64,000 nt of DNA from Xiphophorus maculatus (taxonomy: Eukaryota; Chordata; Actinopteri; Cyprinodontiformes; Poeciliidae), in the NCBI RefSeq assembly GCF_002775205.1, contig NC_036456.1, positions 10,443,463-10,507,462 of the forward strand, read 5' to 3'. Of this stretch, positions 1-64,000 are shown one piece after another (within the stretch, counting starts at the first letter, position 1; each line of letters opens with the position of its first letter). The notes under the pieces are model-generated. The model had not been told where the DNA came from, did no database searches, and saw only the letters and a program-made list of their open reading frames with translations. Made by a program: the position numbers and the translations under genes.

Positions 1-306
1 TATAGAGCACCTCTATACCTCAGATAGAAAGATACAAAAAGCTATTTAAATGGTGCTGGTTGAAAACAAGTCTAAGATATTATTTATATCTGAAGGAATA
101 AAATTGCTTCAGTAATGACGGCATAATCATGTCTACCATTTGTCTAGCTTTAATTTCTCCTAGGGGAGACCGATAAACATAACTTGATTTTGAGTCGGAC
201 CATTATTGTCTTCAACTGCTTTTAAAATGAATCAAGAGTCTCAAGACAAAGGGATCCCCATCGATTTGAAATCAGGAGTTTGACTTCTCCCTGCGGTTCT
301 CTTCAG

Positions 307-762
307 GCGCCGGAGCCGACTTTGTGATGCTGGGCGGGATGCTGGCTGGTCACTCCGAGAGCGGCGGCGAGACCATCGAGAAAAACGGCAAGAAATACAA
401 GCTGTTTTATGGGATGAGCTCCGACACGGCGATGAAGAAGCACTCAGGAGGCGTAGCTGATTACAGGTGAGATTTTGTTTTAAAAAAAAACAGCAGCTTT
501 ATTGTTTTTGAATCTGATCTCTTTTTTTTTTTTTTGCGACGACGGAGTCATGCTTTGTGTTTTTTGCGCCTGCAGAGCGTCGGAGGGGAAGACGGTGGAA
601 GTTCCCTACAAAGGGCCGGTGGATGAGACGATACGAGACGTCCTGGGAGGCGTGCGCTCCACCTGCACCTACGTCGGAGCCGCTAAGCTGAAGGAGCTGA
701 GCCGCAGGACGACCTTCATCCGGGTCACCCAGCAGCTCAACACCGTCTTCGGGAACAGCTAA
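307..762 (+). CDS. gmpr2: GMP reductase, last two coding exons (partial)
   Basis: Exons 307-466 and 576-762 (stop 760-762) encode about 115 C-terminal residues; earlier exons lie left of the window. GMP reductase converts GMP to IMP and ammonia using NADPH in cytosolic purine salvage. Seen: the phosphate-binding/loop stretch [20 protein letters not shown], then [15 protein letters not shown] across the splice (phase 2, AG+A), then [11 protein letters not shown] and the conserved tail [20 protein letters not shown]. Acceptors cttcag and ctgcag and donor gtgaga are canonical. Sequence alone does not firmly separate gmpr from gmpr2. The neighbours homez, tinf2, cideb, dhrs4 and acin1, all 14q11-q12 genes in human, favour gmpr2. 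Confidence 0.92.
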
Positions 763-1590
763 ACGTCCACCTCCGCCTTCTGATTCTGATTCGCTCCCTG
801 ACATTCCAGATTCCAGTGTTTTGTGTATGTAGAAACGCAACTGAGCTGATAGAAAGCACTTATAAAATACTGTCCTTCTTTTGCTTGTTTTTAATCCAGG
901 TTTTCATTTTTAGAAAAGCTTTCCACATGCATCGTTCTCTTTAGTCGTTTCAGGAGTCACGCTTCGCTAAAAAACTAGAGCTTTTATTCCTCAGCTTATC
1001 ATTCCAAAGCAAAAATGCTTCACTGTAGTTTCTTAGATTTATGCAACATTTAGTATTTTCATGAACAATAAGCCTGTCATCTCTTCACTGTGTTCTGCTG
1101 CAAGCCTTTGTCCCCAACTTAAGATTTCAAAGCAAATGTCTTAATGCCTATTTTAAAAGATCTTATATTATATGCAAATATTTTAGCAAATTAGAAAAAA
1201 AACTATTTTTAGAAGCTCAATCATTCCCGTTTTGTATTGCACTTTAAAAAGGCTTTTTTGTATGTTGATTGTAATATTAGTGGACCAATAATGCAATATA
1301 TTAAAAAAGTGTTAAATTAGGAGCAGAGGTACCAATTAATACAAATATATTTCCAGTTCATTTACCAACATTTTTATTTATTATAGGCTTCATAATAAGA
1401 GATCATTTTTAGGAATTTAGTTTTCAAAGACTTTCGACATCACCTTTACACAGTTCATGTAATTATGATTATTTTTAATCTGTTGTCATCTTTTTCTCTG
1501 TTATACATAACCATGGTGTTTTAAATTTGTTGCCAAGTCCTTAAACCCGCCTGGTATTTCGAGTCAATAAACCATTTCACGTTTCAGCAT
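763..1590 (+). other. gmpr2: gmpr2 3' untranslated region
   Basis: About 830 bp of AT-rich sequence without a convincing reading frame follows the gmpr2 stop. The best poly(A) signal is AATAAA at 1566-1571. The extent is inferred from that signal. Confidence 0.6.
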
Positions 1591-1890
1591 TTCTCTGGCT
1601 TTATTATTTACTGACGCAGTTACAGTATATTGTCTTTAATGTACATTGTTTACATTTGTTTACTACCACCAGATGGAAACAAATGTCACATTGAAAGAAT
1701 AAAGAAATAATTTCTTTTTAAAATGTGGCTGCATACAAAGCCAACAGAAAACCAAATGAATATTGATTTATCAAGCTGAAGATAATAATATGACTACAGT
1801 GAAAAGTATAACAAAACTTTCTTGAATTTATCTTTGATTATGTTCCATAATATATTCACCAACAATTATCCATCACAAGTCACATTCATG
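1561..1890. repeat. Duplicated segment, copy A (matches 4511-4890)
   Basis: Collinear with 4511-4890: gagtcaataaa(c/a)catttcacgt, then ctttatt, gcagttaca, a shared accactagatgg/accaccagatgg block, aatgtggctgcat, accaaat, gactacagtgaaaagtata and caatcacaggacacac/catcacaagtcacat. Gaps and mismatches are frequent, so the duplication is not recent. In copy B the segment is the 3' UTR of the TRIM gene on the minus strand. Copy A is therefore probably the 3' UTR of a lost TRIM paralogue. Confidence 0.75.
1566..1571 (+). terminator. poly(A) signal of gmpr2
   Basis: AATAAA inside gagtcaataaaccatttcac. The same block recurs at 4511-4530 (gagtcaataaaacatttcac), so the signal lies in duplicated sequence. 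On the opposite strand AATAAA is present at 1600-1605, making this a likely two-way 3' end. Confidence 0.55.
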
Positions 1891-1901
1891 CTCACTAAAT
1901 G

Positions 1902-2060
1902 CTAATAAATATTATGATCATAATTTGGAAGCTTGTTGAATGAGTCTAACCTTCCAAACAGGAGATATTCATGTGCTGTTTTCAAGTCTTGAATCGTTCT
2001 CGTTAGTCTGCCACAGTAACACACAGTACTTTTAGCTTGGAGGGTGTTCTGACACTGAGT
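1902..2060 (-). pseudogene. Decayed 3' end of a TRIM paralogue
   Basis: The minus-strand frame here contains QNTLQAKSTVCYCG, which lines up with QSTFQQQWKCSCG near the C-terminus of the intact TRIM protein encoded at 4901-6409. At DNA level gccacagtaacaca followed by gcttggagggtgttctg matches gccacaagagcat and gctggaaggtgctctg. It lies next to duplicated 3' UTR copy A in the same relative position as in the intact gene. The downstream cysteines are lost, and no B-box or B30.2 sequence was found further 5', where repeats take over. It is read as the remnant of a tandem TRIM duplicate. The alignment is by eye. Confidence 0.55.
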
Positions 2061-2109
2061 GGGTGGAGATTGGTATTTTTGTTTGCTGATTGGTTCCATT
2101 CATAGATTT

Positions 2110-2223
2110 TATGTTCACATAAAAACCTACAAAAGCTTTTATGTGAACATATTTGTGCAGTTTCCATGCATAGGTTTCATTTCTTACAAAAGTTTTTATG
2201 TGAACTTAAAAACACATAAAAAC
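2110..2223. repeat. Two adjacent inverted repeats
   Basis: First: perfect 15-bp arms 2110-2124 and 2137-2151 (tatgttcacataaaa and its complement). Second: perfect 11-bp arms 2192-2202 and 2213-2223 (gtttttatgtg/cacataaaaac). The motif ttttatgtgaac recurs, suggesting a small palindromic mobile element. Confidence 0.7.
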
Positions 2224-2299
2224 GTACAAAAGTTCAATTGTAGTCATTTCAGCAGTGACTGACTACAGTGTTGTATTAAAACACTGTGTGGCTGTTTTG

Positions 2300-2507
2300 T
2301 ATGGAGAGCCATTTCAGCCAAAATTAAATAAATAAATGAGTAAAAACAATAATGGGTAAAATGAATCTGGGAATAAGTAAATGTATAAATGAATAAATAT
2401 AAATGGGAATAAAGATGCCAATTACTCATTTATTTATTTATTTTACTCATTTATTTATTTATTTTCCCTATTTATTTATTTAATTTTGGCTGAAATGGCT
2501 CTGCATA
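2300..2507. mobile_element. MITE with about 39-bp terminal inverted repeats
   Basis: The left arm at 2300-2338 starts tatggagagccatttcagcc and the right arm at 2469-2507 is its near-perfect complement (one mismatch in the first 20 bases). The middle is AT-rich with taaataaat runs. There is no coding capacity, so it is non-autonomous. The superfamily was not determined. Confidence 0.75.
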
Positions 2508-2513
2508 CTGGGA

Positions 2514-3861
2514 GTCGAGGCAAAATAAACAAAAGAGTGGGAGAAGTCACAAACCAGCCAGCAGCTGGCGATTCGGGCCACTGACCCTGTCTCAGCACTT
2601 CTCACCCCTTACAACCAAAGATCGGAAAACCCAGCTTAGCCTACGATTCCCAGACCAAATAATTGAACAGATGGGTGATTTAAGAACAGAAAGTGGCATT
2701 CATTAAAACAGGAGCGGGAGCGAGGCTCAGAGTGATGCGAACACGTAGGTGCTCTTCCAAACTCCCTCTCTCGCCTGGTGGGTGGGCCTTGTTCCTTTTG
2801 AACCCCTTCCAGCCAATAAACTGCAAGGAGAAAACACAACATTTAATCAGGTAATCATTCACAAAGGTGACACAGGGACACGTCATAGTGACATAGTCCA
2901 TTTTTATTTACTCCCAAATTATTTTGGGTATGTTCAGTTTTTTCTATGCATTTTTTTAATCTGTTGTCTATCAGATTTCACCCATGTGTAGACAATAGCA
3001 ATCCATTAAACTGCTAGCAGATGGCATTCTACAGAATCTATTAAAAAATATATTCATAGCTTTTGAACTCTTTAACATAGTTTCATGTCATAAGTAAAAA
3101 CTTGACAGTATTGGCACTGTATGGGATAGACTAGAGCACTTAGCTCCCCTGAGTCAATACTTTGTAGATAGTCTGTCATGACTACTTCTGGTTGTCCAGT
3201 CAATTTTCCACCTTCCACCTAGAATAATATGTATGAAATTATATGTATGTATGTAGATTTCATGCATTCATTTGAATTGTTGCATCTATTGTAGAGATGC
3301 ATATTTATAGATTTGAGAACTTGGTGGCCTGTGAATGCAGCAAGACGTTCTTATACGAACTTGGATGAATTTGGAACAATTTGTGATTATGTTATTAGAA
3401 TAAAAGTTTTACATAAAATTAGTTGAGAATCGACTAATTTACACTTAGGGGAAATGTTCTTCTTCAGCCACTCTATTTTACTGATTGCTTGAGCTGCAGG
3501 TCTCAAACATTTATAGAAAATAGCCATAGATGTGAACTATAAATGACACCCATTCAAAACCCTGCATGAAAACAACAGACCCCATATTGTAATGACAAAA
3601 ACTTGATAGAAATGCTACAAAATTAGGTATTTTATATTGGCTGACAGATAAATGTTGCTCTCCCTTAGATGAAGGCGTAGCGCATCCAACGACTGCATAG
3701 AAAACGTTTATAATAAATTTCTTTTATGGCTTAATTTACCAAATCACTCTAATTGCACAGTACAATGATCTGACTACTTGTCGTCTTTGACATTTCACCA
3801 AGCCAGCAACACCTCAGTGTCTTTAAAATAATCATTTTATTGTAACACTTTTAAAATATAC
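2514..3861. other. Intergenic, no gene seen
   Basis: AT-rich sequence between the MITE and the next repeat. No conserved reading frame or RNA gene was recognised; the short open frames here have no family resemblance. Confidence 0.5.
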
Positions 3862-4026
3862 GGTAACACTTTCATAGACATGAAGGAGTCTTTGTCAATG
3901 TCTATGACTGTTGTCCTGAAGTGTCATTTGGTAAATAATGACACTTTTAATGCAAAGTTGCTCTAAAAGTTGCATTGAAAGTTTATTAAAAATGCCAACT
4001 TTGCATTAAAGTGTCATTATTTTAAA
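3862..4026. repeat. Fish MITE-like repeat with long hairpin
   Basis: Begins ggtaacacttt, a start common to dispersed fish repeats (recalled, not searched). It holds near-perfect inverted arms 3935-3960 and 3996-4020 around ataatgacactttaatgcaa with one indel. Confidence 0.55.
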
Positions 4027-4549
4027 AATAACTAAGAAGGCGTTAAGTAACTATGGAAAGAACCTCATATTTTTGTCTTAGACAACTTATGCCAGGAAGT
4101 ACCATTTCTCCAAGATGGCGAGATCACTCTGCTTGTAGTCTTTTGTTTGCCTCGTTTGCCCAATATCTAAAATCTTGTCTTAAATCAACTGTGATTGACT
4201 TTATAATTGTAGTCTGTTTTACTAAGGCAGCCTATTTCTGCAACTGTAATGAAAAAGAATCTCTATACCATCATTTTAACCATGCTGTACCATTATTATG
4301 AGAAGTTGATATTACCATAACTTTTATTTAACTGTAGAAAAAGTTACAAAAAGAAAATGAAACAAACGGAAGAGAAATATAGTTGAGGACTTGATTTCAT
4401 GAATTTTTTAAACCGTTCTCATCTTTTCGTTTCTGCTACACGTGTAAAAAAAATTCTGTACAAAGTGTCACGTTGTGTAAAAAAAAACTGCCAAATATTT
4501 CTTTCACACTGAGTCAATAAAACATTTCACGTATTAGAATTTTTCTCAC

Positions 4550-4555
4550 TTTATT
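4550..4555 (-). terminator. poly(A) signal of the TRIM gene
   Basis: AATAAA on the minus strand, about 350 bp past the TRIM stop codon. Confidence 0.5.
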
Positions 4556-4650
4556 CTTTAAAAAGCAGTTACATTGTTTATAAAGTAAATTGCATACATG
4601 CCTTTAAAACCACTAGATGGAGACAAAGATTAATGTGATAGAATGGAGAA

Positions 4651-4695
4651 TACATATTTATTTAATACATATTTATTTAATACATATTTATTTAA
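4651..4695. repeat. Tandem repeat, 15 bp x 3, perfect
   Basis: Three identical copies of tacatatttatttaa inside copy B of the duplicated segment. They are absent from copy A, so they expanded after the duplication. Confidence 0.9.
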
Positions 4696-4900
4696 TGTGG
4701 CTGCATGAAAAGCAAATCCCAAACCAAATTAGTGTTGATTTATTAAACTATTGATGATGAATCGACTACAGTGAAAAGTATAATAAAGATTCAAATTTTT
4801 CAAAATCATCCAGTAATTGTGCTCATTTATTATAAACAACCATCAATCACAGGACACACAATCTTCATTAGTTGGCAGTAAAAGTCATGATTATCAACCA

Positions 4901-6409
4901 TTAGCAAAGCTCACAAACAATTTCTGTAATGAACTGGCCACTGAATATTTTTCCACAGTTGGAACAACTTGGCTGGCAAGACCTGTTAAATAAAGTTGTT
5001 AAAGAGCTGTTGTAGCCACAAGAGCATTTCCATTGCTGCTGGAAGGTGCTCTGGGTATTTTCCTTTCCCAACTTAACAAAAGGAACCAGCTGCCATTTGT
5101 TGGGTGTTGCTTCAATTATGACTATTTCCTCTCTCTGGTGCTGCCCAGTTCTGCTGAAAAAGGAGAGCCTGGAGTCTTTGACATCCCAAAACACTTCCAC
5201 CATTTCAGGTCGGGGTATGTCCATCACTTCATTCTTCTTCTCAGATCTGAGGACTGGAGACGGTATCTTAGGTCGGATCCCCATTTTCTCCTTGACAGAG
5301 GTCACTGAACTGACTGACGTACCAGGATGTGCTTGATTCTTAATACAGCTCAGGTGGTTATCTTCACAGCTTAGACCATAGACCGGTCCATACTTCGGGT
5401 CATTTGCAGACTTTTTATCACACAAACCAATCATCCAATCACCCTCACTGGGAAGACTGAGGATCCATCTCTGATAGTTGGGAACTGACTGGGTGCTTTG
5501 GATTAGAAAAATACCAGAACATTGACCCAGCCAGCTGTTGTAGAAAACTGTCCTTTTGTCTTTGGACAGGGACATGCTGAAATTGGGAGTCTGGGGTTCA
5601 AAGATCAGGTCTGAAGAAGCATTAACATCCTGGTGGCTTTCAGGATCAACCAGGGTCAACAATGACTCTAAAAAGTTGGACGCTTGGTTCACCATCTTCT
5701 CCCCGTTCTGTCTTATCTCCAGAACCAGTTTGTCCCGATGGAGGCCTGGCTCCAAGCCTTTCCTCAGATCCACAGCCTTGGCTTTCTCCACATCCTGGTT
5801 CACCTGAGAGTACATCTGCAGGAATCTGAAGGTGTCCTTCTCATTCTGGGCTGCCTGCATGCTGCTCCTGCTGGTTCTGATGGACACCATTCGAGCAGAA
5901 ACTGAACTTTGGACACTGGTCAGAGAAATGTCCCGTAGATTAGTCACAGCCTCGATGAGACGCACGCTGCTGCGAGCCAGCTTCTCTCTTTCACTCTTCT
6001 CCCACTTCTCCAGACTCATGTTGTCATCCTCAGTTTTCACCTGCAAGTCCTTCTGCTCAGCTTTCAGCTTCTCCAGGAGCTCTTTGTGGGCCGTGGAGAA
6101 GGTCTTCATGTTGTGAAGGCGGTGCTGGTCTTCAATGGCGCAGGAAACACACACACATGTTTTATCATCCAGGCAGTAGTATTCCAGGAGTTTCTCATGC
6201 TGGGGACATTTGGTGTTTCCATCTATAGCCATGGGTTCAGTCAGAGGATGAGTCTGCAGTAACACAGGTGTGGTGAGGTGGGCCTCCAGGTGCTGGACAC
6301 ACATGGAGATCTCACATTTCATGCAGGTCTTCCGTGCTGCTTTCCTGTCCTCCCCTGTACACATGTCGCACAGAATGCTGGACGAGTCCCTCTGAACGTT
6401 GTCAGACAT
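4901..6409 (-). CDS. RING-less TRIM protein: two B-boxes, coiled coil, divergent B30.2, C-terminal Cys cluster
   Basis: Single open exon, 502 aa from ATG at 6407-6409 (MSDNVQRDSSS); the frame stays open two codons further to a GTG, which is not taken as the start. Seen in order: B-box 1 (about 12-47, CDMC...CMKCEISMCVQHLEAH), B-box 2 (about 67-103, CPQH...CVCVSC...H), a charged helical coiled coil (about 105-240), a PRY-like start (FEPQTPNFSMSLSKDKRTVFY), SPRY-like pieces (DWMIGLCDKKS, YGPVYGLS, VEVFWDVKDSRLSFFS, PFVKLG), then a 45-residue tail with CSCG, CQPSCSNCG and CELC. No RING precedes the B-boxes and none was found upstream. TRIM16 also has two B-boxes and no RING, but the cysteine tail is unusual. 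TRIM proteins commonly act in ubiquitin-linked immune signalling; activity here is unknown. It could also be a finTRIM/TRIM25-like member. Confidence 0.85.
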   Translation of the reverse strand: MSDNVQRDSSSILCDMCTGEDRKAARKTCMKCEISMCVQHLEAHLTTPVLLQTHPLTEPMAIDGNTKCPQHEKLLEYYCLDDKTCVCVSCAIEDQHRLHNMKTFSTAHKELLEKLKAEQKDLQVKTEDDNMSLEKWEKSEREKLARSSVRLIEAVTNLRDISLTSVQSSVSARMVSIRTSRSSMQAAQNEKDTFRFLQMYSQVNQDVEKAKAVDLRKGLEPGLHRDKLVLEIRQNGEKMVNQASNFLESLLTLVDPESHQDVNASSDLIFEPQTPNFSMSLSKDKRTVFYNSWLGQCSGIFLIQSTQSVPNYQRWILSLPSEGDWMIGLCDKKSANDPKYGPVYGLSCEDNHLSCIKNQAHPGTSVSSVTSVKEKMGIRPKIPSPVLRSEKKNEVMDIPRPEMVEVFWDVKDSRLSFFSRTGQHQREEIVIIEATPNKWQLVPFVKLGKENTQSTFQQQWKCSCGYNSSLTTLFNRSCQPSCSNCGKIFSGQFITEIVCELC

Positions 6410-8878
6410 TTTCACAGGAAGATCTGATTCCTAGGAGTTGTTCTTGCGTTTTTCTCCTCTCTTGATTTTCAAGATCCCGAAGCAAGTGTCCTCAAATAGG
6501 TTAATGTGTCTAACTCCTCTAAGTTAAGTCATCACCTCTTTTACTTCCTGGTTAATAATCCACCCACACTGATAAGAAAAACTTTATTGCTTAACAGCAG
6601 TGCAAAAGAACAACGGTGTCATTGAATGAGAAAATTATTTACAGTTCTTATCGATGTGGAATAGTCAACAAAATACTGTACATTTAACGTACATTTAGTT
6701 CAAATTAAAGCACTGTATATGTTTTTTTTATTTTATTTTTTACCAAAACCATTTTCAAAAGAATATAATATTAACATTCTGGAGAGCTATTCTTGCAAAG
6801 CTATTATTCATCTTCATATTTTTTCACATGTACAGCTACAAGCCTCATTGTGTCTGACTGGGATTTTATATAACAGTCCAACACAATGTAACCAGAACCT
6901 TCTTCCTACAGGTTTCTGTGGCCCGGCTTGTCGCAAACTGCAGATAGGACTTCTTATGGCTTTCTTTCAACAATGACTTTTCTCTTACCACTCTTCCATG
7001 AAAGACGTGGTTGTAGAGCAGGGGTGTCAAACTCCAGTCGTCAAGGGCCGGTGTCCTGCAAATTTTAGATGTGCCTCTGCTGCACCACACCTGAATAGAA
7101 TAATTAGGTCATTAAGGCTCTGGAGAACTGATCTACACAAGGAGGAGGTAATTAAGCCATTTCATTCCAGTGTTTTGTGCCTGTGGCACATCTGAAAACT
7201 GCAGGACAGCGGCCCTCGAGGACTGGAGTTTGGCACTCGTTTTGTAGAACTAAAGTATCTAACTTCAGGAGGAAATATTTGTATTTTATTTTTTTAGATA
7301 TCAGAGTATCTTTTCATTTGCAAAATGTTTGATGTTGTGTCCATCTGAGCTGTTACATAAAATAAAGTAAAAAGTACATCATAAAGTCACAAAATGGGGG
7401 GGAAAACATGAGGGGTTTGAATGTTTTTCCTGTAGATTGAAGAGTTTAATCAATTCAAACTTAATTTTTAGAAGACCAACTTCTACAGTGTTAAAGTCAG
7501 TACTTACTGTATATTTATAATGAAATTGTGACATTAACTGTTTGCTATTGCAGAGTCCTGACCGTAAGAATTTTACCTCCCTTGATTTTAAAAAATGATT
7601 CTTTTAAGCGAAAATCACAATGTGAGCAGCACTAGATCACTTGACTTTGCGTCTGGTGAGAAGACATCCCAGTTGCTGTTGATCGTGTGAATCTCTAAGG
7701 TGGTTTAAAAGATTAGCAGGAGCTAAAGGGCATATTTTCTCACTTTGGTTTGACCCGGTTGAAGGAAGTAGAAAATCCAGCCTAAAACAAATAGGTAAGG
7801 CCAACTTTTTGTGTTCTCACGGGTGGCTCTATAAAGGTGAGCAGGTAATAATGTGAGACTCAAATCTTAGCTGGAGAGCCGTTACTGGCTAAAGCTAACG
7901 AGGCTTCGGCTAGCTAAAATGATATTTGAAATACGCCCGCGCTCAAGCTAACAGGCTAACCAATTAGCTAAAAATATGCGATATTGTAAGTAGTTATGAA
8001 TAATTAACACGATGTTGGTTCAGTTAACTTTGTTTTTAGGATAAACACAGCGGTCAAGAACAACAAAATTAATTATTGAAGCAAACTACTATTCCATTTC
8101 TTCTCTCTTTCTTCGCCATTGTGCTTATAATCCCAACGTATTTTGGTGGGTAGATATTAAACCCTTCTGCTTTTCGTCCTCAGATATACATATCAATATA
8201 CAGGTTTTCTTGTAGTCTGGGAGTCTCAAATCTGATTTCGAAATTTTTCAGGCTTCCTTGTGTATGGAAATAGCATGTTATTTGTAATCGGCCATTCGTA
8301 CTTCATCGATCTGTCTGTTCACCCATAAACCTGTCAAACCGTCCACTCATACATACATATATATAATCATACACTCATAAATATATATATTTATCCATTG
8401 ATCACCTAGCTGTCCATCCATCTGCTTATTAATTTATGTTCCAGCTTCCATAAATAACTCAATCCATCCATTCATCCTTCCATAGTCAAACATACTATAA
8501 GTACTAAATAAAATGTCTGGACCACTTGAGTTTCTTAACTTTCAACAACTTAACTTTTCAGAACTCAAAGTCAAAATATGTCTATAAATTTATTCTTTTA
8601 TTTTGACTTGTAGTACAGAAGAGTGTCAAAGAACACAAAAGTGAGCAAAAGCATTCAAAAAGATACTGAAACATCTCCATTGCTAAAGGTCATTACGCAG
8701 ACTAGTCTGTGAACTGTGCAAAGGTTGGTCTGTCTCAAATAATTTGATCAATTCGGACAACTAGAGTCAGATTGATTTTGCCACTGATTCAGAAAATAGT
8801 CAACTTAAATTACTGTAGTTAACCTGCTGTATGTTTCTAACCTCTCTGTCCGTCTACTTTGCATAGAAGTTGACTACG
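6410..8878. other. Intergenic between divergent TRIM and homez genes
   Basis: Holds a hAT-type MITE (7019-7241) and low-complexity TA/CATA sequence near 8340-8480. A possible non-coding first exon of homez ends at 7794 before gtaagg, and the likely acceptor tttgcatag lies at about 8858-8866. Promoters for both genes must lie here but no clear core element stands out. Confidence 0.45.
7019..7241. mobile_element. hAT-type MITE with 8-bp target duplication
   Basis: Starts caggggtgtcaaactccagt and ends with ggccctcgaggactggagtt followed by tggcactcg, imperfect inverted ends of a widespread fish MITE (recognised from memory). It is flanked by ttgtagag (7011-7018) and ttgtagaa (7242-7249), an 8-bp duplication with one mismatch, as hAT elements leave. 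Confidence 0.85.
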
Positions 8879-10267
8879 ATGAGGCAACTCGCTGACAGAA
8901 CGAACATCAAACCCATACAGACCCCCAGTTCTCTGGAAGGCAGCCATTCGGCGTTGGGTATCACAGTGCCTCAGTGGAGCGCCCGCATATGTCTCCCCCT
9001 GCTCTCTGAGGATAAAAGGGTGTTGTGGGTTCATGCAAATGAGGTTAACGTGCAGACGGATAAAGTGGCGGAACTCGAAAATGCCTTTAGCAGGTCCCCC
9101 TATCTGACACGCAAACAGACTAATGCTTTAGCCCAGCGCTGCTCCCTGCATCCAGACCAGGTGAAGGTTTGGTTTATAGCGCAGAGGCTCCGCTACGGCA
9201 TTAGCTGGGACTACAAAGACATCAGGGAAATTTGGAACAAGTTGAATTCCAATCGCAAAGATAAGGAAGGAAATGAGGAGTTCCAAGACAGGGTCAAGAA
9301 CGACCAAGTAAAGAGCAAGAAGATGTCTTTGATGGAACGAAAAGTGAATTGGAATATGGAGCAGGAGAGACCAATGGAAAAAGAAACGGGTAGAAGAGTG
9401 ATAGAGGACGAAGCCGCCACTCCAGATAAGCGGAGAACAATTGGGGTCGTGTCGAACAGGAGAAGGAAAAGAAAGAAACGAGACGTCAAGTGGATCACCG
9501 ATCAAGCAGAAACACTAGGGGCGAAAATGGATACATCTGAGAATGAGGAGCAAACATCTAGCACATGGGAAGGAGCATATGTCTCCAAGAAAAAAAGAAG
9601 AGTACACACAAAACTGATCTCCAGCCCAGTTAAAAACGACTACGAGAATCTTCTTGCCGAGGCTGAAATCCCATTTGTTGACTTTTCTTCCATCGTTCTA
9701 GAGCCTCAAGCCCAAACCTCTATCGCCATTCCCATAACAGAGAGCCAGGCAGACTTGCAGGGCAGAAGGATGACTTCGCTGGAGAGCAGCTTGGAGGAGG
9801 ACACTGACACACTGGCTTGTCTGGAGGAAGCTCTGTCTTCTGAACCAGCAAAGGAAAACAATGTCGTCTCCGAAGTGGACGAACTAAAGGAGCTCGTTAA
9901 GGCTGAAAACAACTTTCTTACTGCGAGCAGTCCGACTGCTGGGACCAGTCAGGAGGAAGTTCTCTTGGCAGAAGGGGCAATGCTGCGTCCCCGGAGCAGA
10001 CTGAAGACTCAGTCTCAGCTGCTGATGCTAAGGAGGGCCTTCCTGGAGTTCCAGTATCCCGACGCTGAGCAGTACAGCATGCTGACCAGGCTGGTCGGCA
10101 TACAGCGCCACCATCTGGTGCAGTGGTTCGGTGACCGGCGTTACTCGATGAAAAAATCAAAACCTCGCTGGATGACGGAGGAGCAGTACAAGGAGATACT
10201 GGCCAACATCAGGTACCGGCAATACAAAAACATCCTGCTAAAAGGACTGCTGAGAAAAACTGAATGA
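8879..10267 (+). CDS. homez: Homeobox and leucine-zipper protein Homez
   Basis: One coding exon, 462 aa from ATG 8879 (MRQLADRTNIKPIQ). The frame is open two or three codons upstream without an ATG, and an acceptor (tttgcatag) ends at about 8866, so a 5' non-coding exon is likely. Seen: atypical homeodomain 1 (residues about 65-115, helix 3 QVKVWFIAQRLRYGISW), a lysine/arginine-rich middle with RRRKRKKR (probable nuclear signal), an acidic stretch, and homeodomain 2 (about 370-430, helix 3 HHLVQWFGDRRYSMKK) close to the stop. The helix-3 motifs match human HOMEZ (VKTWFMAQRLR, IIQWFGDTRYA). The human protein (about 550 aa) continues into a third homeodomain and an acidic tail that are absent here. 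A nuclear DNA-binding role is inferred from the family. Confidence 0.9.
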   Translation: MRQLADRTNIKPIQTPSSLEGSHSALGITVPQWSARICLPLLSEDKRVLWVHANEVNVQTDKVAELENAFSRSPYLTRKQTNALAQRCSLHPDQVKVWFIAQRLRYGISWDYKDIREIWNKLNSNRKDKEGNEEFQDRVKNDQVKSKKMSLMERKVNWNMEQERPMEKETGRRVIEDEAATPDKRRTIGVVSNRRRKRKKRDVKWITDQAETLGAKMDTSENEEQTSSTWEGAYVSKKKRRVHTKLISSPVKNDYENLLAEAEIPFVDFSSIVLEPQAQTSIAIPITESQADLQGRRMTSLESSLEEDTDTLACLEEALSSEPAKENNVVSEVDELKELVKAENNFLTASSPTAGTSQEEVLLAEGAMLRPRSRLKTQSQLLMLRRAFLEFQYPDAEQYSMLTRLVGIQRHHLVQWFGDRRYSMKKSKPRWMTEEQYKEILANIRYRQYKNILLKGLLRKTE

Positions 10268-11617
10268 TGGCGCGGCCTGGATTATTGCAGGCTGGGAAGG
10301 AAAGTGCAAATAAGCCTCTTCTGACACATGGACAGTTTGTCCTGTTGGGTTTTTATTAAACGACTTGAGAAAAAGATTTTCATCAGGTCCTTTAAATCTT
10401 TGTTTTGTTCTTATACTTTCAGTTTTTGTGACCAAGTTTGTTCGCGTTGAAATATTGCAGCTGAGGTGCAACTTTGTTAGTGACCTTGTTTGAACTGTAC
10501 AAATATTTTGGTTTTTTTTATTATACTTATACTATTATAATTTAAGTAAAAGTCGCTTTGAATAAAAACCCCGAAATAGTGATTGTTTTTTTCCAACTCA
10601 AAATTATTTATGCATTCCCTTCTGAACACGGCAGAGCTAAACAAGTGTAGCAGAAATGTACGTATATTTCATTAAAAGACACATAACCTTCATGTTTCTT
10701 AATCCCTGATGTAAATCCAACTACATTTTTCCTGTTTTAGGTCAGTTAGGATAACAAAAAGACGTTCATATTATCTAAATGCCAGAATAAGAACAGAGTG
10801 AAAAATTATTTAGGGATTTGTTAAGATTTTAATTACATTAAATTAAAGATCTCATTCCAAATGTAAACATGCCCTCTTGGTTTACTGAAATAACATTTTG
10901 ACTAAAATGAATTAAAGATTTGATCAGTTACTTGCATATAATTGCTACGCATATTTTTGATTCATTTATGTGAATGTTAACATTTTTTATTTGGTAAACT
11001 GACTTCAAGCATCACATTTCTAAAAAATATATTTGACAGATTGCTGGAATTGTGGCACTTTTGGCCATATATAACAAACATTTACAAAGAAAATCAACAC
11101 ATAAATAGGAAATTTCAAGAATATTACAAAAAATATATTACACAAAATAATTTCCAAAAAAAATCAAAAATAATACAGCATTTATTTTCTTACTAAGCTA
11201 CATAGTGCTCCTCTAACTGTTGCTTTTGTTCCCTCCAACCTGTTTTTCATTTTTAGGCTTATGAAATACTGTCATGCCACAAATCACTGTAAATGATGTA
11301 ATCAACATTCAGGCCTCAAAAGATCCCTGAGATCAAACTCGAAGGTCTTGATAAGTTTTTTTGGGTCGCTGCTTGGTCACACGTCTGATTGTGATAAGAC
11401 CACGTTTCTTATAGTGACGTGGAAAGCAACACCTTCGAGATATTCTAAAAGAGTGAATACTCACTCATTAAAAATACAAAATTATGCATCCCTTGATATT
11501 GTGTGTTGTTTCTGATTGCCTTAAGGAGGAAATCATATTATATTTTTAGTACTGTTACCCAGTTAAATGTCTAATTGTAGGAGTAAAGTCAAAACATTTT
11601 CATTTTGGGGCTGGGTT
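10268..11617. other. 3' UTRs of convergent homez and cideb
   Basis: No reading frame of note. AATAAA at 10561-10566 (+) is a candidate homez poly(A) signal, and AATAAA on the minus strand at 11181-11186 is a candidate for cideb. The rest is AT-rich. Confidence 0.5.
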
Positions 11618-13615
11618 TTAATGCCAGGTGGCTGCGTACTCGGCCCTCTGCGGTTGCCAGAGCTCAGTGCCTTCGATGACGCGGCGGATCATGGATGCAG
11701 AGGTGATAAGCAGGTGCCCAGCGGTCTGAAGGAGGGTGGAGGCGAAGCGCAGCACTTCTCTGAAAACACAATCAACGTTTTACACTAATCAGCTTTAAGA
11801 TTGCTCACTAAGTACATGTAAGAATTGTAAAAGCGTGAGAAATTCTAACCCCAGATGTACCTTTTTGGCGTCAACAAAAATCTAATTTGAATGTCCCTAA
11901 ATCTAGAAAACAAGCTCAATTTTGAAACTAATAATTCTCAGAAAAGTGTTGTGTATCAAAACAAAACAAAATATCCATGCATTTTTCAAGCATTTAATAT
12001 GTTAGAAACATAATGATGAGCTTTTTTGTTAAACAGAAAAGGTGAAAAGTCTATTGCTCGTATGGAAAATGTCATAATTACTCTTAATGGTTCAACATCC
12101 GGGTTTAATCGGCTAATGTTGTTAAAAATAATACAAATATTATGTCTTGGCTTGGATTGATCTTCGTAACCTCTTGAGAGCTACTGAGTACTATTTTATG
12201 ATCTAAAAAAAAAAAAGCACTACCAACACCAAGAAAGGTATTTTATGAGTTTGGAAAACTAAATAATTCGACTGTAATTTCTTTAAATAAATTATCCTAA
12301 CACCCTTTATGGGTTTGGAAAGATTTACAGGTGAGGAGGTGCCAGTTCATAGCATCCGTGACCCACTTACCTGAGGACCTTCTTGGGCCCCAGACACTGA
12401 AAGTCGGCGCTCACAGAGTACAGGCCTTGGAACGTGGCCTTCACACTCAGCGAGCCAAACACATCCTTCGGGTTTATCTTGTAAAGGTCAAAGGTGACTC
12501 GTGCTATGTCTCTGCCGGTGCGAGGCTTGTCGTGGTTTCTTAGCACAACTGCACCCTGTGGAGACAGAAACGATGGATCAAACCACAAAGTGATGTTGCC
12601 GATGGAGGAAATGTTCAAGAGGGGGAAAAAAAATCTAGCATATAAAGAGACACTAGGAGCCTCTAGAATGGCGTCGGACTTACTGCTTGCGGTTTCCATG
12701 TCTGTCCTGGTTCTAGGACCATGAGCACGGTGTTGTCCGGTAAGGTCATGAGGAACTCATCAGAGTCCACCTCTGTACCGTCCTCCTCACAAACCAGGTA
12801 CACAGATGCTGCAGAAATGGCCAGCAACAAAGCCTGGCACACCTAACAGACGGAATTATTACTCTCAGTTAGGAAGAACCTCAGCTTAGGCGTCACCAAA
12901 AAATCCTCAAAATATAAACTGTGAATACCAACTGGGATGCGCAATTGTTGCGGGTAAGCCAGTTCAGGGAAACTACATTCAAATCCACTGAAATATTTTA
13001 AAAACTGGCTCACAGCTGGCGCTGAGAGCGAGTAGACGTTGTGTGTTCAGCGTGTTACTCTAGTTTAAATGTAGACGTAATATATATTTGCATAAATATA
13101 TTGTAAGAGCATATGTCCTAACCTTTTCGCAAAACTGTATGTCATAGTTGCAACAAATAATTCATTTTAGATTCATTTAAATCTAAGGCCTTTCTGTAAC
13201 TCTTAATTTCATCATAATTTATGCTAGGCAACTGATGTTGGTCTCACCCTCTCTTTCAGCTCCTCCAGGGTTCCTGCAGTGACCCCTTTCTTGGTCTCCC
13301 TTCTGTTACAACAGATTCTGAAAGGTCGCTGGGGCGGGGACCAGACCCGCTTTGTCATAGACCTGACAAAAAAAATCAGAGAGGAAAGCAAAGAAATGTT
13401 AATGTTTTTGTTGTTTTTTTACCCACGGTTCTGACATTTTGACTTTATATAGCAAAAAAGCAAAGATCTTTTTTTAGTCACACGTAATGTCTGACTCTGA
13501 TTTCCCAGTAAGTCAGACTAATACCTTAATCCTAACCCTTATAGGGCATCAACCAATAAGAAGCAAGTCAAAGCAGAGTTTTAACTTACTTGAAGAATGA
13601 CGACGTTGTATCCAT
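11618..13615 (-). CDS. cideb: Cell death-inducing DFFA-like effector b
   Basis: Five coding exons, 5' to 3': 13615-13590, 13362-13248, 12842-12684, 12555-12371, 11759-11618 (stop 11620-11618). Phases agree throughout and give 208 aa; human CIDEB is about 219. The start is MDTTSSFFK, with the Lys codon split. The CIDE-N domain (about 20-100) reads RPFRICCNRRETKKGVTAGT, then VYLVCEEDGTEVDSDEF and PDNTVLMVLEPGQTWKP. The CIDE-C domain (about 115-205) reads ARVTFDLYKINPKDVFGSL, SVKATFQGLYSVSADFQCLG and REVLRFASTLLQTAGHLL. Family role: CIDE proteins sit on lipid droplets and ER; CIDEB promotes lipid loading of VLDL and droplet fusion in liver. The DIARVTFDLYKI stretch and the synteny favour cideb over cidea or cidec. 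Confidence 0.92.
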
Positions 13616-15175
13616 TCTCCTCACTTTCCTCCTCTCTCGTCTTGCTTGTCGGGTGTTTTGGTGTGACAGAATGTCTCTGTGTGACCCATGAGCTGGACTT
13701 TGCCTCAGACCTGTCGATAATGCAAGAGCAGAAGAGAGAAGGGCAAAGTTCATGCTGGCTGTGACTAAGTCAAGCAGATTATAATACCGCTGATAACTGA
13801 TGTGGGAGGGCAAAGCTAATCAACTCTTACGATTTTTTGTTTCAATGAACATTTCATTGAATAATCTCTTTAACGTGGACAAACAGACTTCGGTTTTAGT
13901 TTGTTTTTCATCAAATTCAGCTGCCATGTAGTTTGCATTTGTTAACACGTCATATTTCAAAGTAATCTGATAAAAGCCTGCTTTTGCTTACACCTACATC
14001 AACGCCTAGTCGCCTACATATATTCTGTAATGTGACAGATGATATTTTGACTTAGGCAAATCACTTATGCACTGTTTGCTACGTCAAGAAATCAGCACAT
14101 TATAGAGATTTTACGTGTAAAAGAAAGACTTATGTTGGTGTCCAACAATTTTGCAGTGTGGCCTTTGGGTTACTTGTTCTGCATATTTTAGGTGTTTTCA
14201 AAATTTATTCATTCAAAACTATCAAAACATGTACGGCAAGCAAAAGTGAGACTGGCAGTAATCTTTTATTTAATATATTTTAATGTTTTAATTTTTATTA
14301 TAGCTGTCTGCATTGTGTCTAGCCTACTTATGAAATGTTTATGATTCACGTTGAGTACAGCCTTAGAAACACCTATCAATCAGCCCCAAGGTAGAAAACT
14401 GTGAAAAGAAACATCTAAATCTCAACACATTTGTACCTTTATTTCCTGCTAATGTATGCCCAATTATTCATAATGATCTAGTTGAATTGCCTCGTAATAC
14501 TTTTATTTATTCCTTCTTTTACCTTCCAAACAAAGCAAACATCTACAGGTTAGTGAATAATAATAAAGAATAGACCCATTATGTCTTCTTCTTTTTTTTT
14601 ATTCTTGAAATGTATTGGCAGTAGCAACAAAAAAAAAAGTTAGGTGAACATACAGCCACCAACCGGTAAACTTGTTACGTCTGTGGGCTGGTGTGAGTTA
14701 TCAAGCTGGTCTGGCGGCGGTGTTACTACGTCACATCCTAAAAGTTGTTTTAGGTGTGCTCATTTACTAAATATTAGTTCCCACCCGAGCGGAGTTTGAA
14801 ATTCAGCCCATGTTTCGCATAGAGACCCAGGAAGCACCGCCCGGTCGGCACATTCGATGAGATTATTCAAACTGATACCGACAACTACGTGAAGGCGGGA
14901 GGCAGAGAAGCGGAACTTTTAACAGAAACTTGTTCAGTTCGGCTGGTAACTGATTAACAACAAATAGCGCGGTTGTTGTTTCACTATAGGTGCTTTAACT
15001 CCAAGTGAGACGGTTAAATTTAGCTCAGTTGTGTTTGCTGACTGATTTCGCTAACCTTCGTTATAAGCTCTGCGTCAGTTTTCCTCAGTAACTTGACACT
15101 GCTAAGCTAACTTTTATTAACGTCAGATATATATATATATATATATATATATTTTAGCTAAACGGATTCTCTGGG
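13616..15175. other. Divergent intergenic region cideb/tinf2
   Basis: 1.56 kb between two start codons, AT-rich with no reading frame of note. The part nearest tinf2 (about 14760-15125) is richer in GC and CpG (cccgagcgg, gcaccgcccggtcgg) and probably holds the tinf2 promoter and 5' UTR. Confidence 0.45.
15127..15152. repeat. (AT)n microsatellite just upstream of tinf2
   Basis: Thirteen AT units ending 23 bp before the tinf2 ATG, inside the probable 5' UTR. Confidence 0.95.
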
Positions 15176-18100
15176 ATGGCTACAAAAAAACCGAAAGAAA
15201 ATGGTAAGTGGAAAACTGAACATTTAGACTTGCTAAATGTTTATTACTCGCTAACGTTGATGAGCACTGTTGAAGTTTGTCAAAGTTAATGTTTTTGATA
15301 GTTTTGATAGACTGACTATCATACACTCTACTGCAACTAATTGTTCTGTAAAAACCTCAGGAGTTTGTTGGAAGGTATCAGTGTCATGGAAACCATGCAG
15401 AACAGCAGACATGCCAGAGATAAAGTTATGCGGACGTTTAAAGCAGATGGCATATTAGGTGCTCGAGTTTTACTAGCATACTTCTTCACACCTGAATCAA
15501 ATCACTGGCTCATTAACAGGTTGACCCATTTCAAGTGTTGGAGAAGAGAGGTATGTGTGTGTGTGCATTTCTTCAGTCTCAAGAAAAACCTGGCTCGACA
15601 GAGTCGAATACAAATGAGTGGCACGCTTTTAAGAGGCAGAGGTTGAAAGAGGAGTGGCAAAAGCAAATGTTGTGGCTGAGCAGTCCTTTTTAAAAAGTGC
15701 AAGGAGGGTTGAATTTGTTAGGTAGTGTACATTATAAGGCCACTGTGGGTTTACAGTTTTTATGCTGTCAGGCTTTAGACAACCTGCTTTAGTTCGATTA
15801 TTTGTATTTAACTCTTCTTGCCTCTACAGATCCCAGCATTCCCTTTGCTGCTCTCCAGCTGTTGGCCCCTCCCGTCCGCCTGGTGTCGGCGGCGCTCTGG
15901 AAGGTGCTAAAGCAGAGGGATGTGATGCAGTACGGGGTTGTGGAGGAGTTTGTGTCTTCGGCCTGCGATACCGTTCCTGGCCTGCTTACCCTGCGACACC
16001 AGGGCAAGCTGGTGCTGGGCCTGAGAGCACGGGTGACTATTTACTGAAGGATAAGTGGTAACTATAATTCTTCAGTTAAACACATTTCTTACTAATCCGT
16101 TTTCCTTCTTTCTTTTCAGTTAATATTAGAGTTGTGTCTCAAACAGCCAGACGTTGACGTGATTGCACCACATCTGGAGAGGATCCGTGTTCCTGCTCCT
16201 CTTTCGTCCGGATCAGCTGTGGTAAAATGGAGATGGAGTTCAAATCTACACCAAATTTATCTATTTTTTTTCTGCTAAGGGTTCAATTTCACCCAAAATT
16301 CGATTTCAATTTCACTTATGATTGAAACAAAGGTTAACTACAACCAAGTGTAATCCAGCTTGGATTGCATATTTGGTTTGAAATGGGCATTATTTATTGA
16401 ATTGAGTGGATTGAGTTGTGCAGAGTAATAGAAGCAGATAAGTTGAACTGTTTTTGTAAAGGAGGGAAATAAAACGAGGCCAGCCTATTCTACCTATAAA
16501 AAAGCAGCTTAAGGGCAGAATGTACTTCAGCTACTCATTCAGAAAAGCACATATTCAGACTTAGTACATTTTAATAAAAAAAATTTATGTTAATGATGAA
16601 AGTAAGTCATTTTTAGAAACTGCAAGCATATTTTTGCTCATTTTACACTTCAACACTTGTCTTCAACACTTTTTTTGTTTGCTTGTAGAGAATTCTAATA
16701 AAAAAAAAAACAATAGTTTTAAAGTCCACCCTTCTAGTTTTTCAGGTTTTGTAGTTGTTTCTACTTCAATCGGTTGTCTTTTATGTAAAACATGCACTTT
16801 GTGTTCCTTTGTCTTCCAGAAGAAGGATGTGAAAATTCAGAAAACGGTGGAAAGTTTCCATGTTTTTGTTCAAACGCTGCTAACAAATGAAGCAGAGAGA
16901 GAACACTTCTTTAAAGTGAGTATCCATCCACCAGCGCCCCACTGAGTGTAAACACCTGAAACGGTGAGCAGGTGATTATCGTTGTTTTTCTCTAACAGGA
17001 ACAGTTTCCCACTGATTATGGCCCAAAGTTTGACCAGGAGCTGGAGAAGCTGTTGTGGGAATTTCTGATTCGACTAGACCAGTTGCTCCCGGTTCCCAAC
17101 CTAGCCCAGGTAGGCATCGACACACACATGTGACCTCTGGTGTTGCCGTGTGTTGTTGTGGAGTTAAAAATGTCAGTAAGACGATGTGATTACAGACGGT
17201 GTCATGGCTGTGTGACGCCCCTCCTGTCCTGGAGGAGTGTGCACAAGCAGCAACTCAGCCACAGCTTCTCAAGATCTTACTTCAACATCAGGCTTGTCTG
17301 GGTCACCTGGAGTCAGCAGGTAGGATCGGGAACATTTGGGTTTATTGTTTTTCCCCAACTGGAGTAGAATGGAGGAGAGAGCATTTTATTTTTCCAAACA
17401 AATTAACCGAATTGGTTCTTGTACTGTTAAATGCATATCTTCACACTTTTAAAGTCAGTCGTCATTCACTGCCAGACTTGATGCAAAAGAAGAAAAAAGT
17501 CTTATGAATTTAGTTTTTAAAAAACTAAGACAATTGAATGTCCCATTCAATAAAAACACAGAACAATGGTAAAATGGTTATTTCGATATTTTGGCTATTT
17601 TGTTTTTCCAACTTTCTGCTGGAGAGTTGTTTTTGTAACCAGTGACACGCCTGCGCCATGTAGAAGATTATGCAAAAATAAAGACAAGTTTTACATTGAT
17701 GTCTCTGTTGAGAAATAATTATTGCTCTACACTGTAAGGTCAGCTTAATATTGTAGAAAGCTTTATAGGTGAATTTTTAAAACTGAACTGATTTCTGTAA
17801 ATTGACATGAATTTGATGTCTCACTGTGTTCCTACAGCCTGGAAATGTATGAAATTTGTTCTGTGTAAGATTTGAATATTTGTGTAAAGAAGACAATACA
17901 AGACACATGTCTTATCACTGGTCTTTTTAACCATCCATCTCTATCCATCTATCTTTCCATCCACAGTAATAGTTTATAATCTGGTTCCAAGAGCTCATGA
18001 GATCTTATTATTCAAATGTGGGGAATTCTGACTGGACAAAATACGTAGAAACTCTAAATCCTAACAAGACTTTCTCTGTGTTGTTTCTGTTCGCAGCGTC

Positions 18101-21100
18101 TCTACCTCCAAACATGGGCGACTCCATCCTGGCTTCTCTCTCTCTGCCTCCATCTGGAAAAGTCCCATCGGATCAGTCGGCCGCTGAGCGGACAAACTGC
18201 TCAAGGCCGGGAGCGGCCACGCCGTTGGTCACACCCGTAATCGGACTCATTTCCAACGGCGAAAAAGCCTCGCAAGGTGGTGAGAAATCCAACTCAAAAG
18301 ACGCAAGAGGTGATCAACGGGATCCAAATGCGAAATTCACCTTGGTCAAACAGAAACCCAAACCTGTTGGCGTGAGTTCCTTAAATGAAAGCAGAGGAAG
18401 GAAACGCAAGCAACCAGACACAGCTGAAAGTGACCCTGAGGAGGAAGTCATATCTGGAGAAAAAAGCATCAACAGGAACCAGAGAACCAAAGAAAAATCT
18501 CAAACTTTACAAAACAACAGCTACAATAGAGAACTCCTAAATCGACATATAAGTAAGCTGGGCATCAAAAAGCTGCACCTGCCTGAAGATCCGTCCATTT
18601 GCTCTGTGTTTGCTTCTTGCCTGAGCAGCAATCCCAGAGTTGTTATCAAAAAACTGTCGGTTTCTTCTGCTAGCGTTAGCTTGTCTGGAGGAGAAGGGAA
18701 GTCCTTCTCCAAGGAGCAGCAGCAGCAGAAGTCCTCAACATGGAAACAAACAAGTGTCTGTCAAACGCCTGAAAGTCCTGGCCTGGATGACAAAGAGTAA
18801 GGATGACAACAAGCTGCTAGTCGGCCTGCAGGAATAAAACTTTAATATCTGTTAAAATTACGTTTTCTATTCTGGGTTTTTTTCAACGCTGTTGATAATC
18901 TGTTATTGATCCATGTTGCTATCATTTGAATGTGATAATCACACTTTAACATAGCGATGCACCAAGTAATCGATTGGGTTCCTACTCTGTCCCAACGTCT
19001 GCAAATTTAAAACTTTACTTTTTCAGTTTTCCAAATCTGGATAAGTATGGAGAAAGGAAAACTGAGGATGGAAAACTATGCTAGTTTCCAAACTTCATTC
19101 AATACTCTGTAATCTGGAAGCTTACAGAAAAAGAGATCAATAAAATTACAAAAGTTAAAAAGTAAATTCTATAGTAGCTACTAAAATTGCATGTTTTATC
19201 TTTGAGGTACAACAAGCAGCACAAAGGTCAAAAGAAAATGTTAGTATTTAGTGTAAAATAATCCATTTAAGTTTGAAAGGTCACCATATATTTTGGAATA
19301 ATGCTGATTTGAATTAATCCAGATGCCAAAAACACAGAAATAACTCAAATACTCTGTGAAATCTGAAGCCAACTTTGGCATTATGGGAATGTAAGATGAA
19401 TGGAACATATGAAGCACACGGGTCTATTTTAAATGTTTTCTACTCCAGGGTGCAGAAACATATAAATAATCAACACTAAAACACAAAGGATCAAAACTGA
19501 TTGATTAGGAACCAAAAACAATCATTAAATTTTTTTATTTATGTATTTTTTTTTAAAAGTCCATTAGTTTCTGAGCTATAAACAATTGTAAAGGAAAATG
19601 TTTTAATTCCTTTTAGTTTGGTTGCATTTATTCACACCTCCATCTCAAAAGGTTTTGATTTGACCGTTTCTGCACATTTCTAGTGACGCAAGTAAAGCTC
19701 CGTAGCTTTGGGGCCGTTTCTCAGGCAGTCTCAGCTTTATTTTTCTAGACACATTATTAATTATTAGAAACGTTTACAGCAGTTCAGCGGGACAATGTTC
19801 ATGGTTCTGTTGTCTGAGATGTACAGCTCTGCCGAAAGAACACTTTACATCCAAACATTTGTGAGGAGTTGCTGATGTTTACAGTCCTGGACGTTGTAAC
19901 GTTTAAGAGTGTAAATTCTAATGAAATTAATATGAAGAAAATAAAAATGTTTTTCTTACTAGTTTCTTTGAGCTCATCTTTCTGTTAAATGACATCAATT
20001 AGATGAGTTTAAGTGAGCTATTTTGATCTGAATAAAAAAGAAATAAAACTGGATCAGTTTTATTTATTTATTTTGACCAAACCTTTGTTTGTCTGACAGA
20101 AATCAGCCGGTTTTATCCAGTGGGAGCAGCTCTTCCTCCCAGCAGAGGACTCCTGCAGGTGATTTAACTAATTAAATAACTTCATTATATGGGTGAAAAA
20201 ATAACCAATTCCAGTAAGTTTGGACCATCCATTGCACTATGTTATGTTCAACTCTGTATGTTTGTGTGTAGAAATCGTTTCTCTGTCAGGAGGCGACTAC
20301 GTAGCAGATTCTGAAGATGAGGCGTCAAAGAACTTCAAAGGGAGGGTACGTATGCACCAAATAATAAAAATTAATGCGGAGAAAGTTCCTACTGTCTGAG
20401 AGTAAAGAAGCTGATTCATATATTTCCCAAATCTGGATAAGTACGATAAAATAAAATGAATAGAAAATATTTGTATTTTCAATTCCATATTGAAATATGT
20501 GTGAAGATGGTTTAAGTCTGACAAGTTTTTATATAAAGATGCCATAATGTAAAAAATTTTTTTCTTCCACCATCCACCTCAAAATTTTAGTTTATAATTT
20601 TAGACATTTTTCTTGTGCCTTTTAGCTCACAGAGACAGATATACTGTACATGTGCGCTGCAACGGCTATACTGGTTTCTCAGGTAGACGTTTCCTTGGTA
20701 ACTGAAAGGAGGATTTATGAGGGGATAATTTGAGATGTTCAGTCTATTTTCACAATTTTCAGTCTACCAATCCCTGAATTCATCTTTTCACCCGTTTCAT
20801 TGTTTCCATTTATCCGACAGTCTTTGAATGCACCTGCAACATGTGTTCAACACTTCCATTTATTCTTTCATTCATCCAGCAGTCTGTGCATCTTTCCATC
20901 CACTTTCATCTGATTTTATCCATCTGTTAATTTCCCAAATCTCTCTCTGTCCATCAAGCCGAGTTTATTTATCCATTTATCGTTCTGCTCTAGTAATTAA
21001 TCATCTGTGCTGATTTATCTGTCCATGAAATGGTTCTTTATTTATAACCTGATCACCACTAAGCTTATTGATAACCTGAACCACAAACATAAAGGTTTTC

Positions 21101-21461
21101 ACGAACATCTGGAAACTGCATTGTGAAATGATAAAAATGTGAAGGAACACTTTTTTTTTTACGCCGAGGACTATTTTCAAAATCAAAATCCTTCATGAAA
21201 ATATTAAATCTTTGAATGTTCCTCTGTGTTTTTTTCTGCTATTTTATCAAATTGTCAATGTGCCAGTTCAAACACATAATTTCAAACTTTGAACAAAGTC
21301 CTCACTTCAGCGTGTATCCTGTGCTCTGCCTCCCCCAGCTGTTCATGAAGCGTTACTACAAGACCAAACGCGGCACATACGTTCCCACCCTGAGGGAGTT
21401 CTGGAAACCCGGGACGGCCCGACCAGACCTGCTGTCCGCTGGCAGCAAACAGAGGCGATAA
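15176..21461 (+). CDS. tinf2: TERF1-interacting nuclear factor 2 (TIN2), long form
   Basis: Ten coding exons with agreeing phases: 15176-15203, 15830-16032, 16120-16221, 16820-16915, 16999-17109, 17196-17319, 18097-18796, 20100-20158, 20272-20345, 21339-21461; 539 aa. TIN2 bridges TRF1, TRF2 and TPP1 in the telomere-capping shelterin complex. Seen: an N-terminal helical TIN2 domain (about 10-235; SAALWKVLKQRDVMQYGVVE, VPGLLTLRHQGKLVLGLRAR, KFDQELEKLLWEFLIRLDQL), a low-complexity Ser/Lys-rich exon 7 with RGRKRKQ, and a C-terminal part with YVADSEDEAS and RYYKTKRGTYVPTLREFWKP. The last part resembles the human TIN2L-specific tail (DSDEEE, YQKTKFDTLIPTLCEYLPP). No exact FxLxP TRF1-binding motif is visible; the nearest is FTLVK in exon 7. 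It runs convergent with dhrs4. Confidence 0.9.
18097..18838 (+). other. tinf2: Alternative 3' end of tinf2 (TIN2S-like)
   Basis: If exon 7 is not spliced at its donor (GA then GTAAGG after 18796), the reading continues GAG TAA: one residue then a stop at 18798-18800. AATAAA follows at 18833-18838. The product would be 455 aa, ending DDKE. In human, short TIN2S and long TIN2L likewise differ by whether the 3' exons are joined. Here the donor dinucleotide precedes and feeds the stop codon. Confidence 0.6.
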
Positions 21462-22032
21462 GAGGCACATTCACTGTTTTACAGCCTGGAAACTAAAACG
21501 TTACATAATGTGTGGTGTTTGACTTTTATATTACCTTCTGCTAAATAAATAGAACCGTCTGAAATGCAGCTGTCACTGCAGTTTAGACAGATACCAGATA
21601 ATAAAAGCTCATTTAGTGTGTTTATTTGACGTTTTCTGCATGTTAAATGAGATCAGAATGCAAAAAGTAGAAAAATATTGAAAGCATGCCTTAAACTAGA
21701 AAGATATGAATTTAAAATTTTAGAAAAACTGCATGTAATTATTAATCTTGATTTAACTTATTCAAATGACATAAGTTACAATTGCAGAATGCAGTGGCTC
21801 AAAAAGTGGGTATGCACTGTTTGCAACCCATAGGGGGCGCTGCACTAGAGAGGGCGCCAAAACTGGACATTATTTTTCTAGTAGGAATATTCTGTATTTA
21901 ACAGTTGTTTGTGAATGTATACAATGATCAATAACAGGAACGTTACTGATTAGGGGCCCTCCGCTCCTTCACCTCCCCTCCCACACAGGCGGAAAAAGAA
22001 AAATCATAAATGGGTCTGAAGTCAGAGAGGGT
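21462..22032. other. Overlapping 3' ends of tinf2 and dhrs4
   Basis: tinf2 signals AATAAA at 21544-21549 and 21600-21605 (+). The dhrs4 candidate AATAAA is at 21621-21626 (-). The transcripts probably overlap tail to tail by tens of bases. No coding sequence. Confidence 0.55.
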
Positions 22033-25000
22033 TCAGAGTCGACAGCTCATCCCTCCCGTCACCGTGACGGTCTCTCCTGTGATGTAGGAAGCGTCATCAG
22101 AGCACAGAAAGGCGATCGTCCCTCCGATCTCTTCAGGTTCTCCAATCCTAAAGCCGCAGATAAATAAATACAATTATTCCACACATTCAGCAGCTCAAGT
22201 ACAAGTTAAACTAAACGTCACCTCTTAATGCTGAGCTGCCTTTTCAACTCATCCATACTGTCTTCGTTTTCCCACAACTGGAACAAGAAAAAAAATAAAC
22301 TCAAATCAAAATCACAATCCCATACGGTAATCAGGAACTCTACAGGCCTGAAGATCCATGAAGTGTTGGCGTCCTTACTACAGAACTGAAGCGGGTTTTG
22401 ATGATTCCAGGGGCCACGCAGTTCACCCTGATGTTATTGTGAGCCAGCTCAGGAGCCAGCGCCCTGGTTAGACCCAGCAGGGCCGTCTTACTCACACAGT
22501 AGGGGCCCAGGCCCTGCAGAGAGACACAGCAGATCCGTTTTACTGGACCCAGAAGACACGGGGGTCTCAAGAGTGACTAGGAAAGCTAGACTGCTTGACT
22601 GTAATACATGTCAACCATCTCATTTACATATATATTTTTGTTCAGTCTTAAATTTAATTCATGGTGGCATTAAAAAGGTCTTCAAAAGTCTTAAATTTGA
22701 CTTTCTGAAACCAGCGCCTGCCCTGTATTAAGTGAAGCTAGATGGAAAAAAATCACCAAGATGCCATCTGAATATTTAACACCAATGTTTATGAATATGT
22801 ATCACTTCACCAGCATTGGTTGGTATCCACCCACTGAAGACACAAATATTATGTTTCCGCCTCTGAAAGAGAAATTCAGAACCATTGAAAACACAACTAA
22901 GAATTTCACTGTTGAAATTCTTCTTTTCCTCCCAGTGCCATCCTCACCCTCTCTTCTCCATATGAGGCACCACCATCTTCGTCAGGAGGAAGGCAGCTTT
23001 TATATTTACAGACAGAATCTAAAAAGAAACAAGAATGATACAAATATATGTAATTTTTCTTTTTACCTTTTTGGTAGAAAAAAGTGGGAAACAGAAGTTT
23101 TTGTTTATCTTGAAATTTGATATGTTGCAAAAGCATCCATACCACTCAACCTTTTTGACATCGGGCCACATTAGAAACACAAACGTTAAAGGCTTTCACT
23201 GGCATTTATGTTAAAGAGAACCTTCCTCCCAACAACCTTAAACATGCAGCCAGGGACTAAAAGGATAAATTCATGTGTTAGAGTGACCCAGTCAAAGTTC
23301 AGACCAAATACAAACTGAGAATCTGTGGCAAAACTTTAAAATCGCTGATCACAGAAGTACTCCGTCCAATCTGACTGAATTTGAGCTAATTTGCCTGGAG
23401 GAATAGACAAATATTTTATCATGTAATAATCCAAAGCGGCACAAACAGCAGCTGTAGATTCAGCAGAAGTTGATTCCACAATACATGGACTTGGGGTCAC
23501 TTTGGGGTCAGAAATTTGTTGGTAAAGAATTTGAAAAGCACAAATTACCTTGAATTTCACAAATATGTACTGCTTTGCATTGGTCTAAACTATCATTCCC
23601 TATAAAATACAGTATAGTTGGTTAATATAATGGGACAGAATGTGAACAGACCCACTATTTCAGTTAAAAAACGATTCCTGAAGCTTCGTAGTCGTGGCGT
23701 TTACCTTGTCCCACACCTCCTCTGTGGAGTCCAAGATGTTTCCAACGAACGGGTTGACCGCTGCGTTGGACACCAGGATGTCAATGCCCCCATATTGTTC
23801 CATAGTCTAAGTGCAACACAAAGTGAGGAGTTAAGCTGCAGCGTAGCATACAATGCAAGGAGACACAGGCCTCAAATAATATGAAACACATTTAAAACCT
23901 TGGTGCAGTTCACACAAAAAGGAAACTCGAAAAGTCAATCTGCAGCTTTACACGAGTTTGGAAACTATTAAAGATTCATTTTAAAGGGATGAAACGATTA
24001 TTTTGCAGACAGACTGTCCAACAGCACGACACATTAGACGCAGGCAGGAAACAAAGGACGCTCAAAACAGGAGCTAAGGAATTGGCTGTTTATGAGTCTA
24101 CCATATGTACAATCATTTATAAAGGCTTGGTTTCCATGGAGGCACCTCACACAGCAGTCAGGTATCCTCCAAGTCAGGCATAGCTGCATGCTTGTGGTTT
24201 TCCAGGATGCACCTCAAAACTTATCTCTGCAGTGGAAAAGTTTGCGGGCTGTCGAGATTAAGATTGAAGTACTTAGGAAGATTGTTGGTCTCCAGGAATA
24301 ATAAGAGCCTCAAATATGACGTGAAGTGAACTTGGGACAGCTGGAGAGCACTTATAACAACAACAAACTTCAGCGCAAACCATCTGAATGTCTTCAGACA
24401 GAGAAAATGTTCCCACCCCCAACACCCTCAGACAGACTGAGGCCCCTTGGAAACAACTTCACTAGAGTCGTCCAAATCGGACTCTGAAAGAAAGCTGAAG
24501 CTCGGTAAGGAGGAATGGGTTTCAAATCCCTCCTGAGCAGAACCTTCTACAGGTCTGTTGCTCCGCGGCAACAGGAAATGTCTGAGGTTTGCTTGGAAAA
24601 ATAATGCAGTTATTACCCAAGAGTTCAGCCGGATTTTCCATTGACTGGGGGTAAACGTAAATAAAGAAGCTCCCTTAATACCTACGATTCTGTTTCTTTT
24701 AGCTAGTTTTCGCAGAAAGCCTGCATATTTCCACATATTTCACCACTGAAGATGCTAGAGCTCACCAGTTGGACCAGCTTCTCCCGGTCCTCTCCTTTGC
24801 CTACATTACATGTGGTTCCAATTACTCGGATGCTCTGGCTCTTCAGCAAAGCCACAGCCTTGTCCACGTTGGCCTGCCGCCGGCTGCTGACGACCACATG
24901 GGCCCCTCTCTTTCCCAGAGCCTGAGCTGCAGCCAGGCCGATTCTGAGGCGAAAGAAGAAAAAACGGAGCCTTATCATGAATGAACAAAGCCTTGCAAAA

Positions 25001-26112
25001 CTTTCCAGACCCGTCTGATCTCAACAGCAACCGCAAACGTCAATGTGGTTTGCTGGGATTTTATGTATTATGCCAACAAAAAGTGGCATACAAGTAAAAT
25101 GTACAAAAACGTACAATACGGATTTGTATTCAATCACACAATGTCAAAAAAAAACAACTATGTAATTTAACCTAAGTGTAAACACCACACTGCACCCGAT
25201 TCCCTTTGGGAAGCATGGTGGAGGCAGCATCATGCAAGCTGGTTTAAGGCTATACAAGGTGGCAAACATGGTTTCTGCAAGTTTCAGTAACTTAAATTTA
25301 GTAAAGACCAAAGCAAATTCTCCAAAAATAACTTCAATAAATTGAAAATATTGTTAAATATGCACTTTGTCCATGAGCTGGTTGTAAATAATGATGTTTT
25401 GATGTAATTTTCCCAAAGGACCAACAATAAGCAGAAGAATAAATAAACTAATATACTAATTTAAGATCTAAATAAAGGTCATTTTAGAGGAGCAGGGTTG
25501 AGATCGCTCTGGAGACTTTGTAGGAGAATTTAGGCTCATCTATGACATTTTTAAAGCCTAGAATTGAAACGGTTACATGCTCAGCAAAGCATATTCACGT
25601 GCTAAAACGTCCTAGTCAAAGTCCAGAGCTAAATTAAATGGAGAATGTGTGGCAAGACTTGAAAACTAACACTTACAGGTTGGTCTATCACAACAAAGCA
25701 AAATCCCAATAAAGTGCATTTTAGATTTAATTGTGGAAACATGTCAAAAAAGTATAAGGGGTAGAAAAACATTTGCAAGGCACTGGAAGTCAACATGTAT
25801 CACTTGAAACATCATCACTGAAACATTTATTTAAATAAAACCATATTGGCAACACATTGGAACTGAGACACTGCGTTTTCTTTTCTCTTTTTGTTTTCGA
25901 AACCCGTTCTCTTAGAAAAGCAGACCACAGTCACGTCCTCGGTTTCTGTTGAAGCTGTTCCAGACTAAAGAGCTCTACAAACAGCTCAGTCACTCTCACC
26001 CATCTGTGGAGGCTGTCACAATAGCTACTTTCCCGTCCAGACTGCTATGAGACATGCTTCTCTGGGCAGAAACCGGGTTGGTCCTCAGAAACCTGGATAA
26101 ACCCCGAAACAT
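22033..26112 (-). CDS. dhrs4: Dehydrogenase/reductase SDR family member 4; one catalytic exon not found
   Basis: Exons 5' to 3': 26112-26000, 24943-24766, 23806-23705, 23018-22948, [missing], 22513-22379, 22277-22222, 22147-22033. DHRS4 is an NADPH-dependent carbonyl/retinal reductase of peroxisomes and mitochondria. Seen: [20 protein letters not shown] leader, [14 protein letters not shown] cofactor loop, [23 protein letters not shown] (NAA motif), [25 protein letters not shown] (catalytic Tyr/Lys), [29 protein letters not shown], and C-terminal CRL, which fits peroxisomal PTS1. Exon 22948 ends in phase 2 and exon 22513 starts in phase 0, so direct joining shifts frame into a stop. The missing piece should be 3n+1 nt and hold the VSS catalytic-serine motif. 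The copy may be defective, misassembled there, or spliced in a way not seen. Confidence 0.85.
22610..22735. repeat. Probable dispersed repeat in the dhrs4 intron lacking the expected exon
   Basis: The stretch cttaaatttaattcatggtg, gcattaaaaaggtctt, gtcttaaatttgactttctg has the internal repetition and wording of a dispersed fish repeat (recalled, not searched). It sits in the 434-bp interval where the catalytic-serine exon should be. Confidence 0.4.
23160..23570 (+). mobile_element. Tc1/mariner-like remnant in dhrs4 intron
   Basis: Contains cccagtcaaagttcagacc, gagaatctgtggcaaaactt and cacagaagtactccgtccaa, matching the region of fish Tc1-like transposases that reads SPDLNPIENLWQDLK (from memory). 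Frames are broken; non-functional. Confidence 0.65.
25040..25790 (+). mobile_element. Second Tc1/mariner-like remnant in dhrs4 intron 1
   Basis: Contains gggaagcatggtggaggcag, catcatgcaagctgg, agtcaaagtccagagctaa and gagaatgtgtggcaagactt in the order expected along the same transposase, with gaps and stops. Same family and orientation as 23160-23570. Confidence 0.65.
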
Positions 26113-28137
26113 CACCTGCAACACGGAGCAGGAAGGTTACTTCACGCACAGACTAAGTTCACGGGGGTAAAGGTCAGAGGCTCTGACTGGACTTGTTGTT
26201 AGGCGGGATTCAGAGGTATAAAAGGTGGGCGACAAAGACATGCAGTTGCACATTAACGCAAATTGAAACAGTCAAGATTCATAATAGATCAACAATGTAA
26301 ATAATGAAATTTACATTGCTCGAAATTTTGCTCGAGGTTCAATCACAGCTTTACAGCCGGCGAAGGAGTACTGGCGTTTAAGCGCCGTAAGGAGGATTAT
26401 CTCACCACGCAGGGAACGCGAACGGTAACGGACGAAGTCGCAAAGGTGGAAAGTTCGATGAAACACAAAACTCGGGCAAACTCTGGAGAAAGGACCTTTG
26501 ACTCTTGCTACATCTACTGTCTTCCGGATACAGGTACCGCCGTCAAAATAAAAGCCTCAAACAAGCGCCTCGTTTTCATTTGACAACTTTTAAATGTGTG
26601 AGCTGTAATAATAGCATCAGTTAGTAGAGTAACTGTTTACTGTCAGGACCGTGACTCACTAATAACGTCACGTGTCTAAGTTTTGACTACTTGGGAAGAT
26701 TAGTTCTCTGATGAACAGTTTAAATCGACGCCCCTGAACGCACCCACAAAACATCAGCCAATCACAGAAGAGATGCAGCTAACAGTGCGGACAGAAGCCA
26801 GATTTCAGTGAGAAAGGATTGGCTATATATATAATTTCACTGCACAGTAGAAAGTGAGCTCGTTCGTCATCTTGTGAGTGGCATGTGAACCTGGAGGATT
26901 ATAGGATTATTACTATTAAAAGTGGTTTTCAACATAACAAAGGCACTAAAATGTATTATAAACTACTTTGAATATATATATATAGTTTTCATACACAATA
27001 ATGTGAAATAATTTTTCATTGTAGATGAATTCACTTCTTAATATATGCGAAATAATTTAATGAAATGTAGTTTTAGCCTTTTTAACTAATTCACATTCAG
27101 TTTTTCCAGATTTGTTTAGCTCAAAAAGTACCACTTAAGCTATAAATTCAGATTAACTTTAGGTGTTAAGAATGTATTATTCTTATTTTTCTGCTAATTA
27201 TTAAAATATTTATAAATAATGAATTACTTGGATTTTTAGGATAAAGGGATGACAAAAAGCAAAGTGTCTAACCATAAAGATCTTATTTAAGTGCCTAATT
27301 GTGTAGTTTTTCCTCAGTTGTAAATGATCTAGTATCTCAACACTGTCCAAGATATGAAGGTCTTATCTTAATCACATACTAAATGTCAAAACCATGTAAA
27401 GACCTGCAGACCTCGTTCCTGGATGAATGATAATGTTAGGGAAATGTTTTGTGAAGTCAACACTTTAAATCACAAGGGAAAACACATATTTTAAAAGTTA
27501 AGTGATTTATGTCAAGTGTCTGTTTCTGTCAGCGTTGAAGATTAATGCAGCTAATAGAAATCAAACCTCTGAATGAGTTCTGTTTCACAATCCTCTTAAG
27601 ACTGTAGATTCCCCTTACACTTGTGCACCTTTTTCTTCCATATTTTTCAAGCATTCAACCTTCCATCAACATGCTTGGAAACGGCAGTCTTTAAACAACC
27701 AGTTTCATTCATCATTACATTTTTGTGTCACATATGGAGGGTGTCAGTGACCTTTGCTGGTTAGCTGTTAAGTCAGCAGTCTTTCTCTTGATTGTGCCAT
27801 TGCATCTCTGCTTTAAACATTATTTTTTTATTCAGCTTGTGTAATATTCTGATTTTCTAAGAAACTACTTTTTTTTTCTTTTGCTTTCTGAAGTTGCAAA
27901 CCGTTTCAATCAAAATGAACAGAAATGAGAGAAATGTGTAAATCAGCTTTATTTCCCAAATTTGCAAAAGCAAGAAATTCGACCATTTCATGTTAACCAG
28001 AAAGACAGCTTGGAGAAAAAAAACTGTTTTGTTTTTTGTAAATATCACTCTGCTGTACCTACCTGAAGAAAGAATCTTAAACAGTATGTGTCCAGAATGT
28101 GTGGGGTCTGCAAAGATTTTAGCTACCCATTTCCTAG

Positions 28138-28171
28138 GACCTTACCTCAACCTTTGCGTTGAGGTAAGGTC
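28138..28171. repeat. Perfect hairpin, 14-bp arms, 6-nt loop
   Basis: gaccttacctcaac (28138-28151), loop ctttgc, then gttgaggtaaggtc (28158-28171). No T-run or gene context suggests a terminator or known RNA. Confidence 0.9.
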
Positions 28172-28487
28172 AACACTTATATTCCTATGTGCTGACCTTA
28201 ATGCTTGAAATAGAATAGACAGAATAGAAAAATAGAAACTGCCTGTATTGCTCCTCAGTAAGGAAATTCAGATGAACCAGAGGCAAAGTGACAGATAAAT
28301 CAAACTTTCATTCAGATTCACAAAAATACATCATTTTGTGCAATAAATCTATAAAGTAGTTTAGTCTTTTGAATTATATTCCTGAAATAAATTTAATTTA
28401 TGAATACATCGAAATTATTATGATACAGATGTAACTTGAACAAAAACTCAGGTGACTAAACAGTCTGACAGCAGTTTGTTTGAGTCC

Positions 28488-28504
28488 AAAAAAAAAAAAA
28501 AAAA
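28488..28504. repeat. Poly(A) tract
   Basis: About 17 consecutive A residues just before the CpG-rich efs upstream region; it may be the tail of an old retroposed sequence. Confidence 0.7.
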
Positions 28505-29384
28505 TGCCACTCACAATATGGCGGCGACGTTGCCCTACGACTCTGACGCCCATGCGTCGTCTGCTCTCCGACGTTTGTGTGATCGAACCTCAATGGCCAA
28601 AGATTTTCACGCCTGGAAAGACGCGATTCCTCACATATCTCCCTGAAAGCCTTACGTCGATGGGAAGTTTATCCACGATAAGACGGAAGCCAGGTATTTG
28701 TTTTTATTTTAAACCGACGGCTTTGTGCTCTAGCGCCGATAAGACTGGTAACAGCTGGGATTTCATGCTACGCTCCAGGACTATTGTTTTGAATTGAGCC
28801 TCAGCAGCAAGGGGCGATATGGACAACCAGCGTTAGAGAGTGTTATCCCGTCGGTTAGTGTTTACAGCTAGGCCTCGGCACGGTTAACTGCCGTCTTATC
28901 AGCTCATAATTACACGAATTAACAATTATTTTTCATGTCACACACACACATTCCAGCTATCAACGTGCTAGATTACCATTTCAACGTGCACCATTTGCTT
29001 TTAAATGCAATCTGTTAGGGTGGCATTACCGTAACGTAACGACAATCGCTCGTCACACGTTGTATTGCATATGGATGATGCACGACTTTAGGCGGCTGGA
29101 CCGGTTTGGCGTTCAGTTGTTGTGTCTCATCAAAGCGTGTACGTCGTCTCCACATGGATTACAGGATCCGCAGGAGGACGGGGGGCTTCGAGGCAGCCAC
29201 GCCACTGAGATGAGTCCTGTCCAGAGCCAGCTGTGCCTCGGCAGCCAGTCTCTCTGCTGCTGCTGCCCGTCAACACGTCCGACAAAAATCTCTGCAGGTC
29301 TGATCTGACCCGCACGGATGGGTTGAGCGATCTGAACACCTAGTTTCACAGTTTCTCAGAGAAATATCGAATGAGTTTGGAGTC

Positions 29385-29914
29385 ATGTCTGTCTCTGTAA
29401 GTACACGTCTTATCTTTCTATGTGCATGGATTTATTTAAAAATAAAAAATGCCAATCTCTCTGTGGTGGACAGAGGAGATTATAAATGCCTGACATAAGC
29501 TGGACAACATGATGGCCACGTAGCTGTTGTAGATTTTCCACTATATTTTTTTATGAAGGTCCTTATTGCCTCCATTACTGTTTTGAGGGACAGAGGGAGG
29601 GGAGCTCCCTCATGGCTCATTGGAGCCTCTCTGTCCCTGATGGGGGTTTGGTTTAGAAAATGAAAGGGGGTCTGACTCTCTGGCTTTGGGTTGGCAATTA
29701 AACCCTAAACAGCCAGGGACAGATGTGCCTCTCATCCCCTCCCCCTCCCTCTCATCTTGCTCATTAACATTAAGCTCCCGTGTCCATTTGATCATTGATC
29801 CACCTCTGACTGCTTCCCCTCGTTCTCTTTTGGCCGTCATTACTGACCCAGCTGGGGATTTTGAGATTTGGATTTTCTGTGTGTGTGTGGGGGCGTGGGC
29901 GTGTGTGTGTGTGT

Positions 29915-29950
<36 letters not shown>

Positions 29951-32900
29951 ATTTCTGTGCTTTGTGGTCTACTAATTCTCCTCCCTTTTCATTCAGATGT
30001 TCTGAACTCTTCACTATTCAGTGTCATTTCTCCCCATTTACTGGCTCTAAACAATCAACAAAGTCCATCTGACTTGGCAGTACCATGTCGATACGACTCT
30101 GGGTTACTTCTCCACTTATAGTCAAATAATTATCACTAATTTAAAACAAAGGCAAAGGGATTTGGGGTTGACCTTTTGAACCGTATTTAGACACTTCTGT
30201 TGGCTATTAGTGTGGTTTGAGTATGTTGTGTGAATTCGTACTGAGATTCCAACAGACAAATGTTTTTACCCACAACACTCGGCTCCAAGTCAATTTCTTC
30301 CTTCATCAATATGACCAAATGTTCCCAAGACAGATGCAAATTAACGGTTCTTTGTTAGCCATGAAATGTCTAACTCTGCAAACAAACAAACAAAAAAACT
30401 ATGGACATGTAGCAAAGTGAACAGACTCTGGTACTTTAACCGATTGGAAACCAGCCGGGTATCGCTCATTGTTAATCGAGCTGAGAGTCTCACATTTTTG
30501 GTCACCAATTTCTTGGTACATTTCTCATACTGATAAATTATCATATAAGTGGTTGAATTGCATATTTTTTTATATTGACATTGAATATATTTCAATCGCC
30601 TTAATTAGTCTGGAGATTGTAGTTATTATTCATATAAATTCTGAGAGATTATAACCCCAGATCAAAACAAAAGAAGTTTTGATCTCGAGTCAAATAACCA
30701 TGTTTCCTTACAGCGGTTATCGAAGGTACATAAACAAATATTAACGGTTATGAAAGGTAATAAATGCACTCTGTACTCTCTTAAAAGTCAGGTGACAAAA
30801 TATGGTGACATAATCAAGTACTGCTGAGTGTAATTGTTTGTGGCGTAAACATGTGAGACTAGACAAACAGGTGTAACCGTAGACTGCAGACTACAGCTCT
30901 CTTTCATATTCTATTCCCACTGTCATTCCTCCTCTTTTTCTAGACGATTTTGGCTAAAGCCCTGTATGACAACACAGCAGAAAGCCCTGAGGAGCTGGCT
31001 TTCCGAAAGGGCGACATCTTGATGGTTCTGGATCAAGAGAAGACTGGCGGGCCAGGCTGGTGGCAGTGCTCCCTGCATGGCAAACAGGGCATTGTTCCTG
31101 CCAACCGCCTCAGAATTTTGGAGACCGTCCCACCACCAGGCTCTGAGCCTGCCCCCGGACTGAAGGAAGACTCTGTATACCTATGCCCTGGCCTTCCTTT
31201 GACTCGGACTGCTGTCGCTGGAAGCACGGACGTTGCTGACGGAGTATACCTGTCGCCGCCTGCCACAGGCGAAGGTCGAGGCGGGGGAGTCGCGACTCGA
31301 ACTGGAGAGCTGCGCAGAGTGGAGGCCGGCCGTCCGCGCTCACACTCAAGTTCTGGCACTCGCCCCAGACCTGATTGGGATATTGGTGTGACAGGACGGC
31401 CACGATCTCCGTCTTTAAGGGGGCGTGGTTCAGAAATGTGTGGAACTCTTTACCAGAAGCCACTAAGTCCCATGCCTTCTACAGCTCCGCATGCCAGGCA
31501 GCCTGGAGTTCTCCTGGCTTCAGAATCTGTTTACCTTTCTCCAAGTGGCGTCCCAAGGGCTACCGATGAACCAGAAGACACTACATACCTTGTTCCGAGA
31601 GACAAGCCAACAGCAGGACATTCAGACGACTGTTACTTGGTGCCCAAAGGGACGCCACTTGCAAGTGATGATGTTTACCAGTCCCCAACAGGTGGTGGTG
31701 TGAGCAGTACTCTCTGCACTAATGGCACCTCTGGGATCAGTGTTACGTCACAGCCCAAAGCAAGTCAGGACACTCCTGGAGTTTACCAAACACCTACCCT
31801 TGTAGGGTCAAACCTACATCGGCCACCCGCCACAGTTCTGGCTCACCAACACCCATCTTCGCTAACTCCAACCCAAGCGTCTCCCCGACTATTGCTCAAG
31901 GGTCTTCCCCCAAACTCTGCAGCTGCAAGGGGCAAACCTGGTGCGGCAAGATCCCCTTTTTCAATCAGAGCGGGGCAAGCCAGGGCTCCGGGGTCGCCAA
32001 ACTTTGCCCGCAAACCTCCTCCACCAGCCCCTCCGGTGAGAGGAGTCACCAGGAAAGAAGCACAGCAAGCAACACCTCAGTTGGTCGCCTCCATCCCTAA
32101 GCTGACGGCTCAGGCAAGTCCTGCAGGCCCGCTGCAACCAGAGGACAAGCAAATCAGAACTCCCCAGGGGAATGGAGAAAAGACGAGCAACGGCCTGGAT
32201 AGAAGCGGCGGAGTGCCGAACAAAACTGGAGAAAAGCAGGATTACTCGGATGCTGCAGATGACCAGGTATGGTGTACAAGTCTTTAAACCCTTATGGTCC
32301 TCTTCTTACTTTTGTACCTTACATCAAAAAGTTGTTATGATGCATGATCTCATACAGATGTAGAGTCATAGCTTGATGGTATCCTTTGCTGCCATGTTAG
32401 GTGTATGACACCCCTCCAAGTGGCAGGTGGCAGCAGCCGATCCAATCTACTCACGTAAAGGATGTCGATGGCATTTATGACACCCCACGCAGCGTCCAAT
32501 CACAAGCTGACCCTGACACAGAGGTAAAGCAAGTATTTCATTTCTAGTATGTGTCTTAAAAGATATGAAATAGCTTTGAGTTCAATGTTTTTAAAGAATC
32601 CGAAAATGCGATAAAATCTTCTGTTAAATCCCGTTAATAATCCTTACCCTTTCCTCCAACTGTAGGATGCCAAAATGGCCATTAATGGGAAGTCAAAGCC
32701 AATTTTTCTGTCATCTCATGGTTTTATGTTATTTTAGTGAGATCCCAGAGTAAGTGTTGAGGATAACTGGAAGTTTCTAAAGCTGCATTGAGCACTCAGC
32801 CCCTTCCCTACTTGTTGCTACACACTGCAAATGAGTGAACTGAAAGAACGCTGCTACACTATGACAGACAATCTTTGCTGGTTTTTCAAAAATATTTCAT

Positions 32901-35900
32901 TACATGTGATTGTGAGGCATGTAATCAGATAAAATATCATTTAACATTATGCTAAGCAATTGTGAATAACATTATACCATAAAATCCTGGTTTTTACTGA
33001 GAATCTGAGACCAGTCTACACCTTAAGGAAACCTTGACCAAGTTTTAAACTGTCCACCAAACTACCCTCAAAAGGCAACGCTTCCTTAATTTTATTTGCC
33101 ATATATCCAACGATAATCAGAAAGAGACACTTGATACTTTCTGTAATTACATAAAATTCTGAAGTGGAAAGTCAGAGCTCCTCGACTGCTCAGAGTTCAG
33201 ATTAAATATGGCTGCCACTCACGGAAAACATTGTCAATGTTGCAGGAGTAAGTTATATATTTGCATGTCTGATTTTTTTCTGTTTGATTTAATAACAGTA
33301 ATAGTACTTTGCTATCTCTATTTGTGAGCAAGTTCATTCTTCAAGAAGTTCCTTCTTGCTCACAAGAAGGAGCATATTTTTCTCTGCATAGACCAGAGAA
33401 AAATATGATTGTCCTGCACATCTAACACCTGTTTGCACCACAAAAATGAGGAAATGTCGGTTGTTTTGTGACTTTCCAATTATACGACATCAAGTAATTG
33501 GAGATATACTGATTAGGTTATTTATCAGCAAATACAAGTTTTCTTCAGTTTTCTTTTTATGTTTTGGTTAATTGACTAATAAAAAAAAAAATCTGTAATG
33601 TTTTTTTTTTTTTTTACTAGAAAAATTGTTTGATTTCAGTCCCGGTCTCTGACTGATCAGTGCATCCCAACAACTATCATTTTGAATCGCTACCAAACCT
33701 GAGATCACAACATAAGTGATCAGGTCCTGTTCAGTCCTAAGAAAACTCTAGAAAGTGTTGTATAAAACTGGGCTACTCTCAATTTTTGGGGTTTCCTATA
33801 GAAGAAAAAACTTTGCCGCTTTTCTTTTGATTTAGAACAACAGTTTAACTGGCCTGGAAAAGGTTCGTGAAGGAATTGCTTCGATCGGTTGTCTTTTACA
33901 GAGGCTAGGAATACAACTGTGCTGTATACGTAATCCTGACAGTTTTGTGTCATTCGTTGCAGTCATTAGTTTAGAAATTACTGTAAGCTGCGGTATTACT
34001 CTGGAATTCGTGCCTATACAAGTGCAGTGGGTCGTGAATGCGGGAGATGACTATCACATACCCTGTCACTATTTCTTCCCACATACCACCATTAGTCTGC
34101 CTCCCTGCCCCCCTCCAAGGCGGGGCCACACCTGTCTCTGTCGGCTGGGGAAGCCTGTCTATCCAGTCCAAATGTTGTTACTATTTTCTCCCAGTCACAC
34201 CCATGTGTCAGGGCCATTCTACGGTTGTCCCACCACCAGCACTACCACCACCCTGACCACAGTGGCCTCCCCTTTAATCTTAGCTTAGAATGTGTGCCAG
34301 CTGTTGGACTGTTTTTCCCTTTTGTCCCGATTCCTCCCTGGTCCCAAATGTAATTAGACAGTTTCTTCCTCTCATTGGGTGTACAAAAGTGGTCAATAAT
34401 TAAATAGGTCAGTAATTCCAAATGTTGTATATACTGTATTTGCTGATCTTTGTGTGATTTCCTTTTTTTTTCTCACTTCAATTTTATATATTTCAGACTT
34501 TTTGATAATCAAAAGTGCAGTATTTTGCTAAATTAAACGGCATGAACTCCATCTAAAAGTGCAGTTAGGGTGAGTTTTTGTGAAGTAAATTAAAATAACA
34601 ATATTCTAAAACTTTTCCACTTCTCATGGTTGTGTTTCTGTATAACTCAACTAAAAACGACAAAATCTGTTGGGAGGGGAAAAGGTAAAAAAAAACCCAA
34701 AACAAAATAAAAACAATCATTTAATTGCATAAATGTGCATCCACTTAAGCTAATACTTTGTTGAAGCACTTTTTGATTTTGTTTTAGCTCTCAACCTTCC
34801 TGAGTTCACACCTGCCGTCAGGTATAGCGCATCTGGTTAATCTGAAATGAAGTTCAGCACCGTCTTGTATTCTTTTATTAAGCCCTTGGTGTGCAAACAG
34901 GTTAGGTAAGCTTAAAGGAGCTCATTGTTCAAAAGTATCTGCGCAGCGCAGATAAATAAAGACTCGCTCACGTCAATTGGAAACTGGTTAATTGTTTTTT
35001 AACCAGGAGCACCAGAAACATCTTGTAAGTATTGGCTGTGTGTCGCACTTGACAGCAATCACCTCTGCTCTCCATATGTCTGGACTAAGAGCATTACATC
35101 CAGGCTTACTTGGCTAAAACCATCCAAAACAATGTGGATTAATGTGTTATGGTCAGATACCAAAACTTAAACCTTTCGTCTCTTATGTTTTGTCTGTGGA
35201 GCAACACAAACAAACGTGCAACTTTTCTTCAAATGGATACAATTCAGTTTTGGAAGTTGAAAACTGAGATGATAGCACTTTTTAAGCACTTCAACTACAC
35301 ATCTAATTTACACCAGGATTACCTCACCAGACGAAAAGTGTTAATGACCCGACAAGGATCCAGATCTGAATTTGACAGAAAATCTAAGGAGTCCTGTGGA
35401 GAGGCTGCCGCAAGAGATAACCACAGAGTCTGATAGATTTATCGGATGCTTGTAGGGCGTAGTGGGAAAATATTGCCAAGTGAGGATGTGGCCTGCAGAT
35501 AGACTCCTATTAAAGTTTTAGATTAAGGGTGTGTACACTTGTTGCTGCTTTTTAATGTATTTTTCTCACTAGCAGATTTATTTGTTTATTGGTATTGGTA
35601 AGAAGTTTCCAATACATATTGTTTGAGAGAAAACATCATCCTATCACATTCGCGGAGAATTTTCATTTGACTTTTCCTCATTTTTACAGTTACAAAGTTA
35701 AAGGAATACGCATTCGGTGAAAATGTGTCGTTTTCGCCACTTGTAGGTCTATGACGTCCCCACAGTCACTCTGATCAAACCCGTGGCAGACATAAAGCCT
35801 GATGAAGACGAGGACGAAGTCTACAGTGTCCCCACTCTTCCAGGTGTCCCTCTGGTGCTGGGTGAGTCCACCAGCAGCCTCCCCACTGAGGACATCATGC

Positions 35901-38900
35901 ACGTTGGACAGGTCTGTTTTGTCCCGGAACCTGACAAACGAGCCAGTGGCGGAGATCAGAAACAAGACTCCACTGAGGTTGACTGTGGGATCTACGACAT
36001 GCCCTCCCTGACCATTGAAGTGCTTCCCCATTCGTGTTCTTCGTCCTCCTCCGCCTCCACTCGCCGCCACTCTGTTTCCAGCAACGGCTCCGGCGACATT
36101 CAATGGAAAGCTTCGCTGTCGAACCTTGTCCACTCACTGCTGGGCACCGCCTCGTCCTTGTCCTCGCGGGACCTGGCTACATCTCTGGCTGAGATCCTGT
36201 CCACCTGGAAGGCCAGTCACACAGGTGACCCTCCGCCGCCTCTCCAGCAAGCCTGGGTTCGGCTTTCGGACGTGCTTCCGGCGTTATCTGCCATCGGTAA
36301 CGCTCCTCCAAACGAGGGGCTCTTATCGCTGGTCCAGCGTTCTCTGGAGGAGTCCGCCCTCCTCCTGCAGGCTCAAGGGCGACCTCGTCTGTCTTCCCAG
36401 GAATCTCTGTCTCGCAGGCCCCTGCCAGCGCTCCCGGTGCCTGATGGGAAGTCATGCGGCGGTGGAATGGGTTCTCGTAAAGGGAGCTGGATCCAAGAAC
36501 GGCCCCTGCCTCCGACCCCTCAGCCTATGTTTCCTTTGCCTCCAACTCCTGCCTGCGTCACCCTAACCATGGGCCCCGTTAATGGAGAAGAGGACCCCAG
36601 CAACGAGTACGCTGGGATTGGCTTGACCTCAGTCCCAGCCCCGGTACCTTCAGGAGACAGTGTTGGATATGTCAAGCTGCAGGTCAGTCTAACAGTCACT
36701 GTTTATGAGCGAAGAAGTATTCATAGTCACCACTGACGGTTCTCTGTTCCCTATATTAGGGTAAACCAGATCTTCCTCCGGATGTCCTCTCTGAGAATGG
36801 ACAAACTTTCACCGGAGAGCAAAGGGTGAGTAATTTCCGCAGTGTTATTCACCTCCACATGCAGTCCTGTGGAACAAGGAAGTACACTGTGGTTCTGTTG
36901 TGGTTTCACTAATTGAAAAAATATTTTGGTCTTCACTAAGTCATGGCAATTAGAGCAATATTGCAAATTAGTTGTTAACTGCGAACTCTCTCTCGAGGTC
37001 TCACCACTGCATATTAGTCATGTTTAGATCTAGACTTTATCTCATTCACTAGAAACCCTTAATTATGTTGTTTTTTTAGCCCCTCTGTTGTATATTTGCA
37101 GCTATGTTTAGTATCAGTACCCTGTTGCATGACCCATTTTGGACAAACTCCCTTTGCTGGCCTCATGTTTGACTGTAATACTTTAGCATGGAGCAGAGTT
37201 CATAAGTGGCTCAATGACCAGAAGTACAAGCTCAAATCATAACCCTTCCACTAGTGTGCTCGACGGTGGGTATGGATTGTTGCGCTCTTATGCTTGTTTA
37301 GTTTGGATAGCATGGTGCATTATGCCCAGAGATCTTGTCTTTGGTCATTTCTGTCAGAAACACATTGTTCCAGAAGGAACGTTGGAGTCATTCTGTCATA
37401 TTCTTAAAAAGGAATAAACTTTCTGCTTTCAGCCAATCTTTTTTTTAATGTCAGACTTCAACGTGCCAACTCCAGCCTGCGGATCCAGAGAGCTTAGCAC
37501 AGTCAGAGCTTGGGGTGAATTTCCTGGGAAGTGCAGTCCGTGGAAGATTGGTCTCAAGCGTTTCCCCACTTGAGAAAAATTTTTCTCACTGCGGAGGAAA
37601 GGACTTTAAATGTTGTAGCTCTTTGGAGATTGATGGCCAGCAACAGGTGCTTTGGTGAAGTCACTGTTGACAACTTTCCACCTTCGCGCTGTGTTGTCAA
37701 ACTGCCAACGCTTCTGTTTTTATAGAGGCACCTGCAGCAACACCTGGATACAATTTTCCCTTTTTAAAAAAAACAAATTAATGGAAGCAGCAGAGGTGCA
37801 CTTTTCTTTTCCTTGTGTTTTCTTCTACTCTATTTTTCCCCTGCATTTGGAAAGTGTAGGATTTATTGTGTCTTTGTGCAATTGAGAGTAGATCTTATTC
37901 ATTTGAAAACCTGAAAGACCAAATCTTTCTTTTTTATTATGTCTTGATATGTAAAACTCTTAAAGCTGGAGTGCACTTTCTGTCTTTTTTCCCATGACGG
38001 TACCACGCTCCTGTTGTGTCACTCTGCCTGCTGTCACAGATGATTTATGCACAAACAGCAGCTCCACTCGGATAAGTCACTTATTCACTCTGAGTTGACA
38101 GTGCGCTCTGTTTACTAGTAAGCACTGTGACTCATTAATCCAGCTAGCTGTAGCTGTTTGCTTCCCAAGACTCGCTTGGCTTTGCATTGGCCTTCGCAGC
38201 CCTGCCGATTGGTGTCGAAAGTACATACACAGACATCAGAAACCGTAATTAGTTACTCTGAGCGTCCAGCGTCAGACTCTGAGGTCTTGTTTTGCTGCAC
38301 CAAACTGAAGTCACGTCTTCTGTGCAGCACTCTGCATTTTTCCTGCTCCTCGCAGGGTTCCCTTGTCATCGCGGCCCAGACGAAAAACAAGAGTTCGCTT
38401 GTGAGTCTCAACAATCTGGCCTCACATAGTGAGGAGGCCGCAGGACAATAAGTGACAGAAAGCACAGTCCTTCCTTCAGCAGCCTCTCTTGTTTTTGATA
38501 TACTGCGCGGAGTTGTGCGTTTCACTCTGACTTTTCAAACCGTGGAGTTGCGTCTGCGATTCCCTTAGGTTTCGATGGATGAATTTATTAGTACATGGCA
38601 GTCACAGGGAGTCCTGTTGCAATGGATTTCAATGTAGGCAAATTATACCTCAGGTTTTTTTTTCTGCACTTTTAGGCAGGTCCCAATAACTGTGTACGGC
38701 TTCAATAATAGTACTTGCTGTGCTATAATTTTGAAAAAATAATTGAGACTGTGTCATATAACCTTGTTTAGGCATGAATCATTTTCTAGGCTGCTGTTCC
38801 CACACTGGAATCTGAATCTGTGCTGCCTTTTCGTTATTGTTGTGTCCTCTGATGTGGTTGTTTTAGATGTTATAATAATTTCTCTTTTTTCACACCTGGG

Positions 38901-40688
38901 TTGACTACATGAGCAAGAAAAGGTATGGTGTATTTTGAAGACTAACAATAAGAAGACAATTGTAAAAGCCTTTTTTGTGGCTCAGTCTGGACTTTCATTT
39001 GGGTTGTTACTATTTCTTCAGTGCTTTTCCCCCAAATTATATGTTCCAACAATTTATTGAAATCTGGAATGCCCTTGCAAGACATTGTTACGCCCTTAAT
39101 TTATCCACATTTTGCCAAGTAAAAACCATAAACTTTAATTTATTTGATTAAAATTTGATGTAACAGAACAAAACAGGGTAGTGCATAAGTGTGAAGTGGA
39201 AGGAATAAAATACCTGACTGTAAAACTTTCACTCTTGTAAGTGTGGCATTTTGTTTTAATTGCAAGTTTTATGGAGTGTCTCTATTGTTTGTTTGCAGTC
39301 TAGAGACGGAAATCTTTGCCTGTACTAATTTGTAAAATAGCTCAACCTCAGAGAGTGCCAGAGACATTGATTTTCAAGTCCTGCCCCTTTTTCTCAATTG
39401 TGTTTATGTCTGGTATTTTGCCCATTCCAGCACATAAATGTGCCTTGATTATAAACCTTTTCCTCTGGGGTTGTTGTCCTGCTCGAATGCTCTGGTTAAT
39501 AATGATGCCCCAATATCTTTAAAAAGCCTGATCCGCCATTTTCCTTTTTGTCTAAAAAATTGCTAAATATAAATCAGCAAAGTATCGACCAATCTCCCAA
39601 AATTAACAAAATTGGGCCCAAATTATTGGTACACGCCTACTGATCAGTACTCTCCTTACCCGGCCTGTTGGTTTCAATGGGAGTTTAGGTTCTGGTAGGT
39701 TAGCAGTTGTGTCATACTCTCCATTTTCAGAGGCTGGACCGAACTGAGCTCTGTTAGATGCTCGGGATGTTGTTTTAGAACCTAAACCTGCTTTAAACTG
39801 ATTCACAACCTGCTCCTTGACCCGTCCGGTGTTCTTCATAAAACTTAGACTACATTCACACATACTTGGACTCTATTCACTATAAGGTCACTAGTGAAGG
39901 CGATCGGTTGCATGTGTATGAGTAAAAGGGGCTGAACGCTGCCACCACTTTTCAGATTATTTGTGAAACTTTGAAAACCTTATGTACGATGTTTGTTCTA
40001 CTTCCTAAATATATGAAAACAAGCCTTAAAATGCATTCAAGTTTGCAGAAGTGATGAGAAAAACTTGAAAGAGTATAAATACTCTCTCAAGGCATAGTGA
40101 GTTGAAGTCTTCTCCTCCATGTCTCTCGTTTCCACCCTTCACCGTTGCGTTTCCCCGTACAGATGACTCCCTCGCCTCCTCTGCCGGTGGCCCTCTCCCT
40201 GGAGGACTCGGAGCTGCTCTCCTTCTACTCCTCTCAGAGCTTCGCCCACCTCTCCTGCCTCGCCGACGCCATCGACGTGCTCGACAGCAGCGTGCACGGC
40301 AACCAGCCGCCGCGCATCTTCGTCGCCAGGGGGAAGAGTCTCATTGTGACCGCGCACAAGCTGGTGTTCATCGGGGACACTCTGTCCCGCCTCCTGACCT
40401 CCGCCGACCTCCGGGCCAAGGTACGCTCCTGCTCTCCGAGTCTTCCTGTTGTAAACGCTTGAACTGAATCAAAGCAAACGTCGCGTCCTTCCTTCGTTTC
40501 AGATCACCACTTCCGGAGGGAGGCTCTGCCAGGTGTTGAAGGCGGTCGTCGTGGCAACCAAGGGCGCAGCACAAAACTACCCGTCGGCGACCGCCACCCA
40601 GGAGATGATGGACCGCGTCACCGAGCTCTACCAGCAAGCCGCCGGCTTCTCCACTCTGCTGCAGCGTCTGGCTGAAATATCGTCGTGA
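29385..40688 (+). CDS. efs: CAS-family adaptor, embryonal Fyn-associated substrate (EFS/Sin)
   Basis: Seven coding exons, all phase 0: 29385-29396, 30944-32266, 32401-32523, 35747-36682, 36760-36825, 40163-40420, 40503-40688; 967 aa against about 561 in human EFS. CAS proteins are cytoplasmic scaffolds at adhesion and receptor sites, phosphorylated by Src/Fyn. Seen: N-terminal SH3 (about 5-66: AKALYDNTAESPEELAFRKG, GWWQCSLHGKQGIVPANRL), a substrate region with many YxxP sites (YLCP, YLSP twice, YLVP twice, YQSP, YQTP, YDTP twice, YDVP, YSVP, YDMP), a serine-rich helical region, proline motifs RPLPALP and RPLPPTP, and a C-terminal FAT-like region (SFAHLSCLADAIDVLDSS, GKSLIVTAHKLVFIGDTLSR). The usual YDYV(H)L Src site is VGYVKL here. 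Synteny (homez, acin1, dhrs4) favours efs over bcar1 or nedd9. Confidence 0.9.
29879..29950. repeat. (GT)n microsatellite in efs intron 1
   Basis: Interrupted GT run with GC and GGGG breaks. Confidence 0.95.
32524..35746. other. efs intron 3, no gene seen
   Basis: 3.2 kb. It holds adjacent hairpins at 33325-33363 (tgtgagcaag/cttgctcaca) and 33374-33406 (atatttttctctg/cagagaaaaatat), and poly(A)/(T) runs near 33580-33616. Short open frames here show no family resemblance. Confidence 0.5.
39070..39535 (-). mobile_element. Third Tc1/mariner-like remnant, in efs intron 5
   Basis: Contains ggaaatctttgcctgtacta, gattttcaagtcctgcccc, ctcaattgtgtttatgtctg and ggttgttgtcctgctcgaat, the reverse-strand landmarks of the family seen in the dhrs4 introns. 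It is degraded, in opposite orientation, within the 3.3-kb intron 36826-40162. Confidence 0.65.
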
Positions 40689-42595
40689 TATTTCATTTCG
40701 CTTGTACAAACGTTACACCGATATTTTAGTGTCAAAATGCCTTATTTGTCTTTACACTATTATATTTCCTTACCTTTGTCTGTGAGGGAAGCCATACCCT
40801 GAACTACTTGTTTATCCACACTGCAGCTGTTGCTCAGCTGGGGTTTTTATTGCATTGAGTCTTTCTACAAAAAGAGTGTGTTTTTTTTTTGTTTTTTTTT
40901 ATTCCTTTTATGTCTCTGTTTGTATACTGACGTTTTTGCTTTGATGGCAGACACTCTTGTTTTCTTTTAAGTGTTAACTTATTGAATATTGAAATCCCTC
41001 AGAGGTTGAAGCAGCCCTTGCGGACCTGTTATTTTGGGAGCTTTGCTTTAATGCGCTTGCCACATTTCCTTTTCCTCACACATGATAGCTGTTTTTCTTC
41101 CTTCCTCTATTTATTTAGCAAGCCCCTGCTCCGAAAATAGTCCAAAAAGAAGGCCTTTTATTCCGGTTCTGGCCTTCCTTTGTACAATGATACCCGATGG
41201 GCCTTGTTTTGTCACCGCTCTGAAAGCATGTTGTCTTTTATATTTCAAAGCAAGCACTAAAAGGAAAGTTTGCCTACGTCTTGACATGTGGAGCAGTAGT
41301 AGGTCTGTTTCCATTGGAGAGCAAAGGCAGTGCTCACAATTCCCACACTTACAAGAAGCGTCACTCTGCACATTCTTCGGTTCACCGTTATGCAGGTTAT
41401 CACAGTATCTGAGAAGTCACTGAATGCCAGAGAATGACTAATGATGGTTGGGTGAGAAATTACCTAATCCTGTTCTTTCCCACAGTGATGTGGGAGTATA
41501 AGGAACCTGCTGACCGAGTTCACCTGTTACAACATGTCTCGTTTGGATGTGCACCTTTGCATGGCTTCAGCTTTGTCTTTAATCATCTTTCTTCTAAGAT
41601 GCCTACCAGTGATTTGTATCCATACCTACTTCAGTAGATTTAAACAGCCAGGCTGAGACCTTATTTCACTTCAGGATGTGTAAACGTTTTACATCTAAAA
41701 ACTGACTGTTGCAATGGCCAATGTGATGTTGACCTGACTCAATGAACACTGGGGCATAAATCACACTTCGTCATTTGACCTAAAAAAAAAACTAAACAAA
41801 AAAGAACAGACAAGTTTTTGAACACTACTATCTGTATGGTTATCATCATTCTGAGTAATGGGTTACTTTATGGAACATCTCATACATACTTGCTACTAAT
41901 TTATGCAACTAAATGAAGTCGCAAAAGGGCTTAAACTTGGAATATAGTTGTAACTTTTTTTTCCAAGGTTATTTTAAATAGTCACTTATACAACTTGACT
42001 TTATTCTGCAATATCTGATACGAATCACCAGGGTTTTCATAGGTTTTGTTTTTCTTAAGGGCTGTGATTTTATTGTCTTGTTCACCCGCGCCACCTTGTG
42101 GTATCCCGAAGTATTGCATAAAAACTATCTACTTCCCTAGTTTTATGTTTGAGCATTTTGATCGATAGTTATAACCATATTGTTAACCCTTTTTGTTCTG
42201 GACATTCTTGTTTGTATGACTTTGATTTGCTTCATTTTTATATATGCAAATCCTTCATCTGGAATACTTGAGCAGTGGATTGCGATGTTACAATGTCTTT
42301 TTTTATTCAATATTTTACATAATACAGGTATGGCAATTTTTTTTTTTTTTACAGGTTTTTCCATTGATAAGAAACCATCTTTTTCGAACACTACATTTGC
42401 TGTATGTCTTTTGTATTTCTGTTCAGAATACAGAAAGAGTTTTGAAACAAAACAAACGTGTTTTTCTGAGAAGAATTTATATTTAAATGTGTATTTTACT
42501 TTTGATTCAAATTCTGTTAATAAGGGTGTTATTTATTGGTTATTTCCGTAAAGCAGTATAAATCCTAATAAAGTCACCTTTTCTGAATAAACCTT
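40689..42595 (+). other. efs: efs 3' untranslated region
   Basis: About 1.9 kb without a supported reading frame, ending in two poly(A) signals at 42567-42572 and 42586-42591. Confidence 0.65.
42567..42591 (+). terminator. Twin poly(A) signals of efs
   Basis: AATAAA at 42567-42572 and 42586-42591, 157 bp or less from the acin1 start codon. Confidence 0.65.
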
Positions 42596-42609
42596 GACAA
42601 ATCCCACGG

Positions 42610-42747
42610 CTCGGGACTGCCGAGCCCTGCCACTTTATTCTTGTAGCGTTCAGGACAAGCCGAACGACTCCGGAAGCTGCCGAAGTGTGACGCCGAGCAG
42701 CAGCCGTAGCGACGTTCGTCGGAGTTCAGACGAGCGGAGGGAGCAAA
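42610..42747 (+). promoter_or_regulatory. acin1: acin1 promoter/5' UTR, GC-rich
   Basis: A short CpG-rich stretch between the efs poly(A) signals and the acin1 ATG. It starts with the small palindrome ggctcgggactgccgagcc and includes gcaaaATGGCGGAC at the start codon. There is no TATA box. The transcription start is not determined. Confidence 0.5.
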
Positions 42748-45700
42748 ATGGCGGACGAAGATATTACGCTTGATGGAAAACCTTTACAGTCGCTCCGAGT
42801 TGCTGATTTGAAAGCTGCTCTGGAGCAAAGGAACCTACCGAAAAGCGGGCAGAAAAACACACTCATAAAGAGACTTAAAGGGGTAAGTTTTTGCCCCTGC
42901 TTTGGGTGTCTGTGTCGAGTCCGGCTAAGTTCGGTAAGAAGGCGAGCAACGGCATCGGGGGGGTAAACGTTAGAGGCCGTAACAGTGTGTAGAAGCGGGA
43001 ATGCCTAAACCACCACGCACACGATATTACACGTCAACAACTGTACGTTGTAACGGCCCTAAGTGACAGTAGGACTAAAAAACCTACCGAACAGCTTCGG
43101 ACTGGGTTTCCAACAGTTCGCCGAGCACCGTGTTGCACATTGTTGAACTGTGCACCTGTCAAGTCGAGGCCTAAGCTGAGAGTAGCCAACAGCCGCACAG
43201 AGTGTACAGTACATGACAGCCCCCGTCCGCGCGCATTGCATGTCTGTGTGTGTGTGTGGGGGGCGGGGGGGCTTACGGGAGCGCGCGTTGCGATGTAAAC
43301 AGTATACATACGTCAACAATTACTACGGTATGCACTTTTTCTTTCCAGGAATGTCTCCTATGCATAACAGGACTATGTTGTTGAACCGGACTTTTAGCCA
43401 ATTAGCAACAGGAAACGTAGTTTGAATTAATGCTAAAGATTAAGTTCATATGGTCCTATCTGTTGAAAGATGCATCCTCGTCAAAAAGTAGCCAAATTTA
43501 TGCACTTTTGTCTTATTCATAAAATGTTTATTTTTTTCGAGGCCTTAGTATTTATTTATAAAACACATTTATGGGTGACTTTGCACCAACTTTGTAGTAT
43601 TTGTACCACCTCAGCACAAACAGCATATGCCATCCAGAAATATATGAAACTCAATACCTAGGAAACACAATATCTTAAAAACTCTTTATTAATATTTTAT
43701 AAGACGTAAAACATGTGTCTGGTACATTTAAAACTGTCTTTGAAAGGTAAATGTAGCAAAAGAAAAAATAAATGCATAGACATTTGTGGGAATTTGTACA
43801 ATTCAACACTTTTAAATAAAATGTTGAAACATGAAAAATATTGACTCTTAGCATTATTATTATCATCAATGAAAGAATGACGCAGAACCTTTTTGGCCCC
43901 TAACCTGACTGTGTATAGAATAAGCAGTCCAAATCTCTCTCAGTGCACTGTGAATTCAGGTCTTCCTACAGAAAGTTTGTGTATAGCTGGATAAATTTGG
44001 ATAAATTGCTTTTCCCAGAATAAACTGGTATCTTGGCTAAATAATTGCACGAGTGCTTTTTGTTGAAAATTGTGTAACGAGTGAAATATCCTTAGGAAAT
44101 GTAACAAAGGCTTATTGCATCCCTGAACAAGAAATTCTATAAGTAAATAACTTTCAAACTCATAAATAAGTTTGAGTATCTTGGTGTTTTGAGGTGTTTG
44201 ATACAAACTGCTGATTTTTTTTTACAACTTTGCGCACAAATGTATCAAACGCTGCTTTTTCAGAATAAATACGCCCATGTCATACCTAAGTCTTTTCATT
44301 TGGGTTTTTCCTACTTTATTTTGCGCAACATACAAAGAAGTTGACATTTTTATTTCATTTCTGTAGTTTGTGGAGATCTTGCATTTTTGATTCGAATTTT
44401 AAATAACAATCTGAAATTAAATTTTCTGAAACCTGCATATCTCTGAATATGAATGGGATTAGTTGGAATACGTAAATTTACTGAATAATATGTCATTGGT
44501 ATATTTGTGGCACAAGCATTTCTAATTGTGCTTGTCTAAGTCTTGATATGCAGTAACAACATTAGACATGTAAATATTGTTTGTGGTGTGAATCTCTATA
44601 AACTGTTAAAAAGTGCTGCTCGGTAGGCTTACAATGAACACTCAGAGATGTCCTGAGTCTATGTAATTTTATAGACAACCATTCCTGTGACTTACATGCA
44701 GCCAAAACATGTTTGTTTTTCCTGCATACATCATTCAGGGCGGAGTTTAGGCTGTTTGAGTTAGTGTTAACATGATGTTGGAATCTGACAGCAAGATTTA
44801 GCTTTTATTTAGTAATAAAAGTGTTACTGCACTTCCTTTAAAAATTCTATATTTTCTTTGAAGTTAACATTTTTAATAGTGAGATTGGGTGTGATCCTTA
44901 AAAGCAATAATTATTAAGGGAATGCAATCTAAAATTGTTAGTATTTTGAGGACAAAACACATACAGTACACTGTTGCATTAGGGCAAAATTAAGATTAAT
45001 AACAAATAATACACATCATCGTTTGCTTCATTTAACCTCTTAAATATCGATGCATTTCCTCCCTGTAGGCTCTGATGCTGGAAAACCTGCAGAGGTCATC
45101 GTCTTCTCACAGTGGGCTGCAGCCTAACTCTCAGGTCGGAGATTATTTTCGAGCGGTTTTAGTTTGACAACATTCCATGTCCAGATCTTGCCATTTGACC
45201 TGTTGTTCTGTGTTGTAGATAGGAGAAGAGATGTGTCAGAACAGTTTCATTAAACAGTACCTGGCCCAGCAGCAAGAGCTCCTACGTCAGAGACTTGCGA
45301 GAGAGGCTAAAAAGGAAGAGGAGGCTGATGGTACAACACTTCTATAGATATTCAAGATAACCAAACAGCCATCCGGTACCAACTGCTAATTACTATAAAC
45401 CCTGCCTTGTGTCCCGTCCCACAGAAAGCGCAACCGGACCAGAAGAGGATGAAGACCACTCGGAAGACAATGACAGCCCTTCCTTTGTCAGGAAGGTCAG
45501 TAACCTGAATAAAGAAATGAGAAAAACAAGGGATGTATATCGTTTAACTTGGATAAATGATACATTTATGGTGCTTTTATAATGTTCTTTTATTCCATCA
45601 GCTTAATTCATTAAGTGAAACACATTGCATAGATTAATTAAACAAAATTCAATTCAAATCAAATTCAGAAATACTTTTTAGATCCCAAAGGGAAATTAAA

Positions 45701-48700
45701 TGTTGTAACTCATTTAACTGAGGAGTTATTGTGGCTGGTGATGGCTGTGGGCAAGAAAGATCTCCCGTAGCAGTCTGTATTGCAACAAATTTGATACAGC
45801 TTCTAACTAAAAACTGTTTTTTTTCTAATTTATTACATATGACTGTATTTCCCTTGAATATTTTTAAAATTTGTCAGCCTACAAACACTAACTCAAGTCA
45901 ATCTCACTGAGATTTTATATGAAAGACCAAGACAAAGTAATGTCTTGGTCTGAAGTAAAACGGAAAATAATACAGGGGTTGCGTTTTTTTCATGACATGC
46001 TTTGGATTTACTTTACTCTGACACCTCAAGTAATGTGTAGGTCAACTAGTTGCCTTAAAAAGTTAGCTAACTATCAAGCTAATCTCAGTATAAGTTCAGC
46101 TGTTCAGTGAAGGCCTTAGATGTTTATTAGAGAACAAACAGCATCATGAAGACCAAAGAACGCAGCAGACAGTTCATGGAGAAAGATGTGTAGATAGTAA
46201 AAGTAGAGAGAAGCAATAAAACAACATCCCAAACTTTGACCTCTGTTGATTTTATTATTATAAAATGGAAAGCTGACTTAACAGGACATGACCGGCCACT
46301 GAAATGGACAAGCAAGTCAAGGAGAGCATTAACCAGAGAAGCAGCTGAGAGGACATCTACCTTCTGTTGGTCTGGCACATAAATTCTGAATGCAAGAGAT
46401 GGAAGTTTGTGGATCTAATGCGACAAAATGTGAAAAAGTTCAAGATCCGCAAGATACAGCAGCAGACAAAGTAGTTTGGAGTTGTTTAAAGCAACAAATG
46501 TTTCTCTCTGCTTCATATTAAAAATACGGTTTCCTGGTTTTTGATCGGATCAGAACAGATGCGGATATTGATTACATGCAAAAAGTATATTTTTATAAAA
46601 ACCTTCAAAGATAAAAAGAAAATTTCATCTTCTTTGTCCAATAGCATCCAGGCACCCTGGACCAGCCCTCGGCCCCTGAGGCCGGAGGAGAAAATTTGGT
46701 GATTGGTCACCGACCTGCCGCTGCGTCCCACCACCGAGAGTCCACCGAAGCTCCAAGAGCCAGGACGCAGCGGCCCTCCTTCCAGCAGGGACACAAGGAG
46801 CCAGCGGCCGCCTCCCCTCCTCGAGCCGTTGCCTCCTTCTCGCTGCGTGTCCTGGGACAACCGGACAGCCAGGGACACCCGGCCACGGCGCCCCCCGGCC
46901 AGGAGAAGGCCGCTACCTCCCTAAGCTCTCCCAGAATGGCCCAGCCTGCGCTCAATCTCAGCCGATCCGCCCGTGGTTCGGCTGACAACCACGTCCAGAA
47001 CGACAGCGACGAAGACGACAACGACGATGACAGCGACGACGACGAGGACTGGGGTCCCAGTTCTGGAGGGGCTCGGAAGAGAAAGGCGGCGGTTCCCTCG
47101 AAGCAGCAGGTGGCTGCCAGTATGTCGTCATCAGCTGCGGCGAGATCCAAACGCAAGCTCCAGCCTCCTCAGCACATCCCACCTCCACAGGTCCACGACA
47201 CTCCCATGCAGCTGCGCCACCCCACACCTCCTCCATCTCCACCCCCGAACCTGTTCCCCCTGCCCGACACTCCAAAGCAAAGCCCCCCCGACGATCAGGA
47301 ACGAGACGGTGCACGTGACCCAGGAATGGCGTCCTTCCCACCTCCCGCCATGCAGAGGCAGGACTCCGACTCCAGCTCCGGCTCCAGCAGCCCCGAACCT
47401 CCGGCGAAGCGTCGCTCCGGCCCGCTGTCGCTGCTCATGCACAGGATGGAGTCAGAGGAAACAACCTCATCCCCCGGGTTCTCCGGAGAAACGGCACACT
47501 CGACTGCCACGTGTTCCAGCGAATCCCCCCTTCAATCAGCGGAAACCAAAATGCAACAGGAAACCAGAGAGATGGAGGATGAGAAACAGCTGAAGAAGGA
47601 GAAGGAGAGTCTTAAAGCACAAGAACGAGAAAGGGAGAAGAAACGCTTGGAGGAGGAGAGGGAGAAGGAGAGAAAACGGCTGGAAGAGGAGAAGAAGCAG
47701 CGGCTGAAAGAGGAACAGGAAAAGGAGAAAAGACACCAGGAAGAGGAAAACGAAAAGAAACGCAGGGAGGAGGAGAAGAGACGAGAGACGAAGCTGAAAG
47801 AGGAGGAAGAAGAGAAAAAAGTGAAGAACGACCGGAGAGCAGCAGCTGAGGAAAAAGATTCAGGTTCCTCCTCTGATTCCGACTCCAAATCAGAGTCCTC
47901 CTCACGCTCATCATCGTCATCATCCTCGTCTTCCTCCTCCAGGGATGAAATTCAACCTGCCAGTCAGCTGAAGGTTGGTGCTTAATTGGTTTCAGTGTTT
48001 TCATTCTCAAGGACTCAGAGAATGAGAACGTACAGAATAATCTCTTAAGGGTCTTGATCCCGATACTAAGGGTTAAATACACTAAGTGAGGGGAAATAAA
48101 TGTTTTACTCAGAAATAGCCCATTAGAAATGTATTTATTTATAGAGAAAAATACTGACACTTTATAATTCATTTACCTATTCTGCTTACTGTTAATGTAT
48201 CATATGCCTTTATGTTTAATCTTGAGAGGCTTGGCTGATGCAGCATCTATAGCTCAACAAAAACCGTAAAAAGACCGTTTCCTTCTTGGAAACATTGTAT
48301 GTTCCTGGACAATTTTGTCTCGAAAATTAGAAAAGATGTAAATGGGATAAATCTCAGTGAAATGCAGCCCTGATAGTAACTATCAAAAAACAAATGATTT
48401 TGCAGATGCCACAGCTGGCACTGATATAACTGGAGCCTCTAATGAGATGCTATGTTTTACTAGTTTTTTTTTATCAAAATCACAGTTGCTGTATGTGCAC
48501 CAATCTGAACATTTTTTTAGTTTAAATCTTATGGAGCAAAATAAACTTTAATTTATTCTTGATGTGCACTGTTTTGTTTGCATTTGCCTTTCATTTGTCC
48601 TTCTTTCATTCATCTCACAGAAAGCAGACCAAGAGCAAGAGCCTGAGGTTCATAAAAAGACCGAGTTCAGAAAAGACTCAGAGAAACCTAACCTTTCAAA

Positions 48701-51700
48701 AAGGTAAGTGATCATTTTAATTAACATATTAAGATTATCTAAATAAAATTATATCTATATTCAGTCAACAGATTTATTTCAAGCCATTCTTTGAAGAGTA
48801 AATCAATCGCTTTCAAGTTAAGAGATTTAGATATTTTTTCTACACTAACATGTTGACAATACAAAGTCCATGGGTTGTATAATGGACATACTGTACATCC
48901 AGTCTTTGGTGTGTTTCATAACAAACAATGAAAGTAGCAGATATCACAAGGTAAAATGTGGCTGTCTGCAGGTGGGATTTTGGACATTATTGGATTATCA
49001 CTTTGTTGTTTATTGTGCTGTTAGATATGATGTAACACACGATTTCATAGATATTACTGTAAAATTCTCAAACCTTACGAATATGGTTTATTAATATGCC
49101 AGTACCTCTGTGATTAAATAAGTGCAGACATTAATTTAACAGACTAAGCAAAACCTCTGAATGCTATCGAATTTTTGAATCAGGGTTTGTGTATCTGCTG
49201 ACTTTTTAAGCTTATTTAAAATGCAGGAAATGAGAGAAGTTCCTGATCATTTTTGATACAAGTAATATCCATATATTAGCTGATATCAAAGCAAACAAAA
49301 GCTCAAACATGAAGCGTCCTGATAATGTGAAGTGCGCATTGTTTTCAAGATTATGAATGAAGAAGCAGCCTTCTGGGTCATGAGATTATTAGAGATTGAG
49401 GTCATACGATTTTTAGACAGTTCTGAACTTGGAAAGTATTTGTACAGGAGGACAGGAGGGGTTAAGACGTCCTGCTTGACAAGCTCCTTTAATTCTGAAT
49501 TTCTGGATCATTCACATAAAATGGCTCCTAAGCTTACAGGAAGAGCCATCTTATAAGTATGTCTCTACACACAACATAATTGGTTTCTTAAAAACAGCCT
49601 TTCACTTTGAAACAAACTGCAGGCATTTAGATCAAAGACACTTTCAAAGATTACAAGAATGTCCTTGGATATAAAGTATCAAGAAATCAAAGGTGGCGTA
49701 AAAGCAGCACAGCATGGCACATTAAAAGCATCCGTTTTTATTGAGCTGTTTATTGTGGTTTAAGCTGCTGGGAAATATGAAGTTGAAATCAATTCCCAAC
49801 AAGTGTTTTTTACATTGCTGCATGGTCTTTATGTTATTGGTTTTGTGAAGACATAGTGCACAGTAGGTTTCATTAGACCAGCAAAAACCTGAGACTGGAT
49901 CTGGGAGAAGAACGAGGCTTCGGTCGATTTGCACTCATGTGTTTTGTGACTGAGTATCACTGGTCAGATTTAGGTGGCAGAACAAACAAGAAATGAATTA
50001 ATAAATTAAATAATTGATTTATAAAATAGCAGTTGTAAAAACGAACAAGCCTTTAGCATTAAAATAAAGCTTAACGATAATTTAAAAAAAATCTAAAGAC
50101 AAAATTGGTGGTTTAAAACAAAGGAGTGTGCAATCTGAACGGGTAGATGTTAAGCTGATGGAGCAGCTTTAATTAGTGATGAAATATATTTAGAGCCTTA
50201 CTTATCCTTGAATGCCTGGTGGCGTTGAAAATCTCTTGACTTCTATTTATTTTCTTTGAAAGGAACTAAAGGAACTGTTACTTTGTGCTTTTTTTAAAAA
50301 CTGAATAAAGGACAGGAGAATTAACACAGATAAGAAGATAATCATACTTATAAGAAGGAATATTGTCACTTTTTCTTCCAGTTGTTGTCAGACAGCATGA
50401 CCAGAAACTGATTCAGACAAATACTTACAAACATAACATATTTCATCAATCCAAAACTATGGGTTTTTTTTTAGTCCATTTCACACCTCCTACTAGCAAT
50501 AAAAAAAACACATTTGAAAAGATTGTTGAGATTTTTGCTTAAGTCATATATCCAAAAACTAAGCCTGGGAAGATAACTGGTGCATGATAAATCATTTTAA
50601 TATTTAATTACTTAAAAATAACGATGCTGTATTATGAAACAAACCCATGTCTGGGCTGTTCAGCATCATGATAACACCTCCGTCAAAACGGTGCCCTTGT
50701 TTTCTCCTTGGAATAATAATTATAGTCCTACCTAATAGTTTTCAGCCATTACTCGTATGTTAAAGACGTGCGCCACGTTAAAGCGTCATGCTAAGCTTTT
50801 ATTTTGGAACTCCCAGACCGGAACTCGGTCCCGCATTCTGTAAGGCTTGCTCGTCCTTAGCCAACATGGCCATCGTGCATGCACCGCATCCCTGATACAA
50901 ACGCAGTGTTCGGCTTTTGAGAAGCAGAAACGCTCGCGTCAGATTCTGCGTTTTATTCCTCCGACTCCGGCCCTCACCTGAGCGAAACAGCCACTAGCGC
51001 CGCAGTGTCGATTTTACCCCACGGGAGTTTTTCCTTTCGCGGCCGGTCATAATGCTGTCCGAAGGCAACAAAAACGGGTAAGGGTGAGCCAAAAGGCGAC
51101 GGAAGGCTTCAGGTTGCAGCTTGTACTTTTCCATCGATAATGTGGAAATCGGAAAGGAGAAACGTCTGTCGTTTTTTTTTTTTTTCTCTCGCCGCATGCT
51201 GCTGATGTAGCCGGCAGCTAATGCCTGGCTATGAAATATCATGTCATCCATTCACATTGGCCTGGTTAGCGTGTTGCATGTTCGCCCATGTGAGGAAGAC
51301 CGGGGGTGGGGGCGTTGGTGAAAGCCTTTTGTTGGGTGAAGGAGCATTGAAGATTTTGTTGGGGGAGGAGGAGGGTGAGGGTCCCCTTTTCTTTTGATCA
51401 ATGCCTAAAATAACTGAACATTGAAGGAAACTAATGAATAACTAATGGCCTCAGATACCATGTGGAGAGGGGGGAAAAAAACACACTGATTTCTCTCCCT
51501 GCTATTCCACATCAACGCATTTCTAGTTCTTCAGGTCCATAATGTTCTTGCACAAAGACCTTTAATGAACATCATATTTATTTCTGGAATTTGTGTGGCT
51601 ATGGCTGGTAATGATCTTTGCGTTGTCAAGGGAGATCATTAAAGCAGACATCTGCTGGCTGTACAGTGGTCCCTTATGGTGTGAGATAATTCTCCAGCTG

Positions 51701-54700
51701 GCACCAGCATTCATGATCTCCTGTGGGATTCCACTTTACCTCTCATTTAATAGGTAACAAATGTGTTGGGCCGATCTGTTCATTTTGTATTAGATCTTAA
51801 TAATTTTGTTAAGCTGCTGTAAGTCGTTAACTAGCAGGGTTGTTGTTTTGTTCTTGAATAGCTTGACCATTTGAAAGTACTTTCACATTTTACAGCTTAT
51901 GAAACAGCTCTTCAGGTGACAGTTGGACTTCATTCAGCTTCCTCATTCCTGCCTCGTCAGACGGATAGCAGCCTATTTTAAAAGAGCAGCAAGTGAATTG
52001 ATTATTCACCTCTCTGCTGAGACCTTTTATTGCTTTAAGGCAGTAGAAGCAACACACACACACACACACACACTCCCCCCCTACATGTAACAATTTTACC
52101 CTCTTGCACTCTCCTGATCGTAAAGGTTGGAATCTTTAGTTACACCTGCGCAGGTGTGCCTCTGGCCTACGCTTTGAGAATTTGACATTCAATCCAGAGG
52201 AAAGTGAGGAGAAATTGTGTTCGGTGTCCCTGAGAGTAAAGAAAAGGGTGTCCTTTTGCTGAAACCTAGCCTGTGACTTAATCTTTAGAGTTGGAGGGTG
52301 AACAGGCTCTACTGGAGCTGGAGCTTATTACTACTTTCCAGGCCCTCCCCTGAAAGATACTTTGAAACGGTGCCAGCAGGGATGTTGCATATTACATTCA
52401 AAGAACTTAATGTTAATGAATGTCAATGTTAATTGTTAAAGCATGCTATGTAAAACTTAAGTAATTATTGTGTGCATTATTTATAGTATGTTACTTTTAG
52501 AAAGCTTTGACCCTACAATGCTGATTTTAATTGATTACACTTAACGGACTGAAATGTTAATTTTTTTTTCTTAACCTTTCTGCAGTGATTGGTTATTAAT
52601 TATTTATTGGAGATAGATACAAAGTCTCAGTGTGTGAGCGCTGTTGTGAAAACAGGGCTGCACCAGTAAGAAAAAACTGGTGCAGCCAGTAATTACATTA
52701 CATTACTCTGTAATGTAATTACAGAGTTTGTAAGCTGTTTTTGGTGTGTTGTATTAGCTGTTGGTGCAGTTAGCATTAGCAACAGCAAAGTTCCATCTTT
52801 GTATGGTGTGTGTAACCTTAGAGAATCTAAATACTTAGTTTAACTCTTAACATTTCCACAAAGCTCAAAACCTTATCGAAGTCCAGGATGGGGGCTTGAC
52901 CAGTCGATTCCAGTCAACACAACATTGTATTTGTGTTATTTTCAGTCTTTTAAAGAGATGCATCTGTGTCTTTGTTTTTTTTTTTTTTTAGATCCACGAC
53001 TAGAAGCACAGCATCAAAAGCTTTGGATCAGACATCAGTTGTTGAAGGGAAATCTGTTACAAGTCTTAATCTCTTCTTGGTAGTGCTAGCGCACTTCATT
53101 CAGATCAAATGTCGCATTATTATTTGTGGCAACAAAAAGGATACCCAGCAAGTGGGCTGTAGTTCCAGCTCGTTGTCTTTTTTTATTCAATTACAATGTG
53201 ATTTCTTCTTTCTGCTGTGCAGACTAATCAGTTCGTAGTTTAGTAAAACATCTTCAGATTTGATCAATATTATTGGTACATTTGTATTGTTGTCTTGTGG
53301 TTCATTTAGCCTAATTTTGGAACAGAATAAGAGGGTGAACGTTTCAGCAAACTAAAGACAAATCATTCCCAATTATTCTGTTGCACATGCTTTGCATTTC
53401 TGAAACACGTTCTGTTGCATTTCATAGTTTCCGTTATATGCAAACTCCGGCGTACAGATTCAGGGAACTTCTGGCGGTGGAGGAAAAGGAGCAAACAGGT
53501 CAGAACGAAGGGTGCTGCAGGATGCGGTTCTCCCACCTACAGGATGCCGCTTCTGTCAAACCATGAAGGCAGAAGCCTCTGATGATGCTACCAGAGTGGG
53601 TTGATGGTTAGCTAAAAATAAAATTCTGTTTTTGTTTCATTTTTAGAAAAGCATAAAAACTTTGAAAGTGGCACCATTAGACGAACAGAGCCGTGTGAGG
53701 TCGCACTCATTGTAAGCACAATGGCTGTACAGCTGAGTGACCCCCGGATGGATCAGATGAAGGCCACCCACAGACTCATCCCTGAGTTTACGTCTGGAAG
53801 TATGAGTTAGTTTGTGACCCTGGGTGTCAGTTAGCTGGTGAGGTATTTATAGCACCAGTGACCCAGATCATCAGCCTCCGGCACCCTTCTTCTGACTCTT
53901 CCTGTTTCTCCTCTTGTCTTGACCGGACTCATTTTGTGTCCTGCTGCACAGACCCTCACATGGCTCCTTGTAAAACAGAGGGCAGCGGCCATATTGGTCA
54001 CCTTTAGTTTAGATTTGTGTTCTTCAATAAGTGATTTAATAGGTAATTCTGCAATTATTAACCTCCAGGTTTACTTTTATAGTAAAGAGTTGTTGAAGTT
54101 GGGAAGATATTTATAGAACAGATTTTTTATTTTATTTATTTATTTATTTAGCCAGGGAGCAAATGGCGATCATTAAACAGATTAAATATTGACTCTACAA
54201 AATGGAGTGTTAATGACCAAACCATTTAAATGTTTTCCAGTAAAACTGGGATTTACTGACCACCACATAAAAAAAAGAAATTAAAATGGAGTCTTGGTTT
54301 TGGCTGAAAGTTGAGGTTGTCTGGATCAAGAATTTTTTGGAACATTTGAACATCAGCTGTGATATGATGCTCCAACAGACTTGGCTAAAAAGCAGCTATA
54401 ATGTTCTGACACTTGAGTTGCTTTAGTTCATGTATTGCACCTGCAGTTTTTTTTCTTTCTTTTTGTTAAATGCAGAACGGCCTTCTTAACTTCAAAGCTA
54501 AACTTAGCAGGTATACTTTCTGTTGTGAAATGACTTAATGACTCATCTCATGGCATATTTCAGTCAGGTTCCAGTTAATTGTGTTCAGATATGACTTTTA
54601 GGAAAGAAACAGTCATGATACCTATCATTTCAAAAAGATGACTTCAGGTTTATGTGGAATTAGAGTGGAACTAGACATTGGGATAGACTTTTTCAATGCT

Positions 54701-57700
54701 CATCATTTTTTCATAGTCTATTTTCACTCATCAATTTTTAAAATGATAATGACATTTAAATGCATTTCACTTTCATTCTGTTTAGCATTCAACAAGCTGA
54801 TTAGGTAGTCCACACCTTGTCATCATCGAGTTGAACCCATTTAACTTTTTCTCTGCAGTGGTGAAGTTTTGAAATCGGGTAACATTTCAAAACTGTGATA
54901 TTCTCTGTGAGTAACGTTAAAACCTGTCAGATTTTTACGTCACCATTTAAAAGTAAAAATTAAAAAAAATGTGTCAAGTTAATGCGACCCCTGATTAAGA
55001 CATCCCTAATAACAAACCCTCTGTAAAAACCTGCTAGCCTCATTTGCAATTTGTAAGTGTGTATTATTCTTAGTATGTTGCTATTGATTGAATACCAAAC
55101 AACTTTGATTGTAAACTGATTCCTAAAATCCATTACTAAGTACTAAAGGTCTCTGAGAAAAAATTAACATTGTCCTTTTAAGAAAACATGGATCATTGTT
55201 CTGGTCTACATCGAACTAAACGTGCAAGGAGCTGCTAACCTCTCTCGGTGTAAGAATTTCAGTGGGATTGTGCTAATAACCAGTGACTTTAACCTCTCTT
55301 CTTGCAGGGAGGTGTCTGAACCGAGCACAGCCGCTGTTACGGAAGCAGAACCGGACTCTGAGAGCTCCATGGCCCAGCAGCCAGCTTCTGGGGCTGAGCC
55401 AGAGAGCAGCGAGAGCCGCATGGAGGAGGTAAGGTCACTGGGAGGGTGTGGGCGTTTGGGTCTTGGCTCTGTCTCCCACTAACCTGCATCCTCACTCACG
55501 TGAAAGCATGCTTCGTTAGCAGCGCTCGGGGAGGGTCACTCAAAACCAACATAGCCCTAAACATAAATTATTTGGGCACATATAGAACTTTTTACTCTTG
55601 CTACCTTTCACCGTAAAAGTAGTTGCAACCCTTATCACATTATTGAATTGGATAAAATCTAAAGCAACGGGCTGAGTTGGACTTGGGTTTTGGAGTTACT
55701 TGGGAATTAACTCATTCCTTCCATCTGCTTTTAACTCAACTTCCATTTCAAAGCAAGCTTAGTCATGTGGATGGTCTCGCACACGTCTGTTGACTGTCTG
55801 GGCCATGCAGCGGTAGGTTAAGTGCTGATGCTGCTTGAATGAGAGAGGAGAGATGTTTCTCGTGTTTTAACTCGGGCTTCCATCTTCTGAAGAGAGTGCA
55901 TGCTTATTATATCACTCCTACTCACTTGTGAGTTAGTAAAGAGGAGAATGTGTGATTTTAAAAGTTCTCTCTCAGAGATGGCAACTATTGCTTAGCAATT
56001 TAATAATGTGGATGATTATTTCTGCGCCTTACTGACCTCCTACTGGCAGCTGTTTAAATGAATGACAGTAATAACATAATTATAGATGTAGTGAAAGTTT
56101 TGTTGTTGTATAACTTGTTTTAAATGGGGATGCACCAATCAGATATCAGAATACATAAGTTTTACCTCGATACACTCTGATTTGTAATCGGCGGCTTTTT
56201 CATTTTTTGTTGGTTTTTGCAATCAACTAACAGCACGTTCTGTAAAACTCACATGTTCTGTTGTGTTATGAACATATGCTTTTATGAATAAATAAGCATA
56301 ATCTTGAAATTGGATAATCATCTGTTCACGCATTTTCTTTCTTACCTTTTATAAAATGAAGGATAACGGCAGATCAGACATCCAAGAAACAGATAGGAAA
56401 AGCCTGATTGGTGCATCTCTACTTAGCAGTTTCACCTCTGTTCATTCAGTCTAGATTCATTTGCTAACTCATGCATGTCAAACTTGTGCAGAGCTACTTT
56501 ATCGTCCCGCTTCAATCAGGACGTGCCCTTGCAAATGGATTTAGCTTTTTTACATCAGAAATAAGATTATCCTAGAGCATTTTTCACTGCTAGACCTGAG
56601 CCAGTTGAACACAATCAGATGATCGGTTTGTTTTTATGTGGCCGTTTTCAGTGTGTGTCTCATTTTGGCTCTACCTGTCTTAGCTGTGTACGCCCTGTGG
56701 CTCTGCATGGTGAAGGCCGTTAACAGTGCGTGCGCATCGAGATGCATGACCAGAGCTTGCTTCTCCTGTTTCTTTCATGCTGTTCTCACTTTGTTTGGAT
56801 TCCCACTCGTTTCCTCTCTCACTTTTGTACGCTCTTCCTGCTTACTCTCTCTCCTCCTCTCTATCCATTATTTGCCTCTGTGTCCCATCATGATTGCTTT
56901 TGTTTTTCTCTCTGTCTTTCTCTCTCTCACTATATATTGATGGTGTGATTGCTGTTTTAAAACCCCATTGATTGCTTTGTTATGAAGGTGCCCATGCCTC
57001 TTCCATTGTCCCTATTGGTACCTGCTGAGTACTACTACCACCAGCACCACCAACAGCACCTCTTCCACTCCTCCTACTCCTTCTACAACTCCCGCCCCGC
57101 TATGCCAAAGTACGTCGATGGTACCTGAGTTAGGCCCAGAGTCTGCAACCCCGCGGCACTGAGCAAAACCCGCCGGCTTGGCCCTTCAGTGGCGAGCTGA
57201 GCCAGCAGGAACCGGAGCTCGCATCAGAGCTGTGCCGAGCAGCAGCAGCCATGGTTACTGCAGTTGTCATAGCAACGTGGCTGCAGGGGTTGGAATCCTG
57301 CTGAGCTGACTAAAGCTGGACTGTACTGCACCATGTGGGGTTGATTCCCTAACACCATCTTGAGGAGAATCAAAGACTCAAGGTGTCATCCTGAGGCAGA
57401 GGAAAGAAAGTTTCAGCTCCAGCTCGGATTTGACTCTTATGGTCCCACACTGCCCTCTACTTGTGTGGTGGAGAATTGACTTTGGACTGAGAATTGATGC
57501 AGTACGTCATGATTTACAGAGGATTATTTCTGGGTAGAAACATTCAAACATCTCCAAGAAGAACTGCTGCTGAAAAATACTTCCAGCCACAAAGGGTTGG
57601 ATTTTCTATTTATTAAATTTTTTTTTATGGATATTTTCTTGTGGATTTTACAATTGCGAGGCTCCCACTTTGAAAACATGTCGATGCCTGGACACATCAC

Positions 57701-60700
57701 TGCAACAGAAACTGTTATCCGTCTTTCGACTGCGTGGGAAAAAAGTGCAAAAGACTTTTGACTCTGAAAGGACACACCGTGCGTCTCACCCGGCACTTTG
57801 ATTTCCTGTAGACGCACAGAGAATCGGCTCCGTCAGAGTTCACCTGCAGAACTGAGCAAGTTGTGCCTCTTTAAACCAGATCCACACCACAAGTAAATCC
57901 AACATGGAGTTTGTGATGCTCTGCCGCTGAATTGCAACAGTTTTTGTCCAGCTATTGTTACTCCAACAAAGTGTCCTCATCCTCTACATGTGGTCTGCAT
58001 TCAGCACTGGGACTACGACATGTTTTGTTTTGGGGTTTTTTACTACTTGCCTGGATTGTTGTTTTCTAAAGACTGCGTTATTTCACCTATCAGAGACTGA
58101 AAGACAGTAGCCTGCTGTGAAAAATCAACATTTAAGCTTCTGTTTAATCTGGGAGAAACAACTGGAGCGACTCAGTTGACAAATAAAAACATCATCATTT
58201 TGCTGCTGCTTCATCTCAAACCTCTTTGGGACAATTTCAAAGACTCTTGACTGTTTCCCCCCCCCTCCCCATCCATCAGAGGTACATCACACCTCAGAGA
58301 CACTAACTCCACCCCCGCCCTGCCTCCATCACCATCTACCAGGCAGCACTATGAAACCTGAGGTTCCTAAAAGACTGAAACGTGACTGTGAGCAGCAGTA
58401 AACCCAGAGAAAGTCTTCCCCCGCCCCGTCCAAGTCCGATCCAGTGATCAGTTCCCGCCTGCTGGTTAATCTGCACACTGAAAGCGAGCCCTGCACTCAC
58501 TGCTCTGCCTACTCTGATTGGATCCTTGTTTCCTAGACACAGTGCACACTGTGGTGCGGTTGGGCCCATAGTCAAGCCAGTAAGGAATCAGGTCTTAAAT
58601 GGTACCAGGAAATGACTTGTCAGTATTCCTCTTATTTAAAAATGTCTACAAGTGATAGAGTCACTTTCTTCTTGATCTTAAATTTTTTCTGTAAGATCTG
58701 CGTTTTGGTGTAATGCAGTTAGCACTTTGAGAACCGCCAGTTTATTGAAAAGTTGTTCTAAATTTGGGAGTTCTCATTTTTAAACACACCGACTGTGAAG
58801 CTAAAGTGGTGCTTTGTTATTAAGAGGGGGGTTTATCTGCATTAATAATGTTTAAAAATATAAATACCTTTTGTTCAACACTTATTTAGTTACACCATCA
58901 CTGTTAAATTCTGAACATAGAAATGGATTTACAGCAACTTTTACTGCATTTCTTGTAAATTTATATTTAAAAAATTACCAGATACTTTATTTATAACACA
59001 TTTTGAAATGGAAACGTTTGCAATTTCTTTATTAGCATCAGTCTTCCACATACACATTGCAGCAATAGGTGGATGACTGATCTGTCAGTGTGGATCAGCG
59101 AGCCCTTAAAGTGGCACAGTTAAAGTCTGCAGGTCTCAGTTACTCTAACTCACCTTTCCCCACCCCTCCTCCACTTTTCCTTTTCACCTCCTCTGTGTTG
59201 TTACCCGTTTGGGTCTGGACTCTGGGTTCTCATCTCGCCCCACACCCCTGGGGTCTCTGTATGCTCTTTCTGTCTCCCTGTCTTTCCAGAGCACCACTCC
59301 TAAGGCTTTTGCTGCTCGCAAGATCTCCCTGTCCAGTAAGTATTGCTGTTACACCTTTATCATCTCCCACAGCACTGGTTACAGTGAAAAGAAATGCCAA
59401 GTGAGATATTTGTTGTCACTTTTTTTTTTTTGCAGTGGTGTTCTTTGTAGGAAGGCTGATTCTGTGGCTTGTTGTCCACTAGTTTGGGTTGCAACATTTG
59501 TGGAAACTTCAAATGTAGCTTAATGAATCGATTTGGATGATGTTCAAAACGAGTTCTTCATGTTTCTATTGTCGAAGCCACAGCTCTGTTCCTGAAAAAC
59601 ATCAGTTTTTGTGCAGAAACGGAGGAAAGAACTGCTTTGGTCAGGACCTAGAGGCGCGCTCTGGGGAACAGCGGCCCATTAAAACATTGTAGTGTCACGT
59701 TTAAAACTTCAGGGTTTAGTTTTTGAGTTGGTACCAGCCTTTCTGTTTTAGTCACAGTATTTTCCGGACTATAAGTGGCACTTTATTTCTAAGTCTGACC
59801 TCCCTGCGATGTGTAGTTCATAAAGGCTTTTCTGTTTCGTTTTTTCCTCTTTGTGACGCAATATTTGACTGATGCAACCTATTCTCTGGAGAGACATATA
59901 GTCCAGAAATACATTAGTTCTGATGAACAGTATCTAAAACAAGTAATTTTCATAATTAGGAAAGATTTCTCCATCTCCCTTGAGATTGTTAACACAGTCC
60001 AAAGTTAACACAGTCTGATTGACGTAAAATTGTAAACTTTGGCATTCAGATATTTTTTTATGTGTTAATTCACTCAATTTGAACCAATGAGACATTCAGT
60101 CAAAACAAAACACTTACAAGTCCCATACACACTCAAATGAGATCTTTAGTTAGTAGAAAGGTACGGTTTATTTCTTCTACAGGAGAAAATACCCCTGTGG
60201 AAATGACCCAAATTGTATTTAAAGCAACTGACAAAAAGGAGCCAATGAAAATCTTTGAAGTATGCCACTTAAAAAAAAAAACATTGTAGCAAAGCTGTAT
60301 TCTTTGGAAAGCTACAAGGAAATGGTAAATGGCCTATGAGTTTTCTGAAACGGCATGGTGTCTGCTTTACAAGTTTTAAAAAAATCTTTTTTCTTTTTTA
60401 CAAATTTGATCCAAATCAACCAGAGAAAGTATAAAAAGCTGCTGCTTTACACCTAAAGTAACATGCTGAATGCCTGTTTACAGGATATTATTTATAAATT
60501 GTAGCGTAGGAGAATTTAACGGTCCGAACTGTGCTGCTCGCTCTCCTGAGAATCAGCAGAGGCAAAGGGGAGGATGGAGAAAACTGACTCTGAAAGGAGT
60601 TTGCTGATGTACGTTCCTTAGTTTTTCAACGAGGCCTTTAACAAATGGCAACTATTTGTTACTTTCAGACAAATTTCTGAATGAAGCAATGTCAGAAAAT

Positions 60701-63700
60701 GCCCAAAAGACAGTGATGTTGTGCATATTATGGTTTTTTTTTTATAAAAGTTGTTTTTCCAGCTTTAATTGAACTTCTTCATCCAGCTGTGGATTTTAAA
60801 CTGGCATTCACAAACTCTTCAGATAGTCCAATGCTGAGATTAATTTCAATACTGGCTAATACATTTCAACTTTTGATACATTCTATTTGGATACTTTGCA
60901 TTTATGTGGCATCGCACATTTTTCTATATGGGTCCACATTGGAAGTACAGCCAGTATTTCTACAATAAATATAAAGTTTTAAGTAACTGGTATACAGTTA
61001 ATAAAATAACTTTTCCTAATTATTCATACTCATTTTTCACAAGTTGCTGCTAATCTTACCTGAACTATTTGGGTCAAAAGGAATCCCTTTGTCCTTTCAG
61101 GCTGTGGGCCTGCAGTAACGTGTCTGTTGGTTTCCATCCCCTGTAGAGTGAGCCACAGATGTTTCACGGCGATAAAGTGCATCTTTCTATCACCTGCAGG
61201 CAGCAAGGTGTCTCCGGCCAGCACAGATGGAGGAGCGGGAGAGTCCGAAACAGGAAGTGCAGCAGGGAGGAAGAGGCGGTGGGGCTCCAGCACAGCAGTC
61301 ACGGTTAAGAAGCCATCGATCAGCATTACCACAGACTCCCTGAAGGTACGGACAGCTCACAGGGAGACAAGCTCACAGCAGAGTGGAAAATTAGCTAAAA
61401 TATGTGAAACTCTGTTTAGTGAGTAGAGCATTTGAAACACAGTAAGCTGTCACACGTGCTGGAAATGAGTTTTTCTTTTGTGTTAAAATTTTTCTGGCTT
61501 CATGTTTAACCAGCTTTAACTTTGGGTTCATGAAAAAAAATCCATACACAGAATATCTGTATGCAAACTTGTTAGCTTATTTGCTTTTTACTTTATTTTA
61601 GTTATTAGATTGTATAGAAACAAATTTGAAATTATTGTAGAAAATATTGAACTTTTTTCAATATCTCTTCTCTTTTCCCTCCACCCTCCCCTGTCGTCTG
61701 GTTCTCTCCTCCAGTCTTTGATTCCAGACATCAAGGTGAACCAGGAAGCAGTGATGGACCTTCACCCCGAGGAGCTGCAGATGTCCGGAGACGAGGAGAA
61801 CTCCGACGCCGGTCGGAGCGACCCAGACAAAGGTCTCAAGATTCGACGCACCGTCACGCAGGTCAGGCGGGGGAGGGCATCTTGATGCTGCCGTTTTTTT
61901 GTTTTATTGTTGTTGTTTTTTTTCCTCAAAAGGTCTTTCTGTCTCGATTCCAGTCTGATGACTCCTTTACTCCCTCTCAGGTTGTTCCCAGTGAAAGCCA
62001 GGAAAACGGCCAGGCTAACGTAGAAGAAGAAATGGAGAAATCAGAGGACGAAAAAAAACACAAGACTTCTAAAGACACAAAGAAGAGCAGTCTCTCTGAT
62101 GAAACGTCCGAACCACAGATGTCTGTCAAACTAGAAGGAGAGCCAAAGAAAGGTGAAGTTGGACCACTTTTAGTTTTTTACCCGTTGGAACAATTAAATA
62201 TTTTTACATTTCATAGTTTTTTTAAAATTCTGATTTGATTTAAAATGTACTTTTATTCTTCTTCTAGTTTAGGTTTTTGTTTCAGTAGCAATATGGTTCT
62301 TTCAGATTAATTATTCATCTACTTCCATCTTTTTAACATTTATTTGTTTATTTGTACATCCATCCATCTGTTTGTTCATCTTTCCATCTATGCACTCTGG
62401 TTTTTGTGGGTTTTAGATTTGAAGAATAATCTGCCACAAATTCCTTTTTAAACTGTTTGTATTTACAAAACATGGTTGAAAAAAATGACTGGGAGCTGTG
62501 GAAATTTGATTCTGGAAAACTCTGGGATTTTCACATGGGAAGAAATGAAGGATCTCTGCTGCAGTTTTCCATAACCACCATGAGAGATGCTCTGACCACG
62601 TCGAAGAATTAAATGCCTCCATCTTGAGAAAAGATTCAGTGAATAGACCGTTCCTGTGCAGCTCTAATCCACCTCCGTCTGCCTACCTGACGGTTTTACT
62701 TCTCCATCTCTCCTCCAGTGTCTCCCAGCGACAGTCTGGTGCGACGCTCCATCAGTCAGCAGAAGTCTGGCGTTTCCGTCACCATCGACGACCCCGTGCG
62801 CGCCACCAGGCAGCCGTCGCCGCCTCGGGGGAAAGTTTCTAACATCATCCATGTTGTAAACCTGGTGAGTCACTTGCTCTGGAGATAAACTACAGAAAGA
62901 TTTCCTTATAACGCAGAAAAGAAGCTACAGTAAAAATTTGTTGCCTTTTTTTTTTTCTCCCCCAAATACTTTTAAATTTGCTCAGCTTGCTTCAGAGAAA
63001 CCCTCCCCCACATTTTTCATGAATGAGGTGAATGAGGCTGCTGCCAGTGTTGGCACCGCATCATCGGCTAGAGCCGTAATTACAGTCAGGAACAATTACC
63101 CAGGTGTTCCAGCTGCAGTCAGGTGGAATCTCCAGCAGGGCATGTCTAACCAGACGATGACAAGACGAGACATTACACATTTAGTCATTACATTTTTTCA
63201 GCCTTGTGTCATAGCGGCACGACTTAAGGGCACACAACGGTAAAACTCTGTAGATTAGGCTGGCTAATTTCAGTGCAGATAGACTCGCTGCTCTGTTTAT
63301 TATTATTTACCCTCGAGATACTAAATGGGAATTAAAGAGTATATCTTTATTTTGTTCTTGGCACTAATGGTGACTTTTCACCAGAGGGTGGCACTAAAAC
63401 GGAATACATATCCTGCTGAGCAACAGGAACACATGAGAGAACAAGGGGAGAAATAAAGCAGAGGTGCTGAGATGATAAAACTCCAGTTGACAGTTTTGTA
63501 TGTTAATTCTTGCAAAGATGTGTAGATTTCAGTTTGTATGCTTCTTTTCAAAGACAAAAGATGATAATAACCACCATGAGAGATGCTCATGGTAACCATG
63601 GTTCATTTTTGTAACCAAAAATGAAATGAAGCATCTGCAGTAGGTTGTATACATCACAAATTACATGATTTCAGTTCTTTGACTCTGTTGTGTTGGAGCA

Positions 63701-63968
63701 GGGATCATTTACCTGTCTGAGATTTGACGTCCACCATTTTGTTTTTGAATTGGCCAGCACACCTATCGGCTCATTAGAAATAAACAACTACTTTCTCCTG
63801 TACACGTTCCACCGTTTTGTGAGAGAACGACTCTCGTTCTGACCCGGCTTTTCATCGTAGGTCCGACCGTTCACTCTGCTCCAACTCAAAGAGCTGCTGA
63901 ACCGAACGGGGAGCGTGGTGGAGGAAGGCTTCTGGATCGACAAGATCAAGTCTCACTGCTACGTCACG
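42748..63968 (+). CDS. acin1: Acinus (apoptotic chromatin condensation inducer 1), 3' part beyond the window
   Basis: Thirteen coding exons with agreeing phases: 42748-42882, 45069-45134, 45219-45330, 45425-45495, 46645-47973, 48621-48703, 55308-55428, 59290-59335, 61200-61345, 61715-61861, 61981-62152, 62719-62864, 63861-63968; 894 codons so far. Acinus is a nuclear splicing-linked protein of the ASAP/exon-junction complex. Seen: SAP domain (about 12-46: [20 protein letters not shown]), [20 protein letters not shown], large exon 5 with an acidic run, RKRKAAVP, a proline-rich part, a long Lys/Glu/Arg helix and a Ser tract, then [68 protein letters not shown], and the RRM start [20 protein letters not shown]. 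Order and wording match human ACIN1. The rest of the RRM and the RS-rich end lie right of the window. Confidence 0.95.
42883..45068. other. acin1 intron 1, no gene seen
   Basis: Starts CpG-rich, with a GT run then a G-rich tract (43240-43272, tgtgtgtggggggcgggggg), then AT-rich. No supported reading frame. Confidence 0.5.
45630..45985. repeat. Degenerate interspersed repeats in acin1 intron 4
   Basis: Contains tagatcccaaagggaaatta and gggcaagaaagatctcccgt, resembling the 3' end of a fish LINE. It is followed at about 45870-45985 by caatctcactgagattttat and gaaagaccaagacaaagtaa, resembling an end of the Tc1-like family seen elsewhere in the window. Assigned from memory of such repeats. Confidence 0.4.
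50750..51051 (+). promoter_or_regulatory. acin1: Candidate internal CpG-rich promoter of acin1
   Basis: A sharp rise in CpG within an AT-rich intron (gaccggaactcggtcccgc, cgctcgcgtcag, ctttcgcggccgg), with caacatggccatcgtgcatg. It directly precedes an ATG exon with a good donor. Inferred from composition and position. Confidence 0.55.
51052..51077 (+). CDS. acin1: Alternative first coding exon of a short acinus isoform
   Basis: ATG 51052 reads MLSEGNKN and then GG before donor gtaagg at 51078. Its 26 nt end in phase 2. The acceptor at 55308 accepts phase 2 (GG+G gives Gly), so the product would read [19 protein letters not shown] and lack the SAP domain and exon-5 region. Human ACIN1 also makes short forms (Acinus-S and S') lacking the N-terminus. 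Confidence 0.65.
52052..52073. repeat. (CA)n microsatellite
   Basis: About eleven AC units followed by a C run, in acin1 intron 6. Confidence 0.95.
52656..52722. repeat. Two back-to-back hairpins
   Basis: Arms 52656-52667/52676-52687 (ggctgcaccagt and complement, 12 bp) and 52689-52701/52710-52722 (gtaattacattac and complement, 13 bp), one base apart. Both are perfect. Confidence 0.9.
54129..54153. repeat. (TTTA)n run
   Basis: Short tandem ttta/attt run in acin1 intron 6. Confidence 0.75.
56126..56420. mobile_element. Non-autonomous hAT-like element in acin1 intron 7
   Basis: Left end ggggatgcaccaatcagata, right end cctgattggtgcatctct: inverted ends of about 16 bp around an AT-rich core. 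The ends read like those of a common fish hAT family (gggatgcaccgat). No clear target duplication. Confidence 0.6.
56988..57128 (+). CDS. acin1: Candidate alternative last coding exon of acin1
   Basis: After acceptor tatgaag, a frame in phase 0 continues from exon 55308-55428: [45 protein letters not shown], stop at 57126-57128. Internal donors (gtacgt after 57110, gtacct after 57120) give phases that do not fit the phase-0 acceptor at 59290, so it works only as a terminal exon. It would give an acinus lacking the RRM. A long trailing region with AATAAA at 58182-58187 supports a 3' end. No known domain. Confidence 0.5.
   Translation: MPMPLPLSLLVPAEYYYHQHHQQHLFHSSYSFYNSRPAMPKYVDGT
57129..58200 (+). 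other. acin1: Candidate 3' UTR of the truncated acin1 transcript
   Basis: About 1.05 kb without a supported reading frame and less AT-rich than flanking intron, ending soon after AATAAA at 58182-58187. Confidence 0.4.
62571..62592. repeat. 22-nt exact repeat, copy 1 (copy 2 at 63567-63588)
   Basis: ataaccaccatgagagatgc followed by tc occurs identically in two neighbouring acin1 introns, same orientation, about 1 kb apart. Confidence 0.85.
63567..63588. repeat. 22-nt exact repeat, copy 2
   Basis: Identical to 62571-62592. It is followed by a perfect 10-bp hairpin at 63602-63625 (ttcatttttg/caaaaatgaa). Confidence 0.85.
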
Positions 63969-64000
63969 GTAAGGACAAGCTGCTCAGCGCTGGGCACTGG

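Follow-up and report, generated by a model that had tools for sequence, protein, structure and literature searches.

The tinf2 locus and its product

The window, that is, the whole 64,000-nt stretch of DNA analysed, contains the gene tinf2, which encodes TIN2. A frame-consistent splice model places ten coding exons at 15176–21461 on the plus strand, where all features described below also lie, and yields a long form of 539 aa and a predicted short form of 455 aa. The name given to the gene in the original prediction was borne out by a match of Pfam TINF2_N to residues 33–180 (E 9.3e-55, covering profile positions 1–149 of 149) and by a match of the product to the TIN2 chain 5xyf_A in the PDB (E 2.3e-16). 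Judged by this N-terminal TRFH-like domain, the protein is a member of the TIN2/TINF2 family. Metazoan shelterin was reportedly treated by Myler in 2021, and the long TIN2 form is said to have been described by Kaminker in 2009.

Human TIN2 binds TRF1 through residues 258–267 (PMC5974431); a strict F/Y-x-L-x-P pattern has no match in the 539 aa of the fish protein, where a diverged motif is possible. For the HP1-binding motif in the disease cluster of human TIN2 (residues 283–287, PMC5974431), PRVVI at residues 401–405, encoded in exon 7, is a candidate counterpart by inference: it fits the pattern P-x-V-x-I, as do two other places in the protein, and it is not aligned with the human motif in a global alignment. 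No Rfam family reached its gathering score within the 64,000-nt window, and between 14000 and 22000 no tandem repeat was found besides an (AT)13 run.

A TIN2L-type extension in a fish

Splicing of intron 7 adds three exons, and the 84 residues claimed for them were confirmed by the splice model. Exon 8 (20100–20158) opens the extension and exon 9 (20272–20345) contributes GGDYVADSEDE, in which S488 is a CK2-type site. After the last intron (20346–21338, phase 0), exon 10 (21339–21461) supplies the conserved YYKTKRGTYVPTLREFWKP block together with the stop of the long form. When aligned with a provisional human sequence, the extension shows 17 identities in 42 ungapped positions and keeps the CK2 site, with S488 opposite S396, the serine reported for the CK2 site of human TIN2 (PMC5974431). 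The alignment score of 84, likewise obtained with this provisional sequence, was reached in none of 2000 shuffles, whose maximum was 43. The fish protein thus appears to carry a TIN2L-type extension, having both the CK2-site block and the YxKTK..PTL stretch when compared with the provisional human sequence.

The gene structure points the same way. In both species the last intron, of phase 0, closes a run of twelve residues that starts at the CK2 serine (S488–R499 here, S396–407 in human; intron position in human TINF2 from PMC6791651). Retention of this intron would add 17 residues at a TIN2M-like position. Based on alignment and intron position, the extension and the last intron are homologous to their human counterparts. 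A 2018 paper reported the extension exons from mammals only.

A Pfam search with the extension plus its preceding glutamate (85 aa) matched no family at E ≤ 1. A scan of viral contigs with the extension gave 10 pattern matches and a scan of prokaryote genome contigs with the whole protein gave 45, none of them confirmed; as these collections hold viral and prokaryote DNA, the scans are no evidence of absence.

The exon 7 donor and the overlapping stop codon

Exon 7 (18097–18796, 700 nt) ends in phase 2 with GAC AAA GA and is followed by the donor GTAAGG (18797–18802). If intron 7 is not removed, the reading continues GAG TAA across the end of the exon, with the in-frame stop formed by donor nucleotides 2–4 (18798–18800). 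The original prediction described both the boundary and this reading, and both were confirmed. It also held that read-through adds one residue before the stop, which is correct with one refinement: residue 455 is glutamate either way, encoded by GAG on read-through and by GA|A after splicing. With E455 identical in the two, the long form begins with the entire short form, which is thus an exact prefix of it.

The overlap of donor and stop had been considered remarkable in itself, a view that was rejected. A TAA, TGA or TAG occupies intron positions 2–4 in eight of the nine tinf2 donors, so that a phase-2 intron in this gene would in most cases run straight into a stop. Of the nine introns, intron 7 alone has this phase. 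The overlap is therefore a by-product of a phase-2 intron and ordinary when taken alone; homology is what matters. Within the gene, this intron is the longest of the nine (1303 nt) and its donor is the second weakest by a provisional frequency matrix.

Human TIN2S comprises 354 aa, all of them common to TIN2L, which has 97 more (451 aa; PMC5974431). Table 2 of PMC13300575, a 2026 compilation, lists a TINF2 intron that is retained, measures about 89 nt and has reading frame 3, with the first stop at position 2 from the exon–intron junction; its authors note that retention of this intron fits a known shorter isoform. By our arithmetic, nine of the nine rows of the table agree with a convention in which frame k places intron nucleotide 1 at codon position k; the human intron, being in frame 3, is therefore of phase 2. 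Hence the claim that human TINF2 offers the same kind of choice holds down to the codon (PMC5974431, PMC13300575). The two genes are homologous, with a stop at nucleotides 2–4 of a phase-2 intron, and share an exact-prefix short form, a CK2-type extension and a last intron of matching position and phase. The fish gene possesses two elements of a TIN2S/TIN2L switch, namely a donor stop ahead of the extension and a short form that is an exact prefix. The anatomy of the intron differs: the fish intron spans 1303 nt and has a nearby AATAAA, whereas the human one measures about 89 nt and is retained. The short form has been observed by long reads in human cells, whereas here it is predicted from the gene sequence.

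A candidate polyadenylation site within intron 7

An AATAAA lies at 18833–18838, its first base being 33 nt beyond the final base of the stop codon, as the original prediction had placed it. The interval between the two (18801–18832), which would be the short form's 3' UTR as far as the signal, has a GC content of 59% compared with 32% for intron 7, and 0.9% of the 32-nt windows of the intron reach that value; introns 4 and 5 are likewise GC-rich at the start, so the feature is not unique to intron 7. Downstream of the signal, a T-rich/GT stretch read from the sequence (18863–18883) is a candidate downstream element. With a downstream score of 9.5 the site ranks 21st of the 196 AATAAA sites on both strands of the window. 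No TGTA upstream element occurs in the 80 nt preceding 18833. Two further AATAAA (21544 and 21600, spanning 21544–21605) are candidate distal signals for the long form.

How unusual this placement is depends on what is counted. The shuffle and site percentages are not corrected p-values, because the site was chosen by eye in a gene with nine introns; with this reading, when intron 7 was subjected to 5000 dinucleotide shuffles, an AATAAA as near to the donor arose in 4.8% of them, and an AATAAA combined with a T/G-rich downstream element at least as strong arose in 0.48% of them, while the hexamer was present in 9.4% of 4252 overlapping 42-nt stretches of tinf2 introns and in 4.2% of such stretches on the whole plus strand of the window. 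Counted by site, an AATAAA near GTRAG was found at 5 of 209 sites on both strands, and an AATAAA with an element as strong at 39 of 3647 GT sites on the plus strand, the tinf2 intron 7 site being included in each case. Taken by itself, an AATAAA at so short a distance from a donor is mildly unusual. The notion that it is unique near a donor was rejected, as intron 9 has an AATAAA 17 nt from its start, with a weaker downstream element than that at 18833. Intron 7 holds five AATAAA in all, two of which (20031 and 20042) outscore 18833 downstream (10.0 vs 9.5).

A possible choice between splicing and intronic polyadenylation

On balance, and by narrow odds, intron 7 of tinf2 probably corresponds to the point where TIN2S and TIN2L part in human, and splicing would here be set against proximal polyadenylation at a candidate site. 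Splicing of the intron would compete with the formation of a 3' end at the AATAAA signal (18833). Where U1 and the spliceosome prevail, exons 8–10, which carry the CK2 site, would be joined and a TIN2L-like protein of 539 aa made. Where cleavage and polyadenylation prevail, the donor would stay in the RNA, GAG TAA would be read and a TIN2S-like protein of 455 aa would follow. The 3' UTR of such a short-form RNA would measure roughly 50–70 nt and, because no junction lies downstream, the RNA should escape nonsense-mediated decay.

If a short form is made, the anatomy suggests intronic polyadenylation over retention of the human type. Exon 7 would then be a composite terminal exon, as in IgM, rather than the product of a short retained intron. 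Composite terminal exons are reported to occur at long introns with weak donors (PMC3708835), and intron 7 appears to fit this description within tinf2 by the provisional donor matrix. A donor left unused would also be followed by the signal at 18833 and its putative downstream element (score 9.5). The switch between secreted and membrane IgM similarly sets a donor against a polyadenylation site just downstream, the short form losing the last exons (PMC5928244, PMC3708835). The two systems are not homologous, and they differ in that the tinf2 donor itself encodes the stop and the tinf2 site is a candidate only. Intron 3 of CSTF3, the gene for CstF-77, is another similar case, being long, having a weak donor and containing a polyadenylation signal; according to PMC3708835, these features are conserved across vertebrates, and no protein made from the short RNA is apparent.

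A rival account, to which we give somewhat less than even chances, takes intron 7 to be constitutive. The stop would follow automatically from phase 2 and a consensus donor, as the stop triplets in eight of nine tinf2 donors would lead one to expect, and the AATAAA would be a chance word in an AT-rich intron, falling within reach of the donor in 5–9% of cases; the long form alone would be made, as in the laboratory mouse. The mouse keeps the nine-exon structure, yet a single TIN2L-like isoform has been reported from two strains (PMC6791651) as well as from fibroblasts and stem cells (PMC11941968), so that structure does not prove use. Against this account stand the joint occurrence of signal and downstream element, rarer at 0.48% of shuffles, and the abundance of TIN2S RNA in human cells, which is about double that of TIN2L (PMC6791651). 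Occasional retention of intron 7 in an RNA ended distally, leading to nonsense-mediated decay or nuclear retention and lowering TIN2 rather than yielding a short protein, is improbable: human TIN2S does arise by intron retention (PMC11941968), and later splicing of the two introns downstream of intron 7 would leave the stop well over 55 nt ahead of a junction, but the intron is 1303 nt long where the retained human one measures about 89 nt, and its five AATAAA make full retention to the distal end seem unlikely.

Age of the arrangement

The original prediction suggested that the isoform choice is old in vertebrates. The parts of that claim that stand are the extension exons, the position of the last intron and the donor/stop geometry, all shared with human; the age of the choice itself is only possible, and short and long TIN2 forms could be an old vertebrate arrangement. 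A fuller history, rather doubtful at present, would place the origin of the TIN2S/TIN2L switch in the ancestor that fish and mammals share. The overlapping donor and stop and the split glutamate would have been kept, the route would have changed between intronic polyadenylation in this fish and retention of an intron of about 89 nt in human, and some lineages, the laboratory mouse among them, would have lost the short form.

With the extension, its CK2 site, the placement of the last intron and the donor/stop codon all present in so distant a vertebrate, the arrangement would be older than mammals. Fish models would become usable for testing the TIN2S/TIN2L arrangement, and the comparison is a sharp one, with one stop codon and two possible routes to expose it. 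Passages of PMC5425123 on zebrafish tinf2 expression make no mention of tinf2 isoforms, and a literature search for zebrafish TIN2 C-terminal CK2 isoforms found no paper; the same was true of a search for a KEN box in TIN2. Finally, the exon 7 junction completes the tripeptide KE|N both in this species and in the provisional human sequence, and splicing there might add a KEN-box degron to the long form only.

The tinf2 gene and its neighbourhood

The gene for the telomere protein TIN2, tinf2, lies on the plus strand; a model that keeps the reading frame throughout gives it ten coding exons (15176-21461) and a 539-residue product. Residues 33-180 of the product match the Pfam profile TINF2_N over its full length (E 9.3e-55), and TIN2 itself (5xyf_A, E 2.3e-16) is the sole solved structure matched at E <=1. 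A dinucleotide run, (AT)13 at 15127-15152, ends 23 nt upstream of the start codon and is probably polymorphic. Pfam was also searched with nine stretches beyond tinf2, six of which matched and three did not. The matches mark a B-box gene (4904-6430, minus strand), a homeodomain gene (8867-10264), a short-chain dehydrogenase gene in two pieces (22343-22576 and 24706-25020, minus strand), an SH3 gene (30944-32284) and a SAP-domain gene (42691-42963); Pfam gave nothing for 12370-12756, a piece assigned to a cideb-like gene at 11600-13800. We liken the neighbours to homez, cideb, dhrs4, efs and acin1, relatives of which are presumably found close to TINF2 on human chromosome 14, and we take the set to look like conserved synteny with human 14q11-q12.

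A splice donor that reads as a stop

Exon 7 (18097-18796) ends in GAC AAA GA, followed by the donor GTAAGG, and RNA without splicing reads GAG TAA; the original prediction that this donor doubles as an in-frame stop is thus borne out. As splicing of intron 7 joins GA to A and again encodes glutamate, the long form begins with the whole of the 455-residue read-through product, unchanged, and carries 84 further residues. In our gene model, read-through would add one residue and splicing 84, as predicted. Such a stop requires just a phase-2 intron and GTAA, GTGA or GTAG. Since eight of the nine tinf2 donors carry a stop triplet (intron 7 alone being in phase 2), the overlap is an expected outcome, and we reject its reading as a design.

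The human gene offers a close counterpart. According to PMC5974431, TIN2L consists of the 354 residues of TIN2S, the short form, plus 97 more, and PMC11941968 traces the human isoforms to introns kept between exons 6 and 9. Table 2 of PMC13300575 includes TINF2 among its retained introns (chr14:24240330-24240418, about 89 nt). The reading frame is given there as 3 and the first stop comes at position 2, counting from the upstream exon-intron junction, which according to the authors fits a known shorter isoform. By our own arithmetic, position plus distance equals intron length to within 2 in all eight rows of that table giving a distance, so that positions are nucleotides; further, all nine rows fit frame k as intron nucleotide 1 at codon position k, so that frame 3 is phase 2. 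On this reading, the human intron is in phase 2 with its stop at nucleotide 2, like Xiphophorus intron 7. We infer that the intron follows residue 354, because a short form identical to the start of the long one, with nothing added after a GT donor, practically requires it.

Homology of the extension

Our alignment uses an assumed human TIN2 sequence, whose letters around residue 354 are presumed. It fits the published total length (354 + 97) and the CK2 site at 396-399, as well as the published HP1 motif start at 283, R282, D391, D395, 397-400, Q298 and K302. Against this assumed sequence, the 84-residue extension encoded by exons 8-10 has 17 identities in 42 ungapped columns and scores 84, the top score among 2000 shuffles being 43, and its CK2-type serine S488 pairs with human S396. 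PMC6791651 puts the last human intron after residue 407, in phase 0, the unique residues of the TIN2M form beginning at 408. The last intron of tinf2 is also in phase 0 and follows residue 499; in both species the residue before it is the twelfth counting from the CK2 serine, and with the assumed human letters both junctions share one alignment column. On these sequence grounds, the predicted extension is homologous to that of human TIN2L. A 2018 BLAST search with the last three TINF2 exons is reported to have matched only mammals (PMC5974431), so the predicted exons go beyond the range given there; more recent work may already have done the same.

How a short form might be made

Intron 7 holds an AATAAA at 18833-18838. 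For this site, picked by eye, an AATAAA equally close to the donor is present in 4.8% of dinucleotide shuffles of intron 7 (n = 5000), 9.4% of 42-nt stretches within tinf2 introns, 4.2% of 42-nt stretches along the whole plus strand of the window and near 5 of 209 GTRAG sites on both strands. When a T/G-rich element of equal or greater strength is also required downstream, the figures for this eye-picked site are 0.48% of intron 7 shuffles and 39 of 3647 plus-strand GT sites, the real site counted. By a crude score of the downstream element, ties sorted by T content, the site ranks 21 among the 196 AATAAA on both strands of the window; of the distal candidates (21544 and 21600), one ranks 26 and the other 169, and two further on in intron 7 rank higher, at 11 and 14. 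The 32 nt from stop to AATAAA are 59% GC, which 0.9% of equal-size intron 7 windows reach; introns 4 and 5 also have GC-rich starts.

Intron 7 is the longest in tinf2 (1303 nt), and its donor is the second-weakest by a donor frequency matrix. Composite terminal exons, of which IgM is the classic case (PMC3708835, PMC5928244), are reported in large introns with weak donors (PMC3708835). For these reasons, the better reading of a short form, should one be made, would be cleavage and polyadenylation at the proximal site (AATAAA at 18833); human TIN2S, in contrast, is made by keeping introns, to which the long intron 7 may be a poorer fit. Donor and signal would compete, and the RNA of the putative short form would lack a downstream junction to trigger decay. 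We give a short form made through proximal polyadenylation about an even chance. A second fish tinf2 was not found in viral and prokaryote sequence collections. In mouse, one long-like form only is reported, in two strains (PMC6791651) and in fibroblasts and stem cells (PMC11941968), despite a kept Tinf2 exon structure (PMC11941968), so the arrangement can persist unused; Mus spretus reportedly makes both forms (PMC11941968).

What the two forms would contain

As predicted from sequence, the short form would lose the CK2 site, which human TIN2S also lacks, but keep exon 7 and the TRFH-like domain at its N-terminus. The strict TRF1-binding pattern F/Y-x-L-x-P is absent from the predicted 539-residue product; the TRF1-binding region is almost fully identical among mammals (PMC5974431). 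PRVVI, a candidate HP1 motif in exon 7, is not paired with the human HP1 motif in a global alignment with the assumed human letters, which leaves the correspondence within exon 7 tentative.

Joining 18790-18796 to 20100-20103 completes a KEN tripeptide (residues 454-456), conceivably a KEN-box degron confined to the long form. Human KEN presumably spans the corresponding junction at 353-355. A second KEN stands at residue 7 in the tinf2 product and, we assume, at 341 in human TIN2. The last intron, if retained, would add 17 residues and then a stop (20346-20400), just where human TIN2M gains 13 (PMC6791651). This intron also holds an AATAAA 17 nt in, upstream of the retention stop, with a downstream element weaker than that of the proximal site.
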